Positions 1-64,000 of a DNA stretch of 64,000 nucleotides are shown piece by piece. The notes beneath the pieces were generated by a model. That model ran no database searches. It was not told where the DNA came from and saw only the letters and a list, made by a program, of their open reading frames with translations. Numbering within the stretch: position 1 is the stretch's first letter; each line of letters begins with the position of its first letter. Origin of the DNA: Desmonostoc muscorum LEGE 12446 (lineage in GTDB: Bacteria > Cyanobacteriota > Cyanobacteriia > Cyanobacteriales > Nostocaceae); assembly GCF_015207005.2 (NCBI RefSeq), contig NZ_JADEXS020000001.1:5156001-5220000 (forward strand), written 5' to 3'. The translations under genes were made by a program, and so were the position numbers.

Positions 1-250
1 AGAATTCAAAAAATAAGAGATAGCTGTGGCATTGATTTCGTTATCTATAACGTTAGTATTAACCTCAACAAGGACAACCTGCGGTATTTAACTAAGTAAG
101 CATTGGTCATCTTCACCATAATTTTACAAATAGTCCAATTTTCGCCTAAATAGACAAAGTTTTTGTTAATATCTCTAGCAGGATATCCGCAATAGTACGA
201 ATTTGGTTTACTAGTTAGATATATGACTATGAAAATTAGACACACTCAAT

Positions 251-853
251 TTGATGAAGCGATGTCTACGACGGGCTATGCCTACGCATTTTATCCAAGC
301 TGCCATGATAGTTCTATTTTCCCTTGGCAGTCTTGGTATTGTTGGGGGAAGCTTTTTCCTCAGAAAAGCTTTTAGCAATACTAGTGAACCTGAAATAATA
401 ACTGATACAGCACGCTATCAAGAAATTCGGAATCAATTGTGGTCTAATTATGACCTACTAAGACATTTTCCGAATCAAATTCCCACTGATGCTAAATATT
501 TTCGCATTGCTTATTCTCCTGGATTTTTACAAGGAGGTAGTTTTTTTCAAATTAGATTTAAACAGCCGCCAGAAAAAATAAAAAAATTACTCTCACAATA
601 CAGAAATAATGCAAAACATAAATATAGAGGTGGTAATACAAACGACCATATAAACCAGCCTAACGGTGTGCCAACAACTTTTTTCTACACCAGTGACTTT
701 CCGGCGGAAACTTTTCCAGATGCATATGAAATATTAGTATTAAATGCAACAGACAGAGGTAGATATGGCTTCAAATGGAATCATGGAAATAGCTATGGTG
801 TTGCAATTAATAGTTCTGCCTCAGAAATTATCTATTGGGCTGAACAATGGTAG
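251..853 (+). CDS. Hypothetical protein with N-terminal membrane anchor
   Basis: I do not recognise this 200-residue protein. After a short basic start there is one hydrophobic segment (about residues 16-36), fitting a signal anchor or uncleaved signal peptide, followed by a soluble domain rich in aromatic and polar residues. The first codons overlap a piece of a dispersed Nostoc repeat (GTCTACGACGGGCTATGCC, 264-282), so the true start may be the ATG at residue 10, just before the hydrophobic stretch. No operon partner: the next gene starts 115 bases later after an AT-rich gap. The role cannot be deduced; it is probably an envelope-anchored protein. Confidence 0.5.
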   Translation: MMKRCLRRAMPTHFIQAAMIVLFSLGSLGIVGGSFFLRKAFSNTSEPEIITDTARYQEIRNQLWSNYDLLRHFPNQIPTDAKYFRIAYSPGFLQGGSFFQIRFKQPPEKIKKLLSQYRNNAKHKYRGGNTNDHINQPNGVPTTFFYTSDFPAETFPDAYEILVLNATDRGRYGFKWNHGNSYGVAINSSASEIIYWAEQW

Positions 854-967
854 TTAGTACTGGATGCTGGTTTTACCCTTTTAGGTATATCACTTTAGAT
901 AGTTAAAATTTATATCCACTCTGGCTAATATTTATAATGTGCTGGAAAAACTATCTGAATATGTAGA

Positions 968-1744
968 ATGTCAACTGCTTTAATTACTGGTGCCTCTAGT
1001 GGTATTGGTAAGGCTTTTGCCCAGGAATTAGCTGCACGCAAGACAAATCTTGTACTCGTTGCTCGTTCGGAAGATCAACTCAAAAAATTAGCTCAACAAC
1101 TACAAGAGAAACACAAAATTGAAGTAGATGTTATAGTTAAAGACCTTACAGAAGCTAACGCTGCCGCCGCTGTATTTGATGCCACAAAAGCAAAAGGATT
1201 AACGATTGATTTATTAATCAACAATGCTGGTTTTGGTTGCTATGGTGACTTTGCTGAGTCAGATGGAGAAAGACAAGTTAAAATCGTACAATTAAATATT
1301 GTGGCATTGGTAGATTTAACCCATAAATTTCTACCTTTGATGCGGCAACGTCGTTCTGGAAGTATTATTAACGTATCTTCAATTACTGGATTTCAACCGA
1401 TACCATATCTTTCTGTTTATGCTGCTAGTAAAGCGTTTATTCTCAGCTTTAGTGAAGCACTCTGGGCAGAAAACCGCCAATATGGTGTCCGTATCCTAGT
1501 TACTTGTCCAGGGCCTATAGAAACAAATTTTTTTGCAGAAGCTAATTTTCCTCCAGCTTTAGCAGGAAGCACAGAAAAGGTATATTCCTCTGAAGAAGTA
1601 GTTAGTGAATCTCTCAGAGCTTTAGAAGAATGGCAGCCTACCGTTATTATTGGTGATATTACTACTCAAATTAGAAGTACATTAGCTCGATTAGTACCGC
1701 GAAAAATTCTGCTGAATATTTTGGCAAAAAGGTTTAAAGTCTAA
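968..1744 (+). CDS. Short-chain dehydrogenase/reductase (SDR)
   Basis: This 258-residue protein is a classical SDR oxidoreductase. The sequence shows the nucleotide-binding motif TGASSGIG near residue 7, the NNAG motif near residue 86, the catalytic Ser in INVSSITG, and the YAASK motif holding the catalytic Tyr and Lys near 152-156. The Arg after the first beta strand (LVARSEDQL) is typical of NADP(H)-preferring members. Length and order match the DltE/YqjQ-like cytosolic SDRs. The substrate cannot be read from the sequence. It is monocistronic, convergent with the minus-strand gene that follows. Confidence 0.9.
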   Translation: MSTALITGASSGIGKAFAQELAARKTNLVLVARSEDQLKKLAQQLQEKHKIEVDVIVKDLTEANAAAAVFDATKAKGLTIDLLINNAGFGCYGDFAESDGERQVKIVQLNIVALVDLTHKFLPLMRQRRSGSIINVSSITGFQPIPYLSVYAASKAFILSFSEALWAENRQYGVRILVTCPGPIETNFFAEANFPPALAGSTEKVYSSEEVVSESLRALEEWQPTVIIGDITTQIRSTLARLVPRKILLNILAKRFKV

Positions 1745-1829
1745 ACGATTTTGGATTTTAGATTTTACAGCAGGATTAAGAATTCACGAGTCAGAATTCT
1801 GAATATAGTATATTTTATTGGCTCAAAAA

Positions 1830-2609
1830 TCACATATACCTTGTTAATTGAACTCGATAACGGTCTTTTTTAGTAACAGCAATTTCTCCTACTTCTAAAC
1901 GTCCTTTAGAGCGAATGGCGATTAAGTCGCCTGATTTGACTTGGGAACTAGCTTGAGTTACTTCTTTCCAATTGACGCGGACATCACCAGAGTCTATTAA
2001 ATCAACCATTTTACTGCGGGACATGCCGAAACCAGCAGAGGCGATCGCATCTAATCGCAAAGACGCTTCCACAGTAGTTAATTCTTTTTTCTTCGGTTCT
2101 CGAACCTTTAACTCGGTAATCTCAATTTGTTGAGTTTTCACAGGAACCGATCGCACCTGTTTCAGGCTAATTTGCAAAAATTCCACCAACTCTGGTGCAA
2201 CGATCGCCTGCGCCCCCCGTTCTCCCAAAACAATAATATCTCCTGTCTTTTCACGGACAATTCCTGTCCCCAGCATTGCGCCTAAAAAGTCGCGGTGACT
2301 GGCGGTATCAAACAAGAAATTACCAGCAATTTCTACTGCAACAAGGCTGACTTGAGATTGATCTAAAGGTAATTCCGAACGAGCGATCGCTATTCTTTGG
2401 CGTTCAGCTTGCGGATATCCACCCCACACAACTAATTGCACCTCTGTTAATCGACTAAACACCCGTTGAATTTCCGCCAATTCTGGAGGAGATAAAAAAT
2501 CCGTTACAACCACTTCCCAAGTTTTAATAGCTTGCTCTGCTTGGTCAATTACACGAGCTACACTATCTCGATTTTCAACACCTTTTAAAAGTTCTTCTCG
2601 TGGCAACAT
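1830..2609 (-). CDS. Photosystem II S4 domain protein (YlmH-like RNA-binding protein)
   Basis: A 259-residue protein with an N-terminal YlmH-type region and a C-terminal S4 RNA-binding domain (about residues 180-245), recognisable from LDAIASAGFGMSRSKMVDLI followed by GDVRVNWKEV and GDLIAIRSKGRLEVGE. Cyanobacterial and plastid homologues are usually named photosystem II S4 domain protein; the related bacterial YlmH rescues stalled ribosomes. RNA or ribosome binding follows from the family; a role in PSII is only the name's suggestion. Single gene with repeats upstream. The ATG chosen gives the usual family length. Confidence 0.85.
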   Translation of the reverse strand: MLPREELLKGVENRDSVARVIDQAEQAIKTWEVVVTDFLSPPELAEIQRVFSRLTEVQLVVWGGYPQAERQRIAIARSELPLDQSQVSLVAVEIAGNFLFDTASHRDFLGAMLGTGIVREKTGDIIVLGERGAQAIVAPELVEFLQISLKQVRSVPVKTQQIEITELKVREPKKKELTTVEASLRLDAIASAGFGMSRSKMVDLIDSGDVRVNWKEVTQASSQVKSGDLIAIRSKGRLEVGEIAVTKKDRYRVQLTRYM

Positions 2610-2732
2610 TTGGAAAAATTAGGAGTTAGGAGTTAGGAATTACAGCGGATTTCAAGTTGCTGAAGTACACAGCTTCACTCTCAAAGCCAAGCATAGAGGT
2701 TGTCTTACTTCTGAATTCTGAATTCTGAATTC

Positions 2733-3257
2733 CTATCTTGATTCTAACTTTAATTCCCATTTTATAAGGTTTTCATCTCTAGCAATTTGTTGCATTCTTA
2801 ACTTTTCAAGAATGCGAATTGAGGCAGCATGATCATCTGGAGAATGAGAGATAATTCTTTTGAGTTCCGGCTGAGTAAAAGCAAAATTCACTAATGCTTC
2901 TACAGCTTCAAAAGCAAATCCTTGCTGACGATACGCCGATATCACTTCATAACCCATTTCTGTTGTTCCTTGCTCATTAGGTTTGCCACCGAAGCCCAAA
3001 TCACCAATCAGGGTATTATCAGCAATGTGAATCATCAGCCACACACCCCAACCCAACTGGGAAGGATCATCTATTAGCATCTGAGCATACATTGGGAAAA
3101 AATCTAACACCTCAGAGGCATACCATTCATCAGGAACACGTAACCCTAAGAGCCTTTCGACTTCAGATTTGTTTTTTGTTACAGCGGCTTGCGCCACTTT
3201 CAAGGAACAAGGAAGCAACTCAAGCCGCTGTGTTGTAATGTGTAAACTATGATTCAT
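2733..3257 (-). CDS. GNAT N-acetyltransferase, RimJ/RimL type
   Basis: This 174-residue protein has the GNAT fold signature of the RimJ/RimL group: it opens with LHITTQRLELLPCS, has the strand LIGDLGFGGKPNEQGTTEMG, and the acetyl-CoA loop region YRQQGFAFEAVEALVNFAF. It probably transfers acetyl from acetyl-CoA to an amine, an N-terminal residue or a small molecule; the acceptor is unknown. Its start codon directly abuts the stop codon of the upstream gene (3258), so the two are probably co-transcribed and translationally coupled. Confidence 0.85.
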   Translation of the reverse strand: MNHSLHITTQRLELLPCSLKVAQAAVTKNKSEVERLLGLRVPDEWYASEVLDFFPMYAQMLIDDPSQLGWGVWLMIHIADNTLIGDLGFGGKPNEQGTTEMGYEVISAYRQQGFAFEAVEALVNFAFTQPELKRIISHSPDDHAASIRILEKLRMQQIARDENLIKWELKLESR

Positions 3258-3767
3258 TTAGTACACGGTATTTGTGCCTGCATAACCCTGAATATTTTCT
3301 GGTTCAAATTGCCGTAATATTCTGGTTGCTTGTCGAGTCAGAGTTTCGGAACCTTCAACTGCAATTAAATATTTACCCGCATCCAGACGGTTGCGATAAG
3401 GTAAAGCATCACCACTACCTACGAGTAAACCAACTCCGCCACCGACAAACACACCACCCATAGCACCACTAGCAGCACCCAGCAGTCCTCCAACGATGTG
3501 ATTGCCAACTTCACCCGCCCAGGCAAAAGTATGCAAATCAGTAATTAGGCTGAAGGTAAAACCTGCAAAAAAGCCGAATGGTATCAGCCAGGTTGCCATG
3601 AGCTGTGCTTGCTTTTTGGCTTGGTCTTTGGGGTCGATTAAGCCAAACTCGTCAGCGGTTTTATAGCCCTTCCCCAGAATAGTACTGCTTATGCCTTCTT
3701 TTTCTAAAGCTAAGTAAGCAGCTTCAGCCTGAATGCGGTCTGGTAATACAGCAACAAGGTAATTCAT
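3258..3767 (-). CDS. Hypothetical protein with glycine-rich membrane segment
   Basis: A conserved cyanobacterial-type protein of 169 residues. The N-terminus (MNYLVAVLPDRIQAEAAYLA) resembles the small alpha/beta domain of general-stress-protein 17M-like proteins, which look for a regulatory ligand or partner. The middle has two hydrophobic segments; the second is a glycine-zipper stretch (GGLLGAASGAMGGVFVGGG). The C-terminus (GKYLIAVEGSETLTRQATRI) again looks like a small soluble domain. The protein is probably membrane associated. It lies immediately upstream of the GNAT gene with no gap, implying one transcript. No function is assigned. Confidence 0.65.
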   Translation of the reverse strand: MNYLVAVLPDRIQAEAAYLALEKEGISSTILGKGYKTADEFGLIDPKDQAKKQAQLMATWLIPFGFFAGFTFSLITDLHTFAWAGEVGNHIVGGLLGAASGAMGGVFVGGGVGLLVGSGDALPYRNRLDAGKYLIAVEGSETLTRQATRILRQFEPENIQGYAGTNTVY

Positions 3768-3834
3768 TGATTCTACAATAGTTATTTAATAAAAGTTTTG
3801 CCTTAATTAACAGCGTATCAGTCCTGTGGGCAGG

Positions 3835-3874
3835 AGTCAGAATTCAGAATTCAGAATTCAGAATTCAGGAGTCA
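3835..3874. repeat. Short tandem repeat, GAATTCA-type units
   Basis: Successive copies of a 7-8 base unit (AGAATTC) in the gap downstream of a minus-strand gene. Related short arrays lie at about 2708-2732, 8639-8668, 8971-9017, 42664-42705 and 45722-45756. They are typical Nostoc short tandemly repeated repetitive sequences; no gene is visible in them. Confidence 0.85.
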
Positions 3875-4025
3875 AAATTTAGTATTACTTAGGTATTGAC
3901 ATGCAATACCAAATATGAATCACTGAAAAAATCAGATTTGTGGTAGGGGTTTAGTATTGCGCTTTACCTCTACAGTAATTTTTACGCTGATTACCCAATC
4001 CCCAATCCCCAGTCCCCAATCCCTT

Positions 4026-4403
4026 TTACTTTAATGAATCCAGTGGTTCACAAAAATTGTTCACGCCTTGCTTGAGGACATAAATTAAAACTGGTGTTGC
4101 CAAAATCTTCGGAAACGTGGGCGTTGTTTTGAGATGTTCCATCATTTCCTGAAGGGAACTATTGAGCAAATCTTCCCGATATTCTTGTTGACAAATAACC
4201 GCACGCCATTTTCTAGCCAAAGCATCCAACCATTCGGAATTTGCTCTTTCTGGTTCTTGTCCTGCGCGGATAGCTAGCGTCATCGCTGCATCCTCTAAAT
4301 CTCCATCACAGTCTTCAATCAAGTCCAGCGCTTCCATATCGCTGGGATCATCTGCTAATTGAGAGCGAAACTGTGCAATTTCTTTTGATGTTACTTTAGT
4401 CAT
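4026..4403 (-). CDS. Conserved cyanobacterial hypothetical protein
   Basis: About 125 residues starting with MTKVTSKEIAQFRSQLADD. An in-frame start 16 codons upstream (4451) exists, but those codons come from a dispersed repeat (GCGATGCCTACGGCGGT), so the internal ATG is preferred. The protein is acidic and probably all-helical, with no membrane segment. I recognise no characterised domain; it looks like the small uncharacterised soluble proteins widely conserved in cyanobacteria. Confidence 0.7.
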   Translation of the reverse strand: MTKVTSKEIAQFRSQLADDPSDMEALDLIEDCDGDLEDAAMTLAIRAGQEPERANSEWLDALARKWRAVICQQEYREDLLNSSLQEMMEHLKTTPTFPKILATPVLIYVLKQGVNNFCEPLDSLK

Positions 4404-4494
4404 GGGTCTTTGACAAGGCGAGCGATGCCTACGGCGGTAAACTACGAACACTCAGTTATGTTAGTTCAATTTTGACACTTCACATGAAAATTGG

Positions 4495-4605
4495 GCATGG
4501 GGCATGGGGCATGGGGCATGGGGAAGATGAGGGGGATGAGGGAGCAGGGGGAGCAGGGGGAGCAGGGGGAGCAGGGGGAGCAGGGGGAGCAGGGGGAGCA
4601 GGGAG
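4495..4605. repeat. Low-complexity tandem repeats (GGGGCAT and AGCAGGGGG units)
   Basis: A heptamer array (GGGGCAT) runs into about six to seven copies of a 9-bp unit (AGCAGGGGG), ending in AGAGAAATAACCAATGCCC. The same composite, including the tail, is found inverted inside the glycosyltransferase gene at about 15315-15395. The array is open in several frames but its translation (Gly-Ala-Gly repeats) is not a credible protein. Confidence 0.85.
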
Positions 4606-4637
4606 AGAAATAACCAATGCCCTATGGCCAATTTTTA

Positions 4638-4686
4638 GTAAAAAGCCTCATTTTGCAGTTTAATCACTGAAAAATGAGGCTTTTGA
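4638..4686 (-). terminator. Rho-independent-type, probably bidirectional terminator
   Basis: Inverted repeat AAAAGCCTCATTTT (4641-4654) and AAAATGAGGCTTTT (4671-4684) with a 16-base loop. The A and T runs on both sides make it terminator-like in both directions. It lies about 55 bases after the stop codon of the TolC-type gene on the minus strand. Confidence 0.75.
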
Positions 4687-4741
4687 GGTTTTTTAATTAG
4701 AAATGCTACTCATTTCTATGATAAAGTTTAATTTTGGGTAA

Positions 4742-6913
4742 CTAGCGTAGCCCTCTGAGGGTAACAGAGCGTTGCAGTTGAGCTAAAGCACGGTTGTAAT
4801 CCAAAATTGCTGTGACTCGATTACCTTCAGCTCTTGTTAAGTCGTTTTCAGAGTTAATTACATCAGTTTGAGTGCCTACACCAGCTTGGAATCGCAAACG
4901 CGCTAAACGTAGAGCTTCTCTTGCTTGTTCTAAGGCGGTATTAGCGGTTTGAACATTCTCCAAATTAGATCGCTGGGTAGAAAAGGCTTGTTCTACTTGA
5001 AAGCGAATTTGGTTACGCTGTTCAGCAAATTGAGTTTCTGCGATCGCAATATTAACTTTCTGCTGAGCTGCCCTCGCTCTTGATGCTCCCCCATCATACA
5101 AATTTAGAGTTGCCCTAACTCCAAATGAATAACCATCTGTAACACTGACGCTATCATCAAACTGATCTAGCAGGTCATAGCTGGCTACCAAACTAATTTG
5201 AGGGCCTAGTTCTGCAAGGGCTTGTCGGCGCTGTTGATCGTTAATATTACGTTGTGCCAACTGTTGTTGGAGTTCCGGGCGGTTTTGAAAAGCTCGGACG
5301 ATACTGTCTTCTAGCGTCAGATCCCAAAGACCAGCTAATTGTACAGGGTCGGCGGCGCTGATATTTATCCCCTGTGGCAAACTGATGCGAGTAGCCAACT
5401 GACGACGGGAAATTGTTTGCTGGGATCTAGCATTAGTTAGATCTTGTTGGGCATTTGCTAAATTCACCTGCGATCGCAGCACATCGAACCGCGTACCAAC
5501 TCCAGCTCGCTCCAAAGCTTCTGCATCCCGTAAACTAGCCTCGGAGTTCTGTACAGCCGACTGGGCAATACGTACTTGTTCATCTGCTTGTTGTAAATTG
5601 TAGTAGTCAGTCGTCACATTCAAGCGAATTTCTTCGGACTGAGTTTCTACAGCCAACTCATTGAAGCGTACCTGTTCCCTAGCGGCGTTTCTACGGGCTT
5701 TACCTAACCCAGAGGTATATAGGTCATAAGACAGTTGTGCTTGTCCAGAAAAAGCTGTGTTGGGTTCATCTGTAGAGCGTAAGCTGTTTGGCCCGCTTAA
5801 TTCATCCTGAAGCTGGTTAGTAGAAGATTGACTGCGAGTAAGATCCGCACTAATCCCAAGAGTCGGCAATAAACCAGCTTCCGCTTCTTTTAGGGCATAT
5901 CGACTGCGTTGTAACTCCAATAACGCCACTTGTAAATCCCGATTGTTACGCCGTGCTAATTCTAAAGCCTGTCCCAAAGTAATCGGCTGATTTTCCTGGA
6001 GTGTCACTTCCCCCGGTTTAGTAGGAAATTGTAGGGGATTTGCATTGGGAATCAGGTTCTCAGGAATTTGCACCCCACCTGAGGGCACAGTGGGAGTTGG
6101 TGTCGAACCTGCTGGTGCAGGAGTTACGCTTCCTGGTAAAATAGGAGTCGGCGTTGAATCTGTGGGAACCGTGGTATTGCTCTGAGCTAGGCGTTTGTCA
6201 ACAGCATTTTGTTGTAAACAGGTGTTTGAGGTCACCAGCAAAGCAGCCAAAGAGTCAGTTTTAGTTTTTCCCAACTCCTGCTGTGGACACCTCTCGGCTG
6301 ACAACAGCTTTGCTGCGCCTACACCTGTGGGTGAAGTTTGTAAAAATGTCTGCAACTGAGTAACAGTATTTATCTTTTGAACTGCTGGCTGCTGTGAAGC
6401 AGACAGTGACAAAATTTCTTTTTGGGCAGAAGCTGGTTTAGAAGTGTAGTCAGGAACTACTATCTTCTTTAATTTCTGCCAATAAGGGCTTGAATTGCTC
6501 TGTTTTTGGTTGCTTTGAACAGAACGATTGATATCTGGCTGTTGGGAAGAACCAGAGGTAGCTGTTAAATCAGGAAGTCTACCTTCATCTTTTTGAGCTA
6601 CTTGTTCTATTGGCACATCAGTATTCCCAGCCAGAAAAACTGGAATACTGTTATTACTTAAAGGCTTCACATTAAACTTAGTAAAACCAGGAGCAGGTAA
6701 TAGGGTTGGAATACTAACATCTGCTGTTTTAGGCAATTGCGTATTCATGATGTCAACACCCAAGGTTTGACTATAGGTAGAAGTCAAAACACTCGGTGAA
6801 GACGCCAGCTGTACCCCACTTACTTTCACATTACCAGCCCACGCAGGCTGAGTTGTTAAGACCGCTGCTGTCACACCAGGCAAGAAGCTATGGAATAATT
6901 GCTGTCCTTTCAC
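4742..6913 (-). CDS. TolC family outer membrane efflux protein
   Basis: A 723-residue outer membrane channel protein. The first 25 residues form a signal peptide (FLPGVTAAVLTTQPAWA). A long low-complexity linker rich in Pro, Thr and Ser fills about residues 100-300, much longer than in E. coli TolC. The C-terminal 420 residues hold the two outer-membrane-efflux repeats: ITLGQALELARRNNRDLQVA starts the first, LEDSIVRAFQNRPELQQQLA the second, each followed by long coiled coils. It would form the trimeric outer-membrane exit duct of type I secretion or RND-type pumps. No inner-membrane partner lies next to it. In heterocystous strains the homologue HgdD exports glycolipids; whether this is HgdD cannot be decided here. 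Confidence 0.85.
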   Translation of the reverse strand: MKGQQLFHSFLPGVTAAVLTTQPAWAGNVKVSGVQLASSPSVLTSTYSQTLGVDIMNTQLPKTADVSIPTLLPAPGFTKFNVKPLSNNSIPVFLAGNTDVPIEQVAQKDEGRLPDLTATSGSSQQPDINRSVQSNQKQSNSSPYWQKLKKIVVPDYTSKPASAQKEILSLSASQQPAVQKINTVTQLQTFLQTSPTGVGAAKLLSAERCPQQELGKTKTDSLAALLVTSNTCLQQNAVDKRLAQSNTTVPTDSTPTPILPGSVTPAPAGSTPTPTVPSGGVQIPENLIPNANPLQFPTKPGEVTLQENQPITLGQALELARRNNRDLQVALLELQRSRYALKEAEAGLLPTLGISADLTRSQSSTNQLQDELSGPNSLRSTDEPNTAFSGQAQLSYDLYTSGLGKARRNAAREQVRFNELAVETQSEEIRLNVTTDYYNLQQADEQVRIAQSAVQNSEASLRDAEALERAGVGTRFDVLRSQVNLANAQQDLTNARSQQTISRRQLATRISLPQGINISAADPVQLAGLWDLTLEDSIVRAFQNRPELQQQLAQRNINDQQRRQALAELGPQISLVASYDLLDQFDDSVSVTDGYSFGVRATLNLYDGGASRARAAQQKVNIAIAETQFAEQRNQIRFQVEQAFSTQRSNLENVQTANTALEQAREALRLARLRFQAGVGTQTDVINSENDLTRAEGNRVTAILDYNRALAQLQRSVTLRGLR

Positions 6914-7017
6914 CGCATCCCCTCACACGAAAATCAATCTAGCGGCAGAAAACCTTTCTTCACCACAGAATATAGCACGATACTAAGTTTAGGAAAGAAT
7001 ATACTACGATACTAAAT

Positions 7018-8580
7018 TTAGGAATCGGAACTCTGTTTATCTTCAAAACGTCTGACGATGCGAGAAAGTTCCGCCTTTTCATCGATACTAACGCGAGTAG
7101 GAGCACCGCTAACAATCCGTTCGTAGTTCCGGAATGAATCTTTAATTTCTGGCCCATCGGCAGTGATATTATACTCGCGAATGCCCTTATCGTGCCAAGA
7201 GCCTCTCATTTTAAATACGTTAATTGCCCGCGACATTTCTCCACGAATTTCTACGTACTGTAACATCAAAATTGTATCGGTAATCGTGGAAATATGAGAG
7301 TCTGTAATGGAATGCGATCCCATAAATTGGTCGGTTGTGTTAGTAAAGAAACCCGTAATTTCTTCTTGTTTGGCATAACCTGTAACACCAATCACAAACT
7401 GCCGAAATGCATTATTGCTTACTCCCCTGGCTAGTGCTGAGAGTGAGTCAATGGCGATGCGAGCTGGTTTAAAAATCGCAATTTCCGATTTAATGATTTG
7501 TAAGTGGTCTTCTAAGCCAGTGGATTCCGGATAGGTACAAATTATTTTGAGTAAACCCTGATGTTCTAATTCCTCAAAATCAATTCCCCAAGAAGAAGCG
7601 TTACGAGAGAGTTGGGCGCGTGATTCTTCATAAGCAAATAAGATCGCCTGTTCTCCATTGAGACAGCCATCTTGAATAAACTTACTAACTAATAGGGTTT
7701 TGCCAGTACCCGTGGCTCCTGTTGCTAAGATAATTGAATCTTTGAAGAAACCACCACCGCACATTTCATCTAATGTTTTGACACCAGAAGATACTCTGAC
7801 ATTAGAAGAACGTTGAGTCAAGCGCATTGCCCCCAATGGAAAAATGTTGACTCCTTCATTAGTAATTGTAAAGGGATACTCGCCTTTCATATGAGTTGTA
7901 CCGCGCAATTTGAGAATTTCAATTGTGCGACGGCGGCGTTCTCCTTCTAAAACGTTGCGAACAATTACAACATTATCGGAAACAAATTCTTCGACTCCAA
8001 AAGATGCAACAGGGCCATATTCTTCGCTGCGTTCAGTGGTAATAACAGTGGTGACACTCAGTTGTTTGAGACGTGCTACCAAGCGAAAAATTTCCCGCCG
8101 CACGACTCCCATTGCTTCATACTGTTGAAACACCGCTGTGATTGAGTCTATGGAAACTCGTTTGGCTTTATATTTACGAATAGCATATTGCAAGCGCTCA
8201 ATCAGGGCAGAAAGGTCAAAATTGCCAACGATATCTTGTCCTTCTGGATCGGGAGATGCATCGAGAATAAATAACTTGCCTTCTTCAATTAAGCGTGGCA
8301 AGTTCCACCCAAAAATATGAGCGTTTTTAATAATATCACTGGGCGATTCTTCAAAGGTGACAAATACTCCTGATTCGTCAAAGTAGGTAATACCGTTATA
8401 AAGAAACTGAAGAGATAATAAAGTTTTTCCCGTGCCTGATGTGCCACTAATCAAGGTAGTTCTACTAATGGGTAATCCACCATGACTAATGTCGTCAAAC
8501 CCCTCAATCATCGTGCGAATTTTTTCTACGCCCCCAATTAACGGCGGTTTTTTTGGTTCTCTTTGCTCGTTTTGACTCAT
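7018..8580 (-). CDS. kaiC: Circadian clock ATPase KaiC
   Basis: Core clock protein of 520 residues with two RecA-like domains. CI holds Walker A GTSGTGKT at 46-53 and the catalytic Glu pair at 77-78; CII holds Walker A GATGTGKT near 290 and a second EE pair (FAYEESRAQL). The autophosphorylation sites are Ser431 and Thr432 in DSHISTITD, at the same numbers as in Synechococcus elongatus KaiC. The C-terminal tail that KaiA grips is present. It is the last gene of the minus-strand set kaiA-kaiB-kaiC, but a 440-base gap separates it from kaiB, so it may have its own promoter. Length and all key residues are intact. Confidence 0.98.
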   Translation of the reverse strand: MSQNEQREPKKPPLIGGVEKIRTMIEGFDDISHGGLPISRTTLISGTSGTGKTLLSLQFLYNGITYFDESGVFVTFEESPSDIIKNAHIFGWNLPRLIEEGKLFILDASPDPEGQDIVGNFDLSALIERLQYAIRKYKAKRVSIDSITAVFQQYEAMGVVRREIFRLVARLKQLSVTTVITTERSEEYGPVASFGVEEFVSDNVVIVRNVLEGERRRRTIEILKLRGTTHMKGEYPFTITNEGVNIFPLGAMRLTQRSSNVRVSSGVKTLDEMCGGGFFKDSIILATGATGTGKTLLVSKFIQDGCLNGEQAILFAYEESRAQLSRNASSWGIDFEELEHQGLLKIICTYPESTGLEDHLQIIKSEIAIFKPARIAIDSLSALARGVSNNAFRQFVIGVTGYAKQEEITGFFTNTTDQFMGSHSITDSHISTITDTILMLQYVEIRGEMSRAINVFKMRGSWHDKGIREYNITADGPEIKDSFRNYERIVSGAPTRVSIDEKAELSRIVRRFEDKQSSDS

Positions 8581-9020
8581 TGCTTGATAACAAATGGGTA
8601 TAAAACCCTGTTTTTTATTACTAACATTATTGGATGAAGAATTCAGAATTCAGGAGTCAGAATTCAGAATAACTTTTGTACGACTGTTGGATGGCGGAGC
8701 TAAGCTGTGTCCGCGTACTGCTCCAAAGAAGCAAGCTACGCGTAGCGTCTCGTAGAGAGCATTTGAATTTTTGTTTAAAATCCCGCCCCTAGTGGGCAAA
8801 ACTAGTATTAAAAATTTTCCTTCTTAAAACTCTATTCCTGTTTTGAAAAGTTGAGTTCGCCCTTGACGTTGCCCCAGGTATCGCCCGAAAACATCACCCC
8901 AAGGCCAGTTGTTTGCCGACGCAAGGCCACAAGAACGCACTGGCTCGACTTTTTGCTTTATGGATAGAGTATTCTGAATTCTGGATTCTGAATTCTGAAT
9001 TCTGACTCCTGAATTCTGTT
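8581..9020. other. kaiB-kaiC intergenic region with repeats
   Basis: No gene is visible in these 440 bases. They hold GAATTC-type short tandem repeats at both ends (8639-8668 and 8971-9017) and a dispersed Nostoc palindromic repeat (about 8695-8760, with AGCAAGCTACGCGTAGCGTC). A further stretch at about 8860-8950 looks non-coding. The kaiC promoter, if separate, would lie near 8581-8650. Confidence 0.6.
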
Positions 9021-9335
9021 TTATTCGGTAAAGTCTTCTTCACTTAATTCCTCATAAAGTAAATCTAATCCAATTAATACTCGTTCTCTATCTGAAAGAT
9101 CGCCGATAATTTTGCGAACTGGTGGAGGCAAAATTTTAGACAATGTTGGCGTTGCCAATATTTTATCTTCTTCGGCGAGTTGCGGGCTTTTCAGGACATC
9201 GATCACTTTTAACGCATAAACACCTTCAAACTCCTGTTCTAAAATATTTTTGAGTGTTTTTAATGCCCGTACTGAATTAGGCGTGTTCCCTGCTACATAA
9301 AGCTTGAGAACGTAGGTCTTTCTGGCTTTATTCAT
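9021..9335 (-). CDS. kaiB: Circadian clock protein KaiB
   Basis: A 104-residue thioredoxin-like, fold-switching clock protein. It binds the KaiC CI ring, captures KaiA and recruits output kinases. The family signatures are present: [19 protein letters not shown], the [19 protein letters not shown] stretch, the cis-proline region [15 protein letters not shown], and an acidic C-terminus. Length matches the family. It lies 104 bases downstream of kaiA, close enough for co-transcription. Confidence 0.97.
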
Positions 9336-9439
9336 AAATTTACAGGCTAATTATTACAAGAAAAATACAAGATGCGAACGCGCAATGAAAGTAAATAAAA
9401 GTCGTAGCTTGTGCCGATTTAAACATCGATAAATTTAAT

Positions 9440-10021
9440 TTATTTAGAAATCGAAGATCTATAGACTTCGCACAAGTGAGCGAGGATATCTATCAACGTC
9501 AGACGGTAATCGAGTAAAGTTTCATCACTCCTTCCTTCTAATTTTAGCTGTTTGGAAAATTCATCAATTACTTCCATGTGAATTTCGATAATTTGGGGCA
9601 CAGGAATATTAGCATAAAATATAGTGTTGATAAATTTATCAATTTTTTCTTTAAGGGTTTTATCTGTGGTAAAATAATCTATAAGAATATCGCTGTAATC
9701 TAATTTCAACTGGTTTAATAATTCTTGACGTTCTCCTAGAGTCATCTCCTGGAAATGCTGTTGCCTTTTTTGCGAGTAACTAGCAAACACATAAAAATGC
9801 TTGTCATTATCTGGTTCATTTGGGTGGCGTTGCAACCAATATTGTGAAGAGTTGATTGTTCCAGAGGTAGTTACAGCAACAGGTCGATAGCAAAATTGCC
9901 CAATTTTGCCGGAAATTAAATTATATATCCACGCAACTACACCATTTTGGTTGGCTAAATCAACTGGATTCTTTAAATATTTGTTAACATCACGTTGGAA
10001 AATCAATATAGGTAATAACAT
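9440..10021 (-). CDS. kaiA: Circadian clock protein KaiA, short form
   Basis: The last ~105 residues are the KaiA C-terminal four-helix domain that stimulates KaiC autophosphorylation (IDKFINTIFYANIPVPQIIE, then EGRSDETLLDYRLTLIDILA). The first ~88 residues do not look like the pseudo-receiver domain of the 284-residue Synechococcus elongatus protein. A Met at residue 93 (MTLGERQELL, position 9745) would give a 101-residue protein, like the short KaiA of Anabaena PCC 7120. The longer start is given because the frame is open and looks coding; either may be real. It is the first gene of the minus-strand kai set. Confidence 0.9.
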   Translation of the reverse strand: MLLPILIFQRDVNKYLKNPVDLANQNGVVAWIYNLISGKIGQFCYRPVAVTTSGTINSSQYWLQRHPNEPDNDKHFYVFASYSQKRQQHFQEMTLGERQELLNQLKLDYSDILIDYFTTDKTLKEKIDKFINTIFYANIPVPQIIEIHMEVIDEFSKQLKLEGRSDETLLDYRLTLIDILAHLCEVYRSSISK

Positions 10022-10515
10022 TTATTGTCTATCTATCTCCTTGATCGACTTGACCAAGAAGCGTGGGCTAATAATTGTGGCAAACGCTTCTAGGGTAATA
10101 CTGGGTGTGCAGTAAAGTTGTGGTTCCACCCCAAAATAACGCTCTGTGTCAACAGATAGCTCTAGCCACTCAACAACCTGGTGCAGCGACTGAGTGGTAG
10201 GACTGAGTAGGTTTTAGATGAGGTATGTATCGCCAAAAAAATATTATTTGCATATGCATATCTATGTATACAGATAGATAGACTTTTTTATTTTGCTCCT
10301 TGATAAGATACTTAAACGAACTTAAAGGAATGTCGCATTCTAAATCATTATAATTCCTCAAGGTTCTAAAGCGAATCTTTGGAGCCATAATTGTTTTAGC
10401 CGTGGCTATCGATGAGGAGTTTAAATACCAGTAAGACACTGGTGAAGGTATTTCCTAGAAATGAGGAGCGGCAAAAAGAAAGGTTGCCTCTCTGTTAAAG
10501 GTCGGACGCCAGCAG
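10022..10515. other. kaiA / histidine kinase divergent intergenic region
   Basis: This gap separates divergent kaiA and the hybrid kinase and should contain both promoters. An 89-codon minus-strand open frame (10170-10439) is present but has no recognisable features and is AT-rich; I do not call it. The stretch at about 10460-10535 (GGTGCCCGTGAGTGCAAGTC) is GC-richer than its surroundings and may be structured RNA, but I cannot name it. Confidence 0.4.
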
Positions 10516-10680
10516 GTGCCCGTGAGTGCAAGTCCCATTGTTTTAATGGCGTTGAATATCGTAACCAAAATTGCTTATATGAGTCTTCTTAGAGGATATG
10601 GCTTCAGGCGCAAAGAACATCGGCAGTTGGCAGATGGGAATGCCGGAGTTTTCCGCAGGAAGAATGACCCCCAAAGCCTT

Positions 10681-13600
10681 ATGTCAATGCTAGATTACCC
10701 GCTTTATGACTTTCAAGCAACCGTACCTAGCTGCCCCCAAACAAGTACTCTGGCGGTGGTGCTGGAGATTTTTGAGAAAGAGCAGTGCGATCGCTTGGTA
10801 GTACTTAATCAACAGCAAGAGCCCGTCGGATTGCTGTACTCTGCCCGTTTAATCCAAAAATTATTAGGCCATAGTGACGATAAAAATTTAAATTTACAGC
10901 AATCACTTTCTGTATTGGATCAAGCTCTAATTGATCCAATACAGACAATACCAGTTTCTGAGCGCGTAGAGCAATTTAGCTGGCGTTTGTCTGAACAACT
11001 TGCCCAAAAACAGCAAAATTTGGATTGGGCGTTGATTGACTCCGACGGTAAATATTTGGGGCTAGTGGATACGTCAAGCCTGTTGCGATCGCTCGCTAAG
11101 GAAAAAATGGCTGGCTCCCTCAATTCTGATGCTGTACAAACTCACTCCCAACCGCAGACGCCAAATCAACCCCAGCCATCGGTACAAAAACCATTGGTGA
11201 AGTTGCTGGAAAGACTGCCTTGGCCTTTGATGTTGGAAACGGGTAATGGCGAGGTAGTAGCCCAAAATCCAGCTTGGTGGCAACAATTAGGAATTTTAAA
11301 AGACCCAGAAGGAGTCAGGCGTCAGGTAGAGGCAATACTTACCCCCTTCCGAGCCAAGAAACCAGAATACGTTAAGCAACGAGGAATCAAAGTTCATCCC
11401 AATGGTGGTGAAGAACAACCAACGCCACGGTTGTTGGTTAAAAGTGAACCAGGCTTGTCTAGTCTCAACGACCTAACAGAAGCAGATACAGCCTCACAAA
11501 CTACATCCAGTCGCTGCTTTTTGGATGCTCAACTAGGTACTTGTACTTGCGTTGTGGAAGTGCAAAATGGTCAGGAACGAATCTGGCAATTTGCCAAAAT
11601 TCCATTAGATAGTCCAGAACTGAAAGTCATGGGTGCTGAATCAGAGATTCCACTCAGCACTGATTTGTGGTTGGTTTTAGCGACTGATGTCACTGAACAG
11701 CAGCAGCTATGCAAAGAATTAGCAGCCAAGAATGCCGATTTAATTCAACTAAATCGCTTGAAAGATGAGTTTTTAGCTTGTATTAGTCATGAACTGAAAA
11801 CTCCCCTCACTGCCGTTTTGGGATTATCACGATTGCTAGTAGATCAGCAATTGGGAGAACTTAACGAGCGTCAAGCTCGTTATGCGGGACTGATTCATCA
11901 AAGCGGACGCCATTTGATGAGTGTGGTCAATGATATTTTAGATTTGACCAGGATGGAGACAGGACAAATGGATCTAACACTAGCCCCAGTCAAAATTCGG
12001 GCTGTGTGCGATCGCGCTTTATCCGAAGTCAAAGCCATTCACACTCAAAGCACCAAAGTCACAGTCGCGTCCCCAACTTCAAATACCCGTTCCTCTGCTC
12101 CCCAATTCAGCCTCTGTATTGAACCAGGTCTAGACCAAATTGTTGCAGATGAATTACGCCTGCGTCAGATGCTCATACATCTACTTTCCAACGCCTTCAA
12201 ATTCACTGAAATATCAGGCGAAATTGGGCTGCGGGTGAGTCGTTGGGAAGGATGGATTGCCTTTACAGTTTGGGACACAGGCATTGGTATTCCTGAACAC
12301 CAGCAACATTTAATATTTCAAAAATTCCAACAACTAGAAAATCCCCTCACCCGTCAGTTTGAAGGCACTGGTTTGGGGCTGGTATTAACTCGCGCCCTGG
12401 CTCGGCTGCACGGAGGAGATGTCAGCTTTTTATCTCGTGAAGGTAAAGGTAGCCAGTTCACACTGCTGCTACCGCCCAGTCCTCCAAAAGCAGGTTTCTC
12501 AGAGCCAGATATCGAAACCAGAGAAGACAGCCAAAAACGACACCAACAAACACGAGAAATTCTTCCAGCAGGTCGTCAGCATGTCACTAATTCTACACAG
12601 TATCATGCCGCTAGTTCCCAACGGCTGGTTTTGGTAGTGGAAGCAGTAGCCCGATATATTGAAGATTTGACCGAACAACTCAAAAGTGTAGGATATCGCG
12701 TAGTGATTGCGCGATCGGGAACAGAAGCAGTAGAAAAAGCTCGACGCTTGCAACCAATAGCGATATTTCTCAATCCCTTGCTACCCTTGCTCTCCGGCTG
12801 GGATGTACTGACTTTACTTAAATCTGACGCCGCAACTCGTCATATATCTGTAATTCTGACAGCAACGGCGGCCGAAAAAGAGCAAGCATTTGCCAACCGA
12901 GCCGATGGTTTCTTAAGCTTGCCAGTAGAACATCAGGTGTTAGCACCACTCCTAGAAAAATTATGTACTGTACAAGGAGTTTTACCGCTAGGGTCAGACA
13001 ATAACGCCAGTCTCCCAATTCAAACGCCACTGCGAATTCTCAGGTTAGTGAATCCTGAGTTTGAATCAGTCAGTCCCCACTCCTCCCTGCGAGAACATCG
13101 GGTGATTGAAGTCGATGACCTAGATCAGGCAGAACTCTTGGCGCGGGTGTGGCAATTTGATGTCATTTTGCTAGATGTAGAGACTAGTACCGCCCAAACT
13201 TATTTGCAACAACTCATCCAACACCCACGTTTAGCAGCCATACCGTTGGTTACTTGCGATGTTGCAACTACACTAAAAGCCTCACAAATACCGGGGTTAT
13301 CTGTATTTCCTTACTTAACACCATTTGGAAAAGACGCCAGCACTCCCACGGAGAAAACAGATGCCTTACTATCAGTATTGCAAATTGCTTCTGGTGTTTG
13401 CTGCCCTCCCAACATTTTGGTAGTGGATTTGGCTATGCTGCGTGATTTACCACAGGTAAGACGCAAGCAAGTCAAAGGCGATCGCACTGAAAACAATTGT
13501 TCAATCAGTAGTGAAACTGCCGAACGGGGGTCTGAGTGGTTCCAAGCTTTAATTCAGTACCTACAAACAGCAGGCTTCAAAGCAGCGATGAGTCCCTGTT

Positions 13601-13956
13601 GGGCAGAAGTGTTACAACAAATTCGTCATCAAAGCGTTGACTTGTTATTAATTTGCTTAGGAGAATCAGCTATCCATAAAGACGTACTCAAAGCCTTGAA
13701 AACCTTGGGAGATTCGCCTTTGAAGTTACCACCAATTTTAGTACTCAACCAGCCATTGAATCGCCCGGAAAGTATTTCCCAGCCTGGGGTGTCTGACAAG
13801 GGAATTCACAAGCCCAGGAAGAATGGGTTGGAATCGGTGGAAAATATTGTAAGTGCGATCGCTACCCAGATATTACCGCGATCCATATCAATGGAAGATT
13901 TGTTAAACCAGATTAATCAAGCTTTAGCTATCAACAGTCAAAATGAAAAATGCTAA
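10681..13956 (+). CDS. CBS-domain hybrid histidine kinase with degenerate receivers
   Basis: A cytosolic sensor kinase of 1091 residues from the ATG used here (MSMLDYPLYDFQATVP); an in-frame GTG at 10516 would add 55 residues. A CBS pair fills about residues 10-140. A PAS-like region precedes the HisKA domain, whose phospho-accepting His is at about 370 (SHELKTPLTAVLG). The ATPase domain has its N box (LLSNAFKFTE), DTGIGIP and GTGLGL motifs. Two receiver-like domains follow, but the first has Asn where the phospho-Asp is expected (AIFLNPLLPLLSGWD) and lacks the acidic pair. It has no membrane segment. It is divergent from kaiA. A role in clock output is possible but not shown. Confidence 0.85.
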   Translation: MSMLDYPLYDFQATVPSCPQTSTLAVVLEIFEKEQCDRLVVLNQQQEPVGLLYSARLIQKLLGHSDDKNLNLQQSLSVLDQALIDPIQTIPVSERVEQFSWRLSEQLAQKQQNLDWALIDSDGKYLGLVDTSSLLRSLAKEKMAGSLNSDAVQTHSQPQTPNQPQPSVQKPLVKLLERLPWPLMLETGNGEVVAQNPAWWQQLGILKDPEGVRRQVEAILTPFRAKKPEYVKQRGIKVHPNGGEEQPTPRLLVKSEPGLSSLNDLTEADTASQTTSSRCFLDAQLGTCTCVVEVQNGQERIWQFAKIPLDSPELKVMGAESEIPLSTDLWLVLATDVTEQQQLCKELAAKNADLIQLNRLKDEFLACISHELKTPLTAVLGLSRLLVDQQLGELNERQARYAGLIHQSGRHLMSVVNDILDLTRMETGQMDLTLAPVKIRAVCDRALSEVKAIHTQSTKVTVASPTSNTRSSAPQFSLCIEPGLDQIVADELRLRQMLIHLLSNAFKFTEISGEIGLRVSRWEGWIAFTVWDTGIGIPEHQQHLIFQKFQQLENPLTRQFEGTGLGLVLTRALARLHGGDVSFLSREGKGSQFTLLLPPSPPKAGFSEPDIETREDSQKRHQQTREILPAGRQHVTNSTQYHAASSQRLVLVVEAVARYIEDLTEQLKSVGYRVVIARSGTEAVEKARRLQPIAIFLNPLLPLLSGWDVLTLLKSDAATRHISVILTATAAEKEQAFANRADGFLSLPVEHQVLAPLLEKLCTVQGVLPLGSDNNASLPIQTPLRILRLVNPEFESVSPHSSLREHRVIEVDDLDQAELLARVWQFDVILLDVETSTAQTYLQQLIQHPRLAAIPLVTCDVATTLKASQIPGLSVFPYLTPFGKDASTPTEKTDALLSVLQIASGVCCPPNILVVDLAMLRDLPQVRRKQVKGDRTENNCSISSETAERGSEWFQALIQYLQTAGFKAAMSPCWAEVLQQIRHQSVDLLLICLGESAIHKDVLKALKTLGDSPLKLPPILVLNQPLNRPESISQPGVSDKGIHKPRKNGLESVENIVSAIATQILPRSISMEDLLNQINQALAINSQNEKC

Positions 13957-14029
13957 TGGGGAATGGGGAATGGGGATGAGGGAGATAGGGTGAATAGCCA
14001 ATGCCCAATGCCCAATGCCCAATGCCCAA
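13957..14029. repeat. Heptamer repeats
   Basis: GGGGAATGGGGAATGGGGAT followed by repeated CCCAATG units fills the gap between two convergent genes. It is one of many such purine/pyrimidine-biased arrays here (also about 29811-29925, 40563-40645, 47105-47180, 47424-47545 and 54952-55085). Confidence 0.8.
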
Positions 14030-15973
14030 TTATGATATGTCTATTTTTTCCTTTTTCTTTTTCAAAAAAGGAACGCGAATCAAATTGTAAGCACCCTTAG
14101 TGGATAAATTCTTGTAATCATCTGGCTGTAAGTCCATTTGCAGAAGCTTTTTCTGTTCAGCCAAAAGCAGTAGCGAAGGGGGCTTTAGTGCCTTACCTGC
14201 CTGGTTTTGAAGATGTTCTAGAGCCTCTTGGGGAAATCTGAAATAATTGACGTGAGTTTGACTATAAAACACTACGCTTGGCTTTTTAAACCCAAGCATG
14301 ACCAGTTCTTCATTTGGTTGTTTGACCTGCTGTATGATTGCAGACAGTTGTCTTAAGGGTAATTGACGTTCCTGATCGATAAAAAACAAAGCGGGCGTCA
14401 GGAAAAAAATTAAAAACGCTACAAATCCCAGTACATTCATGGTGATAATATAGTCCCAGCGGCGACTCAGTAGTAACCCCGCAACCAAAACAGCACAAAG
14501 GAGCCAAATTACCCCACCAATGGCTGGTAAACCAGATTGTTTAATTAGTTCGTGGAAGTTAGTTATGGCTGGATCGCTACCTAATATATAGATGATGTTA
14601 AACAGCGCGGTTGCCAGAACTGATAAAAACACTACATTCACCCAACCACTCCAGAAGAGGAAAGACGCGGGGACGGGGAGACGCAAAGACGCGGGGAGTA
14701 ATTTCTCCGTGTCCCCGTGTCCCCGTGTCCCCGCGTCTTCTTTGCGCGTACCCAAAAAAAGGTCGCTCCACAACAGCGCTACTAAAATTGCTGCTGCTGG
14801 CATTAGAGGCAATACATAGCTAGGGAGTTTGGTGACAGCAATGCTAAAAAAGCCAAAGATACCAGCAAACCAGAACCAGGCAAATAAACTCAATTGCTGA
14901 AAACGTTCAAGGGATCGCCAGTGCGATCGCTGCCAAAATTTCAGTCTGAATATAGCTACTGGTAAATACACTGAGTATGGTGCAAAGCCCAATAACACTA
15001 TTACAAAGTAAAAATACCAAGGTGCTGAGTGACCATTAACTACTTCTGTAAAGCGTTCTAGGTTGTGATAACCAAAAAAGGCATTAATATAATTCCAGCC
15101 ATTGCGCCAAATCACTAATGCATACCAGGGCACTGATAAACCAAAAATTATCAGTATACCTACGACGGGACGCATTTCCCACAATACCTCCCGCAATTTT
15201 CCCACATATAGCAAAAAGGCGAAAATAATTAGCCCTGGCAAGACGATTCCCACCGGCCCTTTAGTCAAAATTCCGGCAGCAATCAGAACATAACAACCTA
15301 AGTACCAGTTATTGGGGAATGGGGCATTAGTTATTCTTTCTCCCCCTGCTCCCCCTGCTTCCCCTGCTCCCCCAGCTCCCCCTGCATTCTTCCACCCTCC
15401 CATTGCGTACCCCACAAAGAAACACAAAAAAACTGATGCCATGCAGCCAGTAAGCAACATATCAGAGACACCGATTCTCGCCCAAATAATTGTTTCGCCA
15501 TTGAGCGCCATGAGGGCTGCTGCTAAAAAAGATATTAAGTAGCGGCGAGTGGGACGTGAAACTTGCTCTAATTCGTCTTGTTTAGCCAAATACCACTGCA
15601 CAGTGTAAAAAGCTAAACAAATTAAGCCAAATGCAGCGATCGCAGAAGGAAGGCGTACTGCCCACTCATTGACTCCAATAATTGCATAAGCGATCGCCTG
15701 ACACCAGTAAATTAAAGCAGGTTTATCGAAACGAGTGTCACCATTGAAAAATGGGGTGATCCAATCACCTGTAATGAACATCTGGCGGGAAGCTTCTGCA
15801 AACAGCGGCTCTGTCTCATCAATCAAGCCAATGGTGCCCAAATTCCACCCAAAAGCTATCCAGCCAATCACCATCAACCACAAAATCGACCCCGTTACAC
15901 CAAGGGTTGAATTCCTTCCCATTTTGTTGAACCACTGATTAACAGTGCCCTTAACACTCAATTTCATTCTCAT
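14030..15973 (-). CDS. ArnT/PMT-like membrane glycosyltransferase (GT39 superfamily)
   Basis: A 647-residue polytopic membrane protein. The N-terminal periplasmic loop has the superfamily pattern with its Asp/Glu and Asp-Lys motifs (DETEPLFAEASRQMF, then GDTRFDKPALIYW), used to transfer sugars from a lipid-phosphate donor. Around 10-12 hydrophobic segments follow. Two in-frame low-complexity insertions come from genomic repeats: GGAGGAGEAGGAGG near residues 197-218 and a charged stretch (TRKEDAGTRGHGDTEK) near 415. Both lie between membrane segments, where loops tolerate insertions. The acceptor is unknown (lipid A, cell-surface glycan or protein). Confidence 0.85.
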   Translation of the reverse strand: MRMKLSVKGTVNQWFNKMGRNSTLGVTGSILWLMVIGWIAFGWNLGTIGLIDETEPLFAEASRQMFITGDWITPFFNGDTRFDKPALIYWCQAIAYAIIGVNEWAVRLPSAIAAFGLICLAFYTVQWYLAKQDELEQVSRPTRRYLISFLAAALMALNGETIIWARIGVSDMLLTGCMASVFLCFFVGYAMGGWKNAGGAGGAGEAGGAGGERITNAPFPNNWYLGCYVLIAAGILTKGPVGIVLPGLIIFAFLLYVGKLREVLWEMRPVVGILIIFGLSVPWYALVIWRNGWNYINAFFGYHNLERFTEVVNGHSAPWYFYFVIVLLGFAPYSVYLPVAIFRLKFWQRSHWRSLERFQQLSLFAWFWFAGIFGFFSIAVTKLPSYVLPLMPAAAILVALLWSDLFLGTRKEDAGTRGHGDTEKLLPASLRLPVPASFLFWSGWVNVVFLSVLATALFNIIYILGSDPAITNFHELIKQSGLPAIGGVIWLLCAVLVAGLLLSRRWDYIITMNVLGFVAFLIFFLTPALFFIDQERQLPLRQLSAIIQQVKQPNEELVMLGFKKPSVVFYSQTHVNYFRFPQEALEHLQNQAGKALKPPSLLLLAEQKKLLQMDLQPDDYKNLSTKGAYNLIRVPFLKKKKEKIDIS

Positions 15974-16086
15974 TAGTCAATAGTCAACAATTACTAGTGA
16001 ATAGTCGTTGGTTATTTATATTTTGTTCTTGTTCAAAAAAACAAGTGCTGAATAACTAATTGAGCAAAACTAATTATACGTGCTTA

Positions 16087-16250
16087 AGGGGAAGTTTGAA
16101 GGGGAGATGAGGGAGATGAGGGAGCAGGGGAGGCAGGGGAGGTAGGGGAGTAGGGGAGCAGAGGAGAGTTCAATGTGCCTTGTTCTTTCCCCTCTGCCCC
16201 TCTGCCCCCCTGCCCCTCTGCCTCTTCCAATGCCCCATGCCCAATGCCCC
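16087..16250. repeat. Purine-rich short tandem repeats with inverted partner
   Basis: GGGGAGATGAGGGAGATGAG followed by AGGGGAGGCAGGGG-type units, then pyrimidine-rich CCCCTCTGCCCCTCTG units. The two halves could pair as a long imperfect hairpin. It lies between two minus-strand genes, and I see no gene in it. Confidence 0.75.
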
Positions 16251-16255
16251 GTCAA

Positions 16256-16891
16256 TTATGGACTCAGTACTAGTTGCCATTCTTTGGCTTGGGAATTCCA
16301 CTTAGGTAGTTGAGTTTCTCCGACAACATAGGGACCCCAGTAACGACGGGAACCATCTTGTGCAAAGGCAACTAAAATATCTCCCTTCTCCAGTTTCAAA
16401 TTATTCTGAGGTAAAGATAAAATTAGTCCTTTGTCACTGCCTTCTTGGGGAGCAAAATCCCAATGTGCCGGGACATCATAGTTAGTTTGTTTACCACCAG
16501 AGCCTTTTGCTACAGACTGTCGCGCCAGTAAGGCTAGCCGCACAGGCTGATCAGTTTGATTGCTCATCCGCAAAGTTCCTTGATCTTTGGTTTTGATAGC
16601 TGATTTATCACGATTTGCCAAGACAGGATAAGTATTCTCTCTAGTGGTATGTTCTACTTCTTTGCTTGGGTTCGTTGCTACAGTCGATAGGTTACTAGGA
16701 GAGATACTTTTTTCAGGTGAAATCGGTGTAGATGAAGTTGTGTCCCACTTAGAAGTCTCAGGTGGCTGCGAAGATGTATCTGGGTTTGTGGACTCAAAGG
16801 ATACACTCACTCCCAAGCATCCCACCAAAGCAACAAGCAGTCCAAAGCAACAGGCTGTAACACCAAGGTGACGATACACTGAAGATTTCAT
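16256..16891 (-). CDS. Putative lipoprotein of unknown function
   Basis: A 211-residue protein with a lipoprotein-type signal: a basic start, a hydrophobic stretch and the lipobox LVGC, with Cys near residue 25. A Ser/Thr/Pro-rich linker covers about 30-85. The folded C-terminal part (about residues 100-211) contains LRMSNQTDQPVRLALLARQS and LEKGDILVAFAQDGSRRYWG, which look like beta strands. I do not recognise the domain. It is probably anchored on the periplasmic face. Single gene with a long upstream gap. Confidence 0.6.
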   Translation of the reverse strand: MKSSVYRHLGVTACCFGLLVALVGCLGVSVSFESTNPDTSSQPPETSKWDTTSSTPISPEKSISPSNLSTVATNPSKEVEHTTRENTYPVLANRDKSAIKTKDQGTLRMSNQTDQPVRLALLARQSVAKGSGGKQTNYDVPAHWDFAPQEGSDKGLILSLPQNNLKLEKGDILVAFAQDGSRRYWGPYVVGETQLPKWNSQAKEWQLVLSP

Positions 16892-17459
16892 ATTGATTGA
16901 TAGTTATTAGAAATAAATATTTGTTTAGGCTTGACCAAATAGTAGCCCACTATCATAAAATGCGATCGCAGAAAGTAGCCTAATATAGATTTTCCTCAAA
17001 TTATTGTGAGGAATGTATGATAAATATCATTTGAAGTGACAAACATTTGAAGGAAATAATTCCTTTGATGTTTGATTAACAAGGGGTGTAGAGACAATTT
17101 CTTTGGTATTTTGTCCGTAAGTTCGCATAAACAAAATAAAATTAGATACTTAATCAGGAAATTCATTTGTATAAAACAATAAAAATTTAGTGAAACCGCT
17201 AGCGGTTTCAACAAAGCGTCCATTGCCAAACCTAGAAGAAATCTAGGCTGTATATTTCATCTTCCACTTGGAAAGGTTGCCTTTGAAGAGGCACTGTACT
17301 TCCCTGAAGATGATAAAATGTACGAAAAATTTGAATAAACACTGGCTTCCCAGTAGATATCTATAATATTAACAAACAAGCTGATGCTAAAACCAATTTT
17401 CTGGATTTGAATATTGATATATTTCAAGGTATGTTGACTTTTTCCCAAAAGTCCCTTTA
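16892..17459. other. Gene-poor AT-rich region
   Basis: These 568 bases separate the lipoprotein gene from the Ycf20-like gene and must hold both divergent promoters. Two short minus-strand open frames (16996-17229 and 17257-17472) are AT-rich and featureless, and I do not call them. A single HIP1 octamer (GCGATCGC) occurs near 16964. Nothing else is recognised. Confidence 0.5.
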
Positions 17460-17792
17460 ATGCAAAACACACGTCTTAATAACTTGTTCAGTGCCATTGC
17501 TAGACAGTCGGGGCAATGGTTTCTAAATCCCTGGCGGCGACTATCGTTGCTGATAATTAGCTTTTTGTTCGGTTTTTTTCTGGGAAACGCAGTTTCTACC
17601 ACAGCCGGTCAACGCGCAGAATTAGATATTGTGGCAGCTGGTTTTTTAGTACTGTTAACGGAAATTACTAGCAGAATATTTTACAGCCAGAGTTTTTTCA
17701 CCAGGCGATCGCTCTTGGTAGATTCATTAAATCTTCTGAAAGTTGGCTTCACCTACAGCCTGTTTCTCGAAGCCTTTAAGTTGGGATCGTAG
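17460..17792 (+). CDS. Ycf20-like (DUF565) membrane protein
   Basis: A 110-residue protein with the DUF565/Ycf20 pattern: NNLFSAIARQSGQWFLNPWR at the start, then a membrane segment (LLIISFLFGFFLGNAVSTTA) and a second hydrophobic segment with the conserved RRSLLVDSLNLLKVGFTYS region. Ycf20 proteins occur in cyanobacteria, algal plastids and plants; plant members affect non-photochemical quenching, but the bacterial function is unsettled. It is directly followed, after one base, by an ATG of the glycerate kinase frame, so the two genes are probably co-transcribed. Confidence 0.8.
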   Translation: MQNTRLNNLFSAIARQSGQWFLNPWRRLSLLIISFLFGFFLGNAVSTTAGQRAELDIVAAGFLVLLTEITSRIFYSQSFFTRRSLLVDSLNLLKVGFTYSLFLEAFKLGS

Positions 17793-17793
17793 G

Positions 17794-18822
17794 ATGGGGA
17801 TGAGGGAGATGAGGGGGATGAGGGAGATGGGGAAGCAAGAAGCAAGAGAAGCGGCGTTAGCAGATGGGTTGAGGGCAAAGGCTTTTGGGATTACGCCGGA
17901 AAATGTAGATGAGGTGATAGAAAAGCGATCGCATTTACAAAAATCTGTCTTACCAGCTTTTAACGAGTTCTGCCAAACTACCCTCCAAATGGAACCCCAG
18001 GAAATGTTACAAGTTTTGTGGGATTTGTGGCTGCCTTTGGGGATCAAAATTGCATTGGGGCGTCAACAATTGGGACGCCCTCTGATTCAAGGAATATTGG
18101 GAGGACAAGGGACTGGGAAAACCACAATGTGCAAAGTTCTCAGCTTGATTCTCCATCAGTTGGGATACCGGACTGTGAGTTTGTCTTTGGATGACTTATA
18201 TAAAACTTACAGCGATCGCTTACTCCTAACACAGCAAGATCCCCGCTTGATTTGGCGAGGGCCACCAGGAACCCACGATGTAGATTTGGGCTTAAATTTA
18301 CTAGATCAAATCCGCCAATTGCAAAGCCCAGTGATGATTCCGCGTTTTGATAAATCGGCTTATGGAGGTGCTGGCGATCGCACTAATCCAGAAATCTTTA
18401 CAAACATAGATATTCTACTATTTGAAGGTTGGTTTGTCGGTGTCCGACCAATTAACGCAGATTTATTTGATACTGCACCGCCGCCAATTCTCACAGATGA
18501 AGATAAAGCATTTGCCCGCGATATGAATGTTCGCCTCCACGATTACTTACCACTGTGGGAGCGATTAGACAGCTTAATTGTCCTGTATCCCACCGATTAC
18601 CGCTGTTCTTTGGAGTGGCGCAAACAGGCAGAACAACAGATGATTGCTGCGGGTAAATCGGGGATGAGCAATGCAGAGATAGAGCAATTTGTCAATTATT
18701 TTTGGCGATCGCTTCACCCCGAATTATTCATCAAACCCTTAGTAAAAGATGCAACAGCGGTTGATTTAGTAATTGAGATTAATGGCGATCGGAGTATTGG
18801 TACAATAATTCGTAATTCGTAA
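17794..18822 (+). CDS. Glycerate 3-kinase
   Basis: This P-loop kinase phosphorylates D-glycerate to 3-phosphoglycerate, the last step of photorespiration. The sequence shows the P-loop GGQGTGKTT, the SLDDLYKTY motif, WRGPPGTHDVDLG, and PRFDKSAYGGAGDR, all typical of the plant/cyanobacterial GLYK family. The chosen ATG lies one base after the Ycf20-like stop. The frame also opens at 17743, inside the upstream gene. The first codons here come from a GATGAGGGA tandem repeat (17794-17826), so the working start may be the ATG at 17827 (MGKQEAREAALADG). A palindromic repeat follows the stop codon. Confidence 0.85.
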   Translation: MGMREMRGMREMGKQEAREAALADGLRAKAFGITPENVDEVIEKRSHLQKSVLPAFNEFCQTTLQMEPQEMLQVLWDLWLPLGIKIALGRQQLGRPLIQGILGGQGTGKTTMCKVLSLILHQLGYRTVSLSLDDLYKTYSDRLLLTQQDPRLIWRGPPGTHDVDLGLNLLDQIRQLQSPVMIPRFDKSAYGGAGDRTNPEIFTNIDILLFEGWFVGVRPINADLFDTAPPPILTDEDKAFARDMNVRLHDYLPLWERLDSLIVLYPTDYRCSLEWRKQAEQQMIAAGKSGMSNAEIEQFVNYFWRSLHPELFIKPLVKDATAVDLVIEINGDRSIGTIIRNS

Positions 18823-18840
18823 TTCGTAATTCGTAATTCT
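18800..18840. repeat. Tandem TAATTCG heptamers
   Basis: About four copies of TAATTCG overlap the last codons and stop of the glycerate kinase gene. The same heptamer, in the other orientation, forms an array at 35168-35200 at the end of the flv2 remnant. Confidence 0.8.
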
Positions 18841-18845
18841 TGTAG

Positions 18846-18865
18846 AGACGCGATGAATCGCGTCT
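18846..18865. terminator. 20-bp palindromic repeat, terminator-like
   Basis: AGACGCGATGAATCGCGTCT sits 24 bases after the glycerate kinase stop, between two convergent genes. Three further copies lie at 27433-27452, 31641-31660 and 40009-40028, also just after stop codons. No T run follows, so this is a structural call only. Confidence 0.5.
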
Positions 18866-18870
18866 AACTC

Positions 18871-20118
18871 CTACGGATTTGACCCCGATTTAGAAGCATT
18901 ACTAAACAACCAAGATAAAAGGTTAGCAACCGTAGCAGCCCCAAAAGAGAACAGTGCAATAATCGCATCACGAGGTAAAACACCATCTAACCAGCTACCC
19001 CGGATTCTCGAAACTGGAAAATCAGGATCTAGACCGATTTGAATCTCTTTGGTTTCTCCAGAAAACCGCGCTTCTATACCTTTTTTCGGGACAATTCCTA
19101 AATGCAGTATTTCTTGAATATTTAGATAAATATTAGCATTTTCTCCCATGAGAAACTGATTTTGTTTAACGTCCCTCTCCTGTTCTGCCATGCGGATTTT
19201 GCCTTCCACAATAGTAGAAATCTTTAAATCATCTCTGACATCTTTACCAGTTCTATCTATATCTAAAAATTGCAGATTTTCAGCTTTTATCTTTCCTCTA
19301 AACCATTGCTCAGATTCATATCTGGGAGGTTGAGCTACAGTAATATAAATACTGGCATCTTCCGTTAACTCTAAATTAACTTTATTATTTGGAGTTAAAG
19401 TAAATTCTAATGTTGTTTGATTATCTGATTGATTTGGTAATTTTAAATCTGGTAAATTGTAACCTTCTACTATAACTTTGATTGGTTGGTCGCCTAAATA
19501 TAGGTCTATTGTATTTGGCTTGATTTTGGAGTTTAAATTAGAATTCGGTTGCAGAGAAAAAGCCAGTTGATTACGATAAAAGTCGTAACTGAGTCCAGTT
19601 ACTTTTGTATTTGGTTGTAGCCGTAGTTCTTCAAGGCTGATTTCACTTGTGTTTTGAGGATTAACAGGGGTAATAATCCATCGACTATTGGGGTCTTTTA
19701 GCTGGATTTTTAAAGAGTCTAATTTATTAATTTCTGACAAAGTTTCACTTTGAAAGTTTCCTGTAAAAGTCAAGGTTTGTTTACCTTCATTTTCTAATTC
19801 TTTGATGCCGCGAATATTTTGGAGAAAAAGTTTAGATTCTTCTCCCTTATAAATAAAGCTAATTTTTTCAGCAACGATATTACCTTCAAATATATGAGTA
19901 CCAGGTACAATAGCGGCAAAGGTGAGAACAGTAAAAAATAAAATTAACAGCAGCACCAAAAATGAATTTTGGTGATTTGCGATAGTTCGTAGTAAGCGTT
20001 TTAGTGCTGAAATAATGGCTAAAAACCCAGCAATGAGATATCTATTCAGAAAACTCAACCATTGGCGAATCTTGCTCAAATCAGGAAACTTTTGTTTGGC
20101 TTTTTGCCGGGATGCCAT
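18871..20118 (-). CDS. Hypothetical membrane-anchored protein
   Basis: A 415-residue protein I do not recognise. A basic N-terminus precedes a hydrophobic segment near residues 53-72 (SFLVLLLILFFTVLTFAAIV). A long beta-rich soluble region of about 300 residues follows, and a second hydrophobic segment (about 385-405) lies near the C-terminus, so the middle is probably extracytoplasmic between two membrane anchors. Its start lies one base from the stop of the upstream gene, so the two form an operon and probably act together. Confidence 0.6.
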   Translation of the reverse strand: MASRQKAKQKFPDLSKIRQWLSFLNRYLIAGFLAIISALKRLLRTIANHQNSFLVLLLILFFTVLTFAAIVPGTHIFEGNIVAEKISFIYKGEESKLFLQNIRGIKELENEGKQTLTFTGNFQSETLSEINKLDSLKIQLKDPNSRWIITPVNPQNTSEISLEELRLQPNTKVTGLSYDFYRNQLAFSLQPNSNLNSKIKPNTIDLYLGDQPIKVIVEGYNLPDLKLPNQSDNQTTLEFTLTPNNKVNLELTEDASIYITVAQPPRYESEQWFRGKIKAENLQFLDIDRTGKDVRDDLKISTIVEGKIRMAEQERDVKQNQFLMGENANIYLNIQEILHLGIVPKKGIEARFSGETKEIQIGLDPDFPVSRIRGSWLDGVLPRDAIIALFSFGAATVANLLSWLFSNASKSGSNP

Positions 20119-20119
20119 A

Positions 20120-20848
20120 TTATTTTAACCAATTTGGGTTATGTTCAAATACAATTCGCCCTGGGATGCGATCGCTAGGTTCATTTCTGCGTTCAATAAA
20201 AGCAACGTAGCGCACTTCATAGCGCCCTGCTGGGGCATTGCGTCCATCCCAGGTAAAAATAGTTTCACCCTTTTTCGGGTTAGGCTGGGAAGTGCTGTAC
20301 ATCTCTTCTTGAGCTTTGGAGAGGATTTTAAAGCTAGTAAACTTGACTCGATCCTCGGAATAAAAGACGAATTCATACTTGCCAGAAGTTTGTCCCAGGA
20401 TGACTGGAACATAGACAGGTTGGGAACCAAGGCTATAGGAAGCCAAAGCGCGGAGTTTGTTTGCTGGTATTTTAGCTTGCCTGAGAACGTAAGTATCCCA
20501 GCTAAAGCTGAAACGCGAACCATTGTTAGACAATAACAAATCATCTAATTGATAGTGATAATTATCATCTAATGATTTCACTTTTACATCAGGGTTTTGT
20601 CCACCATTTATTTGCGGAATTTGTAGCGTCACAGTTTTGCCGAAGCTGGCAAGGTTGCGAGTCGCAATGGAAATTAGGTTCAAGGTATTGCCGCTTATGG
20701 GTTCGAGTTTGACTCCTTCGCAGCGGCTGGGTGGTTTGCGGCGGATGTATTCAGTACTGCGGGGGTCTCCTTCTGGGCAAGAAGCAGCAGCAGAAAGATG
20801 GCTGGAGCTGAAGATTAATAGGCTGGCAAGAATAATTTTATAATTCAT
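20120..20848 (-). CDS. Hypothetical secreted protein
   Basis: A 242-residue protein with an N-terminal signal peptide (ILASLLIFSSSHLSAAAS). The mature part begins with a Cys-containing stretch (CPEGDPRSTEYIRRKPPSRC) whose two Cys could form a disulphide. The C-terminal half has a FlgD-like pattern (FTWDGRNAPAGRYEVRYVAF), which suggests an Ig-like beta-sandwich. It probably works in the periplasm with the membrane-anchored protein encoded one base downstream. No function is assigned. Confidence 0.6.
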   Translation of the reverse strand: MNYKIILASLLIFSSSHLSAAASCPEGDPRSTEYIRRKPPSRCEGVKLEPISGNTLNLISIATRNLASFGKTVTLQIPQINGGQNPDVKVKSLDDNYHYQLDDLLLSNNGSRFSFSWDTYVLRQAKIPANKLRALASYSLGSQPVYVPVILGQTSGKYEFVFYSEDRVKFTSFKILSKAQEEMYSTSQPNPKKGETIFTWDGRNAPAGRYEVRYVAFIERRNEPSDRIPGRIVFEHNPNWLK

Positions 20849-20927
20849 AGTTTTTAAGACGTTGTTTCAAACTAGTATCTTGTGATTTAAATCGAATTAT
20901 TACCCGCCTTAATCCCCCCTTATAAAG

Positions 20928-21133
20928 CAGGGCTGTTTCATTCCATTTCAAACAAGATTTGTCAAGATGTAAGAAGAGAAAATTGTAAGTAAGGGTGACG
21001 ATGAGATGAACATTTAAGCACTTAAATATCAGTAAAATAGTTCATTTTATCGGCACGCTGGTAACAAAATAACTAATTTTTAATTGCTAGAACCCTTGAT
21101 TTTTAAAGCTCTTTGGGGAATGAAACAGCCCTG
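20928..21133. mobile_element. 206-bp MITE, copy A
   Basis: The ends are inverted: CAGGGCTGTTTCATTCC on the left and GGAATGAAACAGCCCTG on the right. A second copy of the same length, about 90 percent alike by eye, lies at 55089-55294. No gene is inside. It occupies most of the gap upstream of the secreted-protein gene. I see no clear target duplication. Confidence 0.85.
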
Positions 21134-21234
21134 GGACTACAGGGGGGTTTTGTTATGTGCATCTTCATGGAGAATTGGTATTAGGGTGGGGTAAAAAATA
21201 TTTGATACATCAATCATGACTTTTAAAACATCCT

Positions 21235-23394
21235 TTAACGAATATTCCAAGTGGACAATTGTTTTTGAATCTCAGACATGGGATAAGCGAAATCTCGGTC
21301 TTCACCTTTTCTTCTGGCAAAGACAATTCCTAAAAGTCGATTTTGCGAATCAATTACAGGACTGCCAGAATAACCAGGTTTGAGTAAAGCTTGAGATATT
21401 TCTAATTGCTGGTTTTGATAGCTGATTTGCCCTGATTCCATAGACCAAGATTTATCTTCACCTCTTTGAGCAGAATGACCGATAATCCGAATCGGCATTT
21501 TCGGAGTAATTGTAGTTGAGGAGTTGGATAAGGGCTGGATATCTTCTGGTAGATTACCGCTAACTTCCAAAACCGCTAAATCGAGTTGTTCGTCAACAGA
21601 AGTCATTTTGAACAGCTTGGCATCTCGCCGCATTCGCACTCGGTTCGGCGGTGGCGAACTGAAAAATTCCACTTGGATATTTTTACCCTGTTCGTAGCCG
21701 TCAAAAATGACATGACGATTAGTGAGGATTAATGTCCGGTTGTCTTCTCGCTTAATTACTACACCAGTGCCAATCTCTATTCCCTGGCGTTCGCGGTTAA
21801 AAAACTCAGCAGTGATGCGTACTACAGAACGCTTCACTAGTACAGTGGGATCATCTTTAGGCAACCATTGGCGATCATCGTCTATTCCCTTAGCTTGGGT
21901 ATTGTCTTTCGTTTTCCATAACCGTCTTGCTTCTATATTGTTGTTACTGGCATAGACATAATTGGGGTCAATTTGTTCTGCTTCGTCAAAATGTTGAATG
22001 GCTTCTTTTAGTTTCTCTTGCTCTTGGAACCATAAACCCAAGCCATTATGAGCAAGAGTATGAGCGCTGGTTGGAGTTCCAGAATTGTCTTCTGGCAAAT
22101 TTATGGCTTTTTGGTAGGCAGCAACTGCTGCATCTAATTTCTTCTGGTCTTTGAGGGCATTGCCGAGATTGCTGTAAGCATAAGCATCGTTGGGGTTGAG
22201 TTGAATTGCTTTTTGGTAAGCGGCAACTGCTGCATCTAATTTCTTCTGGTCTTTGAGGGCAATGCCGAGATTGTTGTAAGCAACATCAAACTTTGGGTTG
22301 AGTTGAATTGCTTTTTGGAAGGCGGCAACTGCGGCATCTAATTTGTTCTGCCCTAACAGGGCAATGCCGAGATTATAGTAAACAGTAGCTAAGTTTGGGT
22401 TGAGTTGAATTGCTTTTTGGAAGGCGGCAACTGCGGCATCTAATTTCTTCTGCTGTCTCAGGGTAATACCAAGATTGTTGTAAGCAATAGCGAAGTTAGG
22501 GTAGAGTTGAATTGCTTTTTGGAAGGCGGCAACTGCGGCATCTAATTTCTTCTGGTCATTGAGGGCATTGCCGAGATTGTAGTAAGCAGTAGCATCGTTG
22601 GGGTTGAGTTGAATTGCTTTTTGCAAGGCCGCAACTGCTGCATCTAATTTCTTCTGCTCTCTCAGGGCATTGCCGAGATTGTTGTAAGCAGTGGCATCGT
22701 TGGGGTTGAGTTGAATTGCTTTTTGCAAGGCCGCAACTGCTGCATCTAATTTCTTCTCGTCACTTAAGGCATTGCCGAGATTTTTGTAAGCACTAGCATA
22801 GTAGGGGTTGAGTTGAATTGCTTTTTGGAAGGCGGCAACTGCGGTATCTAATTTCTTCTGGTCACTTAGGGCAATGCTGAGATTATAGTAAGCAATAGCA
22901 TAGTTGGGGTTGAGTTGAATTGCTTTTTGGTAGGCGGCAACTGCGGCATCTAATTTCTTTTGGTCATACAAGGCAATGCCGAGATTGTTGTAAGCAGTGG
23001 CATAGGTGGGGTTGAGTTGAATTGCTTTTTGGTAGGCGGCAACTGCGGCATCTAATTTCTTCTGGTCTTGAAAAATGTAGCCAAGAAGATTGTGAGTTTT
23101 GGCATCTTGCGAGTTGAGTTGAACGGATTTTTGACAAGCTGTTATTGCTTCATCAAGTTTGTTCTGGGAATTCAAAACATCACACAGCTTGAAGTAAGCA
23201 GTGGCATTATTTGGTTCAATTTGAATAATCCGGCGATATGTTGCCTCTGATTCTGGGTATTTACCCGCTTCTTGGGCAGCCTTGCCTTGTTGAAATAGCT
23301 GTTCAATCTTGTTTTCAGCAACTACAAGCTGGGGTGTGGTTGCCAGAGATAGAGTTAAAAATAAAGTAGTGAATATACGGTTGTGCATAATCAT
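21235..23394 (-). CDS. TPR-repeat protein with C-terminal trypsin-like serine protease domain
   Basis: A 719-residue exported protein. A signal peptide (about residues 1-26) is followed by roughly 13 TPR units of 34 residues. Units 3-12 are nearly identical ([18 protein letters not shown]), so the DNA is a 102-bp tandem repeat at about 22110-23100. The C-terminal 220 residues are a trypsin/HtrA-like protease with catalytic His in TNRHVIF, Asp in LDLAVLEV and Ser in GYSGSPV. No PDZ domain is seen. It is probably periplasmic, with TPRs presenting substrates or partners. The number of TPR units may vary between strains. Confidence 0.85.
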
Positions 23395-23463
23395 ACTACA
23401 AGTATCTCAGATTGTATCAGGAGTTAGACGAAAATCGCTAAAAACCGCATGAATATTTAATAG

Positions 23464-23815
23464 ATACTCGTGAATGAGTCTTTAATACTCGCTGGCGAGT
23501 CTTTGATACTCGTTCACGAGTCTTTAATACTCGTGAACGAGTCTTTGATACTCGCCGACGAGTCTTTAATACTCGTGAATGAACCTCAGAGCTTCGTCGA
23601 TGAATATCCGAGGTTCGTCGCTGAATATCCCAGCTTCGTCGCTGAATATCTGAGGTTCGTCGATGAATATCTGAGGTTCGTCGATGAATATCTGAGGTTC
23701 GTCGATGAATATCTGAGGTTCGTCGCTGAATATCTGAACTTCGTCGCTGAATATCTGAGGTTCGTCGCTGAATATCTGAACTTCGTCGCTGAATATCTGA
23801 GGTTTGTCGCTTAAG
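23464..23815. repeat. 21-bp tandem repeat array (two sub-families)
   Basis: From 23464 to about 23575 the unit is GAGTCTTTAATACTCGTGAA plus one base (about five copies), each with an imperfect palindrome (CTCG...CGAG). From about 23580 to 23810 the unit becomes TTCGTCGATGAATATCTGAG plus one base (about eleven copies). The period stays 21 bp throughout. Both strands are stop-free because 21 is a multiple of 3; I regard the array as non-coding. It starts 70 bp upstream of the TPR-protease start. Confidence 0.9.
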
Positions 23816-23871
23816 TTAGTGACATTCCACCCTACAGATTGGCATTTTGCGATTACTTTCAAAGTCAGTCC

Positions 23872-24163
23872 AGTAGGGTGCGTTAGCGACAGCGTAACGC
23901 ACCATTCTTAAGGCTTTGGTGCGTTACGGCTTACGCCTAACACACCCTACTGGCGTGTCAAGGCTAAAATAGTGCATTAGCTTGAATCTTGTGGGATGGG
24001 CGTCTCGCCCGTCCGGGGCGGGCAGGATGCCCACCCCACAAGAAATTTTATTGCAACATTTTAGCCTTGTCACGCCAGTAGGGTGCGTTATCGCGCTAGC
24101 GTAACGCACCGTCAATGATGTTCGGTGCGTTAGGACTTGCGTCCATAACGCACCCTACAAAAT
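23872..24163. repeat. Nested GTAGGGTGCGTTA hairpin repeats
   Basis: Two hairpin-forming repeats bounded by GTAGGGTGCGTTA and its inverse (about 23874-23949 and 24079-24163) flank a MITE. The MITE (23950-24078) sits at a TA within this repeat type. No gene is present. These are common dispersed palindromes in Nostocales. Confidence 0.75.
23950..24078. mobile_element. TA-flanked MITE (IS630/mariner type), copy 1
   Basis: A 129-bp element. The left end is CTGGCGTGTCAAGGCTAAAA; the right end is its imperfect inverse. It is flanked by TA on both sides (23948-23949, 24079-24080), the duplication made by IS630/mariner-type transposases. The interior is a GC-rich hairpin around CTTGTGGG...CCCACAAG. 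Copy 2 at 45538-45675 has the same ends with a different interior. Confidence 0.8.
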
Positions 24164-24194
24164 TACTCATAAATTGTTGCCTTAATACTTGCTT

Positions 24195-24830
24195 TTAAAG
24201 TTGACAAATTGCTTTTAAAATTTGTAGCAACTGACTTGAACGTTCTCTTTCCATTAAATTTAATTCTGGCAACAGATAATAAATAGGGGGATTTCCTTGT
24301 TCGATATAGATAAACTGATAACTTCTACCATTAGTCGTTAATCCCCAAACTGATTTTTGATTATCTAAATTTTTATAAGCGTATGTGAGTAGCTGAGATA
24401 AACCTGTTGAAATATCAATCTGACTATTTTTAGATTCAATTAACAATACCCAAAAATATGTTTGAGGTTTTGTATGTTTAGCTTTACTAATAGCTAGAAT
24501 ATCAAATCTTCCTTTAATTTTGATATCTTCATCTTCTACCTCAATATCAGCAATATTCTCCTCCAAAACAATCTCGATCGGATAGCGATAAAAACCAGCT
24601 AATCTTAGTAAAGGGGCAACTGCAAGAAACTTTACCTGACCCTCAGAAACTTTACCAATTGTCAGGTATCGATCAAAGTCATGCTGAATTTGTTTGAGTT
24701 CCTGCTGTTCTGTTTCCGTAAGAGGTTCCAGAGATAAGTAGTTAGAAAATGAGTCATTGTAATGTCTTTGAAAACCAAACAGACGATGAACTTCTTCTAA
24801 GGATAAATTCCGAGCGCTGAGAATTGTCAT
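24195..24830 (-). CDS. PD-(D/E)XK nuclease-like protein (type I restriction R-subunit N-terminal type)
   Basis: A 211-residue protein whose centre carries a PD-(D/E)XK pattern: Asp in GRFDILAISKA (about 124-134) and the Glu-x-Lys in VLLIESKNSQID (about 147-158), followed by a predicted helix with a conserved Gln (SQLLTYAYKNL). Similar stand-alone proteins are common in cyanobacteria and are often annotated as restriction endonuclease subunit R. No methylase or specificity gene is nearby, so it is not part of a complete restriction system here. DNA cleavage is inferred, not shown. Confidence 0.7.
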   Translation of the reverse strand: MTILSARNLSLEEVHRLFGFQRHYNDSFSNYLSLEPLTETEQQELKQIQHDFDRYLTIGKVSEGQVKFLAVAPLLRLAGFYRYPIEIVLEENIADIEVEDEDIKIKGRFDILAISKAKHTKPQTYFWVLLIESKNSQIDISTGLSQLLTYAYKNLDNQKSVWGLTTNGRSYQFIYIEQGNPPIYYLLPELNLMERERSSQLLQILKAICQL

Positions 24831-24929
24831 ATATCTTTGCTTGATTCAGATACAACTCAATCCAAATTCCCTATATAAAACCTATCTTAACCATTCTCTG
24901 GTTGTTGAGAAATGATTTTTGAAAGTCCC

Positions 24930-26429
24930 TTAGCGCTTGACGGGATTCATCCAAGCTTCCAATCGGCTAAATGCTTGGGAAGAAAGTAGCGTCAAACATA
25001 AATAAACCACCGCTACACCCGCGTAAATTTCAAAGGCGCGATAGTTATCAGCAACAATTAGCTGTCCTTTGCGGAACAATTCTTCAAAACCAATCACTGC
25101 AACTAAGCTTGTATCTTTTAATAAACTGATAAACTCATTACCCAAGGGTGGAATCATGCGCCGGAAAGCTTGGGGAAAAATCACATAACTCATGGTTTGC
25201 ACAGAACTCAAACCTAGTGATTGTGCTGCTTCACCTTGTCCTACTTCAATCGATTGAATTCCAGCACGTACAACTTCTGCAATATAAGCGGCGCTATTCA
25301 AACTTAAAGCAATGACTCCAGCGACTAGGCGATCAAAACTAAATGTCAAACCAAGTTCTTGCAAAATTGCCGGTAACCCAAAGTAAATCATAAAAATTTG
25401 CACTAGCAAAGGCGTTCCCCGGAAAAAATCTACATACGCCCTCGCTAACCAACGCAAAGGTGCAATATGAGAAAGGCGGATAATTCCAATCAAAGAACCG
25501 GCAATTAAACCAAATACTACCGAAAGTATCGTTAATTGCAACGTGACCAAAGCTCCCTGCAATAAAGTCGGAACAGCCTGTAAAATCACATTAATTGACG
25601 TAACTATTCCCGGAACAGCAGCGCTACTTTGATTCTCAAATGGTGATTTAGCTGGTAATAATGGCGGTTGGGTCTTAAACCATTTTTGGTAAATTTGGGA
25701 ATAAGCGCCATTTTTCAATACCTTATCTAAACCATCATTGATTAATGCCAGATTCGGCGAATTTTTAGCAGTAGCAATTCCATAAAACTCTTCCGTCAGC
25801 AATTGCTGTACAACTTTAATTCCCTTCAAATTGCCTGTATTTATTGCATATAAAGTTACAGGTGCGTCATTAATTACCGCATCTACATTACCATTGAGTA
25901 ATTCTTGTAAAGCTAGAGGTGCTGAATCAAAACTGCGAATTTGTACGCCAGGAACACTCTTAGCCTTTGCGGCACCAGTTGTGCCAATTTGGACTGCGAT
26001 TTTTTGATTTTTGAGACTATCAAAGCCAGTAATATTTTGATTATCCGCGCGAATTGCGATCGCCAACCCCGCTTTAAAATAAGGACGGGAAAAAGAAATC
26101 GTCTTCGCCCTCTCCTCTGTAATCGTGATCGAACTAATGGCAGCATCTACCGTTTTGGCTTGGAGGGCTGGGATAATACCATCAAAAGGCAGACTTTGAA
26201 AATCAACTTTAAAGTTAGCAGCAGTGGCGATCGCATTCATCAAATCAATAGAAAAACCTTGCAACTCACCACCTTGTCCTTGAAACTCAAAAGGTGGAAA
26301 CGCAGGTTCAGTAGCAACCCGCAGAGTTTTTCCTCCACTAGGGTTCACAGCACAGCCAGCCAGTAACAAACAACTAATACCAACAACCACACACCAACGC
26401 AGCCAACGCCCAAAACTAAATCCAGCCAT
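24930..26429 (-). CDS. Amino acid ABC transporter, fused substrate-binding and permease protein
   Basis: A 499-residue fusion. The N-terminus is a lipoprotein signal (LLLAGCAV). Residues about 30-255 are a family 3 solute-binding domain (FPPFEFQGQGGELQGFSIDL; VDAAISSITITEERAKTISF). Residues about 275-495 are a HisM/GlnP-type permease with the EAA loop (GQGEAAQSLGLSSVQTMSYV). It is probably for glutamine or another polar amino acid. The ATPase gene is divergent, 225 bases away, rather than in an operon. The fusion layout is known from other polar amino acid transporters. Confidence 0.9.
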   Translation of the reverse strand: MAGFSFGRWLRWCVVVGISCLLLAGCAVNPSGGKTLRVATEPAFPPFEFQGQGGELQGFSIDLMNAIATAANFKVDFQSLPFDGIIPALQAKTVDAAISSITITEERAKTISFSRPYFKAGLAIAIRADNQNITGFDSLKNQKIAVQIGTTGAAKAKSVPGVQIRSFDSAPLALQELLNGNVDAVINDAPVTLYAINTGNLKGIKVVQQLLTEEFYGIATAKNSPNLALINDGLDKVLKNGAYSQIYQKWFKTQPPLLPAKSPFENQSSAAVPGIVTSINVILQAVPTLLQGALVTLQLTILSVVFGLIAGSLIGIIRLSHIAPLRWLARAYVDFFRGTPLLVQIFMIYFGLPAILQELGLTFSFDRLVAGVIALSLNSAAYIAEVVRAGIQSIEVGQGEAAQSLGLSSVQTMSYVIFPQAFRRMIPPLGNEFISLLKDTSLVAVIGFEELFRKGQLIVADNYRAFEIYAGVAVVYLCLTLLSSQAFSRLEAWMNPVKR

Positions 26430-26504
26430 ACTCTTTCATTTCTTCCTTCGCGCTCTTCGCGTTCTTTGCGGTTCGTTCCAAATATTACAATCAACTTTAG
26501 AGCA

Positions 26505-26631
26505 GGACTTATGCAAAATTATCAAAAAAACATCCCATCCCTGCGGGACGCTCCGCGAACGTAGGTTAGCACAGCTGTGCTACCCGAAAAATGTACAAAT
26601 AATTTGGGATAATTTATTTTTTGGAAGTCCC
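26505..26631. mobile_element. MITE-like element sharing an end with the ISAzo13-like IS
   Basis: The right end (ATAATTTATTTTTTGGAAGTCCC, here written in pieces: ATAATTTATT then TTTTGGAAGTCCC) matches the right end of the IS at 38170-39767 almost base for base. The left end (GGACTTATGCAAAATTATC) is a weaker inverse. The interior has a dispersed palindrome (GGTTAGCACAGCTGTGCTAC). It lies between the two divergent amino acid transporter genes, so it may carry or separate their promoters. Confidence 0.65.
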
Positions 26632-26654
26632 TAACAGAGGAACTGACACAGCCA

Positions 26655-27419
26655 ATGAACAATTCCACCCCCGCAATTATTTTTGACAATATCGAAAAAA
26701 GCTTTGGTTCTCTCAAAGTCCTCAAAGGAATCACAGGCGAAATCAAGCGGGGAGAAGTCGTTGCAGTTATTGGTTCTTCCGGCTGTGGTAAAAGTACTCT
26801 CCTGCGCTGCTTTAACCGTTTGGAAACCATCAACAGCGGACGCTTGATAGTCAACGGTATCAACTTATCCCGACCCACTGTCAACTATAGCCAACTACGG
26901 GAACTGCGAACACAAGTAGGCATGGTTTTCCAACAGTTCAACCTGTTTCCCCATCTCAGCGTCTTGGAAAATATGACACTTGCACCGCGTAAAGTACTGG
27001 GTAAAACACCGAAAGAAAGCGCCCAACTAGCAGGTTTATATCTGGAAAAAGTTGGTTTATTTGACAAAGCCTCTGCTTATCCCGAACAACTTTCTGGCGG
27101 ACAAAAGCAACGAGTAGCGATCGCCCGTAGTTTATGTATGAATCCCCAGATCATGCTATTCGATGAACCCACCAGCGCCCTAGATCCGGAACTCGTCGGT
27201 GAAGTTCTCCAAGTGATGCAGCAATTAGCCGCAGAAGGGATGACAATGGCGATCGTTACCCATGAAATGCAATTTGCTAAAGAAGTAGCCCATCAGGTGA
27301 TTTTTTTAGATAAAGGTGTTGTGGCAGAACAAGGTTCAGCTTACGAAGTTCTCACCAATCCCCAAAGCGATCGCCTACGTACTTTCCTCAGTCGCCTTCA
27401 AATAATTCCTAATTCCTAA
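26655..27419 (+). CDS. Amino acid ABC transporter ATP-binding protein (GlnQ-like)
   Basis: A 254-residue ABC ATPase of the polar amino acid type. Walker A is GSSGCGKST (about 40-48), the Q loop lies in MVFQQFNLFPHLSVLENM, the signature is LSGGQKQRVAIARSL, and Walker B is IMLFDEPTSALDP, followed by the switch His in IVTHEMQFAKEVA. It should power the fused binding protein-permease encoded on the opposite strand. The start is the first ATG after GAGGAACTGACACAGCCA, where GAGGAA is a plausible ribosome binding site. Confidence 0.93.
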   Translation: MNNSTPAIIFDNIEKSFGSLKVLKGITGEIKRGEVVAVIGSSGCGKSTLLRCFNRLETINSGRLIVNGINLSRPTVNYSQLRELRTQVGMVFQQFNLFPHLSVLENMTLAPRKVLGKTPKESAQLAGLYLEKVGLFDKASAYPEQLSGGQKQRVAIARSLCMNPQIMLFDEPTSALDPELVGEVLQVMQQLAAEGMTMAIVTHEMQFAKEVAHQVIFLDKGVVAEQGSAYEVLTNPQSDRLRTFLSRLQIIPNS

Positions 27420-27432
27420 TACTTGGTCTTTT

Positions 27433-27452
27433 AGACGCGATGAATCGCGTCT
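27433..27452. terminator. 20-bp palindromic repeat, terminator-like
   Basis: AGACGCGATGAATCGCGTCT, 14 bases after the stop of the ABC ATPase gene and in the gap to a convergent small gene. It is the same sequence as at 18846-18865. Confidence 0.5.
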
Positions 27453-27466
27453 CTACATGAATGCTT

Positions 27467-27673
27467 TTATAAATATTCACGTAAGAAATCAAAGGGGTCA
27501 TCCTCCCAACAAGGTTCAGGTATCAGCCAAAACAAATTAGTGTGGATGTCGGCTTCAATTTCATCACCATCATCTCTGTCAAATAGTTCTATTAAAGCTG
27601 TCCAATCACGCTCTCTCAGTGATGTTAAAGATGGGGTATATACCTGGAAATTATCTGAGTAATTCACGGGCAA
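27467..27673 (-). CDS. Small acidic hypothetical protein
   Basis: A 68-residue open frame rich in Asp and Glu (FDRDDGDEIEADI) and with a Trp-containing C-terminus (WEDDPFDFLREYL). The composition looks coding rather than random, and it lies alone between two convergent or unrelated genes. I recognise no domain. It could be a small regulator or antitoxin-like protein, but no partner is visible. Confidence 0.4.
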   Translation of the reverse strand: MPVNYSDNFQVYTPSLTSLRERDWTALIELFDRDDGDEIEADIHTNLFWLIPEPCWEDDPFDFLREYL

Positions 27674-27846
27674 ATTTTGAATTTAGTGCTGTAAAAAAAT
27701 AGCTTTATGGTTTATAAATAATTATTAGCTTTTATAAGCGCAATTTAAGAGTTACATTGATACGATTAACTATGATCATTATCATGAGTGTCTCACAACT
27801 TAAATGAGACTACTATAGTATTTCTTACATAATTACAAACTTAAAT

Positions 27847-28539
27847 TTACTCAGACCGGAAAAATCCTTCGGGCTGGGACTCTACTATTTCTACGCCAAA
27901 CACTTCTGCAAAGCACTCTGCTACATGAAAACGCACTTCTTGGCAGGTAATATTTGGAATCCATTCGGCTAAACTGCCTACAGGTTTATCAGAGATACCA
28001 CAGGGTACAATGCGTTCAAAGCCTGTCATGTCTGGACAAACATTCAATGCAAAGCCATGCATGGTAATCCAACGGCTGACTTTAATGCCAATAGCCGCAA
28101 CTTTTCGCCCTTGTAACCAAACACCAGTAAAAGCCGGAATTCTTTCTCCCTGCAATCCATAAACTGCTAATACGCGAATTATGACTTCTTCGAGTTGCCG
28201 TAAGTACCAGTGCAAGTCTTGACGATAACGTTGCAGATTTAAAATTGGATACCCCACCAGTTGACCAGGACAATGGTAAGTCACTTCGCCGCCCCGTTCC
28301 ACCCGATGCACATTATACTGACTTTTGTCAATATCAAATTTGAGAAAATCTGAGTTGGCTCCTTGTCCCAAAGTGTAGACGGGTGGATGCTCTAGGAGAA
28401 TTAACACGTCATCTAGACTGGGGTCATGGATGCGTTGAGTCAGGAGCGATCGCTGCCATGCATGAGCGTCTAAGTAAGGCATTAATCCTTGGTTATACAG
28501 CAAACAACGGTTTTGGTGTGGTTTATTACTATGGATCAT
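27847..28539 (-). CDS. lipB: Octanoyltransferase LipB
   Basis: The enzyme moves octanoyl from acyl carrier protein to lipoyl domains, the first step of protein lipoylation. The sequence shows [19 protein letters not shown] (about 72-90), the conserved Lys in [26 protein letters not shown], and the acyl-accepting Cys in [14 protein letters not shown]. The ATG at 28539 ([18 protein letters not shown]) is preferred; the frame is open to 28578, but those 13 residues are hydrophobic and not family-like. Length from this start is 230 residues. No lipA lies beside it. Confidence 0.93.
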
Positions 28540-28578
28540 GCCAAAAATCAACTGTAAAACGAACGAAATATATTTCAA

Positions 28579-29155
28579 GTTAGAGGACTGGAGTCAACAA
28601 ATGTCAAGCTTTGCAAAGGAATTTAAAGGAAAGTCAAGGGAACATGCATTAGAAAATACAAAGTGCTAGCTTGAATATATAACCTTAATAGGTGTTGGGA
28701 GGAATTCTCTACAATCAGCATCAGGCCAAGAGAATAGAAATGAATGTACTGGCTGATGACTCTAATAACATTGTTTGCATTTCAAACAAAATCGACTTCC
28801 ACAAAACTTGTGTTCTTGATCAACAGCAAGCAAACCTCAACCGGACGTACAAGGAGCAACTATCAAAAGTTCTGTAAGCCTTGCTTTAAAAGAGAAAGTA
28901 GTCACAGCTGCTACTGTTAAGATATCTTCATCAAAGAGTTCTAAGTCGATATCCAATTGGATATCAGCGCAGAGATGGGGAAGTAAATCAAGGATATACT
29001 TGGAAAAAACTCAGATGCAGCTAGCTCAGAGACAGCACAGCAGCAGTAAATGATAAAAGTTCACAATTTGTTTTGGCGGGAGTGATATACCTTACCGCAA
29101 CTTCTTTTCATACAAAGCAAATTCACACATCCAAATATTCAGCGGGAGAGTTTAC
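28579..29155 (+). promoter_or_regulatory. Long leader region upstream of the hibernation factor gene
   Basis: About 580 bases between divergent lipB and hpf. A 61-codon GTG-initiated frame at 28692-28877 has no recognisable features and I do not call it. The related light-repressed lrtA gene of Synechococcus PCC 7002 has a long 5' leader that governs transcript stability; the space here would allow the same, but no conserved element is identified. AGCGGGAGAG just before the start (29141-29150) is a likely ribosome binding site. Confidence 0.4.
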
Positions 29156-29806
29156 ATGAAGCTTGTCATCCACGGCAAAAATATTGAAATCACCGATGCA
29201 ATTCGTGAGTATGTACATCAAAAAATTGAAAAAGCAGTTAGTCACTTTCAGAGCATTACAAATGAAGTGGATGTGCATCTTAGCGTAGCCCGTAATCCCC
29301 GAATTAATCCTAGACAAGCGGCTGAAGTAACTATTTATGCCAATGGCAGCGTGATCCGTGCGGAGGAAAGCAGCGAAAATTTATACGCCAGCATTGACTT
29401 AGTGGCAGATAAAATTGCCCGTCAACTGCGGAAATACAAAGAACGGCGTCAAGATCACAAAACTCATGCCCAACCAACAGAAGAAGTTGTTGCAGAGTCA
29501 GTAGTAGTGACAGATTTGATTGGCGATCGCACTCCCGAACTACCCAGCGAAGTCGTCCGCACGAAATATTTTTCCATGCCTCCGATGACCCTTGCAGAAG
29601 CCTTGGAACAGCTGCAACTCGTAGGACACGACTTTTATATGTTCCGAAATGCTGAAACAGGCGAGATAAATGTCATTTATGAACGTAACCACGGCGGTTA
29701 TGGCGTAATTCAACCCCGCAATGGTAACGGTCATACCAACGGCAAGAATGGCAAGTCATCTCACGCGAATGTTGTGATGGCGGAAAAGTCGCATTTGAGT
29801 AAATGA
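29156..29806 (+). CDS. hpf: Ribosome hibernation-promoting factor, long form (LrtA-like)
   Basis: A 216-residue protein. Residues 1-105 are the ribosome-binding HPF/YfiA domain ([60 protein letters not shown]). The C-terminal domain (about 130-190, [20 protein letters not shown] and [20 protein letters not shown]) is the dimerisation part that gives the long form its 100S-ribosome activity. In cyanobacteria the gene is the light-repressed lrtA. A Gly/Asn-rich tail follows. It is monocistronic. Confidence 0.93.
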
Positions 29807-29810
29807 AGGG

Positions 29811-29925
29811 AGTAGGGAGTGGGGAGTAGGGAGTAGGGGGGATGAGGGAGTGTGGGGAGATTATAAAAAAGCTTCCCACCCCTCCCACACTCCCAGTCCC
29901 CATTCCCCATTCCCCACTCCCCATC
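29811..29925. repeat. GGGGAGT-type heptamers and inverse
   Basis: GGAGTAGGGAGTGGGGAGTA units followed by CCCCATTCCCCACTCCCCAT units lie between two convergent genes. The two halves are inverse and could form a hairpin that acts as a terminator. Confidence 0.7.
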
Positions 29926-29927
29926 CC

Positions 29928-30386
29928 CTATTTCACAAGCTGTTGCAGCGTTTTTAGCGCTTCCTCAACGTGACCTTTAAAGTTAAACATTGAATCAAAT
30001 ACGTATTGCACAACTCCCTGTTGGTCAATGACGTAGGTAACGCGACCAGGGAATAAGCCAAAGGCGGCTGTTGCGCCATATAGCTTTCGTACTTGGTCGC
30101 CTTTGTCGGTTAACAGAGTAAAAGGTAGATTATACTTGGCAGCAAATCGCTGGTGGGATTCAGTGGAGTCACCACTCACGCCGAGAACTTCAGCACCAGT
30201 GCTTTTAAAAACTTCATACTGATCGCGAAAGGCGCAGGATTCAGCTGTACAACCTGGTGTGTCATCTTTGGGGTAAAAATATAAAACAACAGCTTTTTTG
30301 CCCCGAAAATCTTGCAGGCTAACTGTTGAGCCATTTTGAGCAGGTAGACTGAAATTAGGAGCGGTATCTCCAACTTTGACTGACAT
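29928..30386 (-). CDS. bcp: Peroxiredoxin Q / BCP, thioredoxin-dependent
   Basis: A 152-residue thiol peroxidase. The peroxidatic and resolving Cys are in [15 protein letters not shown], spaced by four residues as in the two-Cys BCP/PrxQ subgroup. The N-terminus ([20 protein letters not shown]) and the [12 protein letters not shown] strand are family-typical. It reduces H2O2 and organic peroxides with thioredoxin. No export signal is present. Single gene, divergent from the membrane protein gene at 30505. Confidence 0.95.
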
Positions 30387-30504
30387 AGCAAGTAGTGGTA
30401 GTTAGTTAACAAAATTTTACCTTGTATACAAGTCTATAAATTTTGCTTGATTACCTGCATCAGGCGGGGTACTTTAGATACTCATCAAAGAAAAAATTCC
30501 GCTT

Positions 30505-31632
30505 ATGCGCCTGACTTCACTGGATGTTTTTCGCGGTATTACCATCGCTGCGATGATTCTCGTCAATATGATGGGAGTTGCAGACGATGTGTATCCTCCC
30601 TTCGCCCACGCTAATTGGCACGGCTGTACACCAACTGACTTGGTATTTCCTTTTTTTCTCTTCATTATCGGTGTAGCGATGACTTTTTCTCTGTCGAAGT
30701 ACACCGAAGATAATAAGCCAAACTCAGCTGTTTACTGGCGGATATTGCGCCGCGCCGCCATTCTCTTTGTTTTGGGATTAGTACTAAATGGCTTTTGGAA
30801 TCAAGGTGTTTGGACTTTTGATTTAGGTAGCATCCGGTTGATGGGGGTGTTGCAACGCATCAGCATTACCTATCTGCTGGCTTCTTTAATAGTTCTCAAC
30901 TTGCCGCGCAAAGGGCAATGGATACTAGCAGCAGTGCTACTCGTCGGCTACTGGCTAACGATGATGTATCTACCAGTACCCGATTATGGGGCGGGAGTTC
31001 TGACGCGGGAAGGTAATTTCGGTGCTTATGTTGATCGGCTGATTATTCCGAAAGCACATTTATATAAAGGTGATGGTTTCAAGTTTATGGGAGATCCAGA
31101 GGGACTTTTCAGTAGCATTCCTGCAATAGTTAATGTCCTCGCTGGCTACTTCACTGGGCAATGGATACGCAGCCAGCCTGTACAGTCGCGCACAAGTATC
31201 GGGTTAGGATTATTTGGAGTCGGTTGTTTAATTATTGGTTGGGCGTGGGGGTGGACATTCCCCATTAATAAAAAATTGTGGACAAGTTCTTATGTGGTTT
31301 TTACAACAGGTTGGGCATTGTTGTTGCTAGCAGCTTGTTATGAACTCATCGAAGTACGGCTGATACGTCGCTGGGGTAAACCTTTTGAAATTATGGGCTT
31401 AAATGCGATCGCTCTTTTCGTTGCATCTGTTTTATTGATTAAAATCTTAGTCAAAACCACTATTGGTACAGGAGAAAACGCTCCTAGTACCTACAATTGG
31501 ATTTACCAGAATTTTTTTGCATCTTGGGCAGGGGTGCTGAATGGTTCCCTGTTTTTTGGCATAGTTACAGTGTTGTTGTGGTGGGTTGTTGGTGTTGTGA
31601 TGTATCGCCAACGCTGGTTTTTGAAAGTGTAA
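30505..31632 (+). CDS. DUF5009 / heparan-alpha-glucosaminide N-acetyltransferase-like membrane protein
   Basis: A 375-residue polytopic protein with about ten membrane segments. The opening RLTSLDVFRGITIAAMILVN with its Asp and Arg, and a short luminal motif ending in FAHANWHGCTPTDLVFPFFL, are characteristic of the HGSNAT-like/YeiB-related acyltransferase family. The His in ANWHG corresponds to the active His in that family. The bacterial role is likely acetylation of surface glycans, but the substrate is unknown. Monocistronic. Confidence 0.85.
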   Translation: MRLTSLDVFRGITIAAMILVNMMGVADDVYPPFAHANWHGCTPTDLVFPFFLFIIGVAMTFSLSKYTEDNKPNSAVYWRILRRAAILFVLGLVLNGFWNQGVWTFDLGSIRLMGVLQRISITYLLASLIVLNLPRKGQWILAAVLLVGYWLTMMYLPVPDYGAGVLTREGNFGAYVDRLIIPKAHLYKGDGFKFMGDPEGLFSSIPAIVNVLAGYFTGQWIRSQPVQSRTSIGLGLFGVGCLIIGWAWGWTFPINKKLWTSSYVVFTTGWALLLLAACYELIEVRLIRRWGKPFEIMGLNAIALFVASVLLIKILVKTTIGTGENAPSTYNWIYQNFFASWAGVLNGSLFFGIVTVLLWWVVGVVMYRQRWFLKV

Positions 31633-31640
31633 ATTTGTAG

Positions 31641-31660
31641 AGACGCGATTCATCGCGTCT
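31641..31660. terminator. 20-bp palindromic repeat, terminator-like
   Basis: AGACGCGATTCATCGCGTCT, eight bases after the stop of the membrane protein gene and in a convergent gap before cmpD. It is a variant of the repeats at 18846 and 27433. Confidence 0.5.
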
Positions 31661-31723
31661 CCACCCAAGGATATGTTGCAATCATTCGCCTTGAAGGGAA
31701 GGGAGGCGTCTGTGGAATTCAAG

Positions 31724-32578
31724 TTAACCTACGTCATCGTGGGCGAAACGGTTAAACAGGAAGTCCAGGGCATAGTTACGCAGTTGATAATATTGTGGAT
31801 CTTCCATGATGCGGGCGCGATCGCGGGGACGAGAAAAAGGTATTTCCATGACTTCGCCAATCTTTGCATGTGGGCCGTTGGTCATCATCACCAATTTATC
31901 TGCTAAAAATAGCGCCTCATCGATGTCGTGGGTAATCATCAACACTGTGCAGCGGTTTTCATTCCAAATTTTCAGGAGCTCTTCTTGTAACTCTTCTTTG
32001 GTGATGGCATCCAACGCCCCAAAAGGTTCGTCTAAAATTAAGACTTTGGGGCGAATCGCCAAAGCGCGGGCGATGGAAACTCTTTGTCTCATACCACCGG
32101 ACATTTGCATTGGTTTCTTTTCCATTGCGTCAGCCAGTCCCACCATTGCTAAATGATCGCGGACGATCGCTCTTTTTTCAGCTTGTGGTTTATTGGGATA
32201 AACGGCGTTCACAGCTAAGTAAATATTTTCAAAAGCAGTCCGCCACGGTAACAAGGCATAGTTTTGGAAGACAACCATTCTGTCTGGGCCTGGTTTGGTA
32301 ATGGGCTGTCCTTCTAGTAATACTTGCCCAGAGGTGGGAAAGTTAAAACCGGATACCATATTTAACAGCGTAGATTTACCACAGCCAGAGTGACCGATGA
32401 CACAAATAAATTCGCCTTGTTCGACGTTGAGGTTAACGCCATCGAGTACGGTGAAAGGGCCTTTTTTTGTGGGATAGACTTTGGTAACGTCTTTGATTTG
32501 TAGGAAGGGCTGGCGGGTGCGGGCTGTATTTTCTAGTGGGTTTCTGATGTCGGTAATTGTTGAGTTACGGTTTTGCAT
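31724..32578 (-). CDS. cmpD: Bicarbonate/nitrate-type ABC transporter ATPase (CmpD/NrtD)
   Basis: A 284-residue ABC ATPase of the nitrate/sulfonate/bicarbonate class. Walker A GHSGCGKST, QNYALLPWRTAFENI, signature MSGGMRQRVSIARAL, Walker B VLILDEPFGALDA and MITHDIDEALFLADK are visible. The ATG at 32578 (MQNRNSTITDIR) fits the family's usual length. The frame stays open to 32956 through a minisatellite, which would add 126 repetitive residues (VEPLNSEVAPFCLN); I regard that as unlikely to be translated. It pairs with CmpC. Choice of cmp over nrt rests on context (see CmpA). Confidence 0.75.
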   Translation of the reverse strand: MQNRNSTITDIRNPLENTARTRQPFLQIKDVTKVYPTKKGPFTVLDGVNLNVEQGEFICVIGHSGCGKSTLLNMVSGFNFPTSGQVLLEGQPITKPGPDRMVVFQNYALLPWRTAFENIYLAVNAVYPNKPQAEKRAIVRDHLAMVGLADAMEKKPMQMSGGMRQRVSIARALAIRPKVLILDEPFGALDAITKEELQEELLKIWNENRCTVLMITHDIDEALFLADKLVMMTNGPHAKIGEVMEIPFSRPRDRARIMEDPQYYQLRNYALDFLFNRFAHDDVG

Positions 32579-32639
32579 GGTGATTTGGGGATTGGGTATT
32601 GGGTATTGGGGACTGGGGACTCCTGGCGGCGAACTGTTA

Positions 32640-33035
32640 AAGTTTAAAAGCTCGTTAATGGAGTTTAAAGGCTCAACGTTCAAGCAAAAAGGTGCAACTT
32701 CCGAGTTCAGAGGCTCAACGTTCAAGCAAAAAGGTGCAACTTCCGAGTTCAAAGGCTCAACGTTCAAGCAAAAAGGTGCAACTTCCGAGTTCAAAGGCTC
32801 AACGTTCAAGCAAAAAGGTGCAACTTCCAAGTTCAGAGGCTCAACGTTCAAGCAAAAAGGTGCAACTTCCGAGTTCAAAAGCTCAACGTTCGAGTCAAAA
32901 GGTGCAACTTCCGAGTTCAGAGGCTCAACCTTCGAGTAAAAAGGTGCAACTTCCAAGTTCAGAGGCTCAACCTTCGAGTCAAAAGGTGCAACTTCCGAGT
33001 TCAGAGGCTCAACGTTCGAGTCAAAAGATTCATAG
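32640..33035. repeat. 42-bp minisatellite (2 x 21 bp) between cmpC and cmpD
   Basis: About nine imperfect copies. Each 42-bp unit is made of two 21-mers, one like AGGCTCAACGTTCAAGCAAA and one like AGGTGCAACTTCCGAGTTCA. The length is a multiple of three, so several frames on both strands stay open. It fills most of the gap between the end of cmpC and the start of cmpD on the minus strand. Confidence 0.92.
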
Positions 33036-33079
33036 GTGATGTCCTATTTCTTCCACTTCCTCTTTCTCTCACGATTCTT

Positions 33080-35086
33080 TTATGAGGCGAGTTTTCTTCT
33101 CGGTGCATCAAGAACAACTTCGGCGACTGAAAAATCACGTTTAATTTTCAAACTGTTGAGATAGGCAATTGGATCGTCGGCGTTAAAGGGAGTACCATCA
33201 AAGAGTTTGATGGGTTGGCGAATATAGCTAATATCTAAGCCTAATTCCCGTGCTGCGGTACTGAAAACACGCACTCGACACACGCGTTCCACAACTTCCA
33301 CCCAATTCCTGGGAAAGGGAGTGTCACCCCAACGCGCTAATTGACTCATAATCCAAATTTGTTCGGTGCGACTGGGGCGATTAATGGCAGACTCGGAATA
33401 AAACTGGTGATGGGCATAGTCTCGCAGGGGATGGTTCAAGTCACAAGTCAGACTATCTGGATCTTCAAGTTGAATGTATTCTAAATCAGTGCTGACATAC
33501 TCTCGCCCTGCTAAAATTTGCCGAATTTCTTGGGCATTGTCGGGGTTTGCACAGTATTGACAAGCTTCTAGCAAGGCTTTGGTCAAGGCGATGTGGCTAT
33601 TTGGGTAAGTTTCTGCCCACTCTTCCCGCACTCCCAGAACTTTACCGGGGTGTCCTAGCCAAACTTCCAAGTCGGTGGCGATGGTAAAGCCAACACCTTC
33701 CACGGCGGCGCGGTAGTTCCAAGGTTCGCCAACGCAGTAACCATCAATGCTTCCGGCTTGCAAGTCGGCTACCATTTGGGCTGGGGGAATGGTCTTCATG
33801 TCCACGTCGGTGTCGGGGTCTATGCCACCAGCAGCCAGCCAGTAACGTAGGAGTAAGTTGTGCATAGATGCGGGATGCACTACTCCCATTGTGTGTCTTT
33901 GATCGCGGGTGCCAAGGAGGTATCTTTTGAAGTCTGATAAGCTTTGCACGCCTTGGTCATAAAAGCGTTTTGCTAAGGTGATGGCGTTACCGTTGCGGGT
34001 CATGGTGAGGGCGGTGACAACAGGCAAAGGTTGGTTGTTGTGTCCTCCCAATGTTAGCCACATGGGCATCCCTGAAGGCATTTGAGCCGCATCCAAATAA
34101 CCGCCAGTCATGCCATCAACTATACCCCGCCAACTACTTTCCCGCACTAGGTGAACTTCATCTAAACCATGCTTGACAAAGAAGCCTTTTTCTTTAGCAA
34201 CTGCTAAGGGGGCGCAAGCGGTGAGAGGTAAAAAGCCAATTTCTAAGTTAACTTTTTCTAACCCATGACGGGCAATGTCGGCTGTTTTTCTGGCGCGAAG
34301 TTTCTTAATCCGTTTTTGCTGATTGAGGAAGTAAATCATCTCACTCCGCAAGCTGTAGTAGCTGGGATGTTCTACAACTTCCATGCGCTTGCGGGGTCTG
34401 GGGATATCTACTTCGAGAATGTCCCCAATTTTAGATTCGGGGCCGTTGGTCAGCATCACAATTCTGTCAGATAACAGCACCGCTTCATCTACATCATGGG
34501 TGACCATGACGGCAGTGACTTCATTTTCTTCGCAAATTTGCATGAGTTGTTCTTGCAAATTACCGCGAGTCAGTGCATCCAAAGCGCCAAAGGGTTCGTC
34601 TAGCAGTAATAACTTGGGGCGAATCGCTAAAGCGCGGGCGATCGCCACACGCTGTTTTTGTCCCCCAGATAACATTCCCGGCTGTTTGTCAGCGTGGGGA
34701 CGCAAACCCACCATATCGATATGTTTTTCGATAATCGCGTTGCGTTCAGCTGCGGGTAAACCCTTCATTACTGAATCTACCGCCAAGGCAATATTTTCTC
34801 TGACTGTCCGCCAAGGTAATAGGGAATAATTTTGAAAAACCACCATCCTATCCGGGCCTGGTTTGCTGATTCTTTGTCCTTCTAAGGTGACAATACCTTC
34901 ACTGGGCAAATCCAAACCTGCAATCATATTTAATAAGGTGGATTTGCCGCAGCCGGAGTGACCAATTAAAGAAACAAATTCTCCTTTTTTAATTTGCAGA
35001 TCAATTCCTTTGAGGGCAATATATTTACCACCACCGGTTAATTCAAAAACTTTGTCAATTTGATCGACAGCAACAAATGTAGACAT
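33080..35086 (-). CDS. cmpC: Bicarbonate/nitrate-type ABC transporter ATPase with regulatory binding domain (CmpC/NrtC)
   Basis: A 668-residue fusion. Residues 1-260 are an ABC ATPase (GHSGCGKST; LSGGQKQRVAIARAL; LLLLDEPFGALDALT). Residues about 280-660 are a domain homologous to the binding protein CmpA/NrtA (LEIGFLPLTACAPLAVAKEK; WLAAGGIDPDTDVDMKTIPP). In NrtC this domain is regulatory, sensing the substrate or ammonium signal. It is 110 bases downstream of the flv2 remnant and followed by cmpD on the same strand. The insertions in flv2 may isolate it from the cmpA promoter. Confidence 0.78.
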   Translation of the reverse strand: MSTFVAVDQIDKVFELTGGGKYIALKGIDLQIKKGEFVSLIGHSGCGKSTLLNMIAGLDLPSEGIVTLEGQRISKPGPDRMVVFQNYSLLPWRTVRENIALAVDSVMKGLPAAERNAIIEKHIDMVGLRPHADKQPGMLSGGQKQRVAIARALAIRPKLLLLDEPFGALDALTRGNLQEQLMQICEENEVTAVMVTHDVDEAVLLSDRIVMLTNGPESKIGDILEVDIPRPRKRMEVVEHPSYYSLRSEMIYFLNQQKRIKKLRARKTADIARHGLEKVNLEIGFLPLTACAPLAVAKEKGFFVKHGLDEVHLVRESSWRGIVDGMTGGYLDAAQMPSGMPMWLTLGGHNNQPLPVVTALTMTRNGNAITLAKRFYDQGVQSLSDFKRYLLGTRDQRHTMGVVHPASMHNLLLRYWLAAGGIDPDTDVDMKTIPPAQMVADLQAGSIDGYCVGEPWNYRAAVEGVGFTIATDLEVWLGHPGKVLGVREEWAETYPNSHIALTKALLEACQYCANPDNAQEIRQILAGREYVSTDLEYIQLEDPDSLTCDLNHPLRDYAHHQFYSESAINRPSRTEQIWIMSQLARWGDTPFPRNWVEVVERVCRVRVFSTAARELGLDISYIRQPIKLFDGTPFNADDPIAYLNSLKIKRDFSVAEVVLDAPRRKLAS

Positions 35087-35332
35087 GGCAGTTTCAAAAT
35101 TTGTAATTTGCTCAGAAGATTTAGAACAGATAAAAAAGAAATACCAGACAAAAAGCAGCTTTTCAATAATTACGAATTACGAATTACGAATTACGAATTA
35201 ATAATAGCTGCCGGATTTACGGTATTCGAGGGCGGTTAAGCCATCGTTTTCTAAGACTTCACCTTTATCGATTACGGCATAAATTAACCATCTGTCACCA
35301 CATTTCATTTGATTTTGTACAGTACATTCTAA

Positions 35333-36722
35333 CCCTCTTTTGTCACTCTCGCCAAAGTATAATTAAGTGCGATCGCAAAAAACTAAGACATAGAGTATGG
35401 TTGAGCCTCGCCCAGCTGCACCTACAGTAAAATTTGTGGACGAATACTGCCAGTTATATCAAAAACTATTTCCAGAAGTGAGAAGCTTTGAAGCTTTTAA
35501 GTACCTACATATGGGATGTGTTTCTGATATAAAACGTAAAACTCTACCGGAAATAGCGAAAATTGTCGGGTTAGATAATCATCAAAAATTACATCATTTT
35601 TTAGCAGAATCACCGTGGGATGTCAAAGAATTAAGGAGGCAAAGGTTAGAATTAATATTATATATACTCCAAGGTCGCCCAATCATACTAATCATTGATG
35701 AGACAGGTGATAAGAAAAAAGGAAATAAGACTGATTATGTGAAACGACAGTACATTGGAAATTTAGGTAAAACAGATAATGGTATTGTGGCAGTCACGGC
35801 ATATGCAGTTTTATCTGGAATGACGTTTCCTCTAATATTTGAAGTATATAAACCAAGGGAAAGACTACAACCAGGAGAAAAATATTTAACTAAACCTGAA
35901 ATCGCCGGAGCAATGATTAGAAAATTGCGGTCAATGGGGTTTAGATTCAATCTTGTCCTGGCGGATAGCTTATATGGTGAAAGTGGTAAAAATTTTTTAA
36001 GCGTATTAAATGAATTAGAGCTTAATTTTATTGTAGCGATTCGCTCAAACCATAGAGCATGGGGAATTACAGGCTCGAAAATCAAATATTCAAACTGGCA
36101 AAGATTCCGGCGTGTTTTTTCAGATTTAAGTTCAGAAAATAGATATATTAGAGAGATAATATGTGGCAAAAAATCCGAAGTCAGGTATTGGCAAATAACA
36201 ACGGATATTGAAGTTCTTCCCAAAAACACGACTTGGTATGTCATGAGTAAATATCCAGACATTACTCCAAGAGACGTGGGCAATTTTTATGGTTTAAGAA
36301 CTTGGGTAGAATATGGGTTAAAACAAAGTAAAAATGAATTAGGGTGGGCAGATTTTCGCCTAACTCATTATTCACAAATAGAGAAGTGGTGGGAAATTGT
36401 TTTTAGTGCTTATCTTTTGGTTAGTCTTCATTCCGAACAATTACTTAAATTTCCCCCACAATCTGAATCCAATTTCTCATCGCATCCCTGGTGGGATAAG
36501 GGGAATGGTTGGAATAATATTCTTAATAACCTCCGTTTAATAATTCAACCTTTCGTACTGTTTAATTTAATTAAACCTTGGCTAATAGTCTTTAAAATTC
36601 CTCAGTTATCTGATGGCTTTTGTACGCTTCAAAGGATTGTCAATAGTCTTACTTATTCAATTTTTCAGAATTTCAGTAACCCTAATTTATATTTTTCCTC
36701 TGCCTAGAGTGACAAAAGAGGG
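35333..36722 (+). mobile_element. IS701-type insertion sequence in flv2
   Basis: A 1390-bp element. The terminal inverted repeats are CCCTCTTTTGTCACTCT (35333-35349) and AGAGTGACAAAAGAGGG (36706-36722), perfect over 17 bases. It is flanked by CTAA on both sides (35329-35332 and 36723-36726), a 4-bp duplication that fits the YTAR preference reported for the IS701 family. It appears complete and may still be active. Confidence 0.93.
35397..36707 (+). CDS. IS701 family transposase
   Basis: A 436-residue DDE transposase. The first Asp is in LIIDETGDKKKG, the second in LVLADSLYGES, and the Glu lies in TWVEYGLKQSKNELGWADFR near residue 315, the usual IS4/IS701 layout. The N-terminal region (LYQKLFPEVRSFEAFKYLHM) is the helical DNA-binding part. 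The stop codon TAG (36705-36707) overlaps the right inverted repeat. The gene is intact and runs opposite to flv2. Confidence 0.93.
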   Translation: MVEPRPAAPTVKFVDEYCQLYQKLFPEVRSFEAFKYLHMGCVSDIKRKTLPEIAKIVGLDNHQKLHHFLAESPWDVKELRRQRLELILYILQGRPIILIIDETGDKKKGNKTDYVKRQYIGNLGKTDNGIVAVTAYAVLSGMTFPLIFEVYKPRERLQPGEKYLTKPEIAGAMIRKLRSMGFRFNLVLADSLYGESGKNFLSVLNELELNFIVAIRSNHRAWGITGSKIKYSNWQRFRRVFSDLSSENRYIREIICGKKSEVRYWQITTDIEVLPKNTTWYVMSKYPDITPRDVGNFYGLRTWVEYGLKQSKNELGWADFRLTHYSQIEKWWEIVFSAYLLVSLHSEQLLKFPPQSESNFSSHPWWDKGNGWNNILNNLRLIIQPFVLFNLIKPWLIVFKIPQLSDGFCTLQRIVNSLTYSIFQNFSNPNLYFSSA

Positions 36723-38201
36723 CTAAATAGGACAATGCTTCATTCAGAATCAGGCAACCATTCACAGCAGTTTGTGTAGAAAGATTGACAAAGGGATTAT
36801 TTCCTAAAACGCTATTTCGGGAAAAATAGCGGCGGACATTTCTACCTTCTTTGAGAATATTCAACACAAATTTATCGCCTGGATGACACATTAAATCTGC
36901 GTTTTGTTCATCAGCAATGGCAATCATAATCCCCGGCGGATTAAAAGTTGCTTGAGATACCCAAGAGGTTAAAACGCCTTTATGGCTTTCTTCATCACGA
37001 GTTGTTAAAACACACAAAGAACCAATAATTCGCCCCACGGCTTGTTCAGTGCGATCTACTTGGGTTTCGGTGACAACTTGACGCGCAGTCCGCAATTTTT
37101 TAGTTTTCTTCAAGTTTTGGGCAAAGGAAGCGCCTGCTTCTTGACACTGTTGCAGAATTTCAGGTGTAGGCGTAAAGCAGACTCGAATTGTTTCAAATCC
37201 TAGACGATAATTGGCATCTTTGAGCTTACTTTCAAGTAAGTCAATTGCTTCTCCACTCCAACCAAATGAACCAAATACTCCTGCTAATTTTGTTTTAGCT
37301 GCTGTGGCTAGAACTATTCCTAAAGCAGTTTGAATTTGGGTTGGTGCATGGCCGCCTAAGGTGGGTGAGCCAATAATAAATCCGTCGCAAGCTTCGACAA
37401 TGCGGGTAATTTCTGCTGGTTCTGCTAGTTCACAGTTGATGGACTCTACATTAACTCCATTTTGAATTAAACCTTGAGCGATCGCATTAGCCAAAATTGC
37501 CGTATTCCCGTAAGCAGAGGCATAAAGTAAAGCAACACTCAATTCTTGTAATTTTTGTCCTTGACACCATTGACGATAATCAAAAGTAAATCGGCTGAGG
37601 CTGTAACGAACAACAGGCCCATGAGCAGGAGCGTAACATTTTGCTGGGAAAACCGAAAGTTTTTCTAAGGCAACTTCAACTTGTTTGGCTTGGGGTGCGT
37701 GGAGACAGTCAAAATAGTAATGACGTTCTGCATCTAAACTTTTCCAGTCTTCATCGAAGAGGGTATCTTCGCAAATATGAGCGCCAAAAAATTTGTCTGT
37801 ATAAAGAATTTTAGTAGCAGAATCATAGGTACACAATCCATCTGCCCATCGAGGAGTCGGTACGCTAACAAATGTGAGATGATGTCCTTGTCCTAAATCC
37901 AGAGTATCCTCTGAACGCACAGCTTGAATGCGTGATTCCCATTCCGGAAAACTAGTTTTCAGAGCATTAGCAGCAGGGCGAGAACAAATTAAAGTAGCTT
38001 GAATAGCTTGGGAAAGTAATACTTGTAGAGTGGCTCTACGGTTCGGGTTGACATGACCGAGAACAATGTAATCTAGGGTAGTGAAATCTAGATATTGTGC
38101 CAGTTGTTGGAGATAAATTTCGGTAAAAGATTCACCAGGAGGATCGATTAAAGCCTTTTTATCAGCTTGGGGACTTCCAGAAAATAAACTATTCCATTAG
38201 C

Positions 38202-38220
38202 AATAATGATAATCATTTTT
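38202..38220. promoter_or_regulatory. Fur-box-like palindrome, left end of IS
   Basis: The 19-mer AATAATGATAATCATTTTT matches the consensus Fur box GATAATGATAATCATTATC at 16 positions. It lies about 80 bases before the transposase start. The core AATGATAATCATT recurs at the right end (39700-39712, reverse) and upstream of flv4 (42532-42544). Binding is not proven. Confidence 0.45.
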
Positions 38221-38265
38221 AAGGGGGATGAAGGGGCTGCCGACGGCAGCCCCTTCATCCCCCTT
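38221..38265. repeat. Perfect 21-bp-stem hairpin, left IS end
   Basis: AAGGGGGATGAAGGGGCTGC continues to a GAC loop and its exact inverse. The stem is 21 bp without mismatches, followed by TTT on the plus strand. It lies between the IS end and the transposase start and could stop transcription from outside or bind transposase. Confidence 0.85.
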
Positions 38266-38298
38266 TTGTAGTAATTTGAATAATGATTGAGTTTTTGA

Positions 38299-39548
38299 GT
38301 GTGGCAACTGGTGACTATAGTATTAACTGATTCTCTTAAAAAGTTGTTGATTGAAACTGCATCTCAATTAAAAGGTGCTGAAAAGCGTAAATTTATGGCA
38401 CAGACAGTTCAGGGCTTAGGTTTAGGAGGGCAAAGGCTTGCACAATCAGAACTAGGATGGAATAGAGACACAATTCGGAAAGGGACAAGAGAATTAAAAA
38501 GCGGTATTACTTGTGTTGATAACATGAGTGGCAAAGGACGTTATAAAGCAGAAGAACACCTACCAAATCTTTTAGAAGATATAAAAAATTTAGTTGACTT
38601 TTATAGTCAAACAGATCCGAGTTTTAAAAGTCAAAGACTATATACTAGACTCAGTGCAGCCGAAGTCAGAAAGCAATTAATCGAAAAGTATGGTTACAGC
38701 GATGAAAAGTTACATACATCAGAAACAATTCGAGTCAAATTAAATAATTTAGGTTACAAGCTCAGAAGGGTAAAGAAAGTTCAACCTCAAAAAAAATTCC
38801 ACAAACTGATGCAATCTTTGAGCAATTAGACATTGTAAATAAAGATGCTTCAGAAGATAAGAGTGTTTTACGTCTAAGCATGGACGGAAAAGCCCGTGTT
38901 AAGATCGGCTCATTTGACCGAGGGGGTAAAAGCAGGGATGGAGCGAAGGCTGACGACCATGATTATAATCCGAAGACAACTGTAACTCCTTATGGTATCT
39001 TTCTTCCAGAGCTTGATGAGCTATTTTTATACTTTACGGAATCGAAAGCTACAAGCGATTTTATTGTTGATATTCTAGAAGATTTTTGGTTAGAAGAAAA
39101 GCATCGTTTTTCTGATATTCAAACCCTACTTCTCAATCAAGATAACGGGCCACAGAATAGCTCACGGCGTACTCAATTTATGAAACGTATAGTAGAGTTT
39201 GTGCAAAAACATCAAGTAAATATACGTTTAGCTTACTATCCGCCCTATCATAGTAAATATAATCCGATAGAAAGGACGTGGGCAGTACTAGAAAATCACT
39301 GGAATGGTAGCATTTTAGATGAACTAGAAACGGCTCTAAATTTTGCCAGCACTATGACATGGAACGGGAAACATCCAGTCGTTAAGTTAGTACACGAAAC
39401 TTATGAGAATGGGGTCAAGCTTACAAAAAAAGCTATGGCTCAAATTGAAAAACAGATTGAGCGGCTAACCGATTCTACTCATGAAGTTTTCCCAAATTTA
39501 GGTAATTGGTTTATTGATATTTGTTGTAGTAAAACAAAAGTTATTTGA
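38299..39548 (+). CDS. ISAzo13 family transposase, needing a -1 frameshift
   Basis: The transposase is encoded in two frames. The first part begins at GTG 38299 (MWQLVTIVLTDSLKKLL) and would stop at 38829. The second part is open in the -1 frame. A run of eight A at 38789-38796 lets the ribosome slip from QKK into IPQTDAIFEQLDIVNKDASE and on to LRLSMDGKARVKIGSFDRGG. The joined protein carries the DDE-type catalytic core, with Asp in RLSMDGKARVKIG and LLNQDNGPQNSS and a late Glu in YNPIERTWAVLENHW. This may be programmed frameshifting or a recent mutation. Confidence 0.85.
38789..38796 (+). promoter_or_regulatory. Slippery A8 run, likely -1 frameshift site
   Basis: The eight-A run contains A-AAA-AAA in the zero frame, a classic -1 slippery heptamer. 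The downstream frame is open and continues the transposase sequence without loss. No stimulatory stem-loop was identified by eye. Confidence 0.65.
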
Positions 39549-39649
39549 TTTTAATAACAGCATTTATTTAGCTACAAAACATACTAATCCTACACTGTTT
39601 AACTTTAAAATAGATGACAAGTGTATAGATTCTTCATGCATAGATGATC

Positions 39650-39688
39650 GGGAGAAAAGGGGTTGCCGAGGGCAACCCCTTTTCTCCC
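39650..39688. repeat. Perfect 18-bp-stem hairpin, right IS end
   Basis: GGGAGAAAAGGGGTTGCC, loop GAG, then its exact inverse, followed by a long C run. It mirrors the hairpin at the left end in placement but has a different sequence. Confidence 0.85.
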
Positions 39689-39698
39689 CCCCCCCTTA

Positions 39699-39715
39699 AA
39701 ATGATTATCATTCTT
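39699..39715. promoter_or_regulatory. Fur-box-like palindrome, right end of IS
   Basis: AAATGATTATCATTCTT contains the inverse of the core AATGATAATCATT found at the left end; the full 19-mer matches the Fur consensus less well (about 15 positions). It is subterminal, about 55 bases from the IS border. Confidence 0.35.
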
Positions 39716-40008
39716 GAGAAAACATATTTCTTGTTTTTCTTGGAATAATTTATTCTTTGGAAGTCCCTTGAATGAGATAAGAATTTGCCGTAGTTCCCCG
39801 TTGGCGGGAATACTCAACTTCAAATTTTAGTCGTTCCCAAGTCCGCGATCGCAAAACCAGTGTATCTTTACCAATTTCAGCAACCTGCACATCTCTCGGA
39901 CGGCTGGCAGTTACAGTATTAGCAGACATAGTAACCTCTCTCTGGGAATTGGGCATGGGGCATGAAGGAGATAAAATTCTTGTAGCGATTAATCGCGTCT
40001 TCTTGTAC

Positions 40009-40028
40009 AGACGCGATTAATCGCGTCT
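40009..40028. terminator. 20-bp palindromic repeat, terminator-like
   Basis: AGACGCGATTAATCGCGTCT, seven bases beyond the stop of the minus-strand sll0218-like gene and preceded by a partial copy (39984-40000). It is the same family as at 18846, 27433 and 31641. Here it lies inside the presumed flv operon, so it may reduce flv2 expression. Confidence 0.5.
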
Positions 40029-40034
40029 CTACTG

Positions 40035-40547
40035 CTAACTCCCATTACTTTCGACTAATTCCGATTTGACTCGATTTTTATAGCGTTTAGACATTGCTTG
40101 TTCAGGATCAATGCCTTCAAAGGTGGGGGGTAGCCAAACTCGAACAACGAGTATTATTCCTAAAACTAATAAAAAGGCACAAGTGGCTAAAATTTGACTC
40201 CAATTAGTTTCTAAAACTCCTTTAACAATGACTTCTCGCAAGGCGGAAACAATGGAGACTTCTACAGCTACACCAATAGATATTCGTTGTTCTTGCAAGT
40301 AAATAATCAGCAGTCGAAACAACTCAACTAAGATGAGCAAAAAGAGAATATCGGCAGTAACAATATGAAAATCCAGTGGGGGAAGCAGGGAGAAAAACAT
40401 ATCTCTCACCTGAATTACCATGAAGCAAAATAAACCGAGACACAGAGAAATCACAATCAAATCTTGAATCAATTCCAAGGTTTGGACGATGCGTTTGCGA
40501 TGGATTTCATAGGTGGGAATTGGGGTATCTTGAGCAGTCTTATACAT
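40035..40547 (-). CDS. PsiE-like membrane protein, Sll0218-like
   Basis: A 170-residue protein with about four hydrophobic segments (LIVISLCLGLFCFMVIQV; ADILFLLILVELFRLLIIYL; ILATCAFLLVLGIILVVRVW), resembling the phosphate-starvation-inducible PsiE family. It sits between flv4 and the flv2 remnant in the same direction with ~100-base gaps. This is the place of sll0218 in the Synechocystis flv4-sll0218-flv2 operon, whose product is a membrane protein that stabilises PSII. The assignment as Sll0218 is from position and topology. Confidence 0.75.
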   Translation of the reverse strand: MYKTAQDTPIPTYEIHRKRIVQTLELIQDLIVISLCLGLFCFMVIQVRDMFFSLLPPLDFHIVTADILFLLILVELFRLLIIYLQEQRISIGVAVEVSIVSALREVIVKGVLETNWSQILATCAFLLVLGIILVVRVWLPPTFEGIDPEQAMSKRYKNRVKSELVESNGS

Positions 40548-40570
40548 GGCTTTTTGTGTGTGAGGAAATG

Positions 40571-40601
<31 letters not shown>

Positions 40602-40648
40602 GATGAGGGAGATGGGTAATTACCAATGCGCCATGCCCCATGCCCCAT

Positions 40649-42382
40649 TTAGTAATGATTGCCAATTTTGCGGTGATGGACGGCGGTGAGTCCGTTGACT
40701 TTGGCAACTCGGCCGGTTTGGACAGTGCTATAAATCACCCAATGATCTCCACAATCCATGCGGCTGGTGATTTCACATTCGAGATAAGCCAGGGCTTCAG
40801 CTAAAATGGGGGATTCGTTGGTAGCAGCAGGGTATGTTTTGATTCCAGCAAAGCGATCTGCGCCGGGAGCAAAACGCTTGAGGAAATGTTTCATTAATCC
40901 TTGATATCTGCCTTCTTCTAAAATATTTAAGACAAAGCGATCGCCAACGTGCATCAATGATTCTATGGCGCGGTCTTTGGCTACGGCGATCGCTACGCCT
41001 AAGGGATTCAAACTTGCTTGTGTTACCCAAGAAGCCAGCATTGCACTTTGAACTTCCCCTTTTTTGGCGGTGAGAATATATAATCCTGTGCTAATCCGCC
41101 CTAAGGATTTCTCTAATTCGCTATTAATTGATTTGATTTGTTTGATGGTGCGATCGCGGTTCAACCATTGACCCATATCTGTCCCCGCTTCATCACAAAG
41201 TTGTTCTGTTGCTTTGGTGGGAATTTCTTTAACTAAAATTGGGGTAAAGGCTTCAATTAATCCTAATTCTTGAAACTTATTGCGTAAGGGAAAAACAGGC
41301 TCATCTTCTCCACCTCCCGACTCTAATAAACCAATTGCTTGTTTATTATGAGCAGCGGCTAAAATAATATTAAAAGCTGCCTGAGCCACATCTGATGATT
41401 GCGGAGGCATTCCAATAACTAAACCAGCAGCTTGGTCAACTAATTCTCGCACTTCTTGAGGTTCGGCATTATTCAAAGCTACTAATTCTACCGCCACACC
41501 TGTCTTTGCAATTCCATGTGCGATCGCTCTTACTAAATTTTCACTATATCCATAATCTTCCACGTAAAACAAAGCCACCAATGTCTCTGTTTTGGCTTGT
41601 TCTAAACTCCAATTTTGATAGCGTCCCAGCCATTCTGGAATATATTCTTTTAATAAAGGCCCGTGTCCTGTGGCAACTGTTTTTATTTCTAACTTTTCAA
41701 TTCGTTTTAAAGCTGCCAATACAGACCGAGCATTGGGAGCCATCAGACAATCATAGTAATATTGAAAATCTTCTTCGATGATCTCGAAATTTTCATCATA
41801 AGTATGGTCATCACAGTAATGCATTCCAAACACATCACAGGTGTAAAGAGTGCAGGTTTTGTGGTCATAAGTCAAGATTGTATCAGGCCAGTGTAAGTTA
41901 GGAGCGGAGATAAATTCTAGTTGATGTCCGTTGCCTAAATCTAATAACTCGCCACTTTTTACCAGCTTGGATTTAAAAGGCTGGTGAATCATATTTTCCA
42001 AAAATTGAATAGCTATCTTCGCACCAACAACGGTAATGGAAGGAGCTAGTTGTAAAATATTTTTTACTAAGCCACTATGGTCTGGTTCGGTGTGACTAAT
42101 AATCAAGTAGTCAATTTTAGCTGGATCAATTAATCCTGCCACTATCTCCAGATATAACTGCTCAAACTTGCTATGAGAAGTATCAACTAAGGCTACTTTT
42201 TCTCCCTGAATTAAGAAAGAATTATAGGTCGTGCCATTCCGTAAACCAAACTCGACATCAAAACGTTCTCTATCCCAATCAAGGCAACGGATAGCAGTCG
42301 TTTCCGGAGCAATTTCAACAGTTTCAATTGTTAAACGTCCGGGATTAGGAATAACTTGAGTAGGCTGTGTGAGTGCGACCAT
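40649..42382 (-). CDS. flv4: Flavodiiron protein Flv4 (diflavin flavoprotein)
   Basis: A 577-residue three-module protein: beta-lactamase-like diiron domain (about 35-270), flavodoxin-like FMN domain (about 270-405) and flavin reductase C-terminal domain (about 430-577). Canonical metal ligands are present in ISHTEPDHSG, with the later Asp in YTCDVFGMHYCDD and His in VATGHGPLL. Flv4 and Flv2 act as a heterodimer accepting electrons on the acceptor side of PSII in low CO2 and high light. Flv4 is chosen over Flv3 because of the following sll0218-like and flv2 genes. Without Flv2 its function here is uncertain. Confidence 0.8.
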   Translation of the reverse strand: MVALTQPTQVIPNPGRLTIETVEIAPETTAIRCLDWDRERFDVEFGLRNGTTYNSFLIQGEKVALVDTSHSKFEQLYLEIVAGLIDPAKIDYLIISHTEPDHSGLVKNILQLAPSITVVGAKIAIQFLENMIHQPFKSKLVKSGELLDLGNGHQLEFISAPNLHWPDTILTYDHKTCTLYTCDVFGMHYCDDHTYDENFEIIEEDFQYYYDCLMAPNARSVLAALKRIEKLEIKTVATGHGPLLKEYIPEWLGRYQNWSLEQAKTETLVALFYVEDYGYSENLVRAIAHGIAKTGVAVELVALNNAEPQEVRELVDQAAGLVIGMPPQSSDVAQAAFNIILAAAHNKQAIGLLESGGGEDEPVFPLRNKFQELGLIEAFTPILVKEIPTKATEQLCDEAGTDMGQWLNRDRTIKQIKSINSELEKSLGRISTGLYILTAKKGEVQSAMLASWVTQASLNPLGVAIAVAKDRAIESLMHVGDRFVLNILEEGRYQGLMKHFLKRFAPGADRFAGIKTYPAATNESPILAEALAYLECEITSRMDCGDHWVIYSTVQTGRVAKVNGLTAVHHRKIGNHY

Positions 42383-42711
42383 TGGTTTTCTCCAATCAAG
42401 AGATTATCTAGAGCAAGTGTGCTTACTTCTTATATTTACCCGAAATATTTGATTAGTAAAATGCTAATTTCTAAAGTTAACTATCAAAAAGATTTATTGT
42501 TCATTTCCATTGATTTATCATTGAAGAAATCAATGATTATCATTAGTTTGATCTGGGGACTGGGGACTGGGAAGAAGGAATAAAGGTGTACCTAGCTTCC
42601 CAAAAATCAAATATGAGTCCTATAAGTCTGCTAGCGTCGTATAAAGACTGTTTTACTTGCAAATTCAGAATTCAGAATTCTGACTCCTGAATTCTGAATT
42701 CTGCCATATCA
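42383..42711. other. cmpB-flv4 intergenic region
   Basis: This 329-base gap should hold the flv4 promoter. It contains the Fur-like palindrome, a GGGGACTGGGGACTGGG short repeat (42555-42571) and GAATTC-type repeats next to the end of cmpB (42664-42705). No gene is seen. In Synechocystis the start of flv4 is covered by an antisense RNA; none can be recognised here from sequence alone. Confidence 0.5.
42529..42547. promoter_or_regulatory. Fur-box-like palindrome upstream of flv4
   Basis: The palindromic core AATGATTATCATT (42532-42544) is about 150 bases upstream of the flv4 start. The outer bases match the 19-bp Fur consensus poorly. It may be an iron-responsive operator, or chance in AT-rich DNA. 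Confidence 0.3.
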
Positions 42712-43551
42712 TTACTTCTGTTCTGCTGGTAAAATCTTGTTTTGCAGCCAACCCATTGCTTTATCTAGAATTAAGCCAACAACACCGATATAAACTAGAG
42801 CCAAAATAACTTCGCTGACGTTGTTATTTTGATAAGCATCCCAGATAAAAAAGCCAATGCCGACAATACCGGACATGACGATTTCAGCAGCAATAATGGC
42901 TAACCAAGCTAAACCGATCGCAATTCTCAATCCGGTAAAAATATACGGTAATGCCGCAGGAATCAAAATATTAGTGAAATATTCTTTGCGGCTAAGTTGC
43001 AGAACTTTAGCAACGTTGTTGTAATCTTGGGGAATTTGGGTGACGCCGACAGCAGTGTTAATTAAAATCGGCCAAATTGCAGTAATGAAAATGACGAATA
43101 ATGCAGCCGGTTCGTTTTGTCGTAAAGCTGCTAAAGAAATTGGTACCCAAGCCAAAGGTGGTACTGTCCGTAGCAATTGAAAGATAGGATCTAAAGCCTT
43201 GGACATGGTTTTATTAACACCAATTAAAATGCCCAAGCCAATACCCACAATTGCCGCAAGTGTATAACTAATAGCGACTCGTTGGAGACTAGCAAGAATC
43301 TGCCAAAACAGACCTTTATCGATGCCCCCTCGGTCATAAAATGGCCAGAAAATGAGTATCCAAGTATCTTGTATAACCTGTATCGGCCCTGGTAATGTTG
43401 CACCGGGAGTCCAAGCGAAAAGTTGCCAAAGAACTAGAAATATGGTGATGGCGATCGCTGGTGGTATAAGGTCAGGAAATTGCTTTTGAAGACGAGATAT
43501 AAAGCCATTATTAAATCTAGGGCTTGCAGGGCGTTTTTGGGCGAGCGTCAT
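42712..43551 (-). CDS. cmpB: Bicarbonate/nitrate-type ABC transporter permease (CmpB/NrtB)
   Basis: A 279-residue membrane permease of the nitrate/taurine/bicarbonate class with about six membrane segments. The EAA-type loop reads NVAKVLQLSRKEYFTNILIP, and the C-terminal segment begins with GIVGIGFFIWDAYQNNNVSE. It lies 63 bases downstream of cmpA on the same strand, surely the same operon. It should form the channel with CmpC and CmpD, whose genes are displaced by the flv cluster. Confidence 0.8.
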   Translation of the reverse strand: MTLAQKRPASPRFNNGFISRLQKQFPDLIPPAIAITIFLVLWQLFAWTPGATLPGPIQVIQDTWILIFWPFYDRGGIDKGLFWQILASLQRVAISYTLAAIVGIGLGILIGVNKTMSKALDPIFQLLRTVPPLAWVPISLAALRQNEPAALFVIFITAIWPILINTAVGVTQIPQDYNNVAKVLQLSRKEYFTNILIPAALPYIFTGLRIAIGLAWLAIIAAEIVMSGIVGIGFFIWDAYQNNNVSEVILALVYIGVVGLILDKAMGWLQNKILPAEQK

Positions 43552-43614
43552 AACCTATGTTCTCCTCAAATTTTATTTGTTCTTGGCTGTTTGTCAGTTA
43601 TCAATGACCAATGA

Positions 43615-44997
43615 CTAAATATTGACCTTCTTGATTTTCAAACTCTTGAGATATTCTTCTGGCTTTTCAGGGTCGAATTTGATGCCATCAAAAAATTCTT
43701 CTACCCCACGAGATGTGTTTGTAGGAATATCAGCAACAGTAATACCAGCTTCTTTGGCTGCTTCTTTCCAAATATCTTCGCGGTTGACTTTATTAATTAG
43801 TTCCTTAGCTTTAGCGGCATTATTGGCAATGTAATCTTTTGGTAGAAATCCCCAGCGGACGTTTTCCACAATGAACCATAAATCATGACTTTTGTAGGGA
43901 TAAGAAACATTACCTTTTTCATCTTTCCAGTAGTAAGCTGCCATTGATTTATCATCAATTTTGCGACCATCACCCATGTCATACTTGCCTTGGTATGGAT
44001 CTGCAAGAATCTCAGGTGACGAAAGATTAAAATAATTTCGTCCAGCAAGAATTTCAGCCGCTTCTTTGCGGTTGTCAAAATTATCTAACCACTGCTGCGC
44101 CTCCATAATTCCTTTTAAAATTGCTTTGGTTGCCTTGGGATTTTTATCAACCCAGTCAGCTCTCATGGCAAGATATTCTTCAGGATGATTCTTCCAAATT
44201 TCTGCTGTCAATGCTGCTACATACCCAATTTTGTCTTGAACAAGGCGATAAGGCCAGGGGTCACCTGTACTAAAGGCATCCATTGTTCCTGTTTTCATGT
44301 TGGCGACAGTTTGCGCTGCTGGTACTGTGAGCAATTTGACATCTGTATCTGGGTCTAAACCGCCTGCTGCTAACCAGTAGCGAATCCACAAATCTTGGTT
44401 GACGTGGGGAAAGGTGAATGCTGCGGTGAAAGGTGTTGAGGATTTGAGTTCGGTGAAGAGGGATTTAGCGCTAGCCAGTTGTAAACTGATACCTTTGCCT
44501 TGGTGCTTGCTGGCGATCGCAATTCCATTTCCATGTGTGATTAATTGGCATAATACATACATGGGAATTTTTTGATTGCCTTTGGTAATTAAACCTTCTG
44601 TAATTAAATGTGGCATTGGCATCTGCCATTGACCGCCATCAATACCACCACCCGCAGAACCAATTTCTACATTATCTCTAGCCGCACCCCAAGAAGCTTG
44701 CTTAGAAAGGTCAACTTTGGTCATGCCGTATTTGGCGAAAAAGCCTTTTTCTTTAGCAATAATTAAAGGAGCCGCTTCTACAATCGGAATATATCCTAAT
44801 TTGACTGTAGTAGTTTCTGGTGTTTGTTCAGGACTAATATTAACAACTGACTGAGCAGTTGGTTGTGCTTGAGTAGCTTCACCAGTTAGGTTTTCAGGTG
44901 GATTGCCCAAACAACCTTTGAGAAATACAGCACTCGCAGATGCTCCAGCTGTGAAGATAAATTTGCGCCGAGAAATTCGATTAAAAAATTCTGTCAT
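43615..44997 (-). CDS. cmpA: Bicarbonate-type ABC transporter substrate-binding lipoprotein (CmpA, NrtA-like)
   Basis: A 460-residue binding protein with a twin-arginine-like start ([12 protein letters not shown]) and a lipobox Cys in LKGCLG near residue 29. The binding core includes [19 protein letters not shown] and [15 protein letters not shown]. At the site where NrtA has Lys for nitrate, this protein reads [12 protein letters not shown] with Glu, as I recall for the bicarbonate/calcium site of CmpA. That, plus the flv4-flv2 neighbourhood and absence of nir or narB genes, favours CmpA. NrtA remains possible. GAGGAGA just upstream (45002-45008) is a good ribosome binding site. Confidence 0.75.
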
Positions 44998-45757
44998 AAT
45001 ATCTCCTCGAATGTAAATTTTATTTTTATCGCCACGACAATTGAAGCAAGAAAAACGTTAATTTCTTGCAATTCAATGAGTAATCAAGCTATATTTTGCA
45101 AGGCAAAGTCAGCCATTTCATCAATGGCTATTGCTACTGCCTAAAACAAAATTTCAATCAATTGATTAAATCTGCTCTCGTGTGATGCAGAAGTGTTATT
45201 CACCTGGTTGAAATAAGTTTACAGCCTTTAATGCCGAATTTGTTAACTATGAGTCGGCATTTATTAAATAAATATTAGATTGGATGTATAAGTAAAAATT
45301 TATCTATTTGCCTAAACTATAGTAGTAATTCTTAATATATAAAGTCTGATTTATGAATACTATTAACTTGAGATTATGATTTACAAAAAAGTAAATCATA
45401 AGCGAAATCAATCGTAATCATAGTAAAAAAACTGAATGATTTAGAATACAAAATAAGAAGATAGAATTCAGTATTCAGAATACTTCGATACCAAGGTTAA
45501 TAATCATACTGCGTAGGTTGGGGAGCCAGTAAATGTAGTGGCGTGGCAAGGCTAAAATAGTGCATTAGTAGGTTGGGTTGAGCTTTCGCGTTACCCAACG
45601 TGGATCTCGGTGTTGGGTTTCGTTCCTCAACCCAACCTACAAATTTATTGCAACATTTTAGTCTTGCCACGCCACTACATCTACATCTATTAGCCTTGAA
45701 CTTCAGCTCAACGCTGGTGACTCAATTCTGAATACAGAATTCAGAATTCTGTATTCT
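44998..45757. other. Intergenic region upstream of cmpA
   Basis: About 760 bases without a gene. The first 250 bases next to cmpA are AT-rich and should contain its promoter; in other species this promoter is controlled by the LysR-type CmpR, but I cannot place a site with confidence. Further on are a MITE (45538-45675) and GAATTC-type repeats (45722-45756). Confidence 0.55.
45538..45675. mobile_element. TA-flanked MITE (IS630/mariner type), copy 2
   Basis: A 138-bp element. The left end is GTGGCGTGGCAAGGCTAAAA; the right end is TTTTAGTCTTGCCACGCCAC, its near-inverse. It is flanked by TA on both sides (45536-45537, 45676-45677). The interior is a hairpin built on GTAGGTTGGGTTGAG and its inverse, unlike that of copy 1 at 23950-24078. 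Confidence 0.82.
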
Positions 45758-46999
45758 TCAAGTAGTGTATTCTGCGTTAATCCTCACGTAGTCATAACTC
45801 AAATCACAACCCCAAGCTTTACCTGTACCATGACCATTGCCAACGCTAACGGAAATTAACACTGTATCCTCTTGGAGATAAGCACCTACCGCAGCTTGCT
45901 TCAAATAGGTGCTGGCTGCTGCACGGTCGAATGGTAATGGTTGCCCGTTTTCTAACATTAAGAAATTCCCTAGCTTAATTTGCAGGTTTTCTTGCTCAAA
46001 AAGTACACCTGCGCGTCCAGCGGCGGCGGCGATACGTCCCCAGTTGGGGTCACGTCCAAAGATTGCAGATTTAACTAAGGATGAACCAGCGATGGTTTTG
46101 GCTATTTGTCTGGCTGAGAGTTCATCATGGGCGCCAGTCACTTCCACTTCTATAAGGCAGGTTGCACCTTCACCATCACGAGCGATCGCTTTGGCTAAAT
46201 GCTGGCAAACTGCTGTTAACATCGCTTCTAATCTCTCTGATTCTGCACCCAATTCTGTAATTGCTGGGGTGCGAGATTGACCGTTTGCTAGGGCGATTAA
46301 GCTGTCGTTAGTGCTGGTGTCACCATCCACGGTAATGGAATTAAAACTTCTATCAGCTGCCCTGGCTAACATCTGCTGCCAAAGGGCTGGTGAAACCGCA
46401 GCATCACAGGTCACAAAGGCCAGCATGGTTGCCATGTTGGGGTGAATCATGCCGGAACCTTTGGCAATACCACCAATCCGCACGGGGCGATCGCCTATAG
46501 TTGTCTCTAAGGCAATGGATTTTGGTACCAAATCTGTGGTGATAATCGCACCGGCGGCGGCATCTGAGCCTGTTTCTGATAGTGCTGCTACTAGCTTTGG
46601 AATCCCGCTTCGCAAAGCATCCATCTTAATTCTTTGACCAATCACGCCAGTAGACGCCAATAACACAGATTCAGACGGAATATTCAGTGCTTGAGCTATT
46701 GCCATTCCCGATTCTAGGGCGTCAATCCAGCCTTGATTTCCTGTAGCGGCGTTTGCTTGTCCAGCGTTGCAGAGAATAGCACGAGCGCTATGTTTAGCTT
46801 GCAAGCGTTGGCGACAATAGTCTACACAAGCAGCTTTCACCTGGCTAGTGGTGAATACACCCGCTGCGATCGCTTCCACATCTGAAAATATCAAAGCTAA
46901 ATCCGGCAACCCCGAAGGCTTCAGTCCTGCGGTAATTCCCGCCGCCTGATATCCCCTTGGTGCTGTGATGCCACCTGTTATTTTTTGCCAATCTGCCAT
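45758..46999 (-). CDS. argJ: Bifunctional glutamate N-acetyltransferase / amino-acid acetyltransferase ArgJ
   Basis: A 413-residue ArgJ. It recycles acetyl from N-acetylornithine to glutamate and, in bifunctional forms, makes acetylglutamate from acetyl-CoA, for arginine biosynthesis. The self-cleavage site is the Thr in GMIHPNMATMLAFV near residue 190, which splits the protein into alpha and beta chains. GDTSTNDSLIALANG and DPNWGRIAAAAGRAG are family signatures. Intact length. It is not clustered with other arg genes, as is usual in cyanobacteria. Confidence 0.96.
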   Translation of the reverse strand: MADWQKITGGITAPRGYQAAGITAGLKPSGLPDLALIFSDVEAIAAGVFTTSQVKAACVDYCRQRLQAKHSARAILCNAGQANAATGNQGWIDALESGMAIAQALNIPSESVLLASTGVIGQRIKMDALRSGIPKLVAALSETGSDAAAGAIITTDLVPKSIALETTIGDRPVRIGGIAKGSGMIHPNMATMLAFVTCDAAVSPALWQQMLARAADRSFNSITVDGDTSTNDSLIALANGQSRTPAITELGAESERLEAMLTAVCQHLAKAIARDGEGATCLIEVEVTGAHDELSARQIAKTIAGSSLVKSAIFGRDPNWGRIAAAAGRAGVLFEQENLQIKLGNFLMLENGQPLPFDRAAASTYLKQAAVGAYLQEDTVLISVSVGNGHGTGKAWGCDLSYDYVRINAEYTT

Positions 47000-47552
47000 G
47001 ATTATTCCTTACAACGTCATGAGTGCTGTTAGCGGTAGCGGGGCGTTTAGCCCGTGATGAGTGCTGAGTTAAGAGTTAGGAATTAAGAGTTATTCTCCTT
47101 ACCTTTACGTCTCCTCATCCCCGCGTCCCCGCGTAAGAGCTTCTCCCCACTCCCCACTCCCCACTCCCCACTCCCTAGTTGCTTTGATTGTGAGTTTATT
47201 TGCTGATGGCAATAAATAATAATGCACCACTTGGCCGTTAGCATAATTATTTTTACCTTTCTTATGACTAAAGACAAATGCGAAAAAGGAGAGCTACTTA
47301 AGTCGCTCTCCAGATCATCAGGGTGCATCTACTTACCAGAGCATACCATTTTTGGTATGAGGGTTGTCACCAGTTTTATTATGAAGATTCCGTGAAGAGA
47401 CACCGGGAAAATACTGAGATGCGGGCATGGGGCATGGGGCATGGGGCATGGGGCATTGGAGGTGTGGGAGGAGAGAGAAGCATAAATTCTCTTTCTCCCC
47501 ACACTCCCCACACTCCCCACACTCCCCCATCTCCCCACCCCCACTCCCCACT
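47000..47552. other. Repeat-filled intergenic region
   Basis: No gene is visible. It contains CTCCCCACTCCCC heptamers (47145-47177), GGGGCATGGGGCATGGGGCA repeats (47427-47455) and CCCCACACTCCCCACACTCC repeats (47497-47527). Several open frames cross these arrays but are low-complexity translations of the repeats. Confidence 0.6.
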
Positions 47553-49028
47553 CTAGGCGTTGAGCTTTTTCTCAACCAATTCGTTAGTCAGCTTGGGATC
47601 GGCACGTTTGGCTGTCTTTTTCAAAACCTGTCCAACGAAGAAGCCTTTGAGGTTGGTGTTACCGTTGCGATACTTTTCTAGTTCTTTGGGATTGGCGGCT
47701 ATGACTTCATCAACGATGGGTTCGAGTACGGTAGGATCGGTGATTAGTTCTTGACCAGCAAAAGCTTTTTCCGGAGAAATACCACTGAGTAAGTCTGGCA
47801 GCTTTTCTTTGGCTTGGGCGTTGCTAATTTTGCCCGTTTCAATTCGGGTGATAATATCAGCTAAATTGCTGGGAGTTAGGGCGATCGCAGTGATACTGAG
47901 TTTTTGCTTATTGAGGTATCCTGCGATATCTTGAGTAATCCAGTTTGCAGCAGCTTTGGGATTTGCACCAGATGCGATCGCCGCTTCAAAATATTGGGAT
48001 ACAGGACGATCTTCTGTCAAGACTCGCGCATCATAAGCCGAAAGCCCCAATTCATTTTCGTAATGATGGCGTTTTTGGGCTGGTAGTTCTGGTAGTTCGC
48101 TACGCCATTTTTCTAACTCTTTGTCTGTCACCTCAATTGGCGCTAAATCTGGTTCGGGGAAATAGCGGTAATCGCTGGAACCTTCCTTCACCCGCATACT
48201 AATTGTACGTTGAGCGCCTTCTTCCCACAGACGAGTTTCTTGAATAATGCGATCGCCTGCTTCAATAGCTGCGATTTGGCGCTCAATTTCGTAGTCAATC
48301 GCCCGTTGGATGGCGCTGAAGGAGTTCATGTTTTTAATTTCTACTTTGGTGCCAAACTTCTCTTGTCCCAATGGACGCACGGAAATGTTGACATCGCAAC
48401 GTAAAGATCCTTCTTGCATGTTCCCGTCGCTGACACCGAGATAGCGGACAATCCGGCGCAACTCTTGGGCATATTCAGCAGCTTCGAGTCCAGAACGCAA
48501 GTCTGGTTCCGAGACAATTTCTACTAACGGTACACCTGCGCGATTGTAGTCTACCAAGGAATAGGTAGAACCCGAAAGGCGATCGCTGCCTGCGTGTACC
48601 AATTTTCCTGCATCTTCTTCCATGTGCAGACGCGTGATGCCAATGCGTTTGCGGGTGGGTTTTCCCTCAGCGTCTACCAACTCAATTTCTAACCAACCAT
48701 GTTCAGCGATCGGTAAGTCATATTGAGAAATTTGGTAATTTTTCGGTAAATCCGGATAAAAATACTGTTTACGGTCGAATTTGCTATATCTAGCGATTTG
48801 ACAATTCAGTGCCAAACCAGCTTTGACGGCGTATTCTAATACTTTTTGATTTAGTACAGGTAAGACCCCAGGTAAACCCATACAAACTGGGTCAATATTA
48901 GTATTGGGGTCACCACCGAATGCTGTAGAGCTACTGGAGAAAATCTTGGTATTAGTACTGAGTTGACAATGGGTTTCTAGACCAATAATCGCTTCGTACT
49001 CAGTTTTTACAGTTGTAGCAGAGGTCAT
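47553..49028 (-). CDS. gatB: Asp-tRNA(Asn)/Glu-tRNA(Gln) amidotransferase subunit B
   Basis: A 491-residue GatB, the tRNA-binding subunit of GatCAB, which amidates misacylated Glu-tRNA(Gln) and Asp-tRNA(Asn). The sequence has IGLETHCQLSTNTKIFSSSS, PGVLPVLNQKVLEYAVKAGL, DYNRAGVPLVEIVSEPDLRS and DVNISVRP, and the C-terminal YqeY-like helical domain ending GFFVGQVLKKTAKRADPKLT. Length is normal. gatA and gatC are not adjacent, which is usual in cyanobacteria. Confidence 0.97.
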   Translation of the reverse strand: MTSATTVKTEYEAIIGLETHCQLSTNTKIFSSSSTAFGGDPNTNIDPVCMGLPGVLPVLNQKVLEYAVKAGLALNCQIARYSKFDRKQYFYPDLPKNYQISQYDLPIAEHGWLEIELVDAEGKPTRKRIGITRLHMEEDAGKLVHAGSDRLSGSTYSLVDYNRAGVPLVEIVSEPDLRSGLEAAEYAQELRRIVRYLGVSDGNMQEGSLRCDVNISVRPLGQEKFGTKVEIKNMNSFSAIQRAIDYEIERQIAAIEAGDRIIQETRLWEEGAQRTISMRVKEGSSDYRYFPEPDLAPIEVTDKELEKWRSELPELPAQKRHHYENELGLSAYDARVLTEDRPVSQYFEAAIASGANPKAAANWITQDIAGYLNKQKLSITAIALTPSNLADIITRIETGKISNAQAKEKLPDLLSGISPEKAFAGQELITDPTVLEPIVDEVIAANPKELEKYRNGNTNLKGFFVGQVLKKTAKRADPKLTNELVEKKLNA

Positions 49029-49576
49029 AATATCACTAATTTGGGCATAATTCTTCCTTAGAGTACTATTGTAGCTGCCTCTGGAGTTGCCCTGAAGACG
49101 GTTAATTAGTGAATTATCCTGACTTGAAAAAACTGAGTAAGGTGTCTGTCATTAGTCATTGGTCATTTGTTATTAGTCATTGGTCATTTGTTATTTGTAA
49201 AAGACAAAACGTAACAGTTCAATATCATATATTTCTACTATATAAATGTTCCTCAAGGATTGATTTTGCATTTCTTTGCAATACTTAACTACTTTCTAAT
49301 TAAAAAAAGTTAATATAGATTAAAAATAATAACTAACATCATAATTTATTAAATTTATCAAGCTAAATTGAGAGTATGCTTAATGATTGAAGTCTAGTTG
49401 AAAAATTAAGTAAGTAGGTGCAAATAAAATTAAGTGTTTGTTTGAATATTAAAACCAAAAACAAAATTTATTTGTCCAAACTTGCTAACTAGATTGTCAA
49501 ACAAGGCGGTGAAAATCCGACCTTAAGCAAATAATCACAACGAAAACAAAAGTCAACTTAACAACAATCACGTAAG
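49029..49576. other. Intergenic region with GTCATTA-type repeats
   Basis: About 550 bases between divergent gatB and the stress protein gene. Tandem GTCATTAGTCATTGGTCATT heptamers lie at 49149-49198. The rest is AT-rich and should hold the promoter of the stress protein gene. No gene is seen. Confidence 0.55.
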
Positions 49577-50428
49577 ATGATACAAAAAATTTTGCTGGCT
49601 ATATCGGGATTGGGACATGCGGAAGAAATGCTCAAAACCCTCAAAGAAATCCCCTCAATTCAATCTGCAAAAGTTACAGTTTTGCATGTTGTTCAGGCCC
49701 AAAGTACTGCTGCTACCATGACATCTAAATGGGAAGATGGTGGTAAACTTTTGGCTAATGCCATTCAAACTTTAAACCTCGATCCTAGCCAGGTTTCTTC
49801 AATTTTGCGCCAAGGTGACCCCAAGGATGTAGTTTGTCAAGTAGCTGATGAAATCGACGCTGATTTAATTATCATGGGTTCACGGGGACTCAAGCGGCTA
49901 CAATCCATTTTATCCAACTCGGTCAGTCAGTACGTTTTTCAGCTATCTTCTCGCCCCATGTTGCTGGTCAAAGATGACATTTATGTCAAAAGAATTAAGC
50001 GCATTATGGTGGCAATAGACAATTCTGATGCAGCAAAAAATTGCTTGAAATTGGCACTATTTTTGCTGCGAGATATTCAGGGTGGTGAGTTGATTTTGGC
50101 AAATATTACCACAGATTTAGGCGGTAAAAAATCAGAAATAACTCAGGTTACTTCCGACAAAAATCCAGTTTTGGCAGCCGCCGTTGCAGAAGCTGAAAAA
50201 TTCGGCATCAAATCTCGTTGTTATATCAGCAGTGGCAAACCTGGTGAAGAAATTTGTCGATTAGCAGAGGAGTTGAATGTAGACTTATTATTGCTCGGTT
50301 CTCCAGATCGTCGTCCATCGATCGCTAAGAGTTTTGTTGATATCGACCGACTCATTGGCGCTTCTTTGTCTGATTATGTGCGAGTCAACGCCACCTGTCC
50401 AGTGTTATTAGCGCGAACTATCGATTAA
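49577..50428 (+). CDS. Universal stress protein with two Usp domains
   Basis: A 283-residue protein made of two tandem UspA folds. Domain 1 (about 1-135) ends in LIIMGSRGLKRLQSILSNSV with the GSRG-type ATP-binding motif; domain 2 (about 140-283) has RIMVAIDNSDAAKNCLKLAL and LLLLGSPDRRPS. The first motif suggests nucleotide binding; the second is degenerate. It probably helps stress survival, but the partner is unknown. No neighbour suggests a pathway. Confidence 0.9.
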   Translation: MIQKILLAISGLGHAEEMLKTLKEIPSIQSAKVTVLHVVQAQSTAATMTSKWEDGGKLLANAIQTLNLDPSQVSSILRQGDPKDVVCQVADEIDADLIIMGSRGLKRLQSILSNSVSQYVFQLSSRPMLLVKDDIYVKRIKRIMVAIDNSDAAKNCLKLALFLLRDIQGGELILANITTDLGGKKSEITQVTSDKNPVLAAAVAEAEKFGIKSRCYISSGKPGEEICRLAEELNVDLLLLGSPDRRPSIAKSFVDIDRLIGASLSDYVRVNATCPVLLARTID

Positions 50429-50574
50429 GTTAAAAAGTGCTGAGTATCAGAATTATCGTACTCACATAGCAAACAAGTCAGATTTTGCCTTTACTACTGG
50501 GCACGTTGATACAGCAGATTTCAAGAAGCGTGAAGTACAGCATCTAGGTATTAAAGTGAGGTATAGAGCTATTC

Positions 50575-50647
50575 TAATTCTGTTAGCGCAGCGGGGCGTA
50601 GCCCATTCTGACGGTCGGCGGAGCGTCTCCGGCTCCGCTCCTGAATT
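50575..50647. repeat. Dispersed GC-rich palindromic repeat
   Basis: TTAGCGCAGCGGGGCGTAGC and CGGCGGAGCGTCTCCGGCTC are parts of a repeat family scattered in Nostoc genomes; related pieces are at about 264-290, 4415-4440, 8695-8760, 26541-26585 and 53572-53640. No gene is here. Confidence 0.65.
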
Positions 50648-50655
50648 CTGCTGTA

Positions 50656-50690
50656 AATAAAAACCCCTACATGATTAATGCAGGGATTTT
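50656..50690 (-). terminator. Terminator of psbM
   Basis: Read on the minus strand, CCCTGCA pairs with TGTAGGG around a 7-base loop and is followed by a TTTTTAT run. It begins about 20 bases past the psbM stop codon. Confidence 0.75.
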
Positions 50691-50707
50691 ATTTTATACA
50701 CAAACCC

Positions 50708-50824
50708 TTAAGTATCTTTTCCACCTTCGCGGCTAGCAGTTTGGATGTACAGAATTAGTAAAAACACAGAGGGCACAAGTACGAACAAAATGCTCGCTAC
50801 GAACCCCAGGTCGTTAACTTGCAT
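50708..50824 (-). CDS. psbM: Photosystem II reaction centre protein M
   Basis: A 38-residue single-span membrane protein: it begins [20 protein letters not shown] and ends with the [13 protein letters not shown] tail. It matches PsbM, which lies at the PSII dimer interface. A GAGAGG sequence about ten bases upstream of the ATG is a likely ribosome binding site. Its own hairpin terminator follows, so it is probably monocistronic. Confidence 0.97.
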
Positions 50825-50941
50825 GGCAAAAAAGCCTCTCTTAAATTTCCAATCAACACCATTAGGATATCATCATCGATGACAGAGTTGGCTCAAATTT
50901 TTTACTTACTTAAATGCTAGCGACGCATAATTCCAAAAAAC

Positions 50942-51238
50942 TTAAGGCTTTGTGACCACACTGACAGGGCCATTCACTAAAGTTTGACAAGCAAGACGGT
51001 AATTGTCGGGTTTTTTCTTTAATTTCCGGTTCTCTACGTCAGTACGGGGGGAAAGATTCTGTTGTCCTTCCACTATCTCGACAATGCAAGTGCCACACTG
51101 ACCGTAGCCACCGCAATTTGTCATCTTGCCAATCAACGTATATATATCAATGTTATTTTGCATCGCTTTGAGTCGGAGATTTGCACCATCCGCCGCCACT
51201 ACTTCTTTATTTTCTTTAACGAATTTGATATTACCCAT
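50942..51238 (-). CDS. [2Fe-2S] ferredoxin-like protein
   Basis: A 98-residue ferredoxin-fold protein. The cluster ligands are in [12 protein letters not shown] with a distal Cys in [13 protein letters not shown]; the C-x5-C-x2-C spacing differs slightly from the plant-type photosynthetic ferredoxin C-x4-C-x2-C. This and the basic surface place it among the divergent cyanobacterial ferredoxins rather than PetF. It lies between psbM and psbK on the same strand, but its electron partners are unknown. Confidence 0.88.
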
Positions 51239-51369
51239 AGCTAGATTCCTCCTTGACTGTAAGCTTTGCTTTCAAGGCTTCATATTGACATGGCTTGATT
51301 CATATCTTACTTATTATCATAATTCATTACAAAATATTAATAAATGTTAATTTAACGAATATAACGCCA

Positions 51370-51400
51370 CAAAAATAGGACAGGCATAGTACCTGTCCTA
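51370..51400 (-). terminator. Terminator of psbK
   Basis: On the minus strand AGGACAGG, a 7-base loop, CCTGTCCT and then ATTTTTG. It lies about 25 bases after the psbK stop. Confidence 0.8.
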
Positions 51401-51425
51401 ATAAACAATTGAAAGATAAATTAAC

Positions 51426-51563
51426 TTACCTAAACCCCACAGCTGCTTGCCAAACGAAAGCAAGCAACAAGAAGAATACGGGGATAACTGGGAGAACATC
51501 CACTAAGGGATCAAAGATTTGGTAAGCTTCAGGCAGTTTTGCTAATAAAAGTGCTGCTTCCAT
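51426..51563 (-). CDS. psbK: Photosystem II reaction centre protein K
   Basis: A 45-residue precursor. The first eight residues (MEAALLLA) are the short propeptide removed in mature PsbK; the mature part starts [20 protein letters not shown] and ends [10 protein letters not shown]. One membrane span, near CP43. It follows tgt on the same strand by 95 bases, a pairing common in cyanobacteria. Confidence 0.97.
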
Positions 51564-51658
51564 GTTTGTTTAAATCCACCTATCCAACACAGCGTTAATA
51601 ATTGAGAAATATCTTAACATGGTTTGGTCATTGGTCATTGGTCATTTGTCATTTGTCA

Positions 51659-52816
<1,158 letters not shown>

Positions 52817-52860
52817 TTAAATTTTTGAAGATGCGCCTATATAACTTACGCAAAACTACA

Positions 52861-52896
52861 TGATGTAGGGGCAATTTATGAATTGCCCCTACATCA
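52861..52896. repeat. Perfect palindrome between two minus-strand genes
   Basis: GATGTAGGGGCAATT, loop TATG, then the exact inverse AATTGCCCCTACATC. A strong hairpin located after the stop of the gene at 52939 and before tgt; it may terminate transcription. It resembles a dispersed cyanobacterial repeat. Confidence 0.75.
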
Positions 52897-52938
52897 ATAA
52901 AGCGCAGCCTCACATAAAATTTGTATAACAGTTGCTAT

Positions 52939-53391
52939 TTAGAAACAATCAGAACAATCATCATCAATTTCTGCATCCCACCTAGCTGAGAGTACTTGCT
53001 CCATCATCGCTTCTATGGCGCTGACATTGAAGCTTCGCTCACGTCGCTCTTGCAGAGGAGTTGACCGAGGGATCAATCGTAGACACACTCCTTCTTGCAT
53101 CAAATCAAAGTAGGTTTCTTCTGGTGACGACTGTTTGAGTTCTAAGTAATCAAAACTACAAAGATTCAAATATAGCGCGTGGTTAGCCACTAAGGTAGAC
53201 CTTTGTGGATTGGCAAAAACTTCCATCACATCCCCTTCACCCTCGCTCAGTACCTTATCTTCTTGGGTGTAGATGTAGTGGACTCGACCTAAATCTGTCA
53301 GCAATCGCCGCATGTCGAGCTTGTTCACAATGATGCCCGCGTTCACAATGCACGGAGCTGGTATCCTGGCGTCGGGTAGATGGTGACTCAT
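52939..53391 (-). CDS. Conserved cyanobacterial hypothetical protein
   Basis: A 150-residue soluble protein with no membrane segment or signal. It has a beta-rich middle (NHALYLNLCSFDYLELKQSS) and ends with an acidic, Cys-containing tail (DDDCSDCF) that might bind metal. I know of no assigned function. It is a single gene with a likely promoter in the long gap upstream. Confidence 0.6.
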   Translation of the reverse strand: MSHHLPDARIPAPCIVNAGIIVNKLDMRRLLTDLGRVHYIYTQEDKVLSEGEGDVMEVFANPQRSTLVANHALYLNLCSFDYLELKQSSPEETYFDLMQEGVCLRLIPRSTPLQERRERSFNVSAIEAMMEQVLSARWDAEIDDDCSDCF

Positions 53392-54178
53392 AGGGAAATA
53401 GCGATTGAGCTACGGAGAGTTACAACATAGCTAAACAGTCAGATTGAATAGCTTGTTTACTCCCTATATTTAAAAAAATATCAATTTTTTGGGGCGATCG
53501 TCTATTGAGGGTGCCAATTTTAGATTTTAGATTTTAGATTTTAGATTTTAGATTATTTCGGTACTCCTTTCCTGCGGAACGCTACGCGAACGGAGAAGCA
53601 AGCTACATGCCCCGCCTAAGCGTGGGCGGAACAAATCCAAAATCCAAAATTTCAAATCATAACGCCCCGCACCCCAAGTGGCGCGGGGTCAATCCAAAAT
53701 CGCAAATCTAAAATCCAAAATTGTTTGACACTTTCCCAAATTGAATTCGAGAGATTTGCTGGAGCAACGGGTTTAATTAGATTAGGTTTCTTGCGTCACC
53801 TAAGCTAGAGGTGGTTCTCTCCCCTTTCCACTATTGGCATCTTAGCATGTTGACGCTTTCTTAAATTCTGCGTTAGTGCTGCATCTCCAATCCCAAAATG
53901 TGGATTTTTCTACCTAGCGCCCCAGTTCATAATCTGGAGTCAGTTTTTAGTTAACAAATACAAAACACTAATTTTGCTCCTTGATGGAATTGTAATTTTA
54001 CTCAGCACAGATTGTATAAAAAACACTGTTGTAAATGGGATTACCACTTAGCTCAGCATAACAAAATTTTCTGGGATAATCTCTAATGGAAGTAAATCTT
54101 ATCTAAAGCTTTAAAGTTGAAAGATGTCATTTGTACTGAAACTTAGATTATTTTCCAGCAATTAACAATCTAACTCAA
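53392..54178. other. Gene-poor region with tandem and dispersed repeats
   Basis: About 790 bases. TTTTAGATTTTAGATTTTAG repeats lie at 53517-53553, a GC-rich dispersed repeat at 53572-53640, and AATCCAAAAT-type repeats at 53633-53722, which are the inverse of the first array. The last 400 bases are AT-rich and should contain the cobS promoter. No riboswitch motif for cobalamin was recognised, and no gene is seen. Confidence 0.55.
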
Positions 54179-54952
54179 ATGATCAAACAGCAACAATGGT
54201 GGAAAAACCTGCTGTTAAACCTAGCGGCGAGTATTATATTTTACACAGTTATTCCACTGCCGTATTTGAATGGATTAGATTTTCGGGGTGTGGCAGGTCT
54301 AGTCTCGACTGTAGGGTTGATAATTGGGGGAATTTTAGGGTTACTGGACACGGGGATGAATTATATTGGTATACCAGTGCTAACTCGTAGTGCTTTGGTA
54401 GTAAGTCTTTGGATTGCGATAACTGGAGGGCTGCATTTAGATGGGGCAATGGATACTGCCGATGGCTTGGCAGTGGGTGATCCAGATCGGCGATTGGAAG
54501 TAATGGCGGATAGTGCCACAGGTGCCTTTGGGGCAATGGCAGCGATCGCCTTAGTACTATTAAAAATAACAGCTTTAACGGATATGCCAGACAACCGTTG
54601 GCTGGTGTTGATGGCTGCTTGTGGTTGGGGACGCTGGGGACAGCAAGTAGCGATCGCTCGATATCCTTACCTCAAACCAACTGGCAAAGGTGCTTTTCAC
54701 AAACAAGCCATTCGTTCTTACAAGGATTTGTTACCGGGATTGTTATTGTTGTTGGGTTTGAGTGGTTTACTCTGGCTGATAGATAAACAGCAGTTATTTT
54801 TGGCAATCGGAATGATAGTTGCTGGAAGTGCGATCGCCATTTTCACAGCAGCCTGGTTCAACCACAAATTAGGCGGACACACGGGAGATACCTACGGCGC
54901 AGTCGTTGAGTGGACTGAAGCCTTATTTTTGTGTGTATTGACTGCTTTTTAG
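54179..54952 (+). CDS. cobS: Adenosylcobinamide-GDP ribazoletransferase (cobalamin synthase)
   Basis: A 257-residue integral membrane enzyme that joins adenosylcobinamide-GDP and alpha-ribazole in the last stage of cobalamin synthesis. The [20 protein letters not shown] motif (Asp-rich, Mg-binding) and the following [13 protein letters not shown] are typical, and there are about six hydrophobic segments. The closing stretch [20 protein letters not shown] is also conserved. It stands alone here, with no other cob gene beside it. Confidence 0.95.
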
Positions 54953-55088
54953 GGAGTGGGGAGTGGGGAGTGGGGAGATGGGGAGATGAGGGAGATGAGG
55001 GAGATGAGGGAGATGGGGAGGCAGGGGAGCAGGGAGCAGGGGAGAAAATCTTCCCCTCTGCCCCCCGCCCCCTGCCCCCCTGCCCCCC

Positions 55089-55294
55089 CAGGGCTGTTTC
55101 ATTCCATTTCAAACAGGATTTGTCAAGATGGTTAGCAAGAAAATTGTAAGTAAGCGTGACGAAGAGATGAACATTTAAGCACTGAAATATCAGTAAAATA
55201 GTTGGTTTCATCGGCACGCCAGTAACAAAATAACTAATTTTTAATCGCTAGAACCCTTGATTTTTAAAGCTCTTTGGGGAATGAATCAGCCCTG
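55089..55294. mobile_element. 206-bp MITE, copy B
   Basis: The left end is CAGGGCTGTTTCATTCC and the right end GGAATGAATCAGCCCTG (one mismatch to a perfect inverse). The whole sequence aligns with copy A (20928-21133) at equal length with scattered substitutions. It is inserted in a CTGCCCCC-type repeat, which hides any target duplication. Confidence 0.85.
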
Positions 55295-55360
55295 CCTGCC
55301 CCCCTGCTTCTTCCCAATGCCCAATCCCCACTCCCCACTCCCCACTCCCCACTCCCCACT

Positions 55361-55840
55361 TCATTTAATCGGTTGCAATTTTGTCACCTTGAGTTTAAAA
55401 GCCCCAACTCCAGTTTCTCCAAAAGACCGGACGCGGATAACATAAGTCCCTGTCTCTACGATGCGAGTAAATAGGAGAGAATTGCTACTACCATCAGGGC
55501 CGTCATCATTTTCTGCTAAAGTGGAACCATCGGGTGCTAGCAGTGTGATGATGCTGTCAAAACTTTCAGACGAGAGGTCAACTGCTAAATTATCGCCCTT
55601 GTCTAGCTTGACTGTGTAATCACGGGCAAACCCACCTTGACCTGTGGGAATGTCTTTGTCTGAAAGGCTATCAGAAAATTCAGTACTGTTAGATAAAGGA
55701 ATTGGACTATACAACTTATTTTGAGCCAAAGCTGCACTTGTACTTGTAACTATTGCCAGCAACGTGGCAGGAACGACGATCAATTGTTTTAAACCCGCCG
55801 CAAAAGCTTTATTCATACATTTCAAGCAATTTTTCCACAA
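55361..55840 (-). CDS. Secreted PPC-domain protein
   Basis: A 159-residue exported protein with a signal peptide (AAGLKQLIVVPATLLAIVTS, ending near ALAQ). The mature part is a bacterial pre-peptidase C-terminal beta-sandwich domain: YTVKLDKGDNLAVDLSSESF, DSIITLLAPDGSTLAENDDG and GTYVIRVRSFGETGVGAFKL. Such domains are found on secreted proteases and sometimes alone; here no enzyme domain is attached. Role unknown, probably a binding module in the periplasm or outside. Confidence 0.82.
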   Translation of the reverse strand: MWKNCLKCMNKAFAAGLKQLIVVPATLLAIVTSTSAALAQNKLYSPIPLSNSTEFSDSLSDKDIPTGQGGFARDYTVKLDKGDNLAVDLSSESFDSIITLLAPDGSTLAENDDGPDGSSNSLLFTRIVETGTYVIRVRSFGETGVGAFKLKVTKLQPIK

Positions 55841-55901
55841 AAATAGGGTAAATTGGTCAACTCATACACTTTTGTGTTGTCGTTGCCCATTAATTCTGGA
55901 T

Positions 55902-56579
55902 TTATCCGTCTTTGACGGTAGTGGCTACTGCTACTAGTCCTAAGACTACAATTCCATACTCACGAAGTGTTTGCACAGCAGATCTGGCAGTAGCACCAGT
56001 AGTATAAATGTCGTCCACTAACAGCACTGGGACATTTGGAGGGCTATGGCGAAAATCTTGCCCAACAGCAAAAGCTTTGGACAAGTTTTGTTCTCGCCCA
56101 GATACAGATAAACCAAATTGTGCTTCAGTTTGTCGCACTCTTGTTAATCCATTTAGTTTCAATTTTAATCCAGTTATTTCGCAGAAGCTTTGTCCTATTA
56201 GTGCAGCTTGATTGTATTTTCGTTGCCTTTGCTTGCTAGCGTGGAGTGGGATGGGAACTACCACAGTCTGGCTATCTCGTCGGGGTGAATTTAACAACCA
56301 AGATTCTCCTAACCATTGACCCAAAGGACGAGCTATTTGGGGCTGATTTTCGTATTTCAACGCCGCCATCGCCCTTTTGACTGGACCCCCATACTGACCC
56401 CAGACAAACACTGGTAGTTGTTCTTGCCACAAAGAAATTCGGTCTTGACGTTGACATTTTTGCAGTTGTTTAGTGCAGTTATGACAGATTTCTTGGGAAG
56501 TCGAGCGTTGGCACAGTGGGCAATGGGATTGGAGAAAAAGATTAAGTAAGCTTGTGAAATTTTTAGTCCAAGTGTGCAT
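55902..56579 (-). CDS. ComF family phosphoribosyltransferase-like protein
   Basis: A 225-residue ComF-type protein. The N-terminal zinc-finger Cys are in CPLCQRSTSQEICHNC. The C-terminal phosphoribosyltransferase-like domain has the PRPP-binding motif VLLVDDIYTTGATA. In naturally transformable bacteria ComF helps DNA uptake or processing, likely at the inner side of the membrane. Cyanobacterial homologues are needed for competence in some species. Single gene. Confidence 0.92.
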   Translation of the reverse strand: MHTWTKNFTSLLNLFLQSHCPLCQRSTSQEICHNCTKQLQKCQRQDRISLWQEQLPVFVWGQYGGPVKRAMAALKYENQPQIARPLGQWLGESWLLNSPRRDSQTVVVPIPLHASKQRQRKYNQAALIGQSFCEITGLKLKLNGLTRVRQTEAQFGLSVSGREQNLSKAFAVGQDFRHSPPNVPVLLVDDIYTTGATARSAVQTLREYGIVVLGLVAVATTVKDG

Positions 56580-56651
56580 TTAGAATTGTCCTTTGTCCCT
56601 TGTCATTTGTCTTTTGTTAGTTAACAATGCCCCATGCCCAATGCCCCATGA

Positions 56652-57143
56652 CTAATGACCATTAAGCAATGACTTAAGATAGACACGATCGCACCTTGTT
56701 GTTTCAACTCCCGTTGCTGCTTTGTAGCCGTTGCTTTCATACAGCTTGACTGCTTCTACCAAAACGCTGGCAGTTTCAATCCAAATTTGCTCAAAACCAC
56801 GTTCGGCGATCGCTACTTCTAGCTGTTGTAACAAATATTTCCCCAATCCTAAACCCCTAATGCTCGGTAAAAGATACATTTTGCGGATTTCTACAGCTTT
56901 TTTACCACGTTTGATGGGGTAGTATGCCCCAGTACCTACTAACTGGCTTTGGTGTTCAATTACCCAAAACTCTCCCCCAGTAGCTAAATAAAATTCCTCT
57001 ACTTGCAGCACGTCTCGATCTGCACCGTTTGGTTCCCAACCCAAACCGTATTCTGATAATACATAATTGATCACTTGGGCAGCTCTGGTGCGATCGCTTT
57101 GCACCCAATCACGAATTAAAAAGTCTTGATAATATTTTTTCAT
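56652..57143 (-). CDS. GNAT N-acetyltransferase
   Basis: A 163-residue acetyltransferase. The acetyl-CoA binding part is MYLLPSIRGLGLGKYLLQQL with the R/Q-x-x-G-x-G/A pattern, followed by IWIETASVLVEAVKLYESNG. The acceptor is unknown. It lies just downstream of the GH10-like gene with a 160-base gap and may be expressed with it or separately. Confidence 0.87.
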   Translation of the reverse strand: MKKYYQDFLIRDWVQSDRTRAAQVINYVLSEYGLGWEPNGADRDVLQVEEFYLATGGEFWVIEHQSQLVGTGAYYPIKRGKKAVEIRKMYLLPSIRGLGLGKYLLQQLEVAIAERGFEQIWIETASVLVEAVKLYESNGYKAATGVETTRCDRVYLKSLLNGH

Positions 57144-57302
57144 ACCATTTGCTGGTCAAGTTTACACAGAAGTTTTTTCTGGCTCTATATCCCAATTTAC
57201 TCAGCAAATAGCAATTCTTGCAGATTTTAGTTCTAGCGCTTCTAACTATCTCACTTCTGTGCATCTGGAGCGCTTGTGCTTGATAACTTTCATCGATAAA
57301 TG

Positions 57303-58454
57303 CTAAAGATTTCTCAAAAACCTCGCTACCCCTTGCCAAATTGCAGCTGACTTTTTATTACTCCCACCACCCCGACTCAAATCTGACAAAGTAGGAAACG
57401 ATGCAGATTTAGCATAAGCCCCATTTCGCAAAACTTTCGCTAGGGCATGATTATTTTCTCGCAACCCTTCATAAAAAAAGAATACCTCACCTTGAATGCC
57501 AACTTGGCGATTGTATTCAATTGCCTGCACCAAATATTCTGGACTAATACAATAACTGCCAAGCTTCATCAGAATTCCTGGCGCTAACTTCGACAAGGTT
57601 GTATCAGTGAATTGTTGAGTTACCAGTTTATCAGCGATCGCCTGATAACTCCTAAAGTCACGGCGATAAATCTGGGGGTGAATTATATCGACTATTCCCC
57701 GCTTCAGCCATGTGGGTGAATCTTGCAGATATTCCTGAAAAGCCCAATCATGAATATTAGGTGCGATCGCTACTAATAAATTAGGATTCACTGCTTTGAC
57801 TTGCTGATAAAGATGCGCCCAGAAATCGGTGAGAATATCTGCACGCCACTGTAGCCATTGCCTATCCTTGGGATTTTGTGGTGGGTTGCGATTAAATTCC
57901 TGCCGATAGCGTGTTAAAGTTAGTTGATCGTAGCCACCTTCACAGGGGAATGCTGGCAAGCGATCGTCCCCTTGAATACCATCAACATCATAATTTTTTA
58001 CAACTTCTAACACTAAATTCAATAAGAATTCCTGCACTTGGGTGTCGAGGGCATTTAACCACTCAAAGCCGTTTTTATTGAGTAAATTACCATTGCGATC
58101 GCGCCCAGCCCATTGGGGTTTTTTCTGTAAAAGTATACCGCCATTTAAATTGTAAGAACTGGCAAAACCATATTCAAACCAAGGAATAACTTTCAAGCCA
58201 ACTCGCCGCGCCTCTACCACCACTTCTTCTAAAGGGTCGCGTCCTACAGACATAGGGTCAATTTCAACCCCAAAATTCTGTAGCATTGTCTGACTCGGAT
58301 ACAAAGTTACAGCCTGATTCCAAACAACGGGAAACACGACATTAAATCCCGTCTCAGCAAGAAAATCCATCGCCTCGGCAATGCGTTCCTTTGACCTGAG
58401 AACTTTACTATCAGTAGTAGTCAGCCAGATACCACGCGTTTCTATCATTGCCAT
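57303..58454 (-). CDS. Family 10-like glycoside hydrolase (GHL10)
   Basis: A 383-residue TIM-barrel protein of the GHL10/DUF187-type. Strand motifs are IETRGIWLTTTDSKVL, GFNVVFPVVWNQAVTLYP, GLKVIPWFEYGFAS, VDGIQGDDRLPAFP and IIHPQIYRRDF. The acidic residues in those loops (Asp in GDDR, Glu in FEYGF) are candidates for catalysis. No signal peptide is seen, so it may act in the cytosol. Substrate is unknown; a polysaccharide or cell-wall sugar is likely. Confidence 0.87.
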   Translation of the reverse strand: MAMIETRGIWLTTTDSKVLRSKERIAEAMDFLAETGFNVVFPVVWNQAVTLYPSQTMLQNFGVEIDPMSVGRDPLEEVVVEARRVGLKVIPWFEYGFASSYNLNGGILLQKKPQWAGRDRNGNLLNKNGFEWLNALDTQVQEFLLNLVLEVVKNYDVDGIQGDDRLPAFPCEGGYDQLTLTRYRQEFNRNPPQNPKDRQWLQWRADILTDFWAHLYQQVKAVNPNLLVAIAPNIHDWAFQEYLQDSPTWLKRGIVDIIHPQIYRRDFRSYQAIADKLVTQQFTDTTLSKLAPGILMKLGSYCISPEYLVQAIEYNRQVGIQGEVFFFYEGLRENNHALAKVLRNGAYAKSASFPTLSDLSRGGGSNKKSAAIWQGVARFLRNL

Positions 58455-58487
58455 TTTCAGAAACTAAAATTTTCTGCGCTGCACCCT

Positions 58488-59303
58488 CTAAACATTGACT
58501 AGCCGACGATACCGCGCCTGTATTATTGTATAAATCCCATAGGCAACCAAACCTAGCGCCACAATACCCAAGAGCCATGCTCCGTTAGGCTGTTGCGCTA
58601 GCGTCTGCAATGCTTCATCCAAACCTCCTGCGGCTGAGGCGTTGGACTGCCTTGCAGCTTCGATAAGAAACCAGCCGATAATACAAAATACTATACCTCG
58701 TGCCGCTAAACCAAATCTAGAAATCCTGATAACCCATTTGGCTTCTGTGTTGCTTAACTCAGTTAAATTGAGTTCTTTACGAAATTTGCCACTAAAAGCT
58801 TGATAAAACTGATAGAAGCCTAGAGCAATTATCAAGACTCCCACAGTTCCAACTAACCATTGACCAAAGGGTTGAGAAAGCAAACGTGCCGTCCAATCTT
58901 CGGTAGAATTACTATTTTTGCCGCTGTCTTTACCCATAACGATTTGTACAGCACTTAAGGCTAAACCTGCATAAATTACGCCATTAATTGCATAACCAAT
59001 TCGTATTGCTAAACCTTTGGCGTCGTTACCTTTATTTTCTGGGTCTTTAATTGCTTGTACAAAACGCCAAATTACATATCCAATCAAGCCAATTGCAATC
59101 AAAATTAGTAAAAACTTACCAAATGACTGATTGACAATTGTTTCGAGAGCGCCTTGGGTATCAGTTGTTTTACCACCCGTGCCAAAAGCCGCCTGTGTTG
59201 CCAGCAGTCCAACGATACCGTAAACTACTCCCTTAGAAACGTAGCCAAATCGTGCCAGTCGCTCAACCCAGGATGAGCGATGGTGTATTAATTGTTGTGT
59301 CAT
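58488..59303 (-). CDS. DUF1206 membrane protein
   Basis: A 271-residue protein with six hydrophobic segments arranged as three repeated pairs, each pair opening with a pattern like LARFGYVSKGVVYGIVGLLA, IRIGYAINGVIYAGLALSAV and ISRFGLAARGIVFCIIGWFL. This is the DUF1206 architecture. Function is unknown. Located in the cytoplasmic or thylakoid membrane. Single gene with its start 195 bases from the divergent hydrolase gene. Confidence 0.9.
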   Translation of the reverse strand: MTQQLIHHRSSWVERLARFGYVSKGVVYGIVGLLATQAAFGTGGKTTDTQGALETIVNQSFGKFLLILIAIGLIGYVIWRFVQAIKDPENKGNDAKGLAIRIGYAINGVIYAGLALSAVQIVMGKDSGKNSNSTEDWTARLLSQPFGQWLVGTVGVLIIALGFYQFYQAFSGKFRKELNLTELSNTEAKWVIRISRFGLAARGIVFCIIGWFLIEAARQSNASAAGGLDEALQTLAQQPNGAWLLGIVALGLVAYGIYTIIQARYRRLVNV

Positions 59304-59498
59304 ATTAGTTCAAAATAATTATGTCTATGTCTTAGCAATATATAGCCACAATTGACATCTACCTCAAGATAAATTCTCTAAGAGGTTTCCTAAGAATTGC
59401 TATTATCTACTGTCTTTCAATAGATGTTAAGCTACTCAAAATAATATTAAAGGTAGTATTATTATTTAGTACTTTATAAGGTTGAAATTGTATTAGTT

Positions 59499-60362
59499 AT
59501 GTCTGTAATAGAATCTTCTTGGAAACACGAATATATAACTACCAATGGCGTGAAACTACATTACGTCACCCAAGGTGAAGGTCCCTTGATGTTGATGTTG
59601 CATGGTTTTCCTGAATTTTGGTACTCTTGGCGGCATCAAATACCAGAATTTGCCCAAGATTTTAAAGTCGTCGCTATTGACTTGCGTGGTTACAACGATA
59701 GTGATAAGCCGACAGAACAATCAGCTTATGTCATGGATGAATTTATCAAAGATGTTGAGGGAGTAATTAAAGGATTAGGATATGAAAAATGTGTTTTAGT
59801 TGGACATGATTGGGGAGGAGCGATCGCTTGGAGTTTTGCCTATGCTCATCCCGAAGCGATCGAGCGATTAATTATCCTTAACTTGCCTCATCCTGCTAAA
59901 TTTGCCCAAGGCTTACGCACTCCCCAACAATTGCTACGTAGTTATTACATCTTTATTTTTCAACTCCCGTGGATACCAGAATTACTTTTGCAATCTTCAG
60001 ATTACCAAGCAATTGAAACAGCTTTTCAAGGCACAGCAATTAATAAGAGCGCTTTCACACAAGCAGATATTAATGCGTATAAAGATGCTGCTGCAAAACG
60101 CGGTGCCCTCACAGGAATGTTGAACTATTACCGCAACATTTTTGGGCAGAGAATCCTAAATCCAAATTGGGGAATTCTGGAAGTGCCAACGCTGATGATT
60201 TGGGGGGAAAATGACACTGCACTCGGCAAGGAACTAACCTACGACACCGCAGCCTATGTCAAAGACTTTCAAATCAAGTACATTCCCAATTGTGGCCATT
60301 GGGTGCAACAAGAACAGCCAGAGTTAGTTAATCAGTATATGGCAGAATTTCTCAGGAGTTAG
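59499..60362 (+). CDS. Alpha/beta hydrolase, epoxide hydrolase-like
   Basis: A 287-residue alpha/beta hydrolase. The oxyanion region is HGFPEFWYSWRHQIPEFA, the nucleophile is Asp in VGHDWGGAIAW (about residue 105), the acid lies in IWGENDTALG and the His in NCGHWVQQEQPE. An Asp nucleophile and the HGFPEFW motif point to epoxide hydrolase or haloalkane dehalogenase-type chemistry rather than an esterase. No signal peptide. The natural substrate is unknown. Confidence 0.9.
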   Translation: MSVIESSWKHEYITTNGVKLHYVTQGEGPLMLMLHGFPEFWYSWRHQIPEFAQDFKVVAIDLRGYNDSDKPTEQSAYVMDEFIKDVEGVIKGLGYEKCVLVGHDWGGAIAWSFAYAHPEAIERLIILNLPHPAKFAQGLRTPQQLLRSYYIFIFQLPWIPELLLQSSDYQAIETAFQGTAINKSAFTQADINAYKDAAAKRGALTGMLNYYRNIFGQRILNPNWGILEVPTLMIWGENDTALGKELTYDTAAYVKDFQIKYIPNCGHWVQQEQPELVNQYMAEFLRS

Positions 60363-60820
60363 GCTAACAGTATTTGTTAAGCTAAGCTGCCTAGATGTTA
60401 CATTTTGTCTTCAAAAGCGTCATTAGTCATTGGTCATTGGTCGTTTGCAAATGACCGATGACCAACGACTAATGACAAAGGGTAACCTCACGAGTTAAGC
60501 TGCAACTTAAATGGGTAATACCTAACTAAACTAAAGCGTTAATTTTTCAAGTATAAATACTTATTAATCCAGCAAAACTCAGACGGTTGGCATAAGCTTT
60601 TCAAAAGATTTAACACTAATTTAACAGCAGTGGATTTTCAGAGTTTATTCGCGTAAAATAGCCAAAAATTAGAATAAATTGCATTTGTTGTGTTTCTATC
60701 ATCCTTGCTTCGATATCACAACAAACTTGTTAGGTCAATCTGTAACCTGAAGAAGTTTGGTGAGATAATAGAACTGTGAGGTAAAGAACGGACGCAACTT
60801 GATAATCAAGGGGGAAAATT
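60363..60820. other. Intergenic region with long imperfect hairpin
   Basis: About 460 bases. At 60419-60476 GTCATTAGTCATTGGTCATT and its near-inverse form a ~28-bp imperfect stem of tandem heptamers, possibly terminating the hydrolase transcript. The following AT-rich ~340 bases should include the promoter of the pentapeptide gene. No gene is seen. Confidence 0.55.
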
Positions 60821-61276
60821 ATGAAACTCCAGCTATTAGCGGCCACAGCCTTAGCAACTCCCCTATTTTTCATTAGCTCGGTTAGAGCTGAGAATCCGCA
60901 GGACTTACAAAAGCTGCTTTCTACTGGGGAATGTATCCAGTGTGATCTATCGGGAGCCAACCTTAGTGGCGCTCATTTAATTGGTGCTGACTTAAGAGGA
61001 GCTAAACTCCAAGGAGCCAACCTTGTAGAGGCTAACCTAGAAGGTGCAGACTTAACTGGTGCTAACTTGGCGGGTGCTAACTTAACATCAGCATATGTCA
61101 CCAATGTGAATATGAAGCAAGCCAATCTCGATCGCGTAAATTTTACTCGCGCGACGATTCACGATTCTAATGTGTATAAAGCATCAATGAACGATCTCAA
61201 TCTCACTGATGCCGAAATATTTAACACTGGAATCGGTATTGGTGGAGAAGATGCCGAGATTCCCGATTGGAAATAG
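60821..61276 (+). CDS. Secreted pentapeptide repeat protein
   Basis: A 151-residue protein with a signal peptide (KLQLLAATALATPLFFISSV, cleavage near VRA). Mature residues about 45-135 are pentapeptide repeats of the A(D/N)LxG type (SGANLSGAHLIGADLRGAKL), enough for about four turns of a right-handed beta helix. A Cys pair (ECIQCDL) precedes the repeats. Exported pentapeptide proteins are common in cyanobacteria, and functions are mostly unknown. GGGGGAAA-like sequence upstream of the ATG may be the ribosome binding site. Confidence 0.9.
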   Translation: MKLQLLAATALATPLFFISSVRAENPQDLQKLLSTGECIQCDLSGANLSGAHLIGADLRGAKLQGANLVEANLEGADLTGANLAGANLTSAYVTNVNMKQANLDRVNFTRATIHDSNVYKASMNDLNLTDAEIFNTGIGIGGEDAEIPDWK

Positions 61277-61401
61277 GTTCAACTAAGTAGGCAGGTTCAA
61301 ATAAACACAACAAAAGTTTTTGCAGATTTTTAATCAAAGAAACTAGCTGTTTGCAAGCATTTTCCCTAGACCTGCCCCTACAAAAATATTAAGATAAATA
61401 A

Positions 61402-61456
61402 AACCTTCTGCCTTGTAATTACTTCAACATGATAAGGGCAGAGGGATTTTTTTATT
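61402..61456 (+). terminator. Terminator downstream of the pentapeptide gene
   Basis: CCTTCTGCCTT pairs with AAGGGCAGAGGG across a 21-base loop, followed by ATTTTTTTATT. Position is about 125 bases after the stop codon. Confidence 0.7.
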
Positions 61457-61609
61457 AGCAAAAGATTTACAATTAGTAATTATTGTTTAATAACTGTCTT
61501 AAATGTTTTCACTAATCTGCTTAACTGTCTTATTATTCTTCAAATAATTACTCAACTGTTGACTTAATTGCTTTAGTCTAGGTATTGCTTTTTTTCTTTA
61601 ATAGTCCAG

Positions 61610-61789
61610 TCAGGTCAGCCAGCCAATCAGCTTTTTTTGATCGCAGATGGCAAGGTGAACAAGATTGGTGTTGGTAAGTATGACGAGCAGGCTCTGTTGG
61701 ATATCCTAGCTGAGGGTGATTATTTTGGCGATCGCGCCTTGGTGGAGTCAGAAAGCAGTTGGAAAGTTCACGATCAAAGCTATAAATAA
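61610..61789 (+). pseudogene. Remnant of a cyclic-nucleotide-binding domain
   Basis: An open stretch without a credible start reads QLFLIADGKVNKIGVG, YDEQALLDILAEGDYFGDRA and LVESESSWKVHDQ, ending in TAA. EGDYFGDRALVESES resembles the phosphate-binding cassette of cNMP-binding domains, and KVNKIGVGKY recalls domains attached to family 2B encapsulin shells and the cnb gene beside 2-methylisoborneol synthase. Only ~55 residues remain, with no upstream or downstream coding sequence. I take it as a decayed fragment. Confidence 0.6.
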
Positions 61790-61818
61790 GGGTATTGTCA
61801 CAAATTGACAATACCCTC
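61785..61818 (-). terminator. Terminator of metK
   Basis: AGGGTATTGTCA (61789-61800) and TGACAATACCCT (61806-61817) form a 12-bp perfect stem. On the minus strand it is followed by TTATTTAT. It lies 40 bases past the metK stop. Confidence 0.8.
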
Positions 61819-61855
61819 AGATAAACAAGCTAATTTTTTCTAGTAACGTACAAGT

Positions 61856-63127
61856 TTAAGTTAATGCTTGAGCTGCTGCCGAAAGTAACTCATTTGCTGC
61901 TTGCTTCAACAATTCGGCTTTATCAGTCTGTTCCCAAGGCAAGTCTAAATCACTCCGCCCAAAGTGACCGTAAGCCGCGACGTCCTGATAAAAACGTCCG
62001 CCTCGTTCACTTGGTAAGTTACGTAGTTTGAAAGTATGGATAATCCCCGCTGGGCGCAGTTCAAAGTGCTGCTTAATTAATTCCAGCAAGGTTTCTTCAT
62101 CCACTTTGCCAGTGCCAAAGGTATCCACTAGGATGCTGGTTGGCCGCGCTACACCGATAGCATAAGAAAGTTGGATTTCAACTTTTTCTGCCAACCCGGC
62201 AGCGACAATATTCTTCGCTACATAGCGAGCCGCATAAGCCGCAGAACGGTCTACCTTGGTGGGGTCTTTGCCCGAAAAAGCACCGCCACCATGTCGTGAA
62301 TATCCACCGTAGGTATCAACGATTATTTTCCGTCCTGTCAGACCAGAGTCTCCTTGAGGACCACCAACAACAAATTTGCCAGTGGGATTGACTAAAAAGC
62401 GTGTTTCCTCATTTGGCTTAATGTCGATGTCGCCAAAAACAGGTTCAACTACAGCTGACCACAGGTCTTGTTTAATTTTGGCTTGTACCGCCGCGTCATC
62501 TGTGATTTCCCCAATACTGGCTGTATGTTGGGTGGAAATCAAGATAGTATCAATGCCTACAGCACGTCCATCTTCGTAAACTACAGTTACTTGGGTTTTG
62601 CCGTCAGGACGTAGGTATGGCAATTCACCTGTTTTGCGAACTGCTGCCAATCGGCGAGCAATACGGTGAGCCAGACTGATGGGCAAGGGCATCAATTCTG
62701 GTGTTTCGTTGCTGGCAAAGCCAAACATTATACCTTGATCGCCAGCGCCAATTTTGTCGAATTGTTCATCACTATCTTGCTGGCGGGTTTCTTGGGCGGT
62801 GTTGACGCCTTGGGCAATATCAGGTGATTGTTCGTCTAAAGCTAGCAGAACGCTGGTGCTGTTGGCAGAAAAGCCGTTATCAGCATTGGTATAGCCGATT
62901 TCGGCAATTTTCTTGCGGGCGAGATTGACGAAATTCACATTGGCTTTGGTGGTGATTTCGCCTGTGATTAGCACTAAACCAGTATTAACTACTACTTCAG
63001 CGGCAACACGGCTACTGGGGTCTTGTGTCAGTAGGGCATCAAGAATGGTATCAGAAATCTGATCGCAGATTTTATCTGGATGACCTTCAGTGACTGACTC
63101 GGAGGTAAATAAATATCGACGAGACAA
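61856..63127 (-). CDS. metK: S-adenosylmethionine synthase
   Basis: A 423-residue enzyme that makes S-adenosylmethionine from methionine and ATP. It begins [20 protein letters not shown] with the ATP-binding His, has [12 protein letters not shown] (hexapeptide GAGDQG, substrate loop) and [19 protein letters not shown]. Length is slightly above E. coli's 384 because of cyanobacterial insertions. AGGAGGAA just upstream of the ATG is a strong ribosome binding site. Its terminator hairpin is at 61785-61818. Confidence 0.98.
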
Positions 63128-63332
63128 AGGTAGTTCCTCCTTCTTTGTGTATTTTCGCTGACTAAATGTGGGTATTTAGTTGAGCTACCTAATTTATGAA
63201 ATCATAACAATATTTATACTTAAGTCGTTAGTCTCTTGTGAAGATTGATCAAAACTACTAACTACAGTTAAGAATCTGTAAAGAAAATAGAATTTGCACG
63301 AATTATTTTCTGCCAAAAATGTTTTTAACAAT

Positions 63333-63366
63333 ACAAAAAAAGCGGGGCACTCCGAAAAGTGCCCCT
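63333..63366 (-). terminator. Terminator of prk
   Basis: On the minus strand, GGGGCACT, loop TTTCGG, AGTGCCCC, then GCTTTTTTT. A textbook hairpin plus T run, about 30 bases past the prk stop. Confidence 0.88.
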
Positions 63367-63393
63367 GCAAGCTTTGACACAAACACTGCTGCT

Positions 63394-64000
63394 TTAAACC
63401 TGAACTGCTAACTTTGCTTCCGTAGCTGTCAAGCGCTCATAGGCAGCACGCATTTTCAAACCAGTAAGCACTTGGAAGAAACCAGTACCATTATTGGAAC
63501 CAGGATACTCGCGGTGCTGGAGTAATAAGTGAGTCAATTCACCCTGATATTTAGTGGATGTATTGCTGAGATGGGTTTCGATGTAAATTACTTCTTCCAA
63601 GTTGTCAAATTGACCATCTACCTCTAGTACTGAGACATAGCGACCGTAGTAAACATCTGAACCGTAGTACAGTTGCATACCAGGGTAGGAACAGGTCAAT
63701 TTGCGTCCACAGGGAGTCCAATTAATTGTTGACCCTTCATCAAATAGGTAGGTTGGCTCAAAGCCTTCCTTACCTTCCCGCTGGAGCATACGTACCCGTA
63801 AGACTCGACGCTCAGTGTCGTTTTTGATCAAGTTTGTGGGTAATACCTGAAGAACTACGTCAGCAAATTCTCTTTGTGGTTCAATAAACTTTTCAAAGTC
63901 AGGTTTACGGGAATTGATTTGTGCTAAAACATCTTCGTAACGATGACCGCGTTCAGCCATATCTCGCTGGATTTTCCAGGCAATTTTGACTTCATCACTA
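63394..64000 (-). CDS. prk: Phosphoribulokinase, C-terminal part (runs off the window)
   Basis: The last ~202 residues of the Calvin cycle kinase that turns ribulose 5-phosphate into ribulose bisphosphate. The frame continues past an internal Met at 63960 to the window edge (DEVKIAWKIQRDMAERGHRY), so the true start lies beyond position 64000. The conserved C-terminal block GELTHLLLQHREYPGSNNGT and GFFQVLTGLKMR is present, and a Cys pair for redox control would be in the missing N-terminus and in PCGRKLTCSYPGM. The C-terminus is intact and followed by a clear terminator. Confidence 0.95.
   Translation of the reverse strand, partial: SDEVKIAWKIQRDMAERGHRYEDVLAQINSRKPDFEKFIEPQREFADVVLQVLPTNLIKNDTERRVLRVRMLQREGKEGFEPTYLFDEGSTINWTPCGRKLTCSYPGMQLYYGSDVYYGRYVSVLEVDGQFDNLEEVIYIETHLSNTSTKYQGELTHLLLQHREYPGSNNGTGFFQVLTGLKMRAAYERLTATEAKLAVQV

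Follow-up and report, generated by a model that had tools for sequence, protein, structure and literature searches.

What becomes of a photosynthetic electron valve when one of its genes is split twice, and why does that gene lie in the middle of a transporter operon? Flv2 makes up one half of a photosynthetic safety valve that reduces oxygen. In Desmonostoc muscorum LEGE 12446, the window (a 64,000-nucleotide stretch, positions 5,156,001 to 5,220,000 of contig NZ_JADEXS020000001.1; coordinates below count from its first base) contains an flv2 gene interrupted by two insertion sequences and, around the operon to which flv2 belongs, the genes of a bicarbonate transporter. Our reading, to which we assign a probability of roughly 0.8, is that two separate transpositions recently turned flv2 into a pseudogene and that the flv4-sll0218-flv2 cassette was inserted into cmpABCD and exchanged among genera. 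The loss of a single gene through insertion sequences is ordinary; the point of interest is the mobile composite operon.

The setting was overlooked in an earlier note on this DNA, which had described the broken gene: flv4-sll0218-flv2 sits within cmpABCD, such that the insertions lie upstream of cmpC and cmpD too. Judged by bit scores against PDB entries, the flanking genes, all on the minus strand, encode the bicarbonate transporter BCT1: cmpA (43615–44997), for the bicarbonate-binding protein, matches CmpA best, at 627 bits versus 435 for NrtA; cmpB (42712–43551), for the permease, scores 386 bits with CmpB versus 321 with the nitrate permease; and cmpC (33080–35086), an open frame for the ATPase with a regulatory domain, scores 1155 bits with CmpC versus 890 with the nitrate ATPase. 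The second ATPase gene, cmpD (31724–32578), is also open and is assigned to Cmp rather than Nrt by its position; we place its start at MQNRNS, as the listed TTG open reading frame extends back into an intergenic repeat array. As in the BCT1 operon (PDB 2I48, 9U9Z), all four genes are present, in order and on one strand, but here three flavodiiron-operon genes and two insertion sequences separate cmpB from cmpC. The NCBIfam names ntrB and ntrCD would make the flanking genes a nitrate transporter, a candidate that the PDB comparisons rule out. The cmp operon of Synechocystis 6803, which we take to carry slr0042 between cmpB and cmpC, has an extra gene at the same joint, albeit another gene. The D. 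muscorum genome also has a separate nrt-like locus, and cmpA shares 51% identity with the only other full-length NrtA/CmpA-like gene there.

How did the cassette come to lie there? The full nested order, cmpAB-flv4-sll0218-flv2-cmpCD, occurs in six relatives, while five more (G110 among them) have it in cut, rearranged or decayed form; cmp genes have been lost around the cassette in two genomes (L144 and L183), and other genomes have four further kinds of cmp/flv4-2 adjacency. When the nested group is defined via gene order, nested flv4 and nested flv2 each fall in one clade (support 99/96 and 100/99) that includes one non-nested row. In the gatB, cmpA and cmpC trees, where several forks are weakly supported, the nested rows lie scattered. 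AU tests, run after the trees were seen, reject a single clade for nested cmpC (p-AU 5.9e-5) and for nested cmpA (p-AU 2.4e-55), do not reject one for nested flv4 (p 0.40), and reject joining the flv4 of the window's group with that of its genus-mates (p 0.005). Those genus-mates of D. muscorum LEGE 12446 have flv4-2 operons of a separate clade at another genomic place; G006 has its cmpABCD contiguous, near gatB as is the cmp locus of D. muscorum LEGE 12446, and its flv4-2 operon elsewhere. Nested flv4 and flv2 form one clade, unlike the cmpA and cmpC of their hosts; a single flv cassette therefore seems to have spread across the cmp operons of several Nostocaceae genera. In the mechanism that we propose from these gene orders and trees, the cassette, its own upstream region included, would have entered a resident cmpABCD between cmpB and cmpC and would then have been passed on from one cmp operon to another. 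The non-nested intruder in the nested flv clade, a Rivularia MAG (G045), means either that the cassette left cmp again or that the nest was not a single event. In the plasmid collection, from which records very near the window were possibly left out, a single record came up, for a Pseudanabaena plasmid whose flv4-2 operon has no cmp gene within 9 kb.

Nesting by common descent only, with one insertion in an ancestor's cmp operon, later loss in most lineages and cmp trees blurred by recombination, is a possibility that we consider unlikely yet take seriously. Recombination in cmpA or cmpC after a single insertion could produce the tree conflict, a single nested flv4 clade survives the AU test, and remnants and rearrangements of the nest exist. 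On the other hand, the scatter of nested rows would require many parallel losses, weak as several of those forks are, and the genus-mates' separate flv4-2 clade at another place speaks against descent alone.

Within the cassette, flv2 (35198–39929, minus strand) survives as three pieces, 39768–39929, 36723–38169 and 35198–35332, where the duplicated bases are included on both sides. The earlier note had held that an IS701-type and an ISAzo13-like element split the gene in a way that can be reconstructed to the base, and the ends and repeats that we located bear this out. The IS701-family element (35333–36722, plus strand, 1390 bp; transposase 35397–36707) runs from CCCTCTTTTGTCAC to GTGACAAAAGAGGG between copies of CTAA at 35329–35332 and 36723–36726, and the ISAzo13-family element (38170–39767, plus strand, 1598 bp) runs from GGGACTTCC to GGAAGTCCC between copies of TTG at 38167–38169 and 39768–39770. 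Removing both, with one repeat copy each, leaves 1737 nucleotides; the 579 codons previously counted were recomputed as 578 amino acids and a stop, the only stop in the frame. The rejoined protein and the neighbouring Flv4 share 35% identity (197/569), and both junctions, said to match this paralogue, indeed fall within aligned blocks. The IS701-family element has inverted ends and a 4-bp duplication around it, and its transposase scores 257 bits with NCBIfam transpos_IS701 (cut-off 150). The ISAzo13 open reading frames (38299–38829 and 38880–39548, listed from start codons) score 172 and 81 bits, each below the NCBIfam cut-off of 200 and covering part of one profile, because the transposase is split over two frames; both exceed the cut-off of Pfam DDE_Tnp_ISAZ013. 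These frames overlap at an A8 run (38789–38796), at which a programmed −1 frameshift probably occurs. Decay as the cause of the split is ruled out, for the four full copies of this element in the genome are identical and a 75% copy is split at the same A8 run. The IS701-family element likewise has a second, 100% identical copy (contig C2), flanked by ATAA/ATAA, and the other three full ISAzo13 copies are flanked by TAA/TAA; 4-bp and 3-bp duplications are thus normal for these elements. We read flv2 as a recent pseudogene from two separate transpositions, the losses looking recent because both elements have identical copies elsewhere. This is the ordinary transposon inactivation with target duplications known from other cyanobacterial genes, but here two different elements sit in a single gene and the empty sites are known from a sister strain.

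That strain, Nostoc sp. FACHB-973, has a near-identical locus with an uninterrupted flv2 and is the best control for the reconstruction, stronger than the paralogue. Its empty site for the ISAzo13-family element is identical to the predicted one, and at the IS701 target there is a single synonymous difference (TTGG versus TTAG). The alignment to Flv2 sequences that had been proposed gave 99% identity to FACHB-973 Flv2 and 82–95% to the best 120 of 5554 homologues, and the claims of recent insertion and of an otherwise undamaged frame are supported: one private residue, R384C, at a well conserved column, is absent from 34 other Flv2. The identical element copies and this intact sister strain likewise favour recent insertion. 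Decay of the rejoined frame is rejected, R384C being its sole private residue and the other rows of the alignment having 0 to 16. Beside both insertion sites the D. muscorum sequence is nearer to another relative (L145), with FACHB-973 the odd one. A tie between where the elements inserted and where patches of sequence diverge from FACHB-973 was not borne out, FACHB-973 being the deviant at both sites. The identity of both elements to other copies may point to a very recent event, and we give a small share of the probability to insertion polymorphism, with intact flv2 in some chromosome copies or filaments of a polyploid culture or the double insertion arising in culture rather than belonging to the wild strain; however, each of the two elements in this single gene would need to be the dominant allele, and the interrupted structure sits in an 8.86-Mb contig.

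Is the broken gene flv2, and is its function gone? It adjoins sll0218 and flv4 on the same strand; in the one motif compared, the rejoined protein has HVNPNR, with non-canonical diiron ligands, where Flv4 has HTEPDH, which agrees with the rule, given in PMC4390876, that Flv4 has and Flv2 lacks canonical ligands; and it is nearer to an Flv2 of the flv4-2 operon (99%, FACHB-973) than to its own genome's Flv1-type proteins (55–57%), in a set that holds no experimentally studied Flv2. The order flv4-ORF-flv2 and the ligand pattern are those of the flv4-2 operon of beta-cyanobacteria as described in PMC4390876; the differences here are the place inside cmpABCD and the double interruption. A second full-length flv2, which would undo the loss, was looked for and not found: searching the 9.6-Mb genome with Flv4 as query returned flv4, the three flv2 pieces and four further flavodiiron genes. 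The latter form two Flv3/Flv1-type pairs, the Flv3-like members 62–66% identical to Flv4 and the Flv1-like ones aligning with almost the entire rejoined Flv2. Both flv4 (40649–42382, minus strand; 577 amino acids, canonical HTEPDH) and the sll0218-like gene of the PsiE family (40035–40547, minus strand; 170 amino acids; Pfam PsiE), which most relatives also have between flv4 and flv2, are open. The sequence fits the earlier expectation that Flv2 and the Flv2/Flv4 heterodimer are lost. The strain would then lack the steady-state oxygen photoreduction at low CO2 attributed to Flv2/Flv4 and would depend instead on its two Flv1/Flv3 pairs. PMC6658166 describes flv2 and flv4 mutants as alike in lost O2 photoreduction. 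Residual function, from Flv4 alone or a truncated 412-codon open reading frame (36682–37920), is very improbable: homodimers of Flv2 and of Flv4 are reported as not functional in PMC4390876. The truncated frame retains its flavodoxin domain and some of the flavin-reductase domain but is without the first 136 residues, much of the lactamase-like domain, and has its last 43 residues swapped for 13 others. We can hardly credit restoration of flv2 in some cells by developmental excision, as with the nifD and fdxN elements of heterocystous cyanobacteria, for although the nearest named relatives belong to Nostoc, a heterocyst-forming genus, and two Flv1/Flv3-type pairs are present in the genome, both inserts are plain DDE-transposase elements of 1.4–1.6 kb, flanked by target duplications and found as identical copies elsewhere, precise removal must delete one repeat copy as well, and no excision-type recombinase occurs among open reading frames of at least 80 amino acids in either insert.

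The insertions may also dampen cmpCD, because flv2 with its insertions lies inside cmpABCD, upstream of cmpC and cmpD; they would lower read-through into these BCT1 ATPase genes. The ISAzo13-family element has one strong terminator-like hairpin, scoring on the plus strand and not in the operon sense, and an outward promoter within an insertion sequence, working against polarity, is possible. Upstream, flv4 keeps its own region, an observation against polarity. A conserved element there, AATGATAATCATT (42532–42544, minus strand, ∼162 bp before the flv4 start), is a candidate regulatory site common to nested and many free-standing flv4 operons. The RbcR motif ATTA(G/A)-N5-(C/T)TAAT, taken from PMC13249358, has no exact match in the operon sense at 31001–46500, and a promoter scan stayed at chance level (29 found versus 31.3 expected).

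More tentatively, and with the odds somewhat against it, cmpAB-flv4-sll0218-flv2-cmpCD might be a low-carbon unit, exchanged horizontally, in which bicarbonate import is coupled to a photosynthetic electron sink. It would then be one of at least five physical linkages between cmpABCD and flv4-2 that evolved separately, and the insertions in flv2 would here both disable the sink and throttle the pump. In a Microcystis bloom, expression of flv4 and of cmpA each correlates with bicarbonate, according to PMC4840274. The role of Flv2/Flv4 and its link to carbon limitation are still under discussion, and D. muscorum LEGE 12446, as a natural flv2 knockout, and FACHB-973, its near-identical intact sister, make a ready pair for comparison. 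A phenotype ascribed to flv2 in such strains may be confounded by lost cmpCD expression. The repeated, variously arranged linkage of flv4-2 and BCT1 suggests selection for the joint travel or expression of bicarbonate import and an electron valve.

The flv4-2 genes of LEGE 12446 stand inside a transporter operon: on one strand the order is cmpA, cmpB, flv4, sll0218, flv2, cmpC, cmpD, that is, the flv4-2 operon nested within cmpABCD, which encodes the BCT1 bicarbonate transporter. NCBIfam names would make the flanks a nitrate transporter, an identity ruled out by scores against solved structures (Cmp versus nitrate counterpart: CmpA 627 versus 435 bits, CmpB 386 versus 321, CmpC 1155 versus 890); an nrt-like locus is located elsewhere in the genome. 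The genus-mates G006 and G142 likewise have cmpABCD close to gatB, but there it is uninterrupted and the flv4-2 operon is elsewhere, so in the window's lineage flv4-2 was inserted into cmpABCD. Separately, a tandem repeat array (32600-33040) lies between cmpC and cmpD, with matching repeats in Nostoc sp. FACHB-973 (L175), and the listed 410-aa TTG ORF of cmpD extends back into it.

How widespread is this arrangement? The full nested order is found in six relatives (L143, L146, L147, L175, L084 and L184, the last a Goleter apudmare MAG also fetched as L081), and L142 and L169, cut by contig ends, are consistent with it. In a Desmonostoc geniculatum MAG (G110; L145 = L062), flv4 to cmpD are in place and a rearrangement breakpoint (L062, L269) separates cmpB from flv4, leaving cmpAB oppositely oriented and ~27 kb away from flv4; in Anabaena subtropica FACHB-260 (L183 = L085), flv4-2 is intact, cmpB is truncated and an internal deletion (L183:12407-13777) fuses cmpC to cmpD; in Nostoc sp. 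PA-18-2419 (L144), only a cmpA remnant is left of cmp. Other loci have the order cmpABCD-flv4-flv2-sll0218 (L125, L129, L273), flv4-flv2-sll0218-cmpABCD (L134), flv4-sll0218-flv2 divergent from cmpABCD (L270, L272), or flv4-flv2-cmpABCD with sll0218 divergent (L271).

In a family draw of 145 genomes, a close homologue of sll0218 (E at most 1e-50) occurs in 88, CmpA (E at most 1e-180) in 110 and both in 72; in eight of the 72 (G000, G002, G005, G007, G015, G035, G047, G089) the two lie at most 12 kb apart, coordinates being compared by eye. Random placement in ~7-Mb genomes would give ~0.25 of 72, a rough estimate that ignores relatedness. In an order draw of 291 genomes, each gene occurs in 136 and both in 82, with four linked at that distance, again by eye (G000, G273, G309, G375). 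Because 64/72 and 78/82 are unlinked within 12 kb, contig breaks being counted among the unlinked, linkage is a minority state. Neither the titles and abstract openings listed from the open PMC library nor passages of individual papers describe flv4-2 inside or beside cmpABCD, which is not proof of novelty.

The trees point to a history in which cassette and flanks differ. Nested flv4 forms one supported clade (99/96), as does nested flv2 (100/99); both include one non-nested row, G045, and are separate from the clade of the genus-mates. Nested rows are scattered in the cmpA, cmpB, cmpC, cmpD and gatB trees, where several forks are weakly supported. AU tests, all run after the trees were known, rejected a single nested clade for cmpC (p 5.9e-5) and cmpA (p 2.4e-55), both without two out-rows, G089 and G007, and did not reject one for flv4 (p 0.40); grouping the window group's flv4 with that of the genus-mates was rejected (p 0.005). 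A rival account would have a single old insertion followed by many losses and recombination of cmp. The simplest reading of these trees is that one cassette moved among cmp operons, either through recombination in the cmp sequence on its flanks or together with a larger block. flv4-2 operons can sit on plasmids: in Pseudanabaena sp. PCC 7367 (L274), flv4-psiE-flv2 lies ~4 kb from phycocyanin genes on a plasmid typed as conjugative, and the listed homologues include entries from Nostoc linckia NIES-25 and Nostoc carneum NIES-2107 that are plasmids by name.

The cassette also retained its upstream region, and therefore flv4 probably has its own promoter still. The 13-mer AATGATAATCATT, a Fur-box-like core, lies at 42532-42544, ~160 bp before the flv4 start codon. 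When its best match was sought in the 400 bp before flv4 at 147 loci, at most one mismatch was found in 12/13 nested loci (same-strain duplicates included) and 46/134 others; none of the 147 shuffled controls, one per locus, came within one mismatch. An alignment of 21 chosen flv4 upstream regions contains further conserved blocks. The window holds only three exact copies of the 13-mer; the other two (38205-38217 and 39700-39712) lie near each end of the ISAzo13-family element in flv2, pointing inward from both.

flv2 itself (35198..39929, minus strand) is split by an IS701-family element (35333-36722) and the ISAzo13-family element (38170-39767), assignments that curated models back, with a reservation for ISAzo13, whose transposase is spread over two ORFs, each under the NCBIfam cut-off. 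Both insertions and both target duplications agree with the earlier note, and the rejoined gene, freed of both elements and one copy of each repeat, has the proposed 1737 nt (578 aa plus stop). That note's control for the junctions, the intact paralogue (Flv4, 35% identical), is superseded by a better one, the uninterrupted flv2 of FACHB-973. It differs from the rejoined gene at 27/1737 positions, 23 of them within the last 226 nt; its empty ISAzo13 site is identical to the rejoined sequence, and its IS701 target reads TTGG versus TTAG in the window. Across the joined region the two strains differ by 0-3% outside patches of ~8-22% divergence (positions ~4751-5071 and 6583-7000 of that region). 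Comparison with L145 shows that it is FACHB-973 that deviates in these patches, apart from the flv2-cmpC spacer, in which both strains do.

Further full copies, all 100% identical over their full length, number one for the IS701 element (contig C2) and three for ISAzo13, with duplications of 4 bp and 3 bp, respectively. The two ORFs of the ISAzo13 transposase overlap (38789-38829) at an A8 run. A copy with 75% identity (L018) is split in the same way, and its overlap is unusually well conserved. A programmed -1 frameshift, giving 416 aa if joined, is thus likely. Both elements carry their transposases on the strand opposite to flv2, and hairpins lie near both ISAzo13 ends, with a terminator-like score on the plus strand only. 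cmpCD would be transcribed by read-through that starts at the promoter of either cmpA or flv4 and in each case crosses flv2, and the opposite-strand transposases and ISAzo13 hairpins would be expected to lower that transcription.

Is flv2 loss peculiar to this strain? Among 160 stretches around sll0218-like genes (80 plus 80 named, best 80 of 364, strains overlapping between sets), flv2 is in one piece in 146, including L109, which has an in-frame stop in flv2. That locus (G048; L109:10100-12500) also shows recombinase-like remnants between sll0218 and flv2 and a frameshift in flv4. flv2 is interrupted in two: in Nostoc sp. WHI, a ~240-bp element with inverted ends GCAATACCTTTGCCAA (L161:11153-11396) is a separate loss, and in Tolypothrix sp. 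FACHB-123 the match ends at codon 294 (L190:11500), followed by unrelated genes. Nostoc cf. edaphicum LEGE 07299 (L179, 3994-9844) has flv4 and sll0218 and, at this locus, no flv2 over the 5.8 kb behind. Contig ends account for four (L169, L171, L178, L209), and seven lack flv2 within the fetched stretch (L123, L127, L132 and L138-L141, the last four having been included to check remoter relatives of sll0218). On these counts flv2 loss is uncommon, not unique.

A second full-length flv2, which the earlier note named as grounds against loss of function, was sought in the whole genome (9,635,616 bases, 12 contigs) and not found; besides flv4 and the flv2 pieces there are two Flv3-like and two Flv1-like genes, as two pairs. 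According to passages of PMC4390876, neither Flv2 nor Flv4 is functional as a homodimer and Flv2 lacks the canonical ligands, as does Flv2 of the window. Passages of PMC6658166 attribute to Flv2/Flv4 the slow, steady-state photoreduction of O2 when CO2 is low and give flv2 and flv4 mutants similar defects, while allowing for other roles of Flv4 alone. We therefore predict that the strain would be without this component of O2 photoreduction and dependent on its two Flv1/Flv3 pairs.
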